Shown one piece after another: positions 1-64,000 of a DNA stretch of 64,000 nt. Location of the stretch: positions 38,619,759 to 38,683,758 of the forward strand of contig CAIIXF020000009.1 in the NCBI GenBank assembly GCA_903813345.2, written 5' to 3'. A model generated the notes under the pieces. The model made no database searches. It saw nothing but the letters and a program-made list of their open reading frames with translations, and was not told where the DNA came from. How positions within the stretch are numbered: the first letter of the stretch is position 1; every line of letters begins with the position of its first letter. The position numbers and the translations under genes are program-made. This DNA comes from Owenia fusiformis (Eukaryota; Annelida; Polychaeta; Sabellida; Oweniidae).

Positions 1-2062
1 CACTTGTAATAACATTTTAATGAGAGTAGAACATTGAAATTGAATGAATTGGCTTCCCAAGATTCCTGACTTACCTGTCAGCTTTGTACCTTTCATAAGC
101 AAATTCAGAATGTGAAAATGTATGCTGTACTGTTTCATATTCAGACACAACTACACACTTATTATTTCTTACTTATTTTTATGCATGCTTTTTCATTTCA
201 AATTGTTATATTGTTGTTGTCTACTTTCTGTATGTATGTATATGGCCTTTACACCATTGTTAATTTTGGTGCCATTTTGTACTGATGACATCAAAATATA
301 AAATCCAAGATTGAATCAGATAGGATAATTAAGTAAAGCATAGTCTTTTATCAAACCCCTTTAGTTAGTTTTTAGTTCACATTTATGGAAAACTAAACAA
401 ATATAATCATTAATGGATACAATTACATCTCTAGCAATCGCACAGCACCAAGAATGGCTTACATTTTCTTGAGGCAGTACATTAGCCCAATGATGTTATT
501 GTATTTGTGTTTAATTTAGTGAGTATATTAATATGGCAAAGGCAATTAAAACAAGGCATTACATGCATAATGGCATCACCTCCCATTTACTACAGATGCT
601 GAATGCCAAACACCAATCACTGAAAACGAACCACCAAACACCATCCACAAAAGAATTGGAGACTATACAACAATATAATTTGTAGTGGTGACAAAAAATC
701 AGCACTCATCAAGATGTGTAACCTAGACCACCTCTCTCAGTGGAGCATCTACATAAGTGGAACATTTCATAGAAGCATGACCAGCTACAGGTAACTAAAA
801 GTTGAATAAACCTCTGTACATGTACCACCTCCAAAGTGGAACACTTGTAAACACAAATATCCCTGGGAAGGTATCCAATGGAAACTTGAACTGCAAATTG
901 CAAACTACACTTGGCTAGTCAGAACACCTCCCAAACACTTTTAGCCATTGGCACTGGTGCTGGATTAGACAGGTTTTACTGTACCTTGAATTCCATAAAT
1001 TGGATTAACATCACATTTCAAGTATGCAAATTCAATAATGTTTTTTGGCATTATTTCACCATAAATAAGTGGTGAAATATTGCCATTGGCATCATTTCTT
1101 AATGATCAGCGCTCAAGTTTGGGTTCCATTTTTTAACCAGATGGTGATATTCATGTTAATGCCTTGTTTGAGCTTTTGCAAAAATGACATTTCAATAGAC
1201 TTGAAGCCAGTGGCTTGGACAGTACAGTAGCAACAAATTAATGATGAATACAGTATATATTTTATTATTTTACATATATATTCAGAGTTTTATTAATGTT
1301 GATTCTGCAGTAATCAGATGTTAGTGATAGTCCTCTAATGACTAAGATGTTTTAATATTTGAACTTTTTGTATATCTGTATAAATGTGAACATTACAGAT
1401 CAGAATATATTAATTATGTTGTACTTGAAATTATCTCTTAGTTCTTCCAAAAGTCCAGATTTAATCTATATTAAATTTAAAAAATGAAAATTTGATGTAA
1501 GGATAAAAATTGAATTAAATGTAAATGGTTGAAGTAATGTCACTTAACTCATTCTGTTCAATGAGATTGAGTTAATAATGTGATTTACAGTCACACAGTG
1601 TTGAAAATCTATACATTTGCTGCCATAATGGTGGTAAATTAAAAATATAACATAAAACCCAAAACTTTTCTTCAAAAACTGAATAGAAAATGTCTCATTT
1701 TTAATCATGAAAAACAATAGTTGGATGATTTTTAAATCATAAGAATTAATTAAGCCACTGTCTTGAAATAAGGCTGTAAAAAGAATCTAGATGAAATTAT
1801 ATCTTTTAAGGCAAAACAACAACTATAAAATATGAAAAAATGTATGTATGGACATAGACACAGGTGAAAAACATTTGCTATATCCCTCATTTGTTGGGAT
1901 TTGGAGAGGGGAAATTGTTATGAAGTGTCTGAAATCAATAAATATTCAATTTGATATTTGGGGATAGGCTGGCAACATGACAAATTTTTCCCTAATTTTA
2001 GCTGTATCCGTCCATACAAGACAAATGTTTCCATATTTCCTATATCATTACATAGGATGACG
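1..2062. other. AT-rich intergenic DNA, no gene seen
   Basis: No open frame here looks like a conserved protein or a spliced exon. The DNA is AT-rich with short homopolymers. The one small structure is at 1544-1575, where two TTAA tetramers flank a 24-bp segment containing CTCATT and its complement AATGAG; this resembles the ends of the TTAA-flanked element at 4108-4820 and could be a tiny remnant or chance. Confidence 0.5.
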
Positions 2063-2545
2063 CCACCTACTTGACTGATGGTTATGGGATATACACCACC
2101 TACTTGACTGATGGTCATGGGATATACACCATCTACTTGACTGATGGTCATGGGATATACACCATCTACTTGACTGATGGTCATGGGATATACACCACCT
2201 ACTTGACTGATGGTCATGGGATATACACCATCTACTTGACTGATGGTCATGGGATATACACCATCTACTTGACTGATGGTCATGGGATATACACCACCTA
2301 CTTGACTGATGGTCATGGGATATACACCATCTACTTGACTGATGGTCATGGGATATACACCACCTACTTGACTGATGGTCATGGGATATACACCATCTAC
2401 TTGACTGATGGTCATGGGATATACACCACCTACTTGACTAATGGTCATGGGATATACACCACCTACTTGACTGATGGTCATGGGATATACACCACCTACT
2501 TGACTGATGGTCATGGGATATACACCACCTATGGTCATGGGATAC
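2063..2545. repeat. 33-bp minisatellite, about 14.5 copies
   Basis: A head-to-tail array with unit ACTTGACTGATGGTCATGGG followed by ATATACACCAYCT. Copies differ mainly at one C/T position. Because 33 is divisible by three and the unit lacks stops in some frames, both strands stay open (11-residue periodic peptides such as YLTDGHGIYTT on plus and GGVYPMTISQV on minus). I treat these peptides as by-products: no splice context, no non-repeat conserved domain. Confidence 0.95.
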
Positions 2546-2647
2546 AAATAAATACAAAATGCAGAATCTTTGTGTATATAAATAGATTTATTACAATTAA
2601 GTACAATATTATATGAGTAGAATAAACAGAAAATGTCAGAGAGATTA

Positions 2648-2740
2648 CAGGAAAACCTGAATGTGGTGAACACCATGGGACAAAATTGGGTCCCTTTAAT
2701 TTGGTATATCGACACCAGTCCCCAAATTCAGGTTTTTCTG
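2648..2740. repeat. Short inverted repeat (hairpin, ~19-bp arms)
   Basis: CAGGAAAACCTGAATGTGG at 2648-2666 is repeated in inverted form at about 2721-2740 with two or three mismatches and a ~55-base loop. The size suits a tiny fold-back element. No clear target duplication. Confidence 0.6.
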
Positions 2741-4107
2741 TTCTGAACTCTGATATCTCATGTACTTATATTATTAATTATTTTAATAAATAGATTCACA
2801 GTATCTTTGGAGTAATTAACACACAATCCAAGAAAACAAGGTTGATCCCAAATTAGGTAACTTGGGGCATTTTTGGGAATGTGTGTTATTACATTTTTGT
2901 ACCTTGAGTCTACAGCTAAAACACTGTCTATTTTTAGCAAATAAGACTAAAACAAACAATTATACAATGACAGTCTAAAATGCTTCATTTATTGTGGAAA
3001 TATTAATGCAGTTGCGTTAATGGCAAGAGCTGCCAAGACTTTACTTTGATAATGATAATGACACTGTATCTTTAAAACGCACAATAATATATTTAGCTTA
3101 TCTGAGCAAAATAACATTTATTTTTTGGGGGGTGGGTGTATGCATGGTACTGAGGTGAAGCCATTTTTAAATGATATCTGTCCAAATGGTAATTTGAAAA
3201 CACTCTTATTGAAAAAAAATTATTCTACCATTCCAATTTTCACAAAAATCAAGTTAATATTTCATTCCATTCATAGCAACTACAGTAACAGAATATTCAA
3301 TATAAGTGATTTTTGATTAACACAGATAATGCCTCTTTAACAGTTTGAGGCCAGTATAACTTTATTATTGTTCATTTAACAGAATACATATACCTGATTA
3401 ATTAAAAGGCTATTTAAATGAATGATTCAACTTTGCGGGTTTATCATTGATTCAATGTGTGCATGAGACTCTTCAGCCCACAAGAAGCCGAACCAACAAT
3501 CACATCTTTCAATATTTGTTTTATTATGCCCATGCTCTTGACCATTGGAAACCAAGCCACATGATCTCAGATTTTCCATGGAATCTGAGTGGTGTAAGTC
3601 ACATCATGTCACAATATCAGAATATGGCCTAGTTTTGAACGATGAATATATCACATGGAATACTGTGTTATTATTGTTAGTCACATGGTGTGTGATTGAC
3701 CCATGAGAGAATGAGTACCACATCATTGAATTAATAATTTTCAATATTTGATACAGTACATTTCAGATAAACATATATTTCAATCTTTTGAGAATGAGGA
3801 AAATAACTTAGTGTTGATATGTTTCTATCCTAAGAGGTTATCCAAGTAGATCTACCTCCTGATATGAATAGGGTATGTGCATTGTTTTATCAATTACTAT
3901 TTAAGTGATAAGTGGTCAAGAATATATCCATCTTAAAATTCCTGAATTTACTAATCTAAGGTGATACAATATAAAGGCACATTACATGACTTTTTATAAA
4001 TAGAGACAATAATATTATATTAACATTGTGCAACTGTAAGATAATATTGCTAACATTTATCTTAATGTAACTGTATTTACACATTTTTAAACCCCACTTT
4101 AACAGCT
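2741..4107. other. AT-rich intergenic DNA, no gene seen
   Basis: Only short unsupported open frames (for example 3125-3316 and 3447-3632) with no recognisable domain, no splice pattern and low-complexity AT-rich composition. I see nothing else here. Confidence 0.5.
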
Positions 4108-4820
4108 TTAACTCATTGGCGCGTTATTTAATTATTTTTAAAAGCTACTGAGCGTTAATTAATTTATTAAGGATTGGGATTTTCATGCCTACCAATTTGA
4201 AAGTGACATAAAATCTAAACCAACAGAGATAACACCACCAAATTTTTACTCATGATTAGAAACATATGTATAAATCATATGTCAATGTATGAACTCATCA
4301 CAATGAGAGGCACTGATGATAAAAAATCCTAAACATGTATATTACAAAAAAAACATAAGAACCCTACTAAATATTACCTTGGTGTACCCCAGCAGATTCC
4401 CTGGCCTGTCCCCCAGCAACAGAGTTGTCAGGCCCATCATCGTTTTGAAATTTCATTTTCTGAGACTTCAAATATTAGGCTTCACTTCAAGAATCGCTGA
4501 ATATAGCAGCGATTTGATCATCATTACCCAGTCTAAATCGAGTGCTTTTTAAATACCACAATGTCTGATCACTTCCAGATTCGTATTTATTTCGAAATAA
4601 AGCAATAAGTGACCAAAATAATTTTTTTCAATCATTTCTCTTCGCCAAATTAATTTTAAATCACCTCCGGTCAATGTGAGTACCGAACATTGGCACTGCA
4701 ATACTAGGGCGACATCTTTCTAAGTCTGTTAAAACTTCCCTATAGCCTGGCGACCTGAAGTCGACATACGCCATGAAGCGTATTGGCGAAAAAAGTCGAC
4801 TGAGCGCGCGAATGAGTTAA
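4108..4820. mobile_element. TTAA-flanked MITE-like element (~705 bp)
   Basis: TTAA at 4108-4111 and TTAA at 4817-4820 flank a segment whose ends are inverted copies of each other: CTCATTGGCGCG on the left and, read from the right, CTCATTCGCGCG (11 of 12 match). A TTAA target duplication is characteristic of piggyBac and Kolobok DNA transposons. No transposase frame is present, so this is non-autonomous. The short open frame at 4316-4552 lies inside it and has no recognisable content. Confidence 0.7.
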
Positions 4821-5020
4821 CATTCTTTCATTAGTTGAATAGTAAACACAAAAGGGATCAAACTTTAAACTGTTAACCCTGTTGCAGTGCACTGAAGCTG
4901 AACTAACTCACTTTTCAATACTCTAACCTCATAGTCAATAAAAAAGAATTTTTTCTTAAAATTGGATCATGGACCATTTACCTTTAAAAAGACTTAGTGC
5001 CCAGTGTGTGGTTTAAGTTA

Positions 5021-5118
5021 GATAAATCATTCGTCTTGGGTCTTAGGAGAAAATAATGGTCTCGGGCTATTGTCCCTTGACAATTATTTTTCTTAATACC
5101 CAAGACTAATCATTTATC
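5021..5118. repeat. Inverted repeat hairpin (~98 bp)
   Basis: GATAAATCATTCGTCTTGGG at 5021-5040 pairs with CCCAAGACTAATCATTTATC at 5099-5118 with few mismatches, and pairing continues inward through an AGAAAATAAT/ATTATTTTTCT stretch. It looks like a small fold-back element; no transposase and no clear target duplication. Confidence 0.65.
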
Positions 5119-5163
5119 CAAAACATAATAGTTACATATCTTTATATCTAAAGTAACACATAT

Positions 5164-5470
5164 GAACCTCAACTGATTATACTTACACTATGAGGCAAAA
5201 TTTATCATACATGTACCTCAACGGATTACAATTACACTATGAGGCAAAATGTTCTATACATGTACATTGCCTTTGCCTTAACTGATTACATTTACACTAT
5301 GAGGCAAAATGTATTATACATGTACCTCAACTGATTACACTTACACTATGAGGCAAAATGTACTTTACATGTACCTCAACTTATTACACTTACACTGTGA
5401 GGCAAAATGTATTATACATGTACCTCAACTGATTACAATTACACTATGAGGCAAAATGTATTATACATGC
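5164..5470. repeat. ~49-bp minisatellite, about 6 copies
   Basis: Repeating unit built from CCTCAACTGATTACA, CTTACACTATGAGGC and AAAATGTATTATACATGTA. Copies carry point differences, and one spacer holds an extra CATTGCCTTTG stretch. No coding meaning evident. Confidence 0.9.
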
Positions 5471-5852
5471 ATTTGTGAATTACAAGAAACCACTTAATAT
5501 ATCAATGTTTAAGCTAATGGAAAATGAAATGAAATGATATGTCATTCGTGTGATTTCAATGTTTTGTGCATGACCCATGTAGAGGTAGTGATTAGCAGAA
5601 ACCATAAGATCTTGAGGAATGACACCAAACCCATTTTCAGAATGTTTTAGCCACTATAAATTTGAATATTGGAGAAAATGTCTTCATTTAATACTAACTT
5701 GTATTTTAAGCATTCCTGAAGATGTCTGGAAATGTCAAAATCATAAAACTTGAATATTATGTCATATGATTAATAAGTTGAATATCACTTCCCCAAGTTC
5801 TAATGTTCTGCCTTTTATCAATAAAATGAATAACACCAGGGATGTAACCAAG

Positions 5853-6968
5853 GAGGCAAATGATCCAAATGAGGCAAATGATGCAACTGAGGCAAATGAT
5901 GCAACTGAGGCAAATGATGCAACTGAGGCAAATGATGCAACTGAGACAAATGATGCAACTGAGGCAAATAATGCAACTGAGGCAAATGATGCAACTGGGG
6001 CAAATGAGACAACTGAGGCAAATGAGACAACTGAGGCAAATGATGCAACTAAGGCAAATGAGACAATTAAGGCAACTGAGGCAAATGATGCAACTGAGGC
6101 AAATGATGCAACTGAGGCAAATGATGCAACTGAGGCAAATAATGCAACTGAGGCAAATGATGCAACTGAGGCAAATGAGACAACTGAGGTAAATGATGCA
6201 ACTAAGGCAAATGAGACAACTAAGGCAACTGAGGCAAATGATGCAACTGAGGCAAATGAGACAACTAAGGCAAATGAGACAACTAAGGCAACTGAGGCAA
6301 ATGATGCAACTGAGGCAAATGATGCAACTGAGGCAAATAATGCAACTGAGGCAAATGACACAACTGAGGCAAATAATGCAACTGAGGCAAATGACGCAAC
6401 TGAGGCAAATGAAACAACTGAGACAAATGATGCAACTGAGGCAAATGAGACAACTGAGGCAAATGAGACAACTGAGGCAAATGATGCAACTGAGACAACT
6501 AAGGCAAATGAGACAACTAAGGCAACTGAGGCAAATGATGCAACTGAGGCAAATGATGCAACTGAGGCAAATAATGCAACTGAGGCAAATGACACAACTG
6601 AGGCAAATAATGCAACTGAGGCAAATGATGCAAATGAGACAACTAAGGCAAATGATGCAACTGAGGCAAACAATGCAACTGAAGCAAATGATGCAACTGA
6701 GGCAAATGATGCAACTGAGACGAGTGATGCAAATGAGACAACTGAGGCAAATGATACAACTGAGACAAATGATGCAACTGAAGCAACTGAGGCAAATGAT
6801 ACAACTGAGGCAAATGATGCAACTGGGGCAAATGAGACAACTGAGGCAAATGAGACAACTGAGGCAAATGATGCAACTGAGACAAATGATGCAACTGAGG
6901 CAAATGATGCAACTGAGGCAAATGAGACAACTGAGGCAAATGGTACAACTGAAGCAAATGATGCAACT
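5853..6968. repeat. 18-bp minisatellite built from 9-bp subunits, open in several frames
   Basis: About 1.1 kb of GCAACTGAG/GCAAATGAT nonamers, usually alternating to form an 18-bp unit. All length changes I see are multiples of 9, so reading frame is never lost: one plus frame is open for 406 codons (5766-6986; hexapeptide EANDAT) and one minus frame for 404 codons (5762-6976; ASFASV-type). The unit simply has no stop triplet in these frames, so openness alone is weak evidence of coding. No signal peptide, no non-repeat domain, and no strong promoter or splice cue is visible. The start at 5766 precedes about 28 non-repeat residues (MINKLNITSPSS...). I call it a repeat; a low-complexity protein is possible but unsupported. 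Confidence 0.9.
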
Positions 6969-7013
6969 GCATCCACAACATTTTAAAGAAAAATATTCAC
7001 TAAAATAGTTTTT

Positions 7014-7071
7014 GGCTCACACAGTGAGCCTATGGGATCGACCAGGCGTCCGTCCGTCCGTTGGTCCGTCC
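7014..7071. repeat. Hairpin plus GTCC tetranucleotide run
   Basis: A perfect 7-bp stem GGCTCAC-ACA-GTGAGCC (7014-7030) is followed within 20 bases by a GTCC-type run (7047-7071). The arrangement looks like the end of a dispersed element; related tetranucleotide runs occur at 62020-62050 and 63253-63402 in this window. Confidence 0.65.
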
Positions 7072-8532
7072 TTTAAAGAAACTAGAACTTTTTATTCATT
7101 CATCGTGATCTAATTCTTTTATTTTAGGTTTTATTCTATTTAGCTTTAATTTAATGCCCTGGCTATGGCACTACACTGTCAAAAGGGCACTCTCCACCAA
7201 TGCTCCATCTTTACATATTGGAGTCTTAATCCATCCATTTACATTGAGGAAGCGAAGATGACTAGTTTAGTGGCCCCTACATTGCAATTTTAAGTGGAAT
7301 GTTTAAAACAATAACCAGTACATGAGACATCTTTTTACTCTTTGTTTCAGTACATGAGACATCTATATCAGGTTTGATATGTTGTTTCAGTACATGAACC
7401 ATCTGTAACAACTCATGTTTTAGCTGACACTGGTGAAATGTCCAGATATGAGACAGTTCTACTTAACAATTTATTTTCTTTCACACGCATGTGCCAAATA
7501 TACATTACTACATTCACTTGATGCAACCCTGTTACTTATTAGATGAGGGCTTGTTTTTCATTTTCCCCTGGAAAATCTTCCCATCCTGGTGTTGAAAAAA
7601 TGACACCTTCAGTCAACATTTTGGGTCCTATTTAAGAAAATTTGGATGCTTATTTATTTATATGCTTATGTTTATGTTTGCAAATACTGAGGCCCATTTT
7701 CCCAAACATGTACAATTTTTCAAAAAAGTGAGACCCTACAATATATGCTTATGTTTATGTTTGCAGTTAAAAAATAAGAGATTTATCTGTTATTTTTTTC
7801 GGAACCTTGAGCTACATTTTAAACATCTACTTATAGATATTTATAGACGACGTGTAATTTGTTGCCTTTGATTAAATTCATGGATGTCCACTTTGGCGAT
7901 CTTCGCCAAGAAAATGAGAAATGACATGGCTTTACCACAAATAACATAATAACATATACTTCATACATAAATGTGATCTGGTTGTTGGAGTAACATAATA
8001 AGTAGCTTGTTGTGATATTGGATAAGTCACATGTCATCATTTATCATACATGTATAATGTGTAAAACAAAATATATTTTAACTTACTAAAGTTAACATTT
8101 CAGTCAGAACCTGCTCAACAACATCAATATAGTAAAATTACCAAATGGGAAAACACATGTTTTGAGATGGCCCATTAACATACCCTTTATATACACATGT
8201 ATATTTTTGATAATAAAGAAATTAAAATCTCTATGGTTGACTAAAATATAATATTGCTTTTATGTGTTATAGACTGGCTACATCAGTGCCATCTGGGCCA
8301 TTTCACTGGTCCTAAACTCAGGTGACTAGATGTATCAAGAGTATTGCTCCTGTCCGCAACATGAATAGAGCACAGAATAAATGGGACCAACTACAATGAA
8401 TTGACTTTGACAATTTACTTTTCTGATTCCAACTCTTGCCTTTTTTCAAATTGCTGAGGGACTGTCAACAGTCATGTTTTTATTTGGCTCTGAATCCTGC
8501 ATTGTTTTGCTTGGAAAGAAGGTGAAAAGCGT
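7072..8532. other. Intergenic DNA beyond the PITPNC1 3' end
   Basis: No supported gene. Minor features: three nearby copies of CAGTACATGARMCATCT (7316-7405) and a short direct repeat TATGCTTATGTTTATGTTTG (7661-7680 and 7745-7764). The open frames at 7662-7871 and 7831-8040 overlap on opposite strands and have no recognisable domain. Confidence 0.5.
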
Positions 8533-8538
8533 TTTATT
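8533..8538 (-). promoter_or_regulatory. PITPNC1: Candidate poly(A) signal of the PITPNC1 orthologue
   Basis: AATAAA on the minus strand (TTTATT on plus), about 175 bases after the stop codon at 8711-8713. A second AATAAA lies at 8479-8484. Either could end the 3' UTR; the choice is an inference from motif and distance only. Confidence 0.4.
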
Positions 8539-8710
8539 GGTGATCTAAATTAAAGGGATGCACGCAGGAATCAGAACCAGAAAATTAAATTACCATAGCC
8601 TAAATTTTTATGTGTAATGATACATACAGTAGAGTTAAAATATAAATAATTTAATTTCTAAAATTCTTAATATACATATATTTATAAATAAAATGGATAT
8701 AAATATAATC

Positions 8711-8898
8711 TCATTTTGAACCCTTTGATCCTATTGACCCTTTTGATCCTTTGCGTTTATTAGAAGAGTCAAGTGGGCCGGAACTATTTTCTGGAGAACT
8801 ACTTGCTGATGAGGATGAATTATTTGCATTGCGTACTTTTTGATTAGTCTTTTCATGCATCTCTGATTCATATTCTCTGATGTCTTCTATCGTCATAC
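8711..8898 (-). CDS. PITPNC1: PITPNC1 last coding exon (188 bp) with Ser/Lys-rich tail
   Basis: The acceptor TGTTCCAG precedes GTATGACGATAG. The first two bases finish the Gly codon begun in the previous exon. It reads G-MTIEDIREYESEMHEKTN, then a low-complexity tail of Ser/Asn runs followed by NKRKGSKGSIGSKGSK and TGA. REYE..MHE.TN resembles the short vertebrate PITPNC1 C-terminal isoform. An ATG-initiated reading upstream (to 8914) would include intron sequence and is not the true start. The tail is basic and Ser-rich, so phosphorylation is plausible but not shown. Confidence 0.93.
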
Positions 8899-11800
8899 CT
8901 GGAACATCAATCAATCAATTAATTATTAACTCATTGCTGGCCAAAGCTATTTTGGAGGTTTTCTGCTGGTGACTGGACATTTTGAAGAAAAATGGAGCAA
9001 AATGGCATGTTTTCATATTAGCATGAATTGCTATGGATAAAGTCTTGCGTAAGGATACAAGCGGTTACCATTAGTGATTTGGTTTTCTGTATCAAAAGTC
9101 ATTTTCTCCTTCCCTACCCCATTGGAGCGCCATCTGGCGATTAAGAAGTGAATCAGGGCTCAATATTTATAAGGTAGGTCCTAATTTATCTGAAAACATA
9201 TCAAAGTTCAGTGGGAAATCTCATTTTATGCTGGCGGCGGAGTGATTTTGACCTTGGTGATTTTATCAGAATTTCCTGAGAAATCTGACGATAGAGGGGG
9301 TTAGTGTCTTCAAATTTATTTATCTCAAAAATTCGGTGGACAACCCATGGTAAGATTGTTATAGCAGGCTAGATGAGTCTCTCCCGAACACTGTGGTATG
9401 TTGCACTAGGCTTGGATACTAAGCGTTAATAAGACACAGGGTAAAATGTTATAATGGTCACCTATGGGAAACTCTTCTAAAGTCTCCAACCTATGTTTCA
9501 TGCCATTATGAAGCAAATGACAATATATTTTAATATTGCACCTAACTGTCTAACCATGTTCCCTTTGGTCCTATGCATTTAGAGGATTGTAATATAGTGG
9601 ATGGTGTCTGGTCCTATGCATTTAGAGGATTGTAATATAGTGGATGGTGTTTGGTCCTATGCATTTAGAGGATTGTAATTGAGTGGATGGTGTTTGGTCC
9701 TATGCATTTAGAGGATTGTAATATAGTGGATGGTGTTTGGTCCTATGCATTTAGAGGATTGTAATATAGTGGATGGTGTTTGGTCATATGCATTTAGAGG
9801 ATTGTAATATAGTGGATGGTGTTTGGTCCTACACATTTAGAGGATTGTAATAGTGTGGATGGTGTCTGGTCCTATGCATTTAGAGGATTGTAATAGAGTG
9901 GATGGTGTCTGGTCCTATGCATTAAGAGGATTGTAATAGAGTGGATGGTGTTTGGTCCTATGAATTTAGAGGATTGTAATAGAGTGGATGGTGTTTGTTC
10001 CTACACATTAAGAGGATTGTAATATAGTGGATGGTGTTTGGTCCTATGCATTTAGAGGATTGATATATAGTGGATGGTGTTTGTTCCTATGCATTTAGAG
10101 GATTGTAATAGAGTGGATGGTGCTTGGTCCTATGTATTTAGAGGATTGTAATAGAGTGGATGGTGTTAGGTCCTACACATTTAGAGGATTGTAATAGAGT
10201 GGATGGTGTTAGGTCCTACACATTTAGAGGATTGTAATATAGTGGATGGTGTTTGGTCCTATGCATTTAGAGGATTGTAATATAGTGGATGGTGTTTGTT
10301 CCTATGCATTTAGAGGATTGTAATAGAGTGGATGGTGTTTGGTCCTACACATTTAGAGGATTGTAATAGAGTGGATGGTGTCTGGTCCTATGTATTTAGA
10401 GGATTGTAATAGAGCGGATGGTGTCTGGTCCTATGCATTTAGAGGATTGTAATATAGTGGATGGTGTTTGGTCCAACACATTTAGAGGATTGTAATAGAG
10501 TGGATGGTGTTTGGTCCAACACATTTAGAGGATTGTAATAGAGTGGATGGTGTTTGTTCCTATGCATTTAGAGGATTGTAATAGATTGTATGGTGTCTGG
10601 TCCTACACATTTAGAGGATTGTAATAGAGTGGATGGTATTTGGTCCTATGTATTTAGAGGATTGTAATAGAGCGGATGGTGTTTGGTCCTATACATTTAG
10701 AGGATTGTAATATAGTGGATGGTGTTTGGTCCTATGCATTTAGAGGATTGTAATAGAGCGGATGGTGTTTGGTCCTATGCATTTAGAGGATTGTAATAGA
10801 GCGGATGGTGTTTGGTCCTATGCATTTAGAGGATTGTAATAGAGTGGATGGTGTTTGGTCCTATGCATTTAGAGGATTGTACTATAGTGAATGGTGTTTG
10901 GTCCTATGCATTTAGAGGAGTGTAATAGAGTGGATGGTGTCTGGTCCTATGCATTTAGAGGAGTGTAATAGAACAGATGGTGTTTGGTCCCATACATTTA
11001 GAGGATTGTAATAGAGTGGATGGTGTTTGTTCATATGCGTTTAGAGGAGAGTAATAGAGTGGATGGTGTCTGGTCCTATGCATTTAGAGTATTGTAATAG
11101 AGCAGATGGTGTTTGGTCCTATACATTTAGAAGATTGTAAAAGAGTGGATGGTGTTTGTTCCTATGCATTTAGAGGATTGTAATAGATTGTATGGTGTTT
11201 GGTCCTACACATTTAGAGGATTATAATAGAGTGGATGGTGTTTGGCCCTATGCATTTAGAGGAGTGTAATTTAGTGGATGGTGTCTGGTCCTATGCATTT
11301 AGAACATTGTAATAGAGCGCATGGTGTTTGGTCCTACACATTTAGAGGATTGTAATAGAGCAGATGGTGTTTGGTCCTATGCATTTAGAGGATTGTAATA
11401 TAGTGGATGGTGTTTGGTCCTATGCATTTAGAGGAGTGTAATAGAGTGGATGGTGTTTGGTCCTATGCATTTAGAGGATTGTAATAGAGTGGATGGTGCT
11501 TGGTCCTATGTATTTAGAGGATTGTAATAGAGTGGATGGTGTTAGGTCCTACACATTTAGAGGATTGTAATAGAGTGGATGGTGTCTGGTCCTATGCATT
11601 TAGAGGAGTGTAATAGAACAGATGGTGTTTGGTCCCATACATTTAGAGGATTGTAATAGAGTGGATGGTGTTTGTTCATATGCGTTTAGAGGAGAGTAAT
11701 AGAGTGGATGGTGTCTGGTCCTATGCATTTAGAGGATTGTAATAAAGCAGATGGTGTTTGGTCCTATACATTTAGAAGATTGTAAAAGAGTGGATGGTGT

Positions 11801-14800
11801 TTGTTCCTATGCATTTAGAGGATTGTAATAGATTGTATAGTGTTTGGTCCTACACTTTTAGAGGATTGTAATAGAGTGGATGGTGTTTGGCCCTATGCAT
11901 TTAGAGGAGTGTAATAGAGCGCATGGTGTTTGGTCCTACACATTTAGATGATTGTAATAGAGCGGATGGTGTTTGGTCCTATGCATTTAGAGGATTGTAA
12001 TATAGTGGATGGTGTTTGGTCCTATGCATTTAGAGGAGTGTAATAGAGTGGATGGTGTTTGGTCCTATGCATTTAGAGGATTGTAATAGAGCAGATGGTG
12101 TTTGGTCCTATACATTTAGAGGATTGTAATATAGTGGATGGTGTTTGTTCCTATGTATTTAGAGGATTGTAATATAGTGGATGGTGTTTGGTCCTATGCA
12201 TTTAGAGGATTGTAATAGAGTGTATGGTGTCTGGTCCTATGCATTTAGAGGATTGTAATAGAGGGGATGGTGTTTGGTCCTACACATTTAGAGGATTGTA
12301 ATAGAATGGATGGTGTTTGGTCCTATGCATTTAGAGAATTGTAATAGAGTGTATGGTGTCTGGTCCTATGCATTTAGAGGATTGTAATAGAGCGGATGGT
12401 GTTTGGTCCTATGTATTTAGAGGATTGTAATAGAGTGGATGGTATTTGGTCCTATGTATTTAGAGGATTGTAATAGAGCGGATGGTGTTTGGTCCTATGC
12501 ATTTAGAGGATTGTAATAAAGTGGATGGTGTTTGGTCCTACGCATTTAGAGGATTGTACTAGAGTGGATGGTGTTAGGTCCTACACATTTAGAGGATTGT
12601 AATATAGTGGTTGGTGTTTGGTCCTATGCATTTATAGGATTGTAAAAGAGTGGATTGTGTTTGGTCCTATGCATTTAGAGGATTGTAATATAGTGGATGG
12701 TGTTTGGTCCTATACATTTAGAGGATTGTAATAGAGTGGATGGTGTCTGGTCCTATGCATTTAGAGGATTTTAATAGAGTGGATAGTGTTTGTTCCTATG
12801 CATTTAGAGGATTGTAATAGAGTGGATGGTGTCTGGTCCTATGCATTTAGAGGATTGTAATAGAGCGGATGGTGTTTGGTCATACACGTAATAGAGCGGA
12901 TGGTGTTTGGTCCTACACATTTAGAGGATTGTAATAGAGCGCATGGTGTTTGGTCCAACACATTTAGAGGATTGTAATAGAGTGGATGGTGTTTGGTCCT
13001 ACACATTTAGAGGATTGTAATAGAGCGGATGGTGTTTGGTCCCATGCATTTAGAGGATTGTAATAGAGTGGATGGTGTTTGGTCCTACACATTTAGAGGA
13101 TTGTAAAAGAGCAGATGGTGTTTGGTCCTATGCATTTAGAGGATTGTAATATAGTGAATGGTGTTTGGTCCTATGTATTTAGAGGATTGTAATATAGTGA
13201 ATGGTGTTTGGTCCTATGCATTTAGAGGATTGTAATAGAGTGAATGGTGTTTGGTCCTATGCATTTAGAGGATTGTAATAGAGTGGATGGTGTTTGGTCC
13301 TATACATTTAGAGGATTGTAATAGAGTGGATGGTATTTGGTCCTATGCATTTAGAGGATTGTAATAGAGTGGATGGTGTGTGGTCCTATACATTTAGAGG
13401 ATTGTAATAGAGTGGATGGTGATGTTCCTATGCATTTAGAGGATTGTAATAGATTGTATGGTGTTTGGTCCTACACATTTAGAGGATTGTAATAGAGCGG
13501 ATGTTGTTTGGTCCTATGCATTTAGAGGATTGTAATAGATTATATGGTGTTTGGTCCTACACATTTAGAGGATTGTAATAGAGCGGATGGTGTTTGGTCC
13601 TATGCATTTAGAGGATTGTAATAGAGCGCATGGTGTATGGTCCTACACATTTAGAGGATTGTAATAGAGTGGATGGTGTTTGGTCCTATGCATTTAGAGG
13701 ATTGTAATATAGTTTATGGTGTTTGGTCCTATGCATTTAGAGGATTGTAATATAGTGGATGGTGTTTGTTCCTATGCATTTAGAGGATTGTAAAAGATTG
13801 TATGGTGTTTGGTCCTACACATTTAGAGGATTGTAATAGAGTGGATGGTATTTGGTCCTATGCATTTAGAGGATTGTAATATAGTGGATGGTGTTTGGTC
13901 CTATGTATTTAGAGGATTGTAATAGAGTGGATGGTGTTTGGTCCTACACATTTAGAGGATTGTAATAGAGTGGATGGTGTTTGGTCCTATGCATTTAGAG
14001 GATTGTAATAGAGCAGATGGTGTTTGGTCCTATGCATTTAGAGGATTGTAATATAGTTTATGGTGTTTGGTCCTATGCATTTAGAGGATTGTAATATAGT
14101 GGATGGTGTTTGTTCCTATGCATTTAGAGGATTGTAAAAGATTGTATGGTGTTTGGTCCTACACATTTAGAGGATTGTAATAGAGTGGATGGTATTTGGT
14201 CCTATGCATTTAGAGGATTGTAATATAGTGGATGGTGTTTGGTCCTATGTATTTAGAGGATTGTAATAGAGTGGATGGTGTTTGGTCCTATACATTTAGA
14301 GGATTGTAATAGAGTGGATGGTGTCTGGTCCTATGCATTTAGAGGATTGTAATAGAGCGGATGGTGTTTGGTCCTACACATTTAGAGGATTGTAATAGAG
14401 TGGATGGTGTTTGGTCCTATGCATTTCGAGGATTGTAATATAGTGGATGGTGTTTGGTCCTATGTATTTAGAGGATTGTAATAGAGTGGATGGTGTTTGG
14501 TCCTATGCATTTAGAGGATTGTAATAGAGTGGATTGTGTTTGGTCCTATGCATTTAGAGGATTGTATTAGAGTGGATGGTGTTTGGTCCTACAAATTTAG
14601 AGGATTGTAATAGAGTGGATGGTGTTTGTTCCTATGCATTTAGAGGATTGTAATAGATTGTATGGTGTTTGGTCCTACACATTTAGAGGATTGTAATAGA
14701 GAGGATGGTGTTTGGTCCTATGCATTTAGAGGATTGTAATAGAGTGGATGGTATTTGGTCCTATGTATTTAGAGGATTGTAATAGAGCGGATGGTGTTTG

Positions 14801-17800
14801 GTCCTATGCATTTAGAGGATTGTAATATAGTGGATGGTGTTTGGTCCTACGCATTTAGAGGATTGTACTAGAGTGGATGGTGTTAGGTCCTACACATTTA
14901 GAGGATTGTAATATAGTGGTTGGTGTTTGGTCCTATGCATTTAGAGGATTGTAATAGAGCGGATGGTGTTTGGTCCTCTGCATTTAGAGGATTGTAATAG
15001 AGTGGATGGTGTCTGGTCCTATGCATTTAGAGGATTGTAATAGAGCGCATGGTGTTTGGTCCTATGCATTTGAAGATTGTAATAGAGCAGATGGTGTTTG
15101 GTCCTACACATTTAAAGGATTGTAATAGAGCGGATGGTGTTTGGTCCTATGCATTTAGAGGATTGTAATAGAGTGGATGGTGTTTGGTCCAACACATTTA
15201 GAGGATTGTAATAGAGTGGATGGTGTTTGTTCCTATGCATTTAGAGGATTGTAATAGAGCGGATGGTGTATGGTCCTACACATTTAGAGGATTGTAATAG
15301 AGTGGATTGTGTTTGGTCCAAAACATTTAGAGGATTGAAATATAGTGCATGGTGTTTGGTCCTACACATTTAGAGGATTGTAATAGAGCGGATGGTGTTT
15401 GGTCCTATGCATTTAGAGGATTATAATAGAATGGATGGTGTTTGGTCCAACACATTTAGAGGATTGTAATAGAGTGGATGGTGTTTGTTCCTATGCATTT
15501 AGAGGATTGTAATAGAGCGGATGGTGTTTGGTCCTATACATTTAGAGGATTGTAATATAGTGGATGGTGTTTGGTCCTATGCATTTAGAGGATTGTAATA
15601 GAGCGGATGGTGTTTGGTCCTATGCATTTAGAGGATTGTAATAGAGTGGATGGTGTTTGGTCCTATGCATTTAGAGGATTGTAATATAGTGGATGGTGTT
15701 TGGTCCTATACATTTAGAGGATTGTAATAGAGTGGATGGTGTCTGGTCCTATGCATTTAGAGGATTGTAATAGAGCGGATGGTGTTTGGTCCTACACATT
15801 TAGAGGATTGTAATAGAGTGGATGGTGTTTGGTCCTATGCATTTAGAGGATTGATATAAAGCGGATGGTGTCTGGTCCTATGCATTTAGAGGATTGTAAT
15901 AGACCGGATGGTGTTTGGTCCTACACATTTAGAGGATTGTAATAGAGTGGATGGTGTCTGTTCCTATGCATTTAGAGGATTGTAATAGATTGTATGGTGT
16001 TTGGTCCTACACATTTAGAGGATTGTAATAGAGCGGATGGTGTTTGGTCCTATGAATTTAGAGGATTGAAATAGAGTGGATGGTGTTTGTTCCTATGCAT
16101 TTAGAGGATTGTAATAGAGTGGATGGTGTCTGGTCCTATACATTTAGAGGATTGTAATAGAGTGGATGGTGTTCGGTCCTACACATTTAGAGGATTGATA
16201 TAGAGCGGATGGTGTTTGGTCCTATGCATTTAGAGGATTGTAATAGAGCGGATGGTGTTTGTTCCTATGCATTTAGAGGATTGTAATATAGTGGATGGTG
16301 TTTGGTCCTATGCATTTAGAGGATTGTAATATAGTGGATGGTGTTTGGTCCTATACATTTAGAGGATTGTAATAGAGTGGATGGTGTCTGGTCCTATGCA
16401 TTTAGAGGATTGTAATAGAGTGGATAGTGTTTGTTCCTATGCATTTAGAGGATTGTAATAGAGTGGATGGTGTCTGGTCCTATGCATTTAGAGGATTGTA
16501 ATAGAGCGGATGGTGTTTGGTCATACACGTAATAGAGCGGATGGTGTTTGGTCCTACACATTTAGAGGATTGTAATAGAGTGGATGGTGTCTGGTCCTAT
16601 GAATTTAGAGGATTGTAATAGAGTGGATGGTGTTTGGTCCTCTGCATTTAGAGGATTGTAATAGAGTGGATGGTGTCTGGTCCTATGCATTTAGAGGATT
16701 GTAATAGAGCGGATGGTGTTTGGTCATACACGTAATAGAGCGGATGGTGTTTGGTCCTACACATTTAGAGGATTGTAATAGAGTGGATGGTGTCTGGTCC
16801 TATGCATTTAGAGGATTGTAATAGAGCGGATGGTGTTTGGTCCTACACATTTAGAGGATTGTAATAGAGTGGATGGTGTTTGGTCCTATGCATTTAGAGG
16901 ATTGATATAAAGCGGATGGTGTCTGGTCCTATGCATTTAGAGGATTGTAATATAGTGGATGGTGTTTGGTCCTATGCATTTAGAGGATTGTAATAGAGTG
17001 GATGGTGTCTGGTCCTATGCATTTAGAGGATTGTAATAGAGCGGATGGTGTTTGGTCATACACGTAATAGAGTGGATGGTGTTTGGTCCTATGCATTAAG
17101 AGGATTGTAATAGAGTGCATGGTGTTTGGTCCAACACATTTAGAGGATTGTAATAGAGTGGATGGTGTTTGGTCCTACACATTTAGAGGATTGTAATAGA
17201 GCGGATGGTGTTTGGTCCCATGCATTTAGAGGATTGTAATAGAGTGGATGGTGTTTGGTCCTACACATTTAGAGGATTGTAAAAGAGCAGATGGTGTTTG
17301 GTCCTATGCATTTAGAGGATTGTAATATAGTGAATGGTGTTTGGTCCTATGTATTTAGAGGATTGTAATATAGTGAATGGTGTTTGGTCCTATGCATTTA
17401 GAGGATTGTAATAGAGTGAATGGTGTTTGGTCCTATGCATTTAGAGGATTGTAATAGAGTGGATGGTGTTTGGTCCTATACATTTAGAGGATTGTAATAG
17501 AGTGGATGGTATTTGGTCCTATGCATTTAGAGGATTGTAATAGAGTGGATGGTGTGTGGTCCTATACATTTAGAGGATTGTAATAGAGTGGATGGTGATG
17601 TTCCTATGCATTTAGAGGATTGTAATAGATTGTATGGTGTTTGGTCCTACACATTTAGAGGATTGTAATAGAGCGGATGTTGTTTGGTCCTATGCATTTA
17701 GAGGATTGTAATAGAGTGGATGGTGTCTGGTCCTATGCATTTAGAGGATTGTAATAGAGTGGATGGTGTCTGGTCCTATGCATTTAGAGGATTGTAATAG

Positions 17801-20800
17801 AGCGGATGGTGTTTGGTCATACACGTAATAGAGTGGATGGTGTTTGGTCCTATGCATTTAGAGGATTGTAATTGAGTGGATGGTGTTTGGTCCTATGCAT
17901 TTAGAGGATTGTAATAGAGCGGATGGTGTTTGGTCCTATGCATTTAGAGGATTGTAATAGATTATATGGTGTTTGGTCCTACACATTTAGAGGATTGTAA
18001 TAGAGCAGATGGTGTTTGGTCCTACACATTTAGAGGATTGTAACATAGTGGATGGTGTTTGTTCCTATGCATTTAGAGGATTGTAAAAGATTGTATGGTG
18101 TTTGGTCCTACACATTTAGAGGATTGTAATAGAGTGGATGGTATTTGGTCCTATGCATTTAGAGGATTGTAATATAGTGGATGGTGTTTGGTCCTATGTA
18201 TTTAGAGGATTGTAATAGAGTGGATGGTGTTTGGTCCTATACATTTAGAGGATTGTAATAGAGTGGATGGTGTCTGGTCCTATGCATTTAGAGGATTGTA
18301 ATAGAGCGGATGGTGTTTGGTCCTACACATTTAGAGGATTGTAATAGAGTGGATGGTGTTTGGTCCTATGCATTTAGAGGATTGTAATATAGTGGATGGT
18401 GTTTGGTCCTATGTATTTAGAGGATTGTAATAGAGTGGATGGTGTTTGGTCCTATGCATTTAGAGGATTGTAATAGAGTGGATTGTGTTTGGTCCTATGC
18501 ATTTAGAGGATTGTATTAGAGTGGATGGTGTTTGGTCCTACACATTTAGAGGATTGTAATAGAGTGGATGGTGTTTGTTCCTATGCATTTAGAGGATTGT
18601 AATAGATTGTATGGTGTTTGGTCCTACACATTTAGAGGATTGTAATAGAGAGGATGGTGTTTGGTCCTATGCATTTAGAGGATTGTAATAGAGTGGATGG
18701 TATTTGGTCCTATGTATTTAGAGGATTGTAATAGAGCGGATGGTGTTTGGTCCTATGCATTTAGAGGATTGTAATATAGTGGATGGTGTTTGGTCCTACG
18801 CATTTAGAGGATTGTACTAGAGTGGATGGTGTTAGGTCCTACACATTTAGAGGATTGTAATATAGTGGTTGGTGTTTGGTCCTATGCATTTAGAGGATTG
18901 TAATAGAGCGGATGGTGTTTGGTCCTCTGCATTTAGAGGATTGTTACAGTAATAGAGTGGATGGTGTCTGGTCCTATGCATTTAGAGGATTGTAATAGAG
19001 CGCATGGTGTTTGGTCCTTCACATTTAGAGGATTGTAATAGAGCAGATGGTGTTTGGTCCATGCATTTAGAGGATTGTAATAGAGTGGATGGTGTCTGGT
19101 CCTATGCATTTAGAGGATTGTAATAGAGTGGATGGTGTTTGGTCCTACACATTTAAAGGATTGTAATAGAGCGGATGGTGTTTGGTCCTATGCATTTAGA
19201 GGATTGTAATAGAGTGGATGGTGTTTGGTCCAACACATTTAGAGGATTGTAATAGAGTGGATGGTGTTTGTTCCTATGCATTTAGAGGATTGTAATAGAG
19301 CGGATGGTGTATGGTCCTACACATTTAGAGGATTGTAATAGAGTGGATTGTGTTTGGTCCAAAACATTTAGAGGATTGAAATATAGTGCATGGTGTTTGG
19401 TCCTACACATTTAGAGGATTGTAATAGAGCGGATGGTGTTTGGTCCTATGCATTTAGAGGATTATAATAGAATGGATGGTGTTTGGTCCAACACATTTAG
19501 AGGATTGTAATAGAGTGGATGGTGTTTGTTCCTATGCATTTAGAGGATTGTAATAGATTGTATGGTGTCTGGTCCTATGCATTTAGAGGATTGTAATAGA
19601 GCGGATGGTGTTTGGTCCTATACATTTAGAGGATTGTAATATAGTGGATGGTGTTTGGTCCTATGCATTTAGAGGATTGTAATAGAGCGGATGGTGTTTG
19701 GTCCTATGCATTTAGAGGATTGTAATAGAGTGGATGGTGTTTGGTCCTATGCATTTAGAGGATTGTAATATAGTGGATGGTGTTTGGTCCTATACATTTA
19801 GAGGATTGTAATAGAGTGGATGGTGTCTGGTCCTATGCATTTAGAGGATTGTAATAGAGCGGATGGTGTTTGGTCCTACACATTTAGAGGATTGTAATAG
19901 AGTGGATGGTGTTTGGTCCTATGCATTTAGAGGATTGATATAACGCGGATGGTGTCTGGTCCTATGCATTTAGAGGATTGTAATAGACCGGATGGTGTTT
20001 GGTCCTACACATTTAGAGGATTGTAATAGAGTGGATGGTGTCTGTTCCTATGCATTTAGAGGATTGTAATAGATTGTATGGTGTTTGGTCCTACACATTT
20101 AGAGGATTGTAATAGAGCGGATGGTGTTTGGTCCTATGAATTTAGAGGATTGTAATAGAGTGGATGGTGTTTGTTCCTATGCATTTAGAGGATTGTAATA
20201 GAGTGGATGGTGTCTGGTCCTATACATTTAGAGGATTGTAATAGAGTGGATGGTGTTCGGTCCTACACATTTAGAGGATTGATATAGAGCGGATGGTGTT
20301 TGGTCCTATGCATTTAGAGGATTGTAATAGAGCGGATGGTGTTTGTTCCTATGCATTTAGAGGATTGTAATATAGTGGATGGTGTTTGGTCCTATGCATT
20401 TAGAGGATTGTAATATAGTGGTTGGTGTTTGGTCCTATGCATTTAGAGGATTGTAATAGAGCGGATGGTGTTTGGTCCTATGCATTTAGAGGATTGTAAT
20501 ATAGTGGATGGTGTTTGGTCCTATACATTTAGAGGATTGTAATAGAGTGGATGGTGTCTGGTCCTATGCATTTAGAGGATTGTAATAGAGCGGATGGTGT
20601 TTGGTCCTACACATTTAGAGGATTGTAATAGAGTGGATGGTGTTTGGTCCTATGCATTTAGAGGATTGTAATAGAGTGCATGGTGTTTGGTCCTACACAT
20701 TTAGAGGATTGTAATAGACTGGATGGTGTTTGGTCCTACACATTTAGAGGATTGTAATAGAGCGGATGGTGTTTGGTCCTACACATTTAGAGGATTGTAA

Positions 20801-23800
20801 TAGAGTGGATGGTGTTTGGTCCTATGCATTTAGAGGATTGATATAAAGCGGATGGTGTCTGGTCCTATGCATTTAGAGGATTGTAATAGACCGGATGGTG
20901 TTAGGTCCTACACATTTAGAGGATTGTAATAGAGTGGATGGTGTTTGTTCCTATGCATTTAGAGGATTGTAATAGATTGTATGGTGTTTGGTCCTACACA
21001 TTTAGAGGATTGTAATAGAGCGGATGGTGTTTGGTCCTAAGAATTTAGAGGATTGTAATAGAGTGGATGGTGTTTGTTCCTATGCATTTAGAGGATTGTA
21101 ATAGAGTGGATGGTGTCTGGTCCTATACATTTAGAGGATTGATATAGAGCGGATGGTGTTTGGTCCTATGCATTTAGAGGATTGTAATAGAGCGGATGGT
21201 GTTTGTTCCTATGCATTTAGAGGATTGTAATATAGTGGATGGTGTTTGGTCATATGCATTTAGAGGATTGTAATAGAGCGGATGGTGTTTGGTCCTATGC
21301 ATTTAGAGGATTGTAATATAGTGGATGGTGTTTGGTCCTATGCATTTAGAGGATTGTAATAGAGCGGATGGTGTTTGGTCCTATGCATTTAGAGGATTGT
21401 AATAGAGTGGATGGTGTTTGGTCCTACACATTTAGAGGATTGTAATAGAGTGGATGTGTCTGGTCCTATACATTTAGAGGATTGTAATAGAGTGGATGGT
21501 GTTTGGTCCTATGCATTTAGAGGATTGTAATATAGTGGATGGTGTTTGGTCCTATGCATTTAGAGGATTGTAATAGAGCGGATGGTGTTTGGTCCTATGC
21601 ATTTAGAGGATTGTAATATAGTGGATGGTGTTTGGTCCTATACATTTAGAGGATTGTAATAGAGTGGATGGTGTCTGGTCCTATGCATTTAGAGGATTGT
21701 AATAGAGCGGATGGTGTTTGGTCCTACACATTTAGAGGATTGTAATAGAGTGGATGGTGTTTGGTCCTATGCATTTAGAGGATTGTAATAGAGCGCATGG
21801 TGTTTGGTCCCATACATTTAGAGGATTGTAATAGAGTGGATGGTGTTTGTTCCTACACATTTAGAGGATTGTAATAGAGTGGATGGTGTTTGTTCCTATG
21901 CATTTAGAGGATTGTAATAGATTGTATGGTGTTTGGTCCTACACATTTAGAGGATTGTAATAGAGTGGATGGTGTTTGTTCCTATGCATTTAGAGGATTG
22001 TAATAGATTGTATGGTGTTTGGTCCTACACATTTAGAGGATTGTAATAGAGCGGATGGTGTTTGGTCCTATGAATTTAGAGGATTGTAATAGAGTGGATG
22101 GTGTTTGTTCCTATGCATTTAGAGGATTGTAATAGAGTGGATGTGTCTGGTCCTATACATTTAGAGGATTGTAATAGAGTGGATGGTGTTCGGTCCTACA
22201 CATTTAGAGGATTGAAATAGAGCGGATGGTGTTTGGTCCTATGCATTTAGAGGATTGTAATAGAGCGGATGGTGTTTGGTCCTATGCATTTAGAGGATTG
22301 TAATAGAGCGGATGGTGTTTGGTCCTATGCATTTAGAGGATTGTAATGAAAGATCAGCAAAGGTCAACAAGTTAATGACTAATTATTATGTACATGCCAA
22401 GGCAAGTGGCTAATAATGCTCTAGTAAAGCTGCTCCAAGCGTTTATATGTTAAATCAAAATAAACTCCATGAATAAAAAGAATTACCATGCCACTCATCT
22501 ATCCAGGCAAATGCTTGTCTGTGCCCCAGCAAGAGTATGTCCTGTACTGCCTACAAGAGAAATATACAATATATAACAATTAAACTGACACCATTCATTA
22601 GACAAGACATGGAAAAAAGGCAATTTCTCCAAAACGAGGCAAAAGAATGAGCATTTGTTCAAATGAATGGGAGTTGTCATTTGTCAAAAAAAGATTACTG
22701 TTTTCTTGGTCTGAACAATATTTATAGGATATCCTATGATTTTGAGGAATATCATTTTTATCTTTGAGGTGATATCGATATCTGCACGATAGAGCGAAGT
22801 GAACAAATGCAGATATCAATATGCCCTTAAAATAGCACAAGTTATTGCAATATTCAAAAAGGGACTTAAAGACAAATTCACTAATTAGTAATTATCGACC
22901 TGTATTTCTTTTTTGAGCGTTTTTGCAAAATTGTTAAAAAAACTTATGTATGACACGGTTATGATCTTCTTAGAAAAATATGAAATACTTTATTTACAGC
23001 AATATGGCTTCAGGAAACAAGGCACAGACGTGAACAATATCGTACCTAAAACACAGCATTGTGGTCTTGTTGACCAAGAAAGCAGGATGGCCGCAGAAAA
23101 GTTAATCAGCTCTAGAACTTATCACTGTGTAACATATGTAAAAATTTGAACGGTTTGGCTGGAAACCTGTAGACAAGTCTTGAAAGTGAAGATTTTAGGA
23201 CAGAAAATCCAAAATGGCCACCTTAAAATTTACCCAGAATGCCCAAAAACCAATCAGTTCTTGATGTTGATATGTAGAAACATCCCTGAAAATTTCAGAT
23301 GAATCCCTCAAATGGTTTGGCTTGAAACCTGTAGACAAGTCTTGAAAGTAAAGATTTTAGGACGGAAAATCCAAAATGGCCACCTTAAAATTTACCCAGA
23401 ATGCCCAAAAACTAATCAGTTCTTGACGTTGATATGTAGAAACATCCCTGAAAATTTCAGATGAATCCCTCAAATGGTTTGGCTGAAAACCTGTAGACAA
23501 GTCTTGAAAGTGAAGATTTTAGGACGGAGAATCCAAAATGGCCACCTTTAAATTTACCAGGAATGCCCAAAAACTAATCAGTTCTTGACGTTGATATGTA
23601 GAAACATCCCTGAAAATTTCAGATGAATCCCTCAAATGGTTTGGCTGGAAACCTGTAGACAAGTCTTGAAAGTGAAGATTTTAGGACGGAGAATCCAAAA
23701 TGGCCACCTTAAGATTTACCCAGAATGCCCAAAAACTAATCAGTTCTTGACGTTGATATGTAGAAAATCCCTGAAAATTTCAGATGAATCCCTCAAATGG

Positions 23801-26800
23801 TTTGGCTGAAAACCTGTAGACAAGTCTTGAAAGTGAAGATTTTAGGACGGAAAATCCAAAATGGCCACCTTAAAATTTACCCAGAATGCCCAAAACTAAT
23901 CAGTTCTTGACGTTGATATGTAGAAACATCCCTGAAAATTTCAGATGAATCCCTCAAATGGTTTGGCTGGAAACCTGTAGACAAGTCTTGAAAGTGAAGA
24001 TTTTAGGACGGAAAATCCAAAATGGCCACCTTAAGATTTACCCAGAATGCCCAAAAACTAATCAGTTCTTGACGTTGATATGTAAAAACATCCCTGAAAA
24101 TTTCAGATGAATCCCTCAAATGTTTTGGCTGGAAACCTGTAGACAAGTCTTGAAAGTGAAGATTTTAGGACGGAAAATAAAAAATGGCCACCTTAAGATT
24201 TACCCAGAATGCCAAAAAACTAATCAGTTCTTGACGTTGATATGTAGAAACATCCCTGAAAATTTCAGATGAATCCCTCAAATGGTTTGGCTGGAAACCT
24301 GTAGACAAGTCTTGAAAGTGAAGATTTTAGGACGGAAAATCCAAAATGGCCACCTTAAGATTTACCCAGAATGCCCAAAAACTAATCAGTTCTTGACGTT
24401 GATATGTAGAAACATCCCTGAAAATTTCAGATGAATCCCTCAAATGGTTTGGCTGGAAACCTGTAGACAAGCTGAAAAGTGAGACGCCGCCCGCCGCCCA
24501 CCCGCCCGCCCGCCCGCCCGCCCGCCCGCCCGCCCGCCAAGCCTTTTGTTAGGTACGATAAAAACACTCCGCTTATATGGCACTTTTAAATTTTACTGAA
24601 AATATACGATCAGGCTTAGATAAAGGGGAAACGAGCGTTGGAATATATATTGATCTTACTAAAGCTTTCGACACCATTGATCACAATATCCTATTAAAAA
24701 AGCTTGAATTTTATGAAATTAGAGGAACAACACTATTATATCTTGGTTTGAAAGTTATCTTGAAAATAAGAAAATTATTACTGAATATACCATACATGAT
24801 TTTGAAATTGACTCAAGTACTATAACAGATATGAAATATCAATCATCTACTTCTATTATTGTATATGGGATACCACAAGGTTCTGATTTAGGTCCCCTCT
24901 TATTTATTATCTTTATAAATGATATTTATTTAACATCAGATAAACTCAAATTTGTTCTCTATGCAGATGATACAAATATTCTGTTGACTGATGACAACAT
25001 TGATAATCTGAAGAAAGACATAAATGAAGAATTAAAAAAGGTTCATGACTGGATGATTTCCAATAGATAAACACTCAATGTAGAAAAACTAAATTTATAA
25101 TTTTTGACAAAAAAAGACAACTTTGAAATAAAATTAAATAATCAACTAATAGAAAGGGTAAATCATATTAATTTTCTTGGTGTAATTATTGACTCTAAGC
25201 TAACATAGGCTCCTCATATAAATATACTCTGCACCAAAATTTCAAATTTAATTGGATTAATATATAAAACTTGGCACAAATTGACATTGAATGCCTTGTT
25301 AACTACTTACTATTCTTTAGTTTATTCCTATCTTAGTTATGGGAATATTCTGTGGGGCAATGCAGCGAAAAATCATTTGAACAGACTTTTTATTTTACAA
25401 AAGAAATTCCTTAGAATAATGACAGACTCTCCAAGAACTGCTCCTTCGAATCCTCTCTTCAGAAAGTTCAAAATATTAAATATATTTGACATAAATAAAT
25501 TTCAGATTGCTACATTTGTGCAGAAAACTGTGACTGAATCAAAAGATTTTCCATCTCGTAATTTCAAGCATTTTTTTCAAGAGAGAATTGACATACATTC
25601 CCATGATACGAGAAATAAATATAATTTGGTAATAAATAGATTTAGAACTGAAACTGGTCGTAAATCAATTGCGGTCAGTGAAGCGACACTTTATAATTCT
25701 TTGTCAACAGATTTTAAAAAGGCAAACCATATAAAACAGTTCGAAAAAATGATCAAACGTGATCTTATTAATCAATACCAGTGATACTCTGTGCTTCCAT
25801 CTGTTCTTTTTTTTCAATTAAATTCAAATTGCTTCTGGTTTATATGTAAAACATGATTGTTGAAAATCTAATAATTAGTCATGAAATGAATACGCCTGTG
25901 GGGTGTCTTTTTCATGTATTGTATGAAACATTGTATGATTGATTTTAATTTAATAAATTGAATTGAATTGAATATCACAGAGGATGTTATAATCCTACAC
26001 TTAGTGGACTTAATATACAAAAAATGTATAAATCAAAAAGCAGAGTATATCGTCACAATATCCTCCACATATTGGTTTTCTAGAGTATATTGTGGCGATA
26101 TCCTCCAGTTATTCATTTTACCAATGGATATCAAATATATTTTTTAATGTTATTATACATTTAGTACACTAAGTGCATGATAAAGACAGCGAATGAGTGG
26201 AGATCAGTGATATCCAAGAGTGGATAAAGATGATAGCCCGAGAAAATCATAGCTTATCATATTTATTTCAACTGAGGTACTAACAAAATGAATGAATCTT
26301 GCCACTTACCTTATGTGTAAAACTCTCTACCTTAGACTGTAGCAACCAAATATCACATTTCACCCTGACATTCTTATAAGAACACATAACAGGGGAACTA
26401 GTCTCCTGGAAATAACATTTGGTACATGTATTACCAATGTTAAATTGCATCGTAGTGTGAAGCTTAGAGGAAGAAAGCAATTCTCTCAAACTATGGCTCT
26501 ATTTTTGAACAAGGTACAAAAGTCACAGATGCCTTATTGCCAAGGGCTTTGGACTTGGACAAACCTGGTTGCCCATTGGGCAATGGACTAAATGCCAATA
26601 TGTTAAATTGTGGCAACCTGTTTTCAACCTTAGTCATGAAACCTGATATTTTGGCCATGTTTTGCTTTGGTATAGAGCTAAATGTTGAAGGAATCGTTAA
26701 ATGTGAGTAATGGTCTATAGCTCTTAAGTAGGCTTATAGAACACTTGAAAAATGTACAATTTATTGTCATAATGTAATATATTGCTATTTAACTCACCCG

Positions 26801-29800
26801 CCATCCCTTCTCTAGTGGTCCTCTTTGGGTTTTTTCTGACTGGAATTTTGTTGGATCCTAAAATCAAAATCAAATATAATTTTAAGAAAAGAGGTTCAAG
26901 TTATTATATAGATAAATATTGTACATTAACATTTGACAATTTTCAAATAGCATTCCAGAAACCTAGTTAGTTAGCATCCATCCACAAATTTACAAGAGGC
27001 AATTGTAGTGCTACACCTTGCTCATTGGCAATTATAGTGCTTCACAAATTTGCTCATTGGCAATTGTAGTGATTCACCCATTTCCTCATTGGCAATTTTA
27101 GTGCTACACCCATTTGCTCATTGGCAATTGTAGTGCTACACCTATTTGCTCATTGGCAATTGTAGTGCTACACCCATTTGCTCAGTGGAAATTGTAGTGC
27201 TACACCCATTTGCTAATTGCCAATTTTAGTGCTTCAACCATTTGCTCATTGCCAATTATAGTGCTACACCCATTTGCTCATTGACAATTGTAGTGCTACA
27301 CCCATTTGCTCATTGGCACTTGTAGTGCTTAACCCATTTGCTCATTGGCACTTGTAGTGCTTAACCCATTTGCTCATTGGTATCATATGGCAATAACTTT
27401 GAATGGATGATATGCAGAGGTATACAACAGTGAAAACAAGGCATTAACATGACAAAATGTCACCACCTAGTTGCTCACAATATTATGAGATGTGAACTTC
27501 TGAGAACTTTTGAAGCAAGTTGAAAAAAAGACCTTAAACCTTTTTTGACCTTGGAAAGGCCACTGAAAGTCAAATCTTAAATATAAAGTCAGATTTGAAC
27601 TTCTGAAAACGTGTAGAAGATTTTGAAATTTTGAAAAAAAGTGAAGTCAGTCTAAACAGTATTTGTTAAGTTATTGGAAGTTGTAAGAAGTCAATTTGAA
27701 GCAAGTTAAAAAAGACCTTTTGACCTTTGAAGGTCAAATCTTATGTTAGATTTGAACTTCTGATAACTTGTAGATGATTTTGAAAAGAAATTGGTGAATT
27801 TGAAGCAAGTTGAAAAAAGACTATCTGACTTTTTTTACCTTGAAAAGATCACTGAAGGCCAAATCTTAAATATAAAGCCAGATTTGAACTTCTGAAAAGG
27901 TGTACACGATTTTGAAAAGAATTAAAGTCAGTCTAATTTGAAGAAAGTTGAAAAAAGACCTTTTGACCATTTAGAAGGTCGTTTTTTTTACCTTGCAAAG
28001 ATCACTGAAGGTCAAATCTTAAATATTAAGTCAGATTTGATCTTCTGAAAACCTGAAGAAGGTTTTGAAAAAAATGAAGTCAGTCTAAACAGTATTTGTT
28101 AAGTTACTGGAAGTTGTAAGAAGTCAATTTGAAGTTAAAAAATACCTTTTGACCTTTTTTTACCTCGAGAAGGTCATTGAAGGTCAAATCTTAAGTCAGA
28201 TTTGAACTTCTGATAACTTGTAGATGATTTTGAAAAAAATTTAGTCAATTTGAAGCAACTTGAAAAAAGACATTTTCAACCTTTTTAACTTTGAAAAGGG
28301 CACTGGAGGTCAAATCTTAAATATAAAGTCTTCTGAAAACTTGTAGAAGGTTTTGAAAAAATTTGAAGTCAGTCTAAACAGTATTTGTTGGTGGTGTTTT
28401 TGGTGGTGACATAATAAAGAATATGAACTACAGTCTATTAAAATAATGGTCCTATTTAATGCATTGATTCATTAACTTTCAAACCATACCTCATTTTCTT
28501 TGTATTTGTGTGCTGGAATGGGGTCATAGGCTATGTCTACATGTACAACTTCTCTCTGAGCTAGGTCTGTGTCTGGCAAGTTAAGGCACTGCAATACACA
28601 AAACACGAATTAGATACTCCCTCACTTGTAAATTCCACTTTGCGCAATTTTCATGTTTAAAACTGATACTTTACATATTGGATTCTTTATTTATTTATTG
28701 TGACATGTTTTCATGAATAAACCCATATGTGAGGTCATGATGGAAATGTATTGATTGGCTAATGGAAACAAAGTAAGAAATTCTGTAATATGTTGGTAAA
28801 TTTATTGATTTATGAACCTCTATATGGCAGGTTCCATCTTCAAAAATATTCAAAATATTGTGAATCCCAATTTTTTTTGGGAAACAATAACTAGCACCCC
28901 TGTATTACACACTGTATTGCACCCTGTATTGCATCCCTGTACTGCATCCCTGTATTGCACCCCTGTATCGCATACCAGTATTGCACTCTTGTATTGCACC
29001 CCTGTACAACATTCCTGTTTTGCAACCCTGTATTGCGCTCTTGTATTGCACCCCTGTATTGCATTCCTGTATTGCACTCTTGTATTGCACCCCTGTATTG
29101 CATCCTTGTATTGCACTCATATACTGCATCCCTGTATTGCATCCCTATATTGCACTCCTGTATTACACCCTTGTACTGCATTCCTGTATTGTATCTTGTA
29201 TTGCATCCCTGTATTGCACTCTTGTATTGCACCCTGTACTGAATTCCCGTATTGCACCCATATACTGCATTCCTGTATTGTATCTTGTATTGCATCCCTG
29301 TATTGCACTCTTGTATTGCACCCTGTACTGAATTCCCGTATTGCACCCATATACTGCATTCCTGTATTACACCCTGTATTGGATCCCAGTATTGCACTCT
29401 TGTATTGCACCCCTGTATTGCATCCTTGTATTGCACCCATATACTGCATCTCTGTATTGCACTGCTGTATTGCACCCCCTGTATTGCATCCTTGTATTGC
29501 ACCCATATGCCACATCCCTGTATTGCACTCCTGTATTGCACCCGTGTACTGCATTGCTGTATTGCACCCCTGTATTGCGCTCTTGTATTGCACCCTTGTA
29601 TTGCACTCTTGTATTGCACTCCTGTTTTGCACCCCTGTACTGCATCCCTGTACTGCATCCCTGTATTGAACACTGGTGAAAATAAATCATTAATCGTACA
29701 AATTGTTTTCTCAAATTCCTCTTCTTTAACTGATATGACAGTAGGTAAAATGTGTAGGATACATAAATCCTTAGTGACAATCTTTCATATCCCTGTAAAG

Positions 29801-32800
29801 TAGACCCAATAGCTGATGTCGCTTGACAAGTTAAATATATCAAAATATAAATAAATGATGCATCTGCGCTTTTACATCTCCCAAGGCATGTATTAGTGAT
29901 GCTTTGAAATGACTATTAGTGGCATAGAAATGGTTTTAGTGTTGCTTCTCCATTGGGAAATAAATGGGGAAATAAGGTGAGACTTTATACATCAAGATCA
30001 ACTATATCATTCAACCACAAAAATATTTTTTCTTCTTTTCACAACCTTTATTTTACTAAACAGGACGTTTCAACTGTATAAAAACTGAACTGAAGCGCTA
30101 CAAAACAATTAAATAAAAACAATAATACGTCATATTAATTCACCAAAAATTCATTCTAAATTCCCTACCACTAAATTAGCTACGTTGACCAAAGTGTTTA
30201 CATTTTCGGATTATAAGGGTTTATTTGTTTTGAAAGGGTGTATGTATTGAACTTTTCGTGCAATACAAAATAATTCACAGTTTTCCTAAATGCTTGCGAC
30301 TTGACTGTCTCATTGCTTCCGTAATCTTAATTGACCTGTTGGTCTGTCGGCAGAATTGTTGCCTCAAGTGTGGCAGGTCGCAGGTTCAATTCCTGAAGGA
30401 ATATATATGTTTTGTACTTTTTTGGGTTGTAGGCTCGCTCAATGTTATTACGCAGAAATAAACAAGTATCAGAGTACTATATCTTTATTATTATTATTTG
30501 TATCATAAAAAAATGTAAAATGAATATGTATCTACACATTCCATTTTCAATACATGTTTGGCACATTTTGGTTATCTTGAGATTATACTCAATGAGGTGA
30601 ACTGCCAATCAACTAACTGAGGGATAAACATACAAATGTGTGAGTAATTATACTCAATGAGGTGAACTGCCAATATAAACATACAAATGTGTGAGTAATT
30701 ATACTCAATGAGGTGTACTGCCAATATAAACATACAAATGTGTGAGTAATTATACTCAATGAGTTGAACTGCCAATATAAACATACAAATGTGTGAGTAA
30801 TTATACTCAATGAGGTGAACTGCCAATATAAACATACAAATGTGTGAGTAATTATACTCAATGAGGTGAACTGCCAATATAAACATACAAATGTGTGAGT
30901 AATTATACTCAATGAGGTGATCTGCCAATATAAACATACAAATGTGAGAGTAATTATACTCAATGAGGTGTACTGCCAATATAAACATACAAATGTGTGA
31001 GTAATTATACTCAATGAGTTGAACTGCCAATATAAACATACAAATGTGTGAGTAATTATACTCAATGAGGTGAACTGCCAATCAACTAACTGGTAATCAA
31101 ACAATCCATAAAAACAGTCCAAAAATGTGAAATGTAGGCTTCAAAGAAATCACATGGTTCCGCAATTCATTTATAGGAATACTAATGCGCTAAACCCTCA
31201 AGAGAATTTGAAGGGATATTAACAGAATTAAACCTACTTAGTTCATCTATAAAACAACAGAATTGCAACAGTCAATTGTATTGTGAAGAAAACATTAAGA
31301 AAAGACAGTATCGGACAAGCAATTTCAGGATAATGGAGCAGTAATAGCCACAGAGATAAAAGTGGATTTATTAGTCAAACAGAGCTATATATTAACTGCT
31401 GTTATTGCCTCTTTCTGTCTTTTCATGGCATCTGTAGCTTGGCGAGTTATCATGCAAATACCTACATAAAATACATACATTTGCTATAATCGGGTTTCTT
31501 CAAATAATGATTACACAGAATATATTCTACACATAATGAATTTTATCCCACAGCCTTGCCTGATGGAACTGCCAGAATATAGTTTCAAGCATTATGCGCT
31601 TATTTGAATAATTTAAATGTTTTATATGGGGGAACAAGATTTATTTGAAACATGTTGCCGGACCTAAGATTTTTGACATTTCAAAATCAAGGTGAAAAAA
31701 ACAGCGCTCTCATGGAGATGGGCGATATTCACTCATTGGATATCCTCTATGTACACATAATATATTATATACAGAATATATTGTACACATGATATATTAT
31801 ATACAGAATATACTGTACACATGATATATTGTACACATGTTTTCCTGAATGGAATTCAATTCTACTTGCATTCATGGAAATGAAAATATTGAAGGGAAAT
31901 GGGAAATATGGCTTTGTGTACATCTCTCTGAAAAACAACATTTTCTTTGGTGAACATTTTTCTGGTAAACTCATTTCTTTCTGGTGAACACCTCTCTCAT
32001 GAATATTATCAAGTAGACTGAGTAAATAGTTGGTTCAATGTCTAAATGTCTTCTTGGGTCCAAAATGAGTCCTAACGAGAATATCAAGGATTGGATCCCA
32101 GGGTTCAAACTCGATATTTTCCAACAAAGTGGGCATCAGTCTTGGAGTTGGCATTTCTCACTTCAAAATTTAAATTGCAAGTTTTGGTCTTATTACCAAA
32201 AAAAAATTCAAAACGCACAAGAAGTAATCAAGATATTAGTGACTTTAATTAGTGACCATAAGTTCAAATCTTTTGAATGCTAATTGTGAATTTATAGCTA
32301 GGTAAATGTCAGACAATAATGACGCCAGCTTTGTAAGAAAATATTGTTCATTTTCCCTGCAGCCGTAGAAATATACAGGCATGATCAGCAATATCGCATC
32401 ACTTGGACATTAAAGAATATTGAGTTGGAACCCTGCCTGCCAATCCTCCTTTGCAAAATATGAAACACAATCCTTTTTATAATCTGTGATATAACTTACA
32501 TTTTCACTTGTTCCGCTGTTGTCTTGGTAACGTGTCTCTATATGGATACTGAACCGGGGAATAAATGAGCACTGGAAAATATAGACACAAATTACATTTA
32601 CGAGGTAACCCTCACAAAATTGAATTTCATCATAGTAAAAAGTATATCGTACCAATGAAGAAGAAATTTAAATCAAAATCTCAGACAAGAAAAACATCCT
32701 GGCAGAGGGCCATGTCCATGGGGTCTAACTATACAAGAAAACAACCGTTAATTTGAATTTTAGACCTACCAGGTGTTTGAAAATCAATCTTCAAATTGGT

Positions 32801-35800
32801 TCAAACAGGTTCTACTTTGAAGTAAAATGTCATGTTCAGATTCAATCAACAATTTGGGAATAGGCTCTTGTTGGTTTGTGCAAAAACAGATCTTGAAACT
32901 AAATTAGCATTTTGAAGCTTTTCAACGGTTTATTTCAAGGATGGAAAAAATGAGAAAAGTGTTTTAGCTAAAATCTAGAAATATGGACCTGGACTTATAA
33001 AGCAAGTTAATTATTGTGCGTGAGGTGCTAGTGTGCACTTCAAACTATGAGTGCCTCAAACCAACCATTTGAGATGAGAGTCAATAGAAAGGAAGATGCT
33101 GAAGAAAATCAATTATTTTCCCATTTTCCCAAAATGCACAACAAGCTCCTTACAAAATGTCACCACCTAGTTGCTCACATTAGATCAAACTTAAGTCAGA
33201 TTTGAATTTCTGAGAACTCTGTAGATGATTTGAAAAAATTGGTCAATTTGAAATAGGTGACCCTGAGTGACCCTGAGAAGGTCATTGAAGGTGAAATCTC
33301 AAATCTAAAGTCAGATTTGAACTCCTGGAAACTTGAAGATGATTTTGAAAAAAATTGGTCAATTTGAAACAATTTGAAAAAAGACCTTTGTGACCTTGAG
33401 AAGGTTTACTTCCTGCAAAAGCTATGTGGATTTTGATACAATAGCTTTCCCACGGCGCACTTGGGCAGCTGAGTAATAGTGACCTTTAAAATATGAATAA
33501 AGATTCCAGCGGCTTACTTTTGGCCTCTAACTGTGTCTTACATCAGTATCATCAATCCGTGCAAGTATTGGAGCGCTGAAATACTTCTTTTTCGATCAAG
33601 ACTTGTAAATTGTTCATCGAGTGAATGTTTTTTCGACCCATTTCCAATATGGCGGTTTGCTAGGAGCGAGATACGCAACGAACGAAATGAATTTTGAGAA
33701 TGATTTAGGTTCGGACAACCTCCGGAGATTCACGGAAATGTCCGAGCAGAAAAATTTGACAGTAAAAACATTCACTCGACTAACAATTACAAGTCTTGAT
33801 CGAAAAGGAAGTACTCCAGCGCTCCAATACCTGCACGGAAGGATGATAATGATGTATAACATAGTAAGAGAACAAAAGTAGGCATCTGATCGACTTAATT
33901 CGTGTTTCAAAGGTCACTCTTATTCAGCTGTCCACTTCCCCGTTTGAGAGCCATATGTTTCAAAATTTAACATGGCTCTCGAAGTGAGTAAGAGAAGGTC
34001 ATTGACCTTGAAAATGTCACTGAAGGTCAAATCTACATTCCGATTTTAACTTTTGAGAACTTGTAGATGATTTTGAAAAAATATTGGTCAATTTGAGGCT
34101 CAGTTGAAAAAAGGTTTTTAACCTTTTTGAACTTGAAAAGGTCATCGAAGGTCAAATCTTAATTATAAAGTCAGATTTGAACTTCTGAAAACTTGTAGAA
34201 GATTTTGAAAAAATATTGGTGAATTTGAAGCAAGTTGAAAAAAAACCTTTACGACCTTGAGAAGGTCATTGAAGGTCAAATCTTTTTTGATCTTGAAAAT
34301 GCCATTGAAGATCAAATCTAGATTCAGATTTGAACTTTTGAGAACTTGTAGATGATTTTGAAAAAAAGTTGTCAATTTGAAGCAAGTTGAAAAAAATACA
34401 TTTTTTAACCTTTTTTGACATTGAAAGGTCATTGAAGGTCAAGTCTTAATTCTAGAGTCAGATTTGTCAAGTTATTGGAAGTTGTAAAAAATTGTTACAG
34501 ATGCCAACCGCCAACCGCCATCCGCCGATCGCACTCACAAAAATGGAGACCATAACAATATGGCACCACTTTTTGGTGGTCACATAAAAATAATGAATTA
34601 AAATTATATGAACTGGAATATAAAATATTGTAAGCAAGTAAAAAGATGAAAACTTGATGGAGCTGTTAGTTATTCCACTTGCAAGGATGGTAATTACAGT
34701 ATACAATCAATACAGCTTCCATAATAACTGCCCATTAATCAAAGACATTATATCCACAATATGCATCAGTACACTTGCATCCTATTTGGATCAGGCAAAT
34801 CTAAAACTTGAGCAATAGGTTTCCTTCATTAAGGTCAGGGTGCGCTTTGATGAAATTTCATGACCATGTACTATTTTCAGACAAACATAACTCATTCCAC
34901 ACATCATCTACATCTTTCATTCTTGCACAAAAGATGCATAAGTGTACCTAGACTATTAATTGTGTGTTGATAATTGTGTGTTGATACAATCCTTCAGAAT
35001 GTTTGAATAACTAGAATATTCAGTGGTTTACTTTTCAAAATTGCAAAAAAATTCCAACATGCACCCTGGCCTTAAGGTTAATTCTGACGTTTTGAAGCTT
35101 TAAGAGAAAATCCTTTCCCAATCATTTCAAAAATATCACTTAATACTATATTGGCTTTAAGGTTCACAGCTTCTAGTTTAATCTGATTGTTTTATCAGTT
35201 GGGATGGTTCATTGACTTTTTCCAATTTTGTGCTTTAAAGTTGCACTTTGATATACTTGACTATAATTCTTTACCAGTTGTAGATTTATAGTTTGTAAAC
35301 TTCAATTTTGCAAAGCAAAGATGGAACTCATGCGTCATGGTAGAATCAGAGATAGAGAGCAACTACAGTAAAACCTATCAAATCCAAACACCAATGGAAC
35401 CGGTAAGAAAGTGTGAGGTTAAAAGAAATCACAAATTTGGGACTATCAACATTGTATCAGTAATTATAGACAGTATTTTTTGTTTGATAACATTCATTGC
35501 TGTGCTCATCTAAGAAACAACAGATTAATCATCACATCAATCATTCCTCTGTCATCAGTATCCTCTCCAATCATCACATCAATCATTCCTCTGTCATCAG
35601 TATCCTCTCCAATCATCACATCAATTCCATTCCTCTGACAATCGTATCCTCTCCAATCATCACATCAATTCCATTCCTCTGACAATCGTATCCTCTCCAA
35701 TCATCACATCAATTCCATTCCTCTGACAATCGTATCCTCTCCAATCATCACATCAATCCCATTCCTCTGTCATCCATATCCTCTCCAACCATCACATCAA

Positions 35801-38800
35801 TCCCATTCCTCTGACACCTGTATCCTCTCCAATCATCACATCAATCCCATTCCTCTGTCATCCATATCCTCTCCAATCATCACATCAATCCCATTCCTCT
35901 GTCATCCATATCCTCTCCAACCATCACATCAATCCCATTCCTCTGACACCCGTATCCTCTCCAATCATCACATCAATCCCATTCCTCTGTCATCCATATC
36001 CTCTCCAATCATCACATCAATCCCATTCCTCTGACAATCGTATCCTCTCCAATCATCACATCAATTCCATTCCTCTGTCATCCATATCCTCTCCAACCAT
36101 CACATCAATCCCATTCCTCTGTCATCCATATCCTCTCCAATCATCACATCAATCATTCCTCTGTCATCAGTATCCTCTCCAATCATCACATCAATCATTC
36201 CTCTGTCATCAGTATCCTCTCCAATCATCACATCAATTCCATTCCTCTGACAATCGTATCCTCTCCAATCATCACATCAATTCCATTCCTCTGATAATCG
36301 TATCCTCTCCAATCATCACATCAATTCCATTCCTCTGACAATCGTATCCTCTCCAATCATCACATCAATCCCATTCCTCTGTCATCCATATCCTCTCCAA
36401 CCATCACATCAATCCCATTCCTCTGACACCCGTATCCTCTCCAATCATCACATCAATCCCATTCCTCTGACACCCATATCCTCTCCAATCATCACATCAA
36501 TCCCATTCCTCTGTCATCCATATCCTCTCCAATCATCACATCAATCCCATTCCTCTGACACCCGTATCCTCTCCAATCATCACATCAATCCCATTCCTCT
36601 GATACCCGTATCCTCTCCAATCATCACATCAATCCCATTCCCCTGTCACCCATATCCTCTCCAATCATCACATCAATCCCATTCCCCTGTCATCTGTATC
36701 CTCTCCAACCATCACATCAATCCCATTCCTCTGACAATCGCATCCTCTCCAATCATCACATCAATCCCATTCCTCTGACACCCGTATCCTCTCCAATTAT
36801 CACATCAATCCCATTCCTCTGACAATCGCATCCTCTCCAATCATCACATCAATCCCATACCTCTGTCATCCATATCCTCTCCAATCATCACATCAATCCC
36901 ATTCCTCTGACACCCGTATCCTCTCCAATCATCACATCAATCCCATTCCTCTGTCATCCATATCCTCTCCAATCATCACATCAATCCCATTCCTCTGTCA
37001 CCCATATCCTCTCCAATCATCACATCAATCCCATTCCTCTGTCACCCATATCCTCTCCAATCATCACATCAATCCCATTCCTCTGTCACCCATATCCTCT
37101 CCAATCATCACATCAATCCCATTCCCCTGTCATCTGTATCCTCTCCAATCATCACATCAATCCCATTCCTCTGACACCCGTATCCTCTCCAATCATCACA
37201 TCAATCCCATTCCTCTGTCATCCATATCCTCTCCAATCATCACATCAATCCCATTCCTCTGACAATCGTATCCTCTCCAATCATCACATCAATTCCATTC
37301 CTCTGACAATTGTATCCTCTCCAATCATCACATCAATCCCATTCCTCTGTCATCCATATCCTCTCCAACCATCACATCAATCCCATTCCTCTGTCATCCA
37401 TATCCTCTCCAATCATCACATCAATCCCATTTCTCTGACACCCATATCCTCTCCAATTATCACATCAATCCCATTCCTCTGACAATCGCATCCTCTCCAA
37501 TCATCACATCAATCCCATTCCTCTGTCGCCCATATCCTCTCCAACCATCACATCAATCCCATTCCTCTGACAATCGCATCCTCTCCAATCATCACATCAA
37601 TCCCATTCCTCTGTCATCCATATCCTCTCCAACCATCACATCAATCCCATTCCTCTGTCATCCATATCCTCTCCAATCATCACATCAATCCCATTCCTCT
37701 GTCACCCATATCCTCTCCAATCATCACATCAATCCCATTCCTCTGTCATCCATATCCTCTCCAATCATCACATCAATTCCATTCCTCTGTCATCCATATC
37801 CTCTCCAATCATCACATCAATCCCATTCCTCTGTCATCCATATCCTCTCCAATAATCACATCAATCCCATTCCTCTGTCATCCATATCCTCTCCAACCAT
37901 CACATCAATCCCATACCTCTGTCATCCATATCCTCTCCAATCATCACATCAATCCCATTCCTCTGTCACCCATATCCTCTCCAATCATCACATCAATCCC
38001 ATTCCTCTGACACCCGTATCCTCTCCAATCATCACATCAATCCCATTCCTCTGTCATCCATATCCTCTCCAATCATCACATCAATCCCATTCCTCTGTCA
38101 CCCATATCCTCTCCAATCATCACATCAATCCCATTCCTCTGACACCCGTATCCTCTCCAATCATCACATCAATCCCATTCCTCTGTCATCCATATCCTCT
38201 CCAATCATCACATCAATCCCATACCTCTGTCATCCATATCCTCTCCAATCATCACATCAATCCCATTCCTCTGTCATCCATATCCTCTCCAATCATCACA
38301 TCAATCCCATTCCTCTGACACCCGTATCCTCTCCAATCATCACATCAATCCCATTCCTCTGACACCCGTATCCTCTCCAATCATCACATCAATCCCATTC
38401 CTCTGTCACCCGTATCCTATCCAATCATCACATCAATCCCATTCCTCTGTCATCCATATCCTCTCCAATCATCACATCAATCCCATTCCTCTGACAATCA
38501 TATCCTCTCCAATCATCACATCAATCCCATTCCTCTGACAATCATATCCTCTCCAACCACCACATCAATCCCATACCTCTGTCATCCATATCCTCTCCAA
38601 TCATCACATCAATCCCATTCCTCTGTCATCCATATCCTCTCCAATCATCACATCAATCCCACTCCTCTGACACCCGTATCCTCTCCAATCATCACATCAA
38701 TCCCATTCCTCTGACACCCGTATCCTCTCCAATCATCACATCAATCCCATTCCTGACACCCGTATCCTATCCAATCATCACATCAATCCCATTCCTCTGT

Positions 38801-41800
38801 CATCCATATCCTCTCTAATCATCACATCAATCCCACTCCTCTGACACCCGTATCCTCTCCAATCATCACATCAATCCCATTCCTCTGTCATCCATATCCT
38901 CTCCAATCATCACATCAATCCCATTCCTCTGACACCCGTATCCTCTCCAATCATCACATCAATCCCATTCCTCTGACACCCGTATCCTCTCCAATCATCA
39001 CATCAATCCCATTCCTCTGACACCCGTATCCTCTCCAATCATCACATCAATCCCATTCCTCTGTCATCCATATCCTCTCCAATCATCACATCAATCCCAT
39101 TCCTCTGTCACCCATATCCTCTCCAATCATCACATCAATCACATTCCTCTGACACCCGTATCCTCTCCAACCATCACATCAATCCCATTCCTCTGACAAT
39201 CGTATCCTCTCCAATCATCACATCAATCCCATTCCTCTGACAATCGCATCCTCTCCAATCATCACATCAATCCCATTCCTCTGACAATCGCATCCTCTCC
39301 AATCATCACATCAATCCCATTCCTCTGTCATCCATATCCTCTCCAATTATCACATCAATCCCATTCCTCTGTCATCCATATCCTCTCCAATCATCACATC
39401 AATCCCATTCCTCTGACACCTGTATCCTCTCCAATCATCACATCAATCCCATTCCTCTGTCATCCATATCCTCTCCAATCATCACATCAATCCCATTCCT
39501 CTGACACCCGTATCCTCTCCAATCATCACATCAATCCCATTCCTCTGTCACCCATATCCTCTCCAATCATCACATCAATCCCATTCCCCTGTCATCTGTA
39601 TCCTCTCCAATCATCACATCAATCCCATTCCTCTGTCATCCATATCCTCTCCAATCATCACATCAATCCCATTCCTCTGACACCCGTATCCTCTCCAATC
39701 ATCACATCAATCCCATTCCTCTGACACCCGTATCCTCTCCAATCATCACATCAATCCCATTCCTCTGTCATCCATATCCTCTCCAATCATCACATCAATC
39801 CCATTCCTCTGACAATCGCATCCTCTCCAACCATCACATCAATCCCATTCCTCTGACACCCGTATCCTCTCCAACCATCACATCAATCCCATACCTCTGT
39901 CATCCATATCCTCTCCAATCGTCACATCAATCCCATTCCTCTGTCATCCATATCCTCTCCAACCATCACATCAATCCCATTCCTCTGACACCCGTATCCT
40001 CTCCAATCATCACATCAATCCCAGTCCTCTGACACCCATATCCTCTCCAATTATCACATCAATCCCATTCCTCTGACACCCGTATCCTCTCCAATCATCA
40101 CATCAATCCCATTCCTCTGACACCTGTATCCTCTCCAATCATCACATGAATCCCATTCCTCTGTCATCTGTGTCCTCTCCAATCATCACATCAATCCCAT
40201 TCCTCTGACAATCATATCCTCTCCAACCATCACATCAATCCCATTCCTCTGTCATCCATATCCTCTCCAATCATCACATCAATCCCATTCCTCTGACAAT
40301 CGTATCCTCTCCAATTATCACATCAATCCCATTCCTCTGACACCCGTATCCTATCCAATCATCACATCAATCCCATTCCTCTGTCATCCATATCCTCTCC
40401 AATCATCACATCAATCCCATTCCTCTGTCACCCATATCCTCTCCAATCATCACATCAATCCCATTCCTCTGACACCCGTATCCTCTCCAATCATCACATC
40501 AATCCCATTCCTCTGTCATCCATATCCTCTCCAATCATCACATCAATCCCATTCCTCTGTCACCCATATCCTCTCCAATCATCACATCAATCCCATTCCT
40601 CTGACACCCGTATCCTCTCCAATCGTCACATCAATCCCATTCCTCTGTCATCCATATCCTCTCCAACCATCACATCAATCTCATTCCTCTGTCACCCGTA
40701 TCCTCTCCAATCATCACATCAATCCCATACCTCTGACACCCGTATCCTCTCCAATCATCACATCAATCCCATTCCTCTGTCATCCATATCCTCTCCAATC
40801 ATCACATCAATCCCATTCCTCTGTCATCCATATCCTCTCCAATCATCACATCAATCCCATTCCTCTGACACCCGTATCCTCTCCAATCATCACATCAATC
40901 CCATTCCTCTGACACCCGTATCCTCTCCAATCATCACATCAATCCCATTCCTCTGACACCTATATCCTCTCCAATCATCACATCAATCCTATTCCTCTGT
41001 CATCCATATCCTCTCCAATCATCGCATCAATCCCAGTCCTCTGACACCTGTATCCTCTCCAATCATCACATCAATCCCATTCCTCTGTCACCCATATCCT
41101 CTCCAATCATCACATCAATCCCATTCCTATGTCACCCGTATCCTATCCAATCATCACATCAATCCCAGTCCTCTGACACCCATATCCTCTCCAATTATCA
41201 CATCAATCCCATTCCTCTGACACCCGTATCCTCTCCAATCATCACATCAATCCCATTCCTCTGACACCCATATCCTCTCCAATTATCACATCAATCCCAT
41301 TCCTCTGACACCCGTATCCTCTCCAATCATCACATCAATCCCATTTCTCTGTCATCCATATCCTCTCCAATTATCACATCAATCCCATTCCTCTGACACC
41401 CGTATCCTCTCCAATCATCACATCAATCCCATTCCTCTGTCATCCATATCCTCTCCAATCATCACATCAATCCCATTCCTCTGTCATCCATATCCTCTCC
41501 AATCATCACATCAATCCCATTCCTCTGACAATCGCATCCTCTCCAATCATCACATCAATCCCATTCCTCTGTCATGCATATCCTCTCCAATCATCACATC
41601 AATCCCATTCCTCTGACACCCGTATCCTCTCCAATCATCACACCAATCCCATTCCTCTGTCATCCATATCCTCTCCAATCATCACATCAATCCCATTCCT
41701 CTGACACCCGTATCCTCTCCAATCATCACATCAATCCCATTCCTCTGACACCCGTATCCTCTCCAATCATCACATCAATCCCATTCCTCTGTCATCCATA

Positions 41801-44800
41801 TCCTCTCCAATCATCACATCAATCCCATTCCTCTGTCACCCATATCCTCTCCAATCATCACATCAATCCCATTCCTCTGTCATCCATATCCTCTCCAATC
41901 ATCACATCAATCCCATTCCTCTGACAATCGCATCCTCTCCAACCATCATATCAATCCCATTCCTCTGACACCCGTATCCTCTCCAACCATCACATCAATC
42001 CCATACCTCTGTCATCCATATCCTCTCCAATCGTCACATCAATCCCATTCCTCTGTCATCCATATCTTCTCCAACCATCACATCAATCCCATTCCTCTGA
42101 CACCCGTATCCTCTCCAATCATCACATCAATCCCATTCCTCTGACACCCGTATCCTCTCCAATCATCACATCAATCCCATTCCTCTGACACCCATATCCT
42201 CTCCAATTATCACATCAATCCCATTCCTCTGACACCCATATCCTCTCCAATCATCACATCAATCCCATTCCTCTGACAATCGTATCCTCTCCAATCATCA
42301 CATCAATCCCATTCCTCTGACACCCGTATCCTCTCCAATCATCACATCAATCCCATTCCTCTGACAATCATATCCTCTCCAACCATCACATCAATCCCAT
42401 TCCTCTGACACCCGTATCCTCTCCAATCATCACATCAATCCCATTCCTCTGACACCCGTATCCTCTCCAACCATCACATCAATCCCACTCCTCTGTCATC
42501 CATATCCTCTCCAATCATCACATCAATCCCATACCTCTGTCATCCATATCCTCTCCAATCATCACATCAATCCCATTCCTCTGACACCCGTATCCTCTCC
42601 AATCATCACATCAATCCCATTCCTCTGACAATCGTATCCTCTCCAATCATCACATCAATCCCATTCCTCTGACACCCGTATCCTCTCCAATCATCACATC
42701 AATCCCATTCCTCTGACAATCATATCCTCTCCAACCATCACATCAATCCCATTCCTCTGACACCCGTATCCTCTCCAATCATCACATCAATCCCATTCCT
42801 CTGTCATCCATATCCTCTCCAATCATCACATCAATCCCATTCCTCTGACACCCGTATCCTCTCCAATCATCACATCAATCCCATTCCTCTGACAATCGTA
42901 TCCTCTCCAATCATCACATCAATCCCATTCCTCTGACACCCGTATCCTCTCCAATCATCACATCAATCCCATTCCTCTGACAATCATATCCTCTCCAACC
43001 ATCACATCAATCCCATTCCTCTGACACCCGTATCCTCTCCAACCATCACATCAATCCCATACCTCTGTCATCCATATCCTCTCCAATCGTCACATCAATC
43101 CCATTCCTCTGTCATCCATATCCTCTCCAACCATCACATCAATCCCATTCCTCTGACACCCGTATCCTCTCCAATCATCACATCAATCCCATTCCTCTGT
43201 CATCCATATCCTCTCCAACCATCACATCAATCCCATTCCTCTGTCACCCATATCCTCTCCAATCATCACATCAATCCCATTCCTCTGTCATCAGTATCCT
43301 CTCCAATCATCACATCAATCCCATTCCTCTGACACCCATATCCTCTCCAATCATCACATCAATCCCATTCCTCTGTCATCAGTATCCTCTCCAATCATCA
43401 CATCAATCCCATTCCTCTGTCATCAGTATCCTCTCCAATCATCACATCAATCCCATTCCTCTGTCATCCATATCCTCTCCAATCATCACATCAATCCCAT
43501 TCCTCTGACATCCATATCCTCTCCAATCGTCACATCAATCCCATTCCTCTGTCATCCATATCCTCTCCAACCATCACATCAATCCCATTCCTCTGTCACC
43601 CATATCCTCTCCAATCATCACATCAATCCCATTCCTCTGTCATCAGTATCCTCTCCAATCATCACATCAATCCCATTCCTCTGTCATCAGTATCCTCTCC
43701 AATCATCACATCAATCCCATTCCTCTGTCATCCATATCCTCTCCAATCATCACATCAATCCCATTCCTCTGACATCCATATCCTCTCCAATCGTCACATC
43801 AATCCCATTCCTCTGTCATCCATATCCTATCCAATCATCACATCAATCCCATTCCTCTGTCATCCATATCCTCTCCAATCATCACATCAATCCCATTCCT
43901 CTGACAATCGTATCCTCTCCAATCATCACATCAATTCCATTCCTCTGTCATCCATATCCTCTCCAACCATCACATCAATCCCAGTCCTCTGACAATCGTA
44001 TCCTCTCCAATCATCACATCAATCCCATACCTCTGCCATCCATATCCTCTCCAATCATCACATCAATCCCATTCCTCTGACACCCGTATCCTCTCCAATC
44101 ATCACATCAATCCCATTCCTCTGACACCCGTATCCTCTCCAATCATCACATCAATCCCATTCCTCTGTCACCCATATCCTCTCCAATCATCACATCAATC
44201 CCATTCCCCTGTCATCTGTATCCTCTCCAACCATCACATCAATCCCATTCCTCTGACAATCGCATCCTCTCCAATCATCACATCAATCCCATTCCTCTGA
44301 CACCCGTATCCTCTCCAATCATCACATCAATCCCATTCCTCTGACACCCATATCCTCTCCAATTATCACATCAATCCCATTCCTCTGACACCCGTATCCT
44401 CTCCAATCATCACATCAATCCCATTCCTCTGACACCCATATCCTCTCCAATCATCACATCAATCCCATTCCTCTGACACCCGTATCCTCTCCAATCATCA
44501 CATCAATCCCATTCCTCTGTCATCCATATCCTCTCCAATCATCACATCAATCCCATTCCTCTGTCATCCATATCCTCTCCAATCATCACATCAATCCCAT
44601 TCCTCTGACACCCGTATCCTCTCCAATCATCACATCAATCCCATTCCTCTGTCACCCATATCCTCTCCAATTATCACATCAATCCCATTCCTCTGTCATC
44701 CATATCCTCTCCAATCATCACATCAATCCCACTCCTCTGACACCCGTATCCTCTCCAACCATCACATCAATCCCATTCCTCTGACACCCGTATCCTCTCC

Positions 44801-47800
44801 AATCATCACATCAATCCCATTCCTCTGACACCCGTATCCTCTCCAATCATCACATCAATCCCATTCCTCTGACACCCATATCCTCTCCAATCATCACATC
44901 AATCCCATTCCTCTGTCATCCATATCCTCTCCAATCATCACATCAATTCCATTCCTCTGTCATCCATATCCTCTCCAATCATCACATCAATCCCATTCCT
45001 CTGTCATCCATATCCTCTCCAATAATCACATCAATCCCATTCCTCTGTCATCCATATCCTCTCCAACCATCACATCAATCCCATACCTCTGTCATCCATA
45101 TACTCTCCAATCATCACATCAATCCCATTCCTCTGTCATCCATATCCTCTCCAATCATCACATCAATCCCATACCTCTGTCATCCATATCCTCTCCAACC
45201 ATCACATCAATCCCATTCCTCTGTCATCCATATCCTCTCCAATCATCACATCAATCCCATTCCTCTGACACCCGTATCCTCTCCAATTATCACATCAATC
45301 CCATTCCTCTGTCATCCATATCCTCTCCAATTATCACATCAATCCCATTCCTCTGACACCCGTATCCTCTCCAATCATCACATCAATCCCATTCCTCTGT
45401 CATGCATATCCTCTCCAATCATCACATCAATCCCATTCCTCTGACACCCGTATCCTCTCCAATCATCACATCAATCCCATTCCTCTGACACCCGTATCCT
45501 CTCCAATCGTCACATCAATCCCATTTCTCTGTCACCTGTATTCTCTGACTACCCCCAGCCACAATTACTGGTATTGAGTCCCAACTTTTGTATTACATCA
45601 ATTGGCTCCAGATTTTGACCTAGAATATACTTTTACACCCAAACTTAAGATCAAATGAACAATTATAACTCCTGGGAACTTTGCTTTATTTTATTTTTAT
45701 TTTTTGCTTCATATGAGTGGGTGATATTGTCTAATGACAACTTGCCACTATTATATCAAAGGTCATCTTTCATACAAATGATGACCATCTCCCTCAGATT
45801 CATATAAGTGGGTGATATTGTCTAATGACAACTTGCCACAATTATATCAAAGGTCATCTTTCATACAAATGATGACCATCTCCCTCAGATTCATATGAGA
45901 GGGTGATATTGTCTAATGACAACTCGCCACTATTATATCAAAGGTCATCTTTCATACAAATGATGACCATCTCCCTCAGATTTATATGAGAGGGTGATAT
46001 TGTCTAATGACAACTTTCCACTATTATATCAAAGGTCATCTCTCATACAAATGATGACCATCTCCCTCAGATTCATATGAGTGGGTGATATTGTCTAATG
46101 ACAACTCGCCACAATTATATCAAAGGTCATCTCTCATACAAATGATGACCATCTCCCTCCGATTCATATGAGAGGGTGATATTGTCTAATGACAACTCGC
46201 CACTATTATATCAAAGGTCATCTTTCATACAAATGATGACCATCTCCCTCAGATTCATATGAGAGGGTGATATTGTCTAATGACAACTCGCCACTATTAT
46301 ATCAAAGGTCATCTTTCATACAAATGATGACCATCTCCCTCAGATTCATATGAGTGGGTGATATTGTCTAATGACAACTTGCCACTATTATATCAAAGGT
46401 CATCTTTCATACAAATGATGACCATCTCCCTCAGATTCATATGAGTGGGTGATATTGTCTAATGACAACTTGCCACTATTATATCAAAGGTCATCTTTCA
46501 TACAAATGATGACCATCTCCCTCAGATTCATATGAGAGGGTGATATTGTCTAATGACAACTTGCCACTATCATATCAAAGGTCATCTTTCATACAAATGA
46601 CTGGTATTGAGTCCCAACTTTTGTATTACATCAATTGGCTCCAGATTTTGACCTAGAATATACTTTTACACCCAAACTTAAGATCAAATGAACAATTATA
46701 ACTCCTGGGAACTTTGCTTTATTTTAGGGATGTTACTGTAATTAAAAAAAGAATACAATTACAACATGATAAAGAACGGTAGTTTCATGAGCATCCTTTG
46801 GGGATATCTCTTATCTTGCATGGTTAATTAAATTTTATTTCCAGAAAACTTAAGCCCAACAGACTGGAATAATATGAATTGCAGTATCCTGATCAATGCC
46901 CTCCAGAATATAACCTAACAATGCCCTCCAGAATATAACCTATCAATGCCCTCCAGAATATAACCTATCCTTGCAAGAGCATAATTTCTAATTGTACAGA
47001 ATGTTTTATTCCAAATGTTTTATTCCAAATGATGACCATCTCCCTCAGATTCATATGAGAGGGTGATATTGTCTAATGACAACTCGCCACTATTTTATCA
47101 AAGGTCATCTTTCATACAAATGATGACCATCTCCCTCAGATTCATATGAGTGGGTGATATTGTCTAATGACAACTTGCCACTATTATATCAAAGGTCATC
47201 TTTCATACAAATGATGACCATCTCACTCAGATTCATATGAGTGGGTGATATTGTCTAATGACAACTCGCCACTATTATATCAAAGGTCATCTCTCATACA
47301 AATGATGACCATCTCCCTCAGATTCATATGAGTGGGTGATATTGTCTAATGACAACTTGCCACTATTATATCAAAGGTCATCTTTCATACAAATGATGAC
47401 CATCTCCCTCAGATTCATATGAGTGGGTGATATTGTCTAATGACAACTTGCCACTATTATATCAAAGGTCATCTTTCATACAAATGATGACCATCTCCCT
47501 CAGATTCATATGAGAGGGTGATATTGTCTAATGACAACTTGCCACTATTATATCAAAGGTCATCTTTCATACAAATGATGACCATCTCCCTCAGATTCAT
47601 ATGAGTGGGTGATATTGTCTAATGACAACTTGCCACTATTATATCAAAGGTCATCTTTCATACAAATGATGACCATCTCCCTCAGATTCATATGAGTGGG
47701 TGATATTGTCTAATGACAACTTGCCACTATTATATCAAAGGTCATCTCTCATACAAATGATGACCATCTCCCTCAGATTCATATGAGAGGGTGATATTGT

Positions 47801-50800
47801 CTAATGACAACTTGCCACTATTATATCAAAGGACATCTCTCATACAAATGATGACCATCTCCCTCAGATTCATATGAGAGGGTGATATTGTCTAATGACA
47901 ACTTGCCACTATTATATCAAAGGTCATCTTTCATACAAATGATGACCATCTCCCTCAGATTCATATGAGTGGGTGATATTGTCTAATGACAACTTGCCAC
48001 TATTATATCAAAAGTCATCTTTCATACAAATGATGACCATCTCCCTCAGATTCATATGAGTGGGTCATATTGTCTAATGACAACTTGCCACTATTATATC
48101 AAAGGTCATCTCTCATACAAATGATGACCATCTCCCTCAGATTCATATGATAGGGTGATATTGTCTAATGACAACTTGCCACTATTTTATCAAAGGTCAT
48201 CTTTCATACAAATGATGACCATCTCCCTCAGATTCATATGAGAGGGTGATATTGTCTAATGACAACTTGCCACTATTATATCAAAGGTCATCTCTCATAC
48301 AAATGATGACCATCTCCCTCAGATTCATATGAGTGGGTGATATTGTCTAATGACAACTTGCCACTATTATATCAAAGGTCATCTTTCATACAAATGATGA
48401 CCATCTCCCTCAGATTCATATAAGTGGGTGATATTGTCTAATGACAACTTGCCACAATTATATCAAAGGTCATCTTTCATACAAATGATGACCATCTCCC
48501 TCAGATTCATATGAGAGGGTGATATTGTCTAATGACAACTCGCCACTATTATATCAAAGGTCATCTTTCATACAAATGATGACCATCTCCCTCAGATTCA
48601 TATGAGAGGGTGATATTGTCTAATGACAACTTGCCACTATTATATCAAAGGTCATCTCTCATACAAATGATGACCATCTCCCTCAGATTCATATGAGTGG
48701 GTGATATTGTCTAATGACAACTCGCCACAATTATATCAAAGGTCATCTCTCATACAAATGATGACCATCTCCCTCCGATTCATATGAGAGGGTGATATTG
48801 TCTAATGACAACTCGCCACTATTATATCAAAGGTCATCTTTCATACAAATGATGACCATCTCCCTCAGATTCATATGAGAGGGTGATATTGTCTAATGAC
48901 AACTCGCCACTATTATATCAAAGGTCATCTTTCATACAAATGATGACCATCTCCCTCAGATTCATATGAGTGGGTGATATTGTCTAATGACAACTTGCCA
49001 CTATTATATCAAAGGTCATCTTTCATACAAATGATGGCCATCTCCCTCAGATTCATATGAGTGGGTGATATTGTCTAATGACAACTTGCCATTATTATAT
49101 CAAAGGTCATCTTTCATACAAATGATGACCATCTCCCTCAGATTCATATGAGAGGGTGATATTGTCTAATGACAACTTGCCACTATTATATCAAAGGTCA
49201 TCTTTCATACAAATGATGACCATCTCCCTCAGATTCATATGAGTGGGTGATATTGTCTAATGACAACTTGCCACTATTATATCAAAGGTCATCTTTCATA
49301 CAAATGATGACCATCTCCCTCAGATTCATATGAGTGGGTGATATTGTCTACTGACAACTTGCCACTATTATATCAAAGGTCATCTCTCATGCAAATGATG
49401 ACCATCTCCCTCAGATTCATATGAGAGGGTGATATTGTCTAATGACAACTTGCCACTATTATATCAAAGGTCATCTCTCATACAAATGATGACCATCTCC
49501 CTCAGATTCATATGAGAGGGTGATATTGTCTAATGACAACTTGCCACTATTATATCAAAGGTCATCTTTCATACAAATGATGACCATCTCCCTCAGATTC
49601 ATATGAGTGGGTGATATTGTCTAATGACAACTTGCCACTATTATATCAAAGGTCATCTTTCATACAAATGATGACCATCTCCCTCAGATTCATATGAGAG
49701 GGTGATATTGTCTAATGACAACTTGCCACAATTATATCAAAGGTCATCTTTCATACAAATGATGACCATCTCCCTCAGATTCATATGAGAGGGTGATATT
49801 GTCTAATGACAACTCGCCACTATTATATCAAAGGTCATCTTTCATACAAATGATGACCATCTCCCTCAGATTCATATGAGAGGGTGATATTGTCTAATGA
49901 CAACTTGCCACTATTATATCAAAGGTCATCTCTCATACAAATGATGACCATCTCCCTCAGATTCATATGAGTGGGTCATATTGTCTAATGACAACTTGCC
50001 ACTATTATATCAAAGGTCATCTCTCATACAAATGATGACCATCTCCCTCAGATTCATATGAGAGGGTGATATTGTCTAATGACAACTCGCCACTATTATA
50101 TCAAAGGTCATCTTTCATACAAATGATGACCATCTCCCTCAGATTCATATGAGAGGGTGATATTGTCTAATGACAACTCGCCACTATTATATCAAAGGTC
50201 ATCTTTCATACAAATGATGACCATCTCCCTCAGATTCATATGAGAGGGTGATATTGTCTAATGACAACTTGCCACTATTAAATCAAAGGTCATCTTTCAT
50301 ACAAATGATGACCATCTCCCTCAGATTCATATGAGAGGGTGATATTGTCTAATGACAACTTGCCACAATTATATCAAAGGTCATCTTTCATACAAATGAT
50401 GACCATCTCCCTTAGATTCATATGAGAGGGTGATATTGTCTAATGACAACTCGCCACTATTATATCAAAGGTCATCTTTCATACAAATGATGACCATCTC
50501 CCTCAGATTCATATGAGTGGGTGATATTGTCTAATGACAACTTGCCACTATTATATCAAAGGTCATCTCTCATACAAATGATGACCATCTCCCTCAGATT
50601 CATATGAGAGGGTGATATTGTCTAATGACAACTTGCCACTATCATATCAAAGGTCATCTTTCATACAAATGATGACCATCTCCCTCAGATTCATATGAGT
50701 GGGTGATATTGTCTAATGACAACTCGCAACTATTATATCAAAGGTCATCTTTCATAAAAATGATGACCATCTCCCTCAGATTCATATGAGAGGGTGATAT

Positions 50801-53800
50801 TGTCTAATGACAACTCGCCACTATTATATCAAAGGTCATCTCTCATACAAATGATGACCATCTCCCTCAGATTCATATGAGTGGGTGATATTGTCTAATG
50901 ACAACTTGCCACTATTATATCAAAGGTCATCTCTCATACAAATGATGACCATCTCCCTCAGATTCATATGAGAGGGTGATATTGTCTAATGACAACTTGC
51001 CACTATTATATCAAAGGTCATCTCTCATACAAATGATGACCATCTCCCTCAGATTCATATGAGAGGGTGATATTGTCTAATGACAACTTGCCACTATTAT
51101 ATCAAAGGTCATCTCTCATACAAATGATGACCATCTCCCTCAGATTCTTATGAGAGGGTGATATTGTCTAATGACAACTCGCCACTATTATATCAAAGGT
51201 CATATTTCATACAAATGATGACCATCTCCCTCAGATTCATATGAGTGGGTGATATTGTCTAATGACAACTTGCCACTATTATATCAAAGGTCATCTTTCA
51301 TACAAATGATGACCATCTCCCTCAGATTCATATGAGTGGGTGATATTGTCTAATGACAACTCGCCACTATTATATCAAAGGTCATCTCTCATACAAATGA
51401 TGACCATCTCCCTCAGATTCATATGAGTGGGTGATATTGTCTAATGACAACTTGCCACTATTATATCAAAGGTCATCTTTCATACAAATGATGACCATCT
51501 CCCTCAGATTCATATGAGTGGGTGATATTGTCTAATGACAACTTGCCACTATTATATCAAAGGTCATCTTTCATACAAATGATGACCATCTCCCTCAGAT
51601 TCATATGAGAGGGTGATATTGTCTAATGACAACTTGCCACTATCATATCAAAGGTCATCTTTCATACAAATAATGACCATCTCCCTCAGATTCATATGAG
51701 TGGGTGATATTGTCTAATGACAACTTGCCACTATTATATCAAAGGTCATCTTTCATACAAATGATGAACATCTCCCTCAGATTCATATGAGTGGGTGATA
51801 TTGTCTAATGACAACTTGCCACTATTATATCAAAGGTCATCTCTCATACAAATGATGACCATCTCCCTCAGATTCATATGAGAGGGTGATATTGTCTAAT
51901 GACAACTTGCCACTATTATATCAAAGGTCATCTTTCATACAAATGATGACCATCTCCCTCAGATTCATATGAGAGGGTGATATTGTCTAATGACAACTCG
52001 CCAATATTATATCAAAGGTCATCTTTCATACAAATGATGACCATCTCCCTCAGATTCATATGAGAGGGTGATATTGTCTAATGACAACTTGCCACAATTA
52101 TATCAAAGGTCATCTTTCATACAAATGATGACCATCTCCCTCAGATTCATATGAGAGGGTGATATTGTCTAATGACAACTCGCCACTATTATATCAAAGG
52201 TCATCTTTCATACAAATAATGACCATCTCCCTCAGATTCATATAAGAGGGTGATATTGTCTAATGACAACTTGCCACTATTATATCAAAGGTCACCTTCA
52301 TACAAATGATGACCATCTCCCTCAGATTCATATGAGTGGGTGATATTGTCTAATGACAACTTGCCACTATTATATCAAAGGTCATCTCTCATACAAATGA
52401 TGACCATCTCCCTCAGATTCATATGAGAGGGTGATATTGTCTAATGACAACTTGCCACTATTATATCAAAGGTCATCTTTCATACAAATGATGACCATCT
52501 CCCTCAGATTGTGATAAAACAAATTGCTATTCTGTATAGCATGTACATGTCTGAGCTATAGCAACACAAAATTATTTATTAATGTCCCCTATGGAGCCAT
52601 TTGTTAGTAATTCAATTGGAAATGTTTTGTAACATGGTTTCTAATTCGAAAGTCAGCAACATGGGGATAGTAATATATTGGTGATGCTTGGTGTTGATTC
52701 TCAATTAAGACAGACTGTCCTATTCCCAGGTGTTCTGGTTGAAAATGTGTCCTATATTACTATTTACTGCAAGAAAAGATTGATTTCACAAACACCCACT
52801 GGGTTTCCATTTTGGTGTGACCAATTTTCCAAATTATTTAATAAATAAGCAATGGTCTTTAGGAAAGTACCAAAGCAATCAATAAATTGTAAAACTACAA
52901 ATCTTGAAATCCCCAAATCAAGAGAGAAGATTACACAATCCCATCCCATGTGAGATGGCCACCATTTTTCAAGATGGCCATCAATTTTTAAATATTTGGA
53001 TTTTCAACTTAGTCAATATTCTATATACTTTTTGCATTTTAAACATACGAACGTATAAAATAAAAACAATATTGGTTCAATGGTTTTTGATTTATTGCCA
53101 GATGGATGTACTAACGGACATATGTACAGAAATTGCTGTTCTCTATATGGGATAATAATTGATAGAACAACCTAGATTACAATATTTTAGACGAAGAAAT
53201 AATTGTTAAATTAACATATGATTTTAAACAGCAGTATTTCGAAAATGTGTTCTGAAGCAGAAGTTATGGCTGCAAAATTTAAACAACATTTCTTCACTTA
53301 TTTCTTATTAAGAGTCATGGTTGACAAAACAAAGTTGATATGGTTAAATGCATGACTGTATACTAAATACTGGTAGGTAAGTGACAGTTGCATTCAGTGT
53401 CAGTTCTATTTTTTAGATTTGATTGACGAAGAGAAACAGTGAAAAGGACTTTAAATTAATAACAAGTCCAGTGGTATACTCACCCTGGAATAGCCTGACT
53501 ACAGTAAAGTTAGATACCATTGTCACAAATGGCGGACATAACCGTCACTTCAATTAGATTTTCATGAACTGTATGTTTAATAGAGCACCTAGACTAAATT
53601 CCTTTGGAACAACAATCAATCAAAGTGTCTTAATACTTATTGTACAGTTAATAATGTTCTACCATCGAAATAAAGTCTTTAATTTAACCGATCAAAATGA
53701 GATACGGAACAAGGAGCACTGTAATTACCATATGCCGTTGTCTTTCTAAATTACTCAAATTCAGATTCTGTTGTCATTGAAGATATAGAAGACGCTATAT

Positions 53801-56800
53801 TGTGGCGATTCACGACCCAATTTGATCGAAAATGGGATTTCATAAGATACATTATCACAAGAGCTTAATGCATGCACAGAATTAGCGACGATAAAATCCC
53901 ATGATATGAGGACCAAGTGATTAAACAATTGAAGCGACGGTGATGTCTGCCATTTGTGACAACGGTATCTGACTTTACCATAGTCAGGCTATTCCGGTTT
54001 GATACTAGTATATAAATAATAATGGTTAAATATGGACTTACTGTATATTCTGTAAGACATAGGGATACAGGAAGGTTTCAGTCAGCACCGGGACACAGCA
54101 ACAAGAAACATGCAAAAAGAATTAGTACAATGTAAGACCATTATTAAATTAGCATTAAATTAGCATGGTGAAAATGTATAAAATCACATGTATATGTAAT
54201 AAATTACTTTCACACTGAATTCAAAAGCCAAATAATGGATGATTAATTCACTTAAATATTTCCACAGTGACAATAATTAGTCAAAGCAAATAAAAATAAA
54301 CCAGGCAGTTAAGGTTGCAAGCAGTTTCACTGAGGTCTTCAAGGCATTTTTGACAACTTGAAGGTCAACTAAAGGTCAAATCTCAATTTGAGATCAAATG
54401 TTAACTCCCAAGAACTAATATATGATAAAAAAGTTTGGTAAAGGATTGGTATCGATATCGTGAACTGAATTCAACAATGTTTTTCTCTTAAACCAATTAT
54501 TGAAAACATTCTGTAAAAAAAACGGTCCTTGATGTAATGTTGACTGATTGACAACAGTTTAAATGCAAAAATTATTTATATATATTTTATATAAGTGTTT
54601 TTGTTAATTTTTTTTTGTTTGTTTTAGTGCAATTGTTTTTTCCTTTCTACCAATTCTTGAGAATGAAATAAAATATCTTTCTGAACCTTATTGGAACAAG
54701 ATAGCATATACATTTTCTTAGACCTCTCAATATTACAGTTAATGAAAGGAAAGTTTGGTTGATTTAACAAATAATATTCAAAAAATTAAAACAAAAATCG
54801 CCAAAATATATAAAAATTAAGATTTTATTTCATTAACAAGATACTTTTTTGAATGAATTAAACTTTACTTTGTACAGTTACAATATTGAGAGACCTAAAC
54901 ACATTGTGTTTATTTCATTTTGTTCCAAAGAGGTTCAGATAGATGTTTCATTTCATTCCAAAAATATGATACCAAGAACAAATGAAGTGTCTGATGAGTT
55001 TTCTCGAACAATATAGAAATTTTTTTTTTTGATGACTGGTTTAAGAGAAACGTGTGCTCAAAAGTTCATCATATCTATACCAATCCAAAGTTGAAATTTT
55101 GTCTTGAAAAATTTCGAAATTTAAACTTTTTACAGTTTTTAAGCTCTTATATTTCAAACTTTGCACAAAATTTTAATAGATAGTCAATTGCTCGTATATG
55201 TAGAACCCTTAGAGGAATGCATATGCTGACTTTTAATTAAAAATGTTGATTTGTAGTCTCAAACTTTGAGAAACTTAGATAGCACAGTTTGTCACCTAAC
55301 TCGATGACCTTGACTTTTAAAATTTTAATTTTTCAGACATCAGTGGGAATTTTGTAATTAAGCTGACCTAAAGTTGAATACATGTAATTAATTTGAAAAA
55401 TCAACATATTTTACCTTTCGAAGGTCACAGAAGGTCAACTAAATGTCAATACTCAAATCTAAGGTCAGATATGGAATCCTGGCAATTTGCAGATGATTTT
55501 TTAAAAAATTGGTTGGATTGAAGCAAGATGAAAAGTGACTTGATTTGACCATTTTTTGACGTCAAATATCTCAAAAATGGTTAAACTTTAATGCTATTAT
55601 ATAATGAACAATTTATAGAAAATTCTTATTTCAATTAAATTCACTGCAAGAAATAATAACTAGACAACAGCAATATGTAGCAAATCCCATCGAACAGACA
55701 TGGCTCTGGCATTTTAACAAAATCCTTCTACTACTTTTTCAGTTACAGCAAAAATCATAAAATAACACACATAAAAATGGCCAACATATTTAAAAATGGT
55801 CGCTAAGAGACTGTAATATGCTTTTAAGTAGGCACATATAAAATTTACAAAACAAAGTCACCCACATGTACATGTAAATGGCGGCTATTATTAAAATGGC
55901 CAAACTACTAGCCAAAGTGTCATAAGACAGTATGCCAAGCTTCTGAATATTCACATATCAAATATGAACAAAATCAATCAATTACTATTTGCACGGTCCA
56001 CATCCCGCTCCGTATGATATGGTCTGTTCGTGTGCTAGAATACGATCCCTTCGTGAGACAAAGAGGCCAAAATTGACAAAATGTCAGGAAAAAGTAGGAA
56101 ACAGAGCGAATTTTGATATTTTGTGAATGGTTAACTATAGGCAACATAATTACTTATGCATTCATGAAGAAAGCAAGAAAAAATATCAAGCCTTCATAGG
56201 TGAAAATCGGTCGAACATAGACTTTTCACGACAGAATACACTTCAATTGCAATAATTCTTTTATATTACCGTACATATCTAATTTCGTGCAATTTATAAA
56301 GTACATGCATTAATGCATGCGACTGATAAACAAACATGACGTAATACATCACAAAAGTACATGAAAATGTGGTTTAAAACTCGAGTCGTGTGAGGATAAT
56401 TTGGGGACTCCGACCATGTCCTGTTAATAGTTCCATCTTTTCGTGTTCTTTGCACGACTAATTAATGCCCCAGTGCTAAGATTGATCTCTGAATGGAATA
56501 GGTTATCTCCAGTCTATTCCCACCATCTCTTTGTTCAAAAGTAAAATCAGAAACAAATCTTGAAAGTTTAATGACTTCAATACAACTTCTAAACTCAATC
56601 TTTCTCGAAAACAAGAAATTTTCTTGAACAGAATTAGATGCGGACTCTAATTTGAATCACAAAAGATTGCTCATGATTTCCCTAACACAGCTAATCTAAT
56701 TGTCTGTGGTAAGAGTACAACTCCCAAACACTCGATTCTGCAATGTAAGCGCCATTCAACCCAAAGAAAAAACCTTTAAGAAACCCTTGGGCAGCAAAAT

Positions 56801-59538
56801 CTTGAGACCCATCTAATTGAACAAGACAAAACTGAATTTTTTATTTTCATTTTCATTTTCAATTGAACAGGATTCTCGATTAAAAGGAAGGCTCGTTGAT
56901 TTTATTCTTAGCTTGGCCTAACCCATTTTATTCTGACATACTTTTCACCATTAAGTTAGCACAATTGTATGTATAACTCACTCAATTAATTTGATTTATG
57001 TTCATTCCAAAACGCTAGCCTGTAATGCAAATTGCGCTAGGCAGCGAACTGTGTAACTGCAATATAATTTGAAATGATGTATAATGAACTGAAAAAATCT
57101 TTTCGTGTGAAAAAATTCGACCAATTCGTGTTTTACGTATACAAAAAATATATTCAAATCGGCATGCATATATACAATCATTGTATCATATAATTTATTT
57201 TTGTATATGCCATCCGTTTCAACATGAACTGGTCTGTTTGGACGACTGGATAATTTATGAGAATAAGTTGGCTTTTGGGTGTGGATGTCGATGGTAGTTC
57301 ATTTTTATTTTCGTCTAAATAAGTGTCCGTTTCATTCTGTATCGGCACTTTTAACGACATCTAGAAAAGATAAACAACCATAATTAGCTATTGAGCTTTA
57401 ATACACTGACTCTAGTGTAATAGATATATTAACTTCCATGGATTTAGTATGGTAACTTTAAAATATGTTCATGGTATTTATTGGTTCAAAACATGACAAT
57501 ATGGAGCTCAAAACACGGTAGGGTCGGAAATGAAACACGGTAGGATCGTAAGAGAAACGCGCGTGGGTCGGATCCATTCTAAAAATTTAACCTGCAGAGT
57601 CGGATCCTCTTCTAATTTGCTTTTGACTATTTTAAAATGGGTATATACCAAGAAACATTCAATTGGCGTTATTTCATCGATCAATATATACAAAGGCTTC
57701 ATTTGATTTACATAATATACCACAATGAAGTATATTTGACATGTAAATGACGATAAGGAAGCAGAAACTAACTCTCTCCGCATGTATGTCGTCACCACAA
57801 ATAAATCCAATGTTTTTGAGCATTCAAATACTTAGACAACTTTTTTCAATTTAATATTCATATATTTATCAATTTAAATCGCGCAGTATAAATGTAAACT
57901 CAAAGAATACTCTAATAATAAAACTCACCTCCGAATTTCCTCCCTATAGAGGCGGTATGGTCGGATCTTGTGCACACAAACGGACCATATCATATGGAGC
58001 GGGATGTGGACCGTGATTTGGGTTAAGGTAAAAAAACATAAAATAATACACATAAATATGGTGGCCACCTTCGAGCAAAAGTTTCATAAAACAGTGTGCC
58101 ATGCTTATGAGTATTTACATATCAAATATGAATAAAATAGCTTTATTACTTTTTTAATATAACACACGTAAAAATTTAACCATTAAAAAATCGTAAAATA
58201 ATGTGTAAAGGCTGCCATTTTTCAAGATGGCTGCCATGTGTTTCTTAAATATCTACATTAACTAGCTTTATTAATGTCCTATGTAACTTTTTTACTTTTA
58301 AAACATTTTGCTATTACCGTTTCATATATTGTACTTAAAATCGGCACTAAAATGGCCACTATTCTTAAACGAGCGGCCATTTTGAAAGTCCTCTTTCATT
58401 CAAGAGGGGGATTAACCCCAGAGTTCAAAGATGACATACGCTTATAATGTAAACCTGTATTGAGATGACATATACCTCTGATTGGTCCAAATCGATAAAC
58501 AAAAATGGCGGATTCAAAATTTTCTAATAACGCTTCGAATAATATCATGTTGATTCCTGGCGTATTAACCAATATCATAGCTTGGTTTTTCACATCAAGA
58601 TAAAGAAATATGTAAGGAATATGTTTACATCGATTAAAACATCACGACGACGCGCTATTTTAGTATTGGTGAGAAACAACATACTGCATATCACAATAAT
58701 ACTACTTAATGTTAATAGTTTCGATTCAACTAAAATATCTTAACAATATTCCTTGTAACATTGGATTCATTTTCAAATTGCTATTTACTGGCACATTGAC
58801 TTTTAAGAAGAATCATCATTGGCAGCAAAGGTAGTACAGTGGTATATGCTCTATTATTGAACTGAAAGGGAACAATATCTAAAGCGATTGTTAAAAAATG
58901 AATGCAATTGAGCTGATGGTCTTTAATTCACATAAAGCAATTAGTGAACTGACTGTATTTCCCAAAGGGACCATCCTGGCATGTCTGTCAAAACATATTT
59001 TAATAAATAATAAGTGATTCTAAGGCTTCATTATTAATTTACTGCATCTAAATACATGAACCAATAAAATAGATTTTTACCTAATGGGGCATAATGTAAA
59101 TAACTTGTTGCATAGCCTTCGTTTGTAATAGGCAAATGCAAGGCTATGCAACAACAATGCAAGCATTCGCGAATACAAGGTTAGTGTAGTAAAAGCTTTA
59201 TATAAAGCCTTTATACAGTAATGCCTGGGTCACATTTGCTCCGATTCATCGGCCTATTCATAATTGTATTCAGTTTTGAACAGAATACTCAATCGGCTGG
59301 GGCGCCGGCCGATGATATGAGCAAATGTGACCAAGGCATAAATTGGTTGGATTTCAGATTTGATATTATGCCTATTACAATATAATAATAATTTCATGTG
59401 CCTATTATCATGTTGTTTGCACTGGTATTCCCATTTGACATGGACTCACCTGTTATGGTGAATGGATAGTAGTTCCAGGCTTTCTCTGTCACATAGAATA
59501 CATTAGGTATGACTGACCGGATCCAGCTAGGTAATCGA
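8711..59538 (-). CDS. PITPNC1: PITPNC1 (RdgB-beta) orthologue, eight visible exons, 5' part outside the window
   Basis: Class IIB phosphatidylinositol transfer protein. Known family role: a soluble START-like lipid carrier that binds phosphatidylinositol and phosphatidic acid in the cytosol. Exons in order of transcription are 59538-59450, 54049-54042, 32571-32500, 28588-28490, 26857-26798, 26405-26310, 22550-22487 and 8898-8711. All have AG/GT borders; phases agree, giving 224 complete residues plus a partial codon. Recognisable blocks are LPSW, FYVTEKAWNYYPF, FSIHIETRYQDN, REVVHVDIAYDPIP, SEKTQRGPL, PVMCSYKNVRVKCDIWLLQS, LLLGHRQAFAWIDEWHGMT and EDIREYESEMHEKTN. From memory, GHRQAFAW.DEW and REYE..MHE.TN match vertebrate PITPNC1 much better than class I PITPs or RdgB/PITPNM. 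The class I Trp-Trp membrane loop reads I-W here, as V-W does in vertebrate PITPNC1. About 66 N-terminal residues are missing and should lie beyond base 64000. Confidence 0.94.
8899..9561 (-). other. 3' part of the last PITPNC1 intron outside the satellite
   Basis: Non-repeat intron between the 43-bp array and the last acceptor. A TTAACTCATTG motif at 8926 recalls the end of the TTAA-flanked element at 4108-4820, but I found no matching right end. No exon-like frame seen. Confidence 0.5.
9562..22347. repeat. 43-bp minisatellite, ~12.8 kb, about 300 copies, with higher-order structure
   Basis: Unit is TTTGGTCCTATGCATTTAGA then GGATTGTAATAGAGTGGATGGTG. Common variants are TACACATTTAG for TATGCATTTAG, ATAGTGG/GAGCGG for GAGTGG, and GTCTGG for GTTTGG. 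The array fills about 94% of the last PITPNC1 intron. Rare shortened units carrying CATACACGTAATAGAGYGGA occur near 12881, 16522, 16725, 17057 and 17818. Such marker units show that a block near 12.8-16.6 kb recurs near 17.0-20.9 kb. No long open frame, because 43 is not a multiple of three. Confidence 0.97.
22487..22550 (-). CDS. PITPNC1: PITPNC1 exon (64 bp)
   Basis: Acceptor CTCTTGTAG, then GCA GTA CAG..., ending CATG before the donor GTAATT. Reads AVQDILLLGHRQAFAWIDEW-H plus the first base of Gly. GHRQAFAW.DEW is the signature block of the class II PITP C-terminal half. Phase enters 0 and leaves 1, matching both neighbours. Confidence 0.95.
22551..22821 (-). other. PITPNC1 intron, no feature
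   Basis: Ordinary intron between the exon and the LINE. A near-palindromic ATATCTGCA/TGCAGATAT pair (about 22773-22818) lies just before the LINE start. Confidence 0.5.
23152..24475. repeat. 162-bp tandem repeat, eight units plus a partial one
   Basis: GGTTTGGC anchors recur at 23152, 23314, 23476, 23638, 23799, 23960, 24122, 24284 and 24446, giving a period of 162 (161 twice). Each unit carries ACCTGTAGACAAGTCTTGAA, CCAAAATGGCCACCTT, TCAGTTCTTGACGTTGATA and TTTCAGATGAATCCCTC. Units are nearly identical, so the array is young or homogenised. Confidence 0.96.
24482..24540. repeat. CCGCC/CCGC simple repeat
   Basis: GC-only run of CCGCC-like motifs directly after the 162-bp array and just inside the right TIR of the cassette. 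It is the only strongly GC-rich stretch in the region; I read it as simple repeat, not a CpG promoter. Confidence 0.9.
25973..26309 (-). other. PITPNC1 intron with a 40-bp direct duplication
   Basis: GAGTATATYGTSRCRATATC recurs at 26043 and 26083 as part of a ~40-bp unit present twice. Otherwise unremarkable intron. Confidence 0.5.
26310..26405 (-). CDS. PITPNC1: PITPNC1 exon (96 bp, 32 residues)
   Basis: Acceptor TTATTTCCAG, donor GTAAGTGG, both phase 0. Reads ETSSPVMCSYKNVRVKCDIW then LLQSKVESFTHK. This is the P-(I/V)-M-C-(S/A)-YK-x-V-x-VK-x block of PITPs, which precedes the membrane-inserting tryptophan loop. Confidence 0.95.
26798..26857 (-). CDS. PITPNC1: PITPNC1 exon (60 bp, 20 residues)
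   Basis: Acceptor TTGATTTTAG, donor GTGAGT, phase 0 on both sides. Reads DPTKFQSEKTQRGPLEKGWR, matching the PITP block DP..FKS.KTGRG.L...W. The conserved Gly after KT is Gln here. Confidence 0.95.
26999..27380. repeat. 32-bp minisatellite, about 12 copies
   Basis: Unit GCTCATTGGCAATTGTAGTG followed by CTACACCCATTT, with scattered substitutions. Lies in the intron between the 99-bp and 60-bp PITPNC1 exons. Confidence 0.93.
27457..28412. mobile_element. Non-autonomous element with ATGTCACCACC inverted ends (copy 1)
   Basis: Starts ATGTCACCACCTAGTTGCTC and ends in the exact inverted copy GGTGGTGACAT. The interior is four or so degenerate ~150-bp direct repeats with AAGTCAGATTTGAACTTCTG, AACTTGTAGAAGATTTTG and TTGAAGGTCAAATCTT. 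A second copy with the same left end is at 33157-34585. No coding capacity; class unknown. Confidence 0.65.
28490..28588 (-). CDS. PITPNC1: PITPNC1 exon (99 bp, 33 residues)
   Basis: Acceptor GTATTGCAG, donor GTATGG, phase 0 on both sides. Reads CLNLPDTDLAQREVVHVDIA then YDPIPAHKYKENE. REV..-DIA-x-D-x-IP is the PITPNC1-type strand. A downstream AG (TTGCCAG) would break phase with the previous exon, so the first acceptor is preferred. Confidence 0.94.
28589..28895 (-). other. PITPNC1 intron, no feature
   Basis: AT-rich intron with no repeat or exon that I can recognise. Confidence 0.5.
28896..29672. repeat. 13-bp minisatellite, about 60 copies
   Basis: Unit CCTGTATTGCAYC/CTTGTATTGCACT. All frames of both strands contain long open stretches because the unit lacks stops, and 13 is not a multiple of three so the frames rotate; none is a gene. 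Confidence 0.96.
29673..30330 (-). other. PITPNC1 intron, no feature
   Basis: No supported gene or repeat. Confidence 0.5.
30331..30400 (+). repeat. tRNA-like head, probable SINE or tRNA pseudogene
   Basis: GGTTCAATTCC (30383-30393) is a near-perfect pol III B box, with the T-stem CAGG...CCTG around it. About 32 bases upstream, TGGTCTGTCGG (30340-30350) is a degenerate A box. The acceptor stem does not pair convincingly, so a functional tRNA is unlikely. Confidence 0.5.
30582..31092. repeat. 51-bp minisatellite, about 10 copies
   Basis: Unit GAGTAATTATACTCAATGAG, GTGAACTGCCAATATAAACA, TACAAATGTGT. The array is bracketed by the same CCAATCAACTAACTG at 30604 and about 31078. Since 51 is divisible by three, two minus frames stay open for 169 codons each; I treat these as by-products. 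Confidence 0.95.
31093..32499 (-). other. PITPNC1 intron with a small AT repeat
   Basis: At about 31754-31838 a TATATTATATACAGAATATA / TTGTACACATGA unit is repeated two to three times. Otherwise no supported feature. Confidence 0.5.
32500..32571 (-). CDS. PITPNC1: PITPNC1 exon (72 bp, 24 residues)
   Basis: Acceptor TATATTTTCCAG, donor GTAAGTTA. Reads CSFIPRFSIHIETRYQDNSG then TSEN, matching the PITPNC1 block CSF.PKFSIHIET.YEDN. In phase 0 only if the upstream 8-nt microexon is included. Confidence 0.95.
32572..33156 (-). other. PITPNC1 intron with a dispersed 38-bp match
   Basis: The segment 32750-32787 (with GACCTACCAGGTGTTTGAAA) recurs with one mismatch at 60503-60540. Otherwise no feature. 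Confidence 0.55.
33157..34585. mobile_element. ATGTCACCACC-ended element (copy 2), interrupted
   Basis: Same left end as the element at 27457 and a right end GGTGGTCACAT (one mismatch to the inverted left end). Interior of degenerate ~150-bp repeats (GAAGGTCAAATCTT, AACTTGTAGATGATTTTG). A separate hairpin element is inserted at 33406-33991. Confidence 0.65.
33406..33991. mobile_element. 586-bp fold-back MITE with 8-bp target duplication
   Basis: Flanked by GAGAAGGT at 33398-33405 and 33992-33999. Removing the element and one copy restores CTTGAGAAGGTCATTGA, the usual sequence of the surrounding repeat. The two halves are long imperfect inverted repeats: CAGCTGAGTAATAGTGACC at about 33466 mirrors the segment ending at 33930, and CCGTGCAAGTATTGGAGCGC is mirrored in the right half. 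An 8-bp duplication fits hAT-type transposition. The open frames at 33621-33881 (plus) and 33614-33910 (minus) lie within it and look incidental. Confidence 0.8.
34829..35075. mobile_element. TTAA-flanked short inverted-repeat element (239 bp)
   Basis: TTAA (34829-34832), then GGTCAGGGTGCG; at the right GCACCCTGGCC, then TTAA (35072-35075). The ends are inverted copies (GGTCAGGGTGC and GGCCAGGGTGC). The TTAA duplication suggests a piggyBac- or Kolobok-type non-autonomous element. Confidence 0.7.
35076..35528 (-). other. PITPNC1 intron, no feature
   Basis: Unique AT-rich intron between the TTAA element and the 44-bp array; nothing recognised. Confidence 0.5.
35529..45543. repeat. 44-bp minisatellite, ~10 kb, about 225-230 copies
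   Basis: Unit TCCTCTCCAATCATCACATC then AATCCCATTCCTCTGWCAYC and CRTA. Four main subtypes of the variable tail occur: GTCATCCATA, GACACCCGTA, GACAATCGTA and GTCACCCATA. Two 42-bp units (AATCATTCC lacking two bases) occur as a pair near 35541 and again near 36153, marking an internal duplication. The array is pyrimidine-rich on plus and lies in the 21.5-kb PITPNC1 intron. The open frame at 41574-41924 is incidental. Confidence 0.97.
45567..45693. repeat. 127-bp unique segment duplicated at 46600-46726
   Basis: ACTGGTATTGAGTCCCAACT through CTTTGCTTTATTTTA occurs at both places, nearly identical and exactly 1033 bp apart. Each copy borders the 91-bp array, so it appears that array and flank were duplicated together. 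Confidence 0.9.
45709..46599. repeat. 91-bp satellite, first block, about 10 copies
   Basis: Unit CAGATTCATATGAGTGGGTG, ATATTGTCTAATGACAACTT, GCCACTATTATATCAAAGGT, CATCTTTCATACAAATGATG, ACCATCTCCCT. The block is cut off by the duplicated 127-bp segment at 46600. Confidence 0.97.
46600..47023. other. Non-satellite spacer between the two 91-bp blocks
   Basis: The first 127 bases duplicate 45567-45693. The rest is unique apart from a small triplication of CCCTCCAGAATATAACCTA (about 46898-46970). Confidence 0.85.
47024..52510. repeat. 91-bp satellite, main block, about 60 copies
   Basis: Same unit as 45709-46599. Variants AGAGGGTG/GTGGGTG, CTCGCC/CTTGCC and TCTCTCAT/TCTTTCAT mix along the array. 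Marker variants (CATATAAGTGGG, CTCCGATTC) at 45801 and 46159 recur at 48417 and 48775, the same 2616-bp offset. The marker GTGGGTCATATT recurs with a spacing of about 1.91 kb (21 units). Confidence 0.97.
52511..53486 (-). other. PITPNC1 intron, no gene seen
   Basis: Includes the degenerate motif GAGATGGCCACCATTTTTCA (about 52951), akin to the dispersed 'ATGGCCACC' repeats elsewhere in the window. No exon-like frame. Confidence 0.5.
53487..53995. mobile_element. ~509-bp MITE with ~70-bp inverted ends
   Basis: Left end GGAATAGCCTGACTACAGTA and right end, inverted, GGAATAGCCTGACTATGGTA. The inverted match continues through AGATACC, TTGTCACAAATGGC and CTTCAATT for about 70 bases with a few mismatches. 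No transposase. Target duplication unclear. Its right end is 46 bases from the 8-nt PITPNC1 microexon, on the donor side. Confidence 0.8.
54042..54049 (-). CDS. PITPNC1: PITPNC1 8-nt microexon
   Basis: Minus strand reads TATGTCTTACAG, then AATATACA, then GTAAGTCC: a consensus acceptor with a pyrimidine-rich tract and a strong donor. TGCTGAC, an ideal branch site, ends about 31 bases upstream. The 89-bp exon ends ACA-G and the 72-bp exon starts TGC, so two bases plus 3n are needed between them. Adding AATATACA gives T-E-Y-T-C-S, as in vertebrate PITPNC1 (ITEYTCSF, from memory). Skipping shifts frame and meets TGA near the end of the 72-bp exon. Confidence 0.88.
54443..55086. repeat. ~640-bp palindromic fold-back element
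   Basis: GGATTGGTATCGATAT at the left end mirrors ATATCTATACCAATCC at the right. TTTCTCTTAAACCA, ATCTTTCTGAACC and GACCTCTCAATATT also have inverted counterparts in order. The arms are long and imperfect, with an AT-rich centre. It lies between the microexon and the 89-bp exon. Target duplication not clear. Confidence 0.75.
55087..55991. repeat. Degenerate dispersed repeats in intron
   Basis: Contains stretches like the ATGTCACCACC-element interior (AAGGTCACAGAAGGTCAACT at about 55420; similar at 54350-54400). From about 55663 there is a second family (AGCAAATCCCATCGAACAGA, AATGGCC, CATATCAAATATGAACAAAA) that reappears at 58016-58260 and 62405-62935. Confidence 0.55.
55992..58015. mobile_element. 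2.0-kb TIR DNA transposon, non-autonomous, 5-bp target duplication
   Basis: Ends are inverted copies of about 43 bp with three or so mismatches (CACGGTCCACATCCCGCTCC at the left; the right end at 58015 is its complement). ATTTG at 55987-55991 and 58016-58020 is the target duplication. Excision restores a dispersed repeat that continues on both sides. Interior frames (57178-57360 and 57508-57810, minus) are short with no transposase signature. A 5-bp duplication is unusual; I cannot assign the superfamily. Confidence 0.85.
58021..59104 (-). other. Intron with degenerate dispersed repeats
   Basis: To about 58400 this continues the dispersed family split by the 2-kb transposon (ATGGTGGCCACC, CAAGATGGCTGCCATG, ACGAGCGGCCATTTTG). 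After that nothing recognised; the open frame at 58396-58593 has no supported function. Confidence 0.5.
59105..59154. repeat. Perfect 15-bp-stem hairpin
   Basis: TTGTTGCATAGCCTT (59105-59119) and AAGGCTATGCAACAA (59140-59154) are perfect complements with a 20-base loop. About 300 bases from the 89-bp PITPNC1 exon, in its downstream intron. Confidence 0.8.
59222..59338. mobile_element. 117-bp MITE, TAA target duplication
   Basis: TAA at 59219-59221 and 59339-59341 flank ends TGCCTGGGTCACATTTGCTC and, inverted, TGCCTTGGTCACATTTGCTC. GATTCATCGGCC pairs with GGCCGATGATAT inside. A three-base TWA-type duplication fits PIF/Harbinger MITEs. Confidence 0.8.
59450..59538 (-). CDS. PITPNC1: PITPNC1 exon (89 bp), most upstream exon in the window
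   Basis: Acceptor TATATTTCCAG, donor GTGAGTCC. Starts with the last base of a codon (Ser expected), then RLPSWIRSVIPNVFYVTEKA and WNYYPFTIT, and ends with the first base of Glu. The AWN-x-YP-(F/Y) motif is a hallmark of the PITP fold. Earlier exons, including the inositol-binding Thr/Lys segment known from PITPs, are not found up to 64000. Confidence 0.95.
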
Positions 59539-59704
59539 CTGGAAATATATATCAGTGGGACTTAAAAACACAGGAAATCTCAACATACATTACAATACAT
59601 ACAATGAAAAATACCTCCGAGACTAGCTGGTTTCACATTTGTATTTTAGACAATGTGAGCTGGTGACTTATAGAACATTTAGTGTGTATTCCCAAATATA
59701 ACTA

Positions 59705-59833
59705 ATGCCTGGCGGGTACCGGATTTACCTGCTACTTTAAGGGCAACTCATTTAAATATGAATAGAACCTGCCACTATTCTATTCATATTTAAATGAGAT
59801 ATAAGGTAAATCTGGTAGCCGACAGGTGTTGCA
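59705..59833. mobile_element. ~129-bp palindromic MITE-like element
   Basis: Outer ends TGCCTGGCGGGTACCGGATT and the inverted GGTAAATCTGGTAGCC...TGCA pair imperfectly. The centre holds 21-bp perfect inverted arms at 59747-59767 and 59778-59798 with a 10-base loop. The left end begins TAATGCCTGG like the element at 59222, which suggests a related family. Confidence 0.65.
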
Positions 59834-59841
59834 TTCACGAA

Positions 59842-61189
59842 TACAAGCTAAAACAAGCTTCATATTGCGATTATCTTTATTCTATATGATTCAAATATTC
59901 TGTTTTATTAACTAGAATCACAATACTAGGACATTGTACTGCCATTGTTTTTGACTTGATCAAACTTTGCTGTTTACAATATTAATGATGTTTGAATACC
60001 CCTTGAACACATCAAACATCAAAAAATACCTTCAATTTATACCTCGCTTGTTCATTAAAAGCATCCTAACAGAGCAGACATATTAAGCTATCTTCATATA
60101 AATTAATTTTATCAAACTAATAACATTCCATCCTAAGACTACATGACATCAGTTGATATGAAGGGAGGATGAAACTAGTTAGGAACCAAACATAAATTCT
60201 TGACTAAATAAAAATATTAATAAATACTGATTAGGCCTAATGTAAAAATATATTTTGAGCTTGGTCTATGAGGCTATAAAAAAATATCTTGTCTCCTGTG
60301 ACTGGTGGCTCTGGTACATATTGAGACATATTTGAGAAGCTGGGATAAAAAAATTTTCTTGGAAAAAGATTGATTGATTGAGTGTAGCTAGTCAGAAGTA
60401 AGGCAAGGCAAGCATCTCACTAAAATGTTAGAGAAAAATATATTTTGACATGTTTCTTACTAAAACCATGACGATTATCATGCAGTGCCAACCAGGACTG
60501 TAAATTTGAATTTTAGACCTATCAGGTGTTTGAAAATCAAGGATTGTGAGTCTCATACTGCACCTATTTTCTTCTAACTTGTTCCATTCAAAGGAAAAAA
60601 TGCTTTTCTATCAGTGCATTGCTTCACTGCACACAATCTCTTGTTTTAGTAGCCGCTAAAAGGAGGGACTCTGTATAACAGTTGGCTACAACCCTTCAAT
60701 CCCTTTCTGATTCGACCCTTTTCATTCAATTTTCTATTTCAAAATAATATCCAAGTTCTTCATTGATTCAGAGGTACGGCCCGGTTATGCTCTGTGGGAA
60801 GACAGCAACACGCTCATTAGTGCATTCCTTGATGAGGTGGTTGCACACTTTATCTAAATTAGAAATGATTGATCACATGCCACTTGATGTCCATAATAAT
60901 CTTGTCAATATGCTTCTGCCTGAAGTCATCATTTTTATGTTTTTTAGGTATACTAGGGTTATTTTTCTCTGGAAAAATGTTATTTTTCTCTTTGCCTTTG
61001 CATACTTAGTGTACTTACCTACCTATTGATAAAACTTCCTGTTGTTTCAATTCATTTCATCATTTTCTTTCAAAGTATATTAAAGGCAGAATCAGATCTA
61101 TATGAGTGACAAAATTGCAAGCAATATGAACAATTGATCTACCAACATATTGCTTACAAGCTCCAATATAATAATAGCAGCCATATTAG
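59842..61189 (-). other. Upstream PITPNC1 intron, no exon found
   Basis: I looked on the minus strand for the preceding PITPNC1 exon (expected block ending in a Y-L-N-S-like motif) and did not find it. 60503-60540 matches 32750-32787. The open frame at 60763-61029 is unsupported. Confidence 0.5.
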
Positions 61190-62050
61190 ACTTTAGCCAA
61201 ACCCATCAACTTGAGTTATCGAAGATTATTTTTTTATGAAACATGGTTGCCATTTTGAAATTCAGCAGTCATCTTTAAAATTTCTTTAGCAGAGCTCCTA
61301 TGTCCCTAGTATAGGCATCAGCATACAAAATTTAATTTCAAATCTGTCAACTGCATGGTACTGGAGTTATCAAGGATTACATGTTTAATGAAAAAAATGG
61401 CGGAGATTTTGATAAACAGCAGCCACCTTGAAAATTTCTCCTCAAGCAGAGCTCCTTTATCTCTAGGCATCAGTATATAAAATTTGGAGTAAATCCATCC
61501 ACTGGTATTTGAGTTATGAAAGATTACACTTTTCATGGAAAAAGGCAGCCATTTTGAAATTTAGCTGATGCCTTTGAAATTTCTTCTGAAGCAGATCTCC
61601 TTCTTTCTACACATTAGCATATAAAATTGGAACCAAATCAATCCACTGGTATTTGCGTTATCAATGATTATGTTTTTTTATGAAAAATGGTGGCCATTTT
61701 GAAATTCAGCGACCATCTTAAAAATGGCAATTTCAAAATAATGTTGGCCATTCTGAAATAAAGTGGCCATCTTGCAAATGTATTCATGAGTAAAGGTCCT
61801 TTGTACCAAGGCAACAGCATACAAAATTTGAACCAAATCTATCTACTAATATTTGAGTTATCAAAGATTATATATTTTCCAAAAAATGTCCACCATTTTT
61901 AATTAAGCGGCCATTTTGAAAATTCTTTCTCGAGCAGGGGTCCTACCCCGATAAGAAATAAGCCTATAAAATTTGAATCAAATCCGACAACCAGTATTTG
62001 AGTTATTGTCCGGACAGAGGGACGAACGGATGGGCGGACGAATGGACGGA
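61190..62050. repeat. Degenerate ~150-bp tandem repeats ending in a GGAC run
   Basis: AGCAGAGCTCC-like anchors occur at about 61290, 61446, 61593, 61783 and 61934. Each unit also has AAAATTTGAA..AAATC, a TTTGAGTTATCAAAGATTA-like block and ATGGCGGCCATTTTG-like text. The last unit runs into GGACGAACGGATGGGCGGAC. The organisation (degenerate units leading into a G/C tetranucleotide run) resembles the 162-bp cassette at 23038-24560. Confidence 0.7.
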
Positions 62051-62404
62051 CAGCTTTCCTATGTTCCCCTTGAATTCGTTTGGCTGGATGAAAATTTTCT
62101 GGGGGGCAAACTCTCAGACTACCTTGCACTTTGCGCACGAACCATCCATATCCAAAAGTAGCCCCCCCTCTTGGCAAATCCTTCTGATGCCCCTGCATTC
62201 TTATAGCCAAATGATTGCATTATTGTAAAAATCTTTAGTTTTCCTCAAATAAAGTATATACTTCAGCTTTTATTTAGAAATAGACAAGGAATGATATGAG
62301 CCCAAAATATTCTAAAATTGGAATAATTTTCTCAAGATGGAGCACCAAAGTAATCACAGTACTTGCTAGATCCAATTCTGCCTTTAAATTAATTAATTTA
62401 ACTA

Positions 62405-62935
62405 AACAACAGCAACGCCAAAGCGTAGCAAATCCTATCGAACAGCCATGGCTGGCATTTTTACAAATGAAATATATAGCTCACTATAGCCAAACTGTCA
62501 TCAGAAAGTGTAATATGCTTCTAAGTAGGCAACTTACTAAACTGCACACAGGTACATGTCATTAGACAGTGTGCCATGCTTTTAGTATTCACATAACAAA
62601 TATGAATAAAATCGCTCCATCGCTCCACTAATTTTCGAGTTAAAGTAAAAAAAAACGTTAAAATAAGATGGCTGCCTTCTTCCAAAAGTGTCATTAGTCA
62701 GTGTGCCACGCTTAAAGTTTTCACATATCAAATATGAACAAAATCACTCTACCATTGCTCCACTACTTTTCAAGTTACAGCAAAAAGCGTAAAAAATCAT
62801 GAAAAGGCCGCCATTTTTCAAGAGTTTGAAAATCAGCTTTCGAGCAGAAGTTCCCATAGGGAATATGTGTACAAAGTATGAATGAAATCGGGCCAATGGT
62901 ATTTGAGTTATTGACCAAAAGTATGTCTTGTAATG
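62405..62935. repeat. Dispersed repeat related to 55663-55991
   Basis: AGCAAATCCTATCGAACAGC, CATAACAAATATGAATAAAA, CTCCACTACTTTTCAAGTTA and AAGATGGCTGCC recur from the segment around 55663-56000 and 58016-58260, in the same order, with substitutions. Confidence 0.6.
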
Positions 62936-62994
62936 TCTTGTATGTAGGTAGATAATAATTGGTTTTATTTATTTGTCATATCCAGTATTTAATT

Positions 62995-63125
62995 TATTAT
63001 AGGTTTTAACCCATATAAATATTAAAGTCATATTTGGTAAGTTTAAAATCCAGTATTATCTTAATTATGGGAAATACCCATATTAATATTTAAGTCATGA
63101 ATGGTAAAATAAAAACCCACATTAT
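62995..63125. repeat. ~65-bp unit present twice, diverged
   Basis: Two consecutive copies of a segment with TTATGGGAAATACCCATATT / TTATAGGTTTTAACCCATAT followed by AATATTAAAGTCATRWWTGG and AAAAYCCA. Confidence 0.6.
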
Positions 63126-63252
63126 ATATAAAAGCAGGTTCCTCAGGCTTGTGACTGTGCATAGGTGGGTTTAATGTTTTAGTCCATGGAAACACTCCCC
63201 TTCCCTGCATGGATAATAAATAAGACATAACTGGGTTCCTGAACTATATTAA

Positions 63253-63402
63253 CGGACAGACGGACGGATGGAAAGGACGGACGGACAGACGGAAAGGACC
63301 GACGGACGGACAGAAAGGACGGACTGATGGAAAGGATGGACGGACGGAAAGGATGGACAGACGGACGGAAAGGACGGATGGACGGACGGACGGACTGACA
63401 GC
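63253..63402. repeat. GGAC/GGAAAGGAC simple repeat
   Basis: About 150 bp of ACGGACGGACAGACGG with interspersed GGAAAGG. The minus-strand open frame over it (Ser/Val/Arg/Pro periodic) is a by-product. Confidence 0.92.
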
Positions 63403-63410
63403 CTGACAGG

Positions 63411-64000
63411 CACTGAATGGAGGTGTTGGCCCTATATCCCTCCGAACTTCTTTCGATGGGATAATTAATGAATAGATTAACATGTCACATTGCTGATAAA
63501 TGTTCAATTTTTCTCATTTAACACAGCTCAGTAAATGTAATTAACTTATAAAGATTAAAAGTCATGGACTGTCAATTCACATGATAAGAATCAATAAAAC
63601 AAAAATAGCAACCAAATTATGACAACTTTAGTGTTTCAAATATAATTTAATTATGGTTGTTTATAAGATAGCATTAACTTTGGAAAACTTGGTTGATTTC
63701 TTATCAAAATGGGAAATTGAAAAGGAAATTAGTCAGTAAGACTACAGGGTGTAAGTACAGGGTGTGTTTAAAGTTTGTACTCCAATGGGTACTTAAGCAA
63801 TGAATTTGAGGGATACTTCTATATTTTGAAACTGATTCTGTATTTCATTGAAATGAGTTTATAAATGAAATTTTAATTAAAAAATTCAAAGTTCACAATC
63901 TATTCTATGAATTTTCCCAGCAAATTCCCATTTTCCTGACATCAGCTGTATAATGATAACTTCGTAACTTGAAACAAGACTCATAAAAATAAATAATAAA
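63411..64000. other. AT-rich DNA, no feature
   Basis: No exon, repeat or element recognised; presumably more of the upstream PITPNC1 intron. Confidence 0.45.

Follow-up and report, generated by a model that had tools for sequence, protein, structure and literature searches.

A probable 8-nt coding microexon in a PITPNC1-like gene of Owenia fusiformis, set beside a splice site shared with paralogues

Nucleotides 54049 to 54042, read on the minus strand of the 64,000-nt stretch of the Owenia fusiformis genome analysed here (the window; C9:38619759-38683758 in a genome of 498 Mb and 525 contigs), very probably form an 8-nt coding exon, constitutively included, in a PITPNC1-like gene, which lies on the minus strand. 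Comparison with the other phosphatidylinositol transfer protein (PITP) genes of this genome suggests that the microexon is probably the tail of an older, longer exon severed by an additional phase-1 intron. Positions without a contig prefix refer to the window, and a slash marks an exon border.

Direct reading of the window gives tcttacag/AATATACA/gtaagt on the minus strand at 54049-54042, in the wider context ...cggtgctgactgaaaccttcctgtatccctatgtcttacag/AATATACA/gtaagtcc... The acceptor, 8-nt exon and donor proposed in a preliminary description of this DNA agree with this reading in sequence, coordinates, strand and both splice sites. We took a microexon to be a coding exon of at most 30 nt with a usable acceptor and donor, and the feature has 8 nt between ttacag and gtaagt. 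The TGCTGAC proposed as a branch-like site upstream was found at 54087-54081; the name follows what we take to be the branch consensus. The flanking introns, previously put at about 5.4 kb and 21.5 kb, measure 5,400 and 21,470 bases.

54042..54049, minus strand: 8-nt microexon AATATACA of PITPNC1; finishes an E codon and adds Y-T; entered in phase 1, left in phase 0
54081..54087, minus strand: TGCTGAC resembling a branch site; 54082 is the candidate branch A, 32 nt ahead of the final base of the intron
54050..59449, minus strand: upstream intron, 5,400 nt, phase 1
32572..54041, minus strand: downstream intron, 21,470 nt, phase 0

The Pfam IP_trans profile (PF02121), which has exon matches on C9, served to locate the larger exons of the gene in the genome. 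Together with the microexon they make up the following model.

C9:38732958-38732911, minus strand: exon 1, 48 nt, MLMKEYRICMPLTVEE
C9:38684031-38683883, minus strand: exon 2, 149 nt
59450..59538, minus strand: exon 3, 89 nt, ends ACAG/gtgagt
32500..32571, minus strand: exon 5, 72 nt, starts TGC TCA TTT, ends AAT/gtaagt
28490..28588, minus strand: exon 6, 99 nt, donor gtatgg
26798..26857, minus strand: exon 7, 60 nt
26310..26405, minus strand: exon 8, 96 nt
22487..22550, minus strand: exon 9, AVQDILLLGHRQAFAWIDEWH, keeps the frame; 3' end placed by eye (CATG/gtaatt)

Exon 3 terminates at 59450 with ACCATAACAG/gtgagt (CAG/gtgagt), and exon 5 starts at 32571 with ttttccag/TGCTCATTT, its first codon being TGC. 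Joined through the microexon, the two give FTIT-EYT-CSF, or at greater length ...AWNYYPFTIT-EYT-CSFIPRFSIHIETRYQD..., and eight exons including the microexon join into a single open frame of 207 aa. Restoration of the frame as E-Y-T, as originally proposed, is thereby borne out. When the microexon is omitted, the frame stops at a TGA after 117 aa, matching the premature TGA foreseen for skipping; this TGA ends 4 nt short of the next junction, and more junctions lie downstream. Human PITPNC1 presumably reads ITEYTCSFLPKF at the same place. A spliced 169-nt query returned only the two genomic exons from the genome and no spliced retrocopy. Searches by pattern for relatives in virus and prokaryote collections gave 21, 182 and 34 matches, with 0 confirmed; a miss means little in such collections.

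The peptide spanning the junction matches IP_trans with E = 1.4e-20, and of 7 PDB matches five are PITP alpha/beta chains whose alignment runs through EYT, the other 2 being weak and unrelated. With the best candidates scored, none of six DDHD matches falls on C9, unlike what is expected of class IIA, and three of the six fall on C12, downstream of the PITP exons of a PITPNM-type gene. In partial hand-built models the PITP domain is 46% identical to that of the PITPNM-type gene and 43% and 40% identical to those of two class I-type genes. The N-terminus, MLMKEYRICMPLTVEEY, resembles what we take to be the N-terminus of human PITPNC1. Class IIB proteins also have a C-terminal disordered extension with 14-3-3 sites, and the model given here covers exons 1 to 9. 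The gene carrying the microexon, which encodes a lipid-transfer protein, would be a PITPNC1-like, class IIB PITP.

How readily such a feature might arise by chance was gauged with dinucleotide shuffles of the 26,878 bases that separate the flanking exons, on the coding strand, and of a satellite-free version from which tandem arrays had been taken out (10,412 bases). In the 26,878-base interval itself, the coding strand has a single AG-(AR TAY ACN)-GT. This pattern appeared at least once in 19 of 1000 shuffles of the whole interval, and in 1 of 1000 with YAG and GTRAG as splice sites; the satellite-free shuffles gave 16 of 3000 and 0 of 3000, respectively. Spacing by itself is not significant, YAG-N8-GTRAG being present in 815 of 1000 whole-interval shuffles and 686 of 3000 satellite-free ones, and YAG-N8-GTRAGT in 281 of 1000. 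A looser coding pattern, AG-E[YF][TSV]-GT, was present in 189 of 1000. The opposite strand of the window holds one more AG-(EYT)-GT, at 31807, with a weak donor (GTACAC). Chance origin of the microexon was thus rejected on the exact coding fit and the splice sites jointly, not on spacing. AG-N8-GT itself was observed 23 times vs 97 expected in the whole interval, and 23 times vs 26.9 without the arrays; given the counts by spacing and the tandem arrays, this deficit, which is nearly gone without the arrays, is best put down to array periodicity.

We also scanned the same interval for candidate exons of 2 to 60 nt that would bring the reading frame back with no stop codon. Strict criteria (YAG, pyrimidine tract, GTRAG) left two candidates, the microexon and an 11-nt exon at 53494. 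Since the strict donor criteria would reject the gene's own exon 6 donor, gtatgg, they were loosened, the number of candidates rising to 6 when a wider donor pattern was allowed, to 31 when any GT could serve as donor and to 800 when bare AG/GT sufficed. EYT is encoded by the microexon alone in every set (1/2, 1/6, 1/31 and 1/800), so the E-Y-T fit noted earlier is unique among frame-restoring candidates of up to 60 nt. That a different exon is used instead, such as the one starting at 53494 in the end of a MITE, is therefore hardly credible. Besides the microexon, only the 53494 exon both restores the frame at up to 60 nt and passes the strict YAG, pyrimidine-tract and GTRAG criteria, and the 31 and 800 looser candidates add to the choice on paper. 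However, the 53494 exon inserts GYSR where homologues carry three residues (EYT, IIS, EYS, RYK), it sits inside one of the inverted ends of a repeat, and among the 31 and the 800 only the microexon yields EYT. A recursive-splicing point, with the eight bases there by chance, is a very improbable reading, too. A donor close behind an acceptor inside a very long intron does recall such points, but these are described as an acceptor and a donor juxtaposed (PMC8605326), a ratchet point having nothing between the two, whereas here eight coding bases lie between them and supply the missing codons and the frame.

Inclusion of the microexon is probably constitutive, as is to be expected because 8 nt is not divisible by three. 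The strong donor (ACA/gtaagt) would help the spliceosome to use the exon despite its size, and the branch-like site 32 nt upstream, along with the pyrimidine-rich tract, would aid recognition of so tiny an exon. Skipping would lead to a truncated product of 117 aa, expected to be non-functional, and the transcript would be a target of nonsense-mediated decay, since further junctions come after its stop. In zebrafish, no protein is reported to be detectable after a frameshift in pitpnc1a (PMC6092267), which by analogy fits the notion that skipping would amount to a null. Alternatively, the microexon might be regulated, partial skipping causing a premature stop and lowering PITPNC1 dose in some tissues. 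We consider this unlikely. Its length that is not a multiple of three, the early TGA with later junctions downstream, and the two long flanking introns would suit regulation, and in C. elegans the dependence of small exons on PRP-40 is reported to grow with the length of the flanking introns (PMC8378409). On the other hand, the splice sites are near consensus, and PRP-40-regulated microexons, according to the same source, strongly favour frame preservation (PMC8378409).

The PF02121 search gave 29 matches, all of which resolve into four PITP loci except a weak one at C12:15243541 (E 4.5). Besides PITPNC1, the loci are these.

C12:14981000-14987435: class I-type PITP gene; ...EKAWNAYPYCRTIIS/gtaagt, then ttacag/N PDYMKGGFEIKIET, phase 0
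C5:30021042-30029563: second class I-like PITP gene; ...EKSWNFYPVTRTEYS/gtaagt (DNA ACAGAATATAGT), then tgtag/N VYMREHFYEIVET, phase 0
C12:1095766-1112360: PITPNM-type gene, with DDHD matches at C12:1118494-1124088; EEAWNAYPYTKTRYKCPFIEKFLLEVETRY within one exon

In a protein alignment EYT, IIS, EYS and RYK occupy the same columns, and the paralogues encode theirs without a microexon. Both class I-type genes have the equivalent bases fused to the preceding exon, which is 100 nt long in each; their borders are IIS/N and EYS/N, in phase 0, with no intron upstream. The 89-nt exon 3 of PITPNC1 and the 8 nt add up to 97, the class I-type exon having one codon more. PITPNC1 has the intron downstream of the microexon in common with both class I-type genes, at the same position and in the same phase; of the four loci examined, PITPNC1 alone has the phase-1 intron upstream of the microexon. 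The PITPNM-type gene has neither flanking intron, KTRYKCPF being uninterrupted there.

The microexon is taken as an exon tail because the class I-type genes hold the equivalent bases at the end of their 100-nt exon. Eight nucleotides upstream of the older splice site, the PITPNC1 lineage would have acquired an intron, or been the only one to keep it; insertion at an AG/A site would leave the eight bases as an exon of their own. As the simplest account, we prefer a single gain of the intron in the lineage of PITPNC1 to loss elsewhere. It is possible, if doubtful, that the common ancestor of animal PITP genes already had the phase-1 intron and that class I and PITPNM genes then lost it, in which case the microexon would predate the class split; this bears on the origin step only and not on the existence of the microexon. 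Old introns do persist in the family: judged by eye, the two class I-type genes have five other intron positions in common with PITPNC1. These positions include the 3' border of the microexon; introns 1 and 2 of the five lie before the exon starting YRIGQLY/YQVAQLY/FQVGHLY and, in phase 2, right before RLP/KVP, and introns 4 and 5 lie after EN and before the HRQ-containing exon (by eye). The PITPNM-type gene appears to have none of the five (by eye), which implies that introns were lost or moved there. Against an ancestral intron, it is absent from both class I-type genes and from the PITPNM-type gene, so that gain takes one event and loss takes more.

Some features of the paralogues were recorded in passing. 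The PITPNM-type gene carries, at C12:1110300-1111110, several partial tandem copies of the exon covering the microexon region; they sit upstream of the read-through exon, and by eye only the last stays in frame. Downstream of the genuine MCAYKLVTVQF/MTAYKLCKVEF exon, both PITP genes on C12 have partial copies of it, at C12:14987097-14987204 in the class I-type gene and C12:1111867-1111965 in the PITPNM-type gene. Within the class I-like gene on C5, one intron (about C5:30024600-30026400) holds a frame that by eye is like LINE-type reverse transcriptase (FLDIAAAFDRV...YADDT).

Much of the downstream intron is repetitive, tandem array making up 16.5 kb of its 21,470 bases, a point absent from the preliminary description.

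53481..54001, no strand assigned: MITE-like repeat of about 520 bp, its inverted ends about 69 bp long and 90% identical
35527..45536, no strand assigned: 44-bp tandem array, about 228 copies, downstream intron
47026..52510, no strand assigned: 91-bp tandem array, about 60 copies, downstream intron; 10 more copies at 45708-46600

A small 25-bp array lies in the same intron. The MITE-like repeat, also in the downstream intron, begins 40 nt from the microexon rather than the 46 first given, its start being near 54001. Its left end has at least 40 further genome matches, a count in which two matches can be both ends of one copy, as is the case for at least one pair. Elsewhere in the window, a 167-aa frame at 25281-25784 on the plus strand resembles by eye the end of a LINE reverse transcriptase, and further long open frames of repetitive sequence lie at 1918-2715, 5762-6986, 28812-29669 and 30572-31122.

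Frame-essential microexons are already a known kind; what is new here, and absent from the preliminary description, is the comparison with paralogues of the same genome. SRRM3/4-dependent neural microexons are often in frame and alternatively included. As described, they resemble the PITPNC1 microexon in being tiny and in having TGC-containing sequence upstream; the PITPNC1 microexon is 8 nt, not a multiple of three, so skipping shifts the frame and, unlike the SRRM3/4 type, it must be included to hold that frame. The 4-bp microexon of MPC1, like that of PITPNC1, is not a multiple of three (PMC9929638). It is reported to be constitutive and to be recognised via strong exon-definition regions in the bordering introns (PMC9929638). 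MPC1 is another gene, its microexon is 4 nt vs 8, and it is minigene-proven (PMC9929638), whereas the PITPNC1 microexon is predicted from sequence. MPC1-like or PRP-40-like recognition may, by analogy, apply to the PITPNC1 microexon as well.

No report of a microexon in PITPNC1 or PITPNA was found in the main texts of the open-access literature, and within the same scope a single plant study combined a microexon with phosphatidylinositol transfer. Judging from locus numbering, we take the rice transcript Os03t0287100-01 of that study to be OsPITP alpha (LOC_Os03g17800). OsPITP alpha, LOC_Os03g17800, is described as an IP_trans gene of rice (PMC10255633). The plant study places Os03t0287100-01, a phosphatidylinositol transfer protein, in microexon cluster 17 (PMC8831610), which is thus like PITPNC1 in having a microexon (at most 15 nt there) in a phosphatidylinositol transfer protein gene (PMC8831610). 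That the animal PITPNC1 and plant PITP microexons occupy the same place in IP_trans, by descent or by repeated intron entry, seems to us decidedly improbable. If true, it would make PITP genes a recurrent or very old microexon site beside an ancient phase-0 splice site.

Exons so small are easily overlooked in annotation, and omission of this one would result in a truncated PITPNC1 model. The four PITP loci of this one genome resemble the states before and after the birth of a microexon, and they would illustrate one route to it, the placing of an intron 8 nt from a pre-existing splice site.
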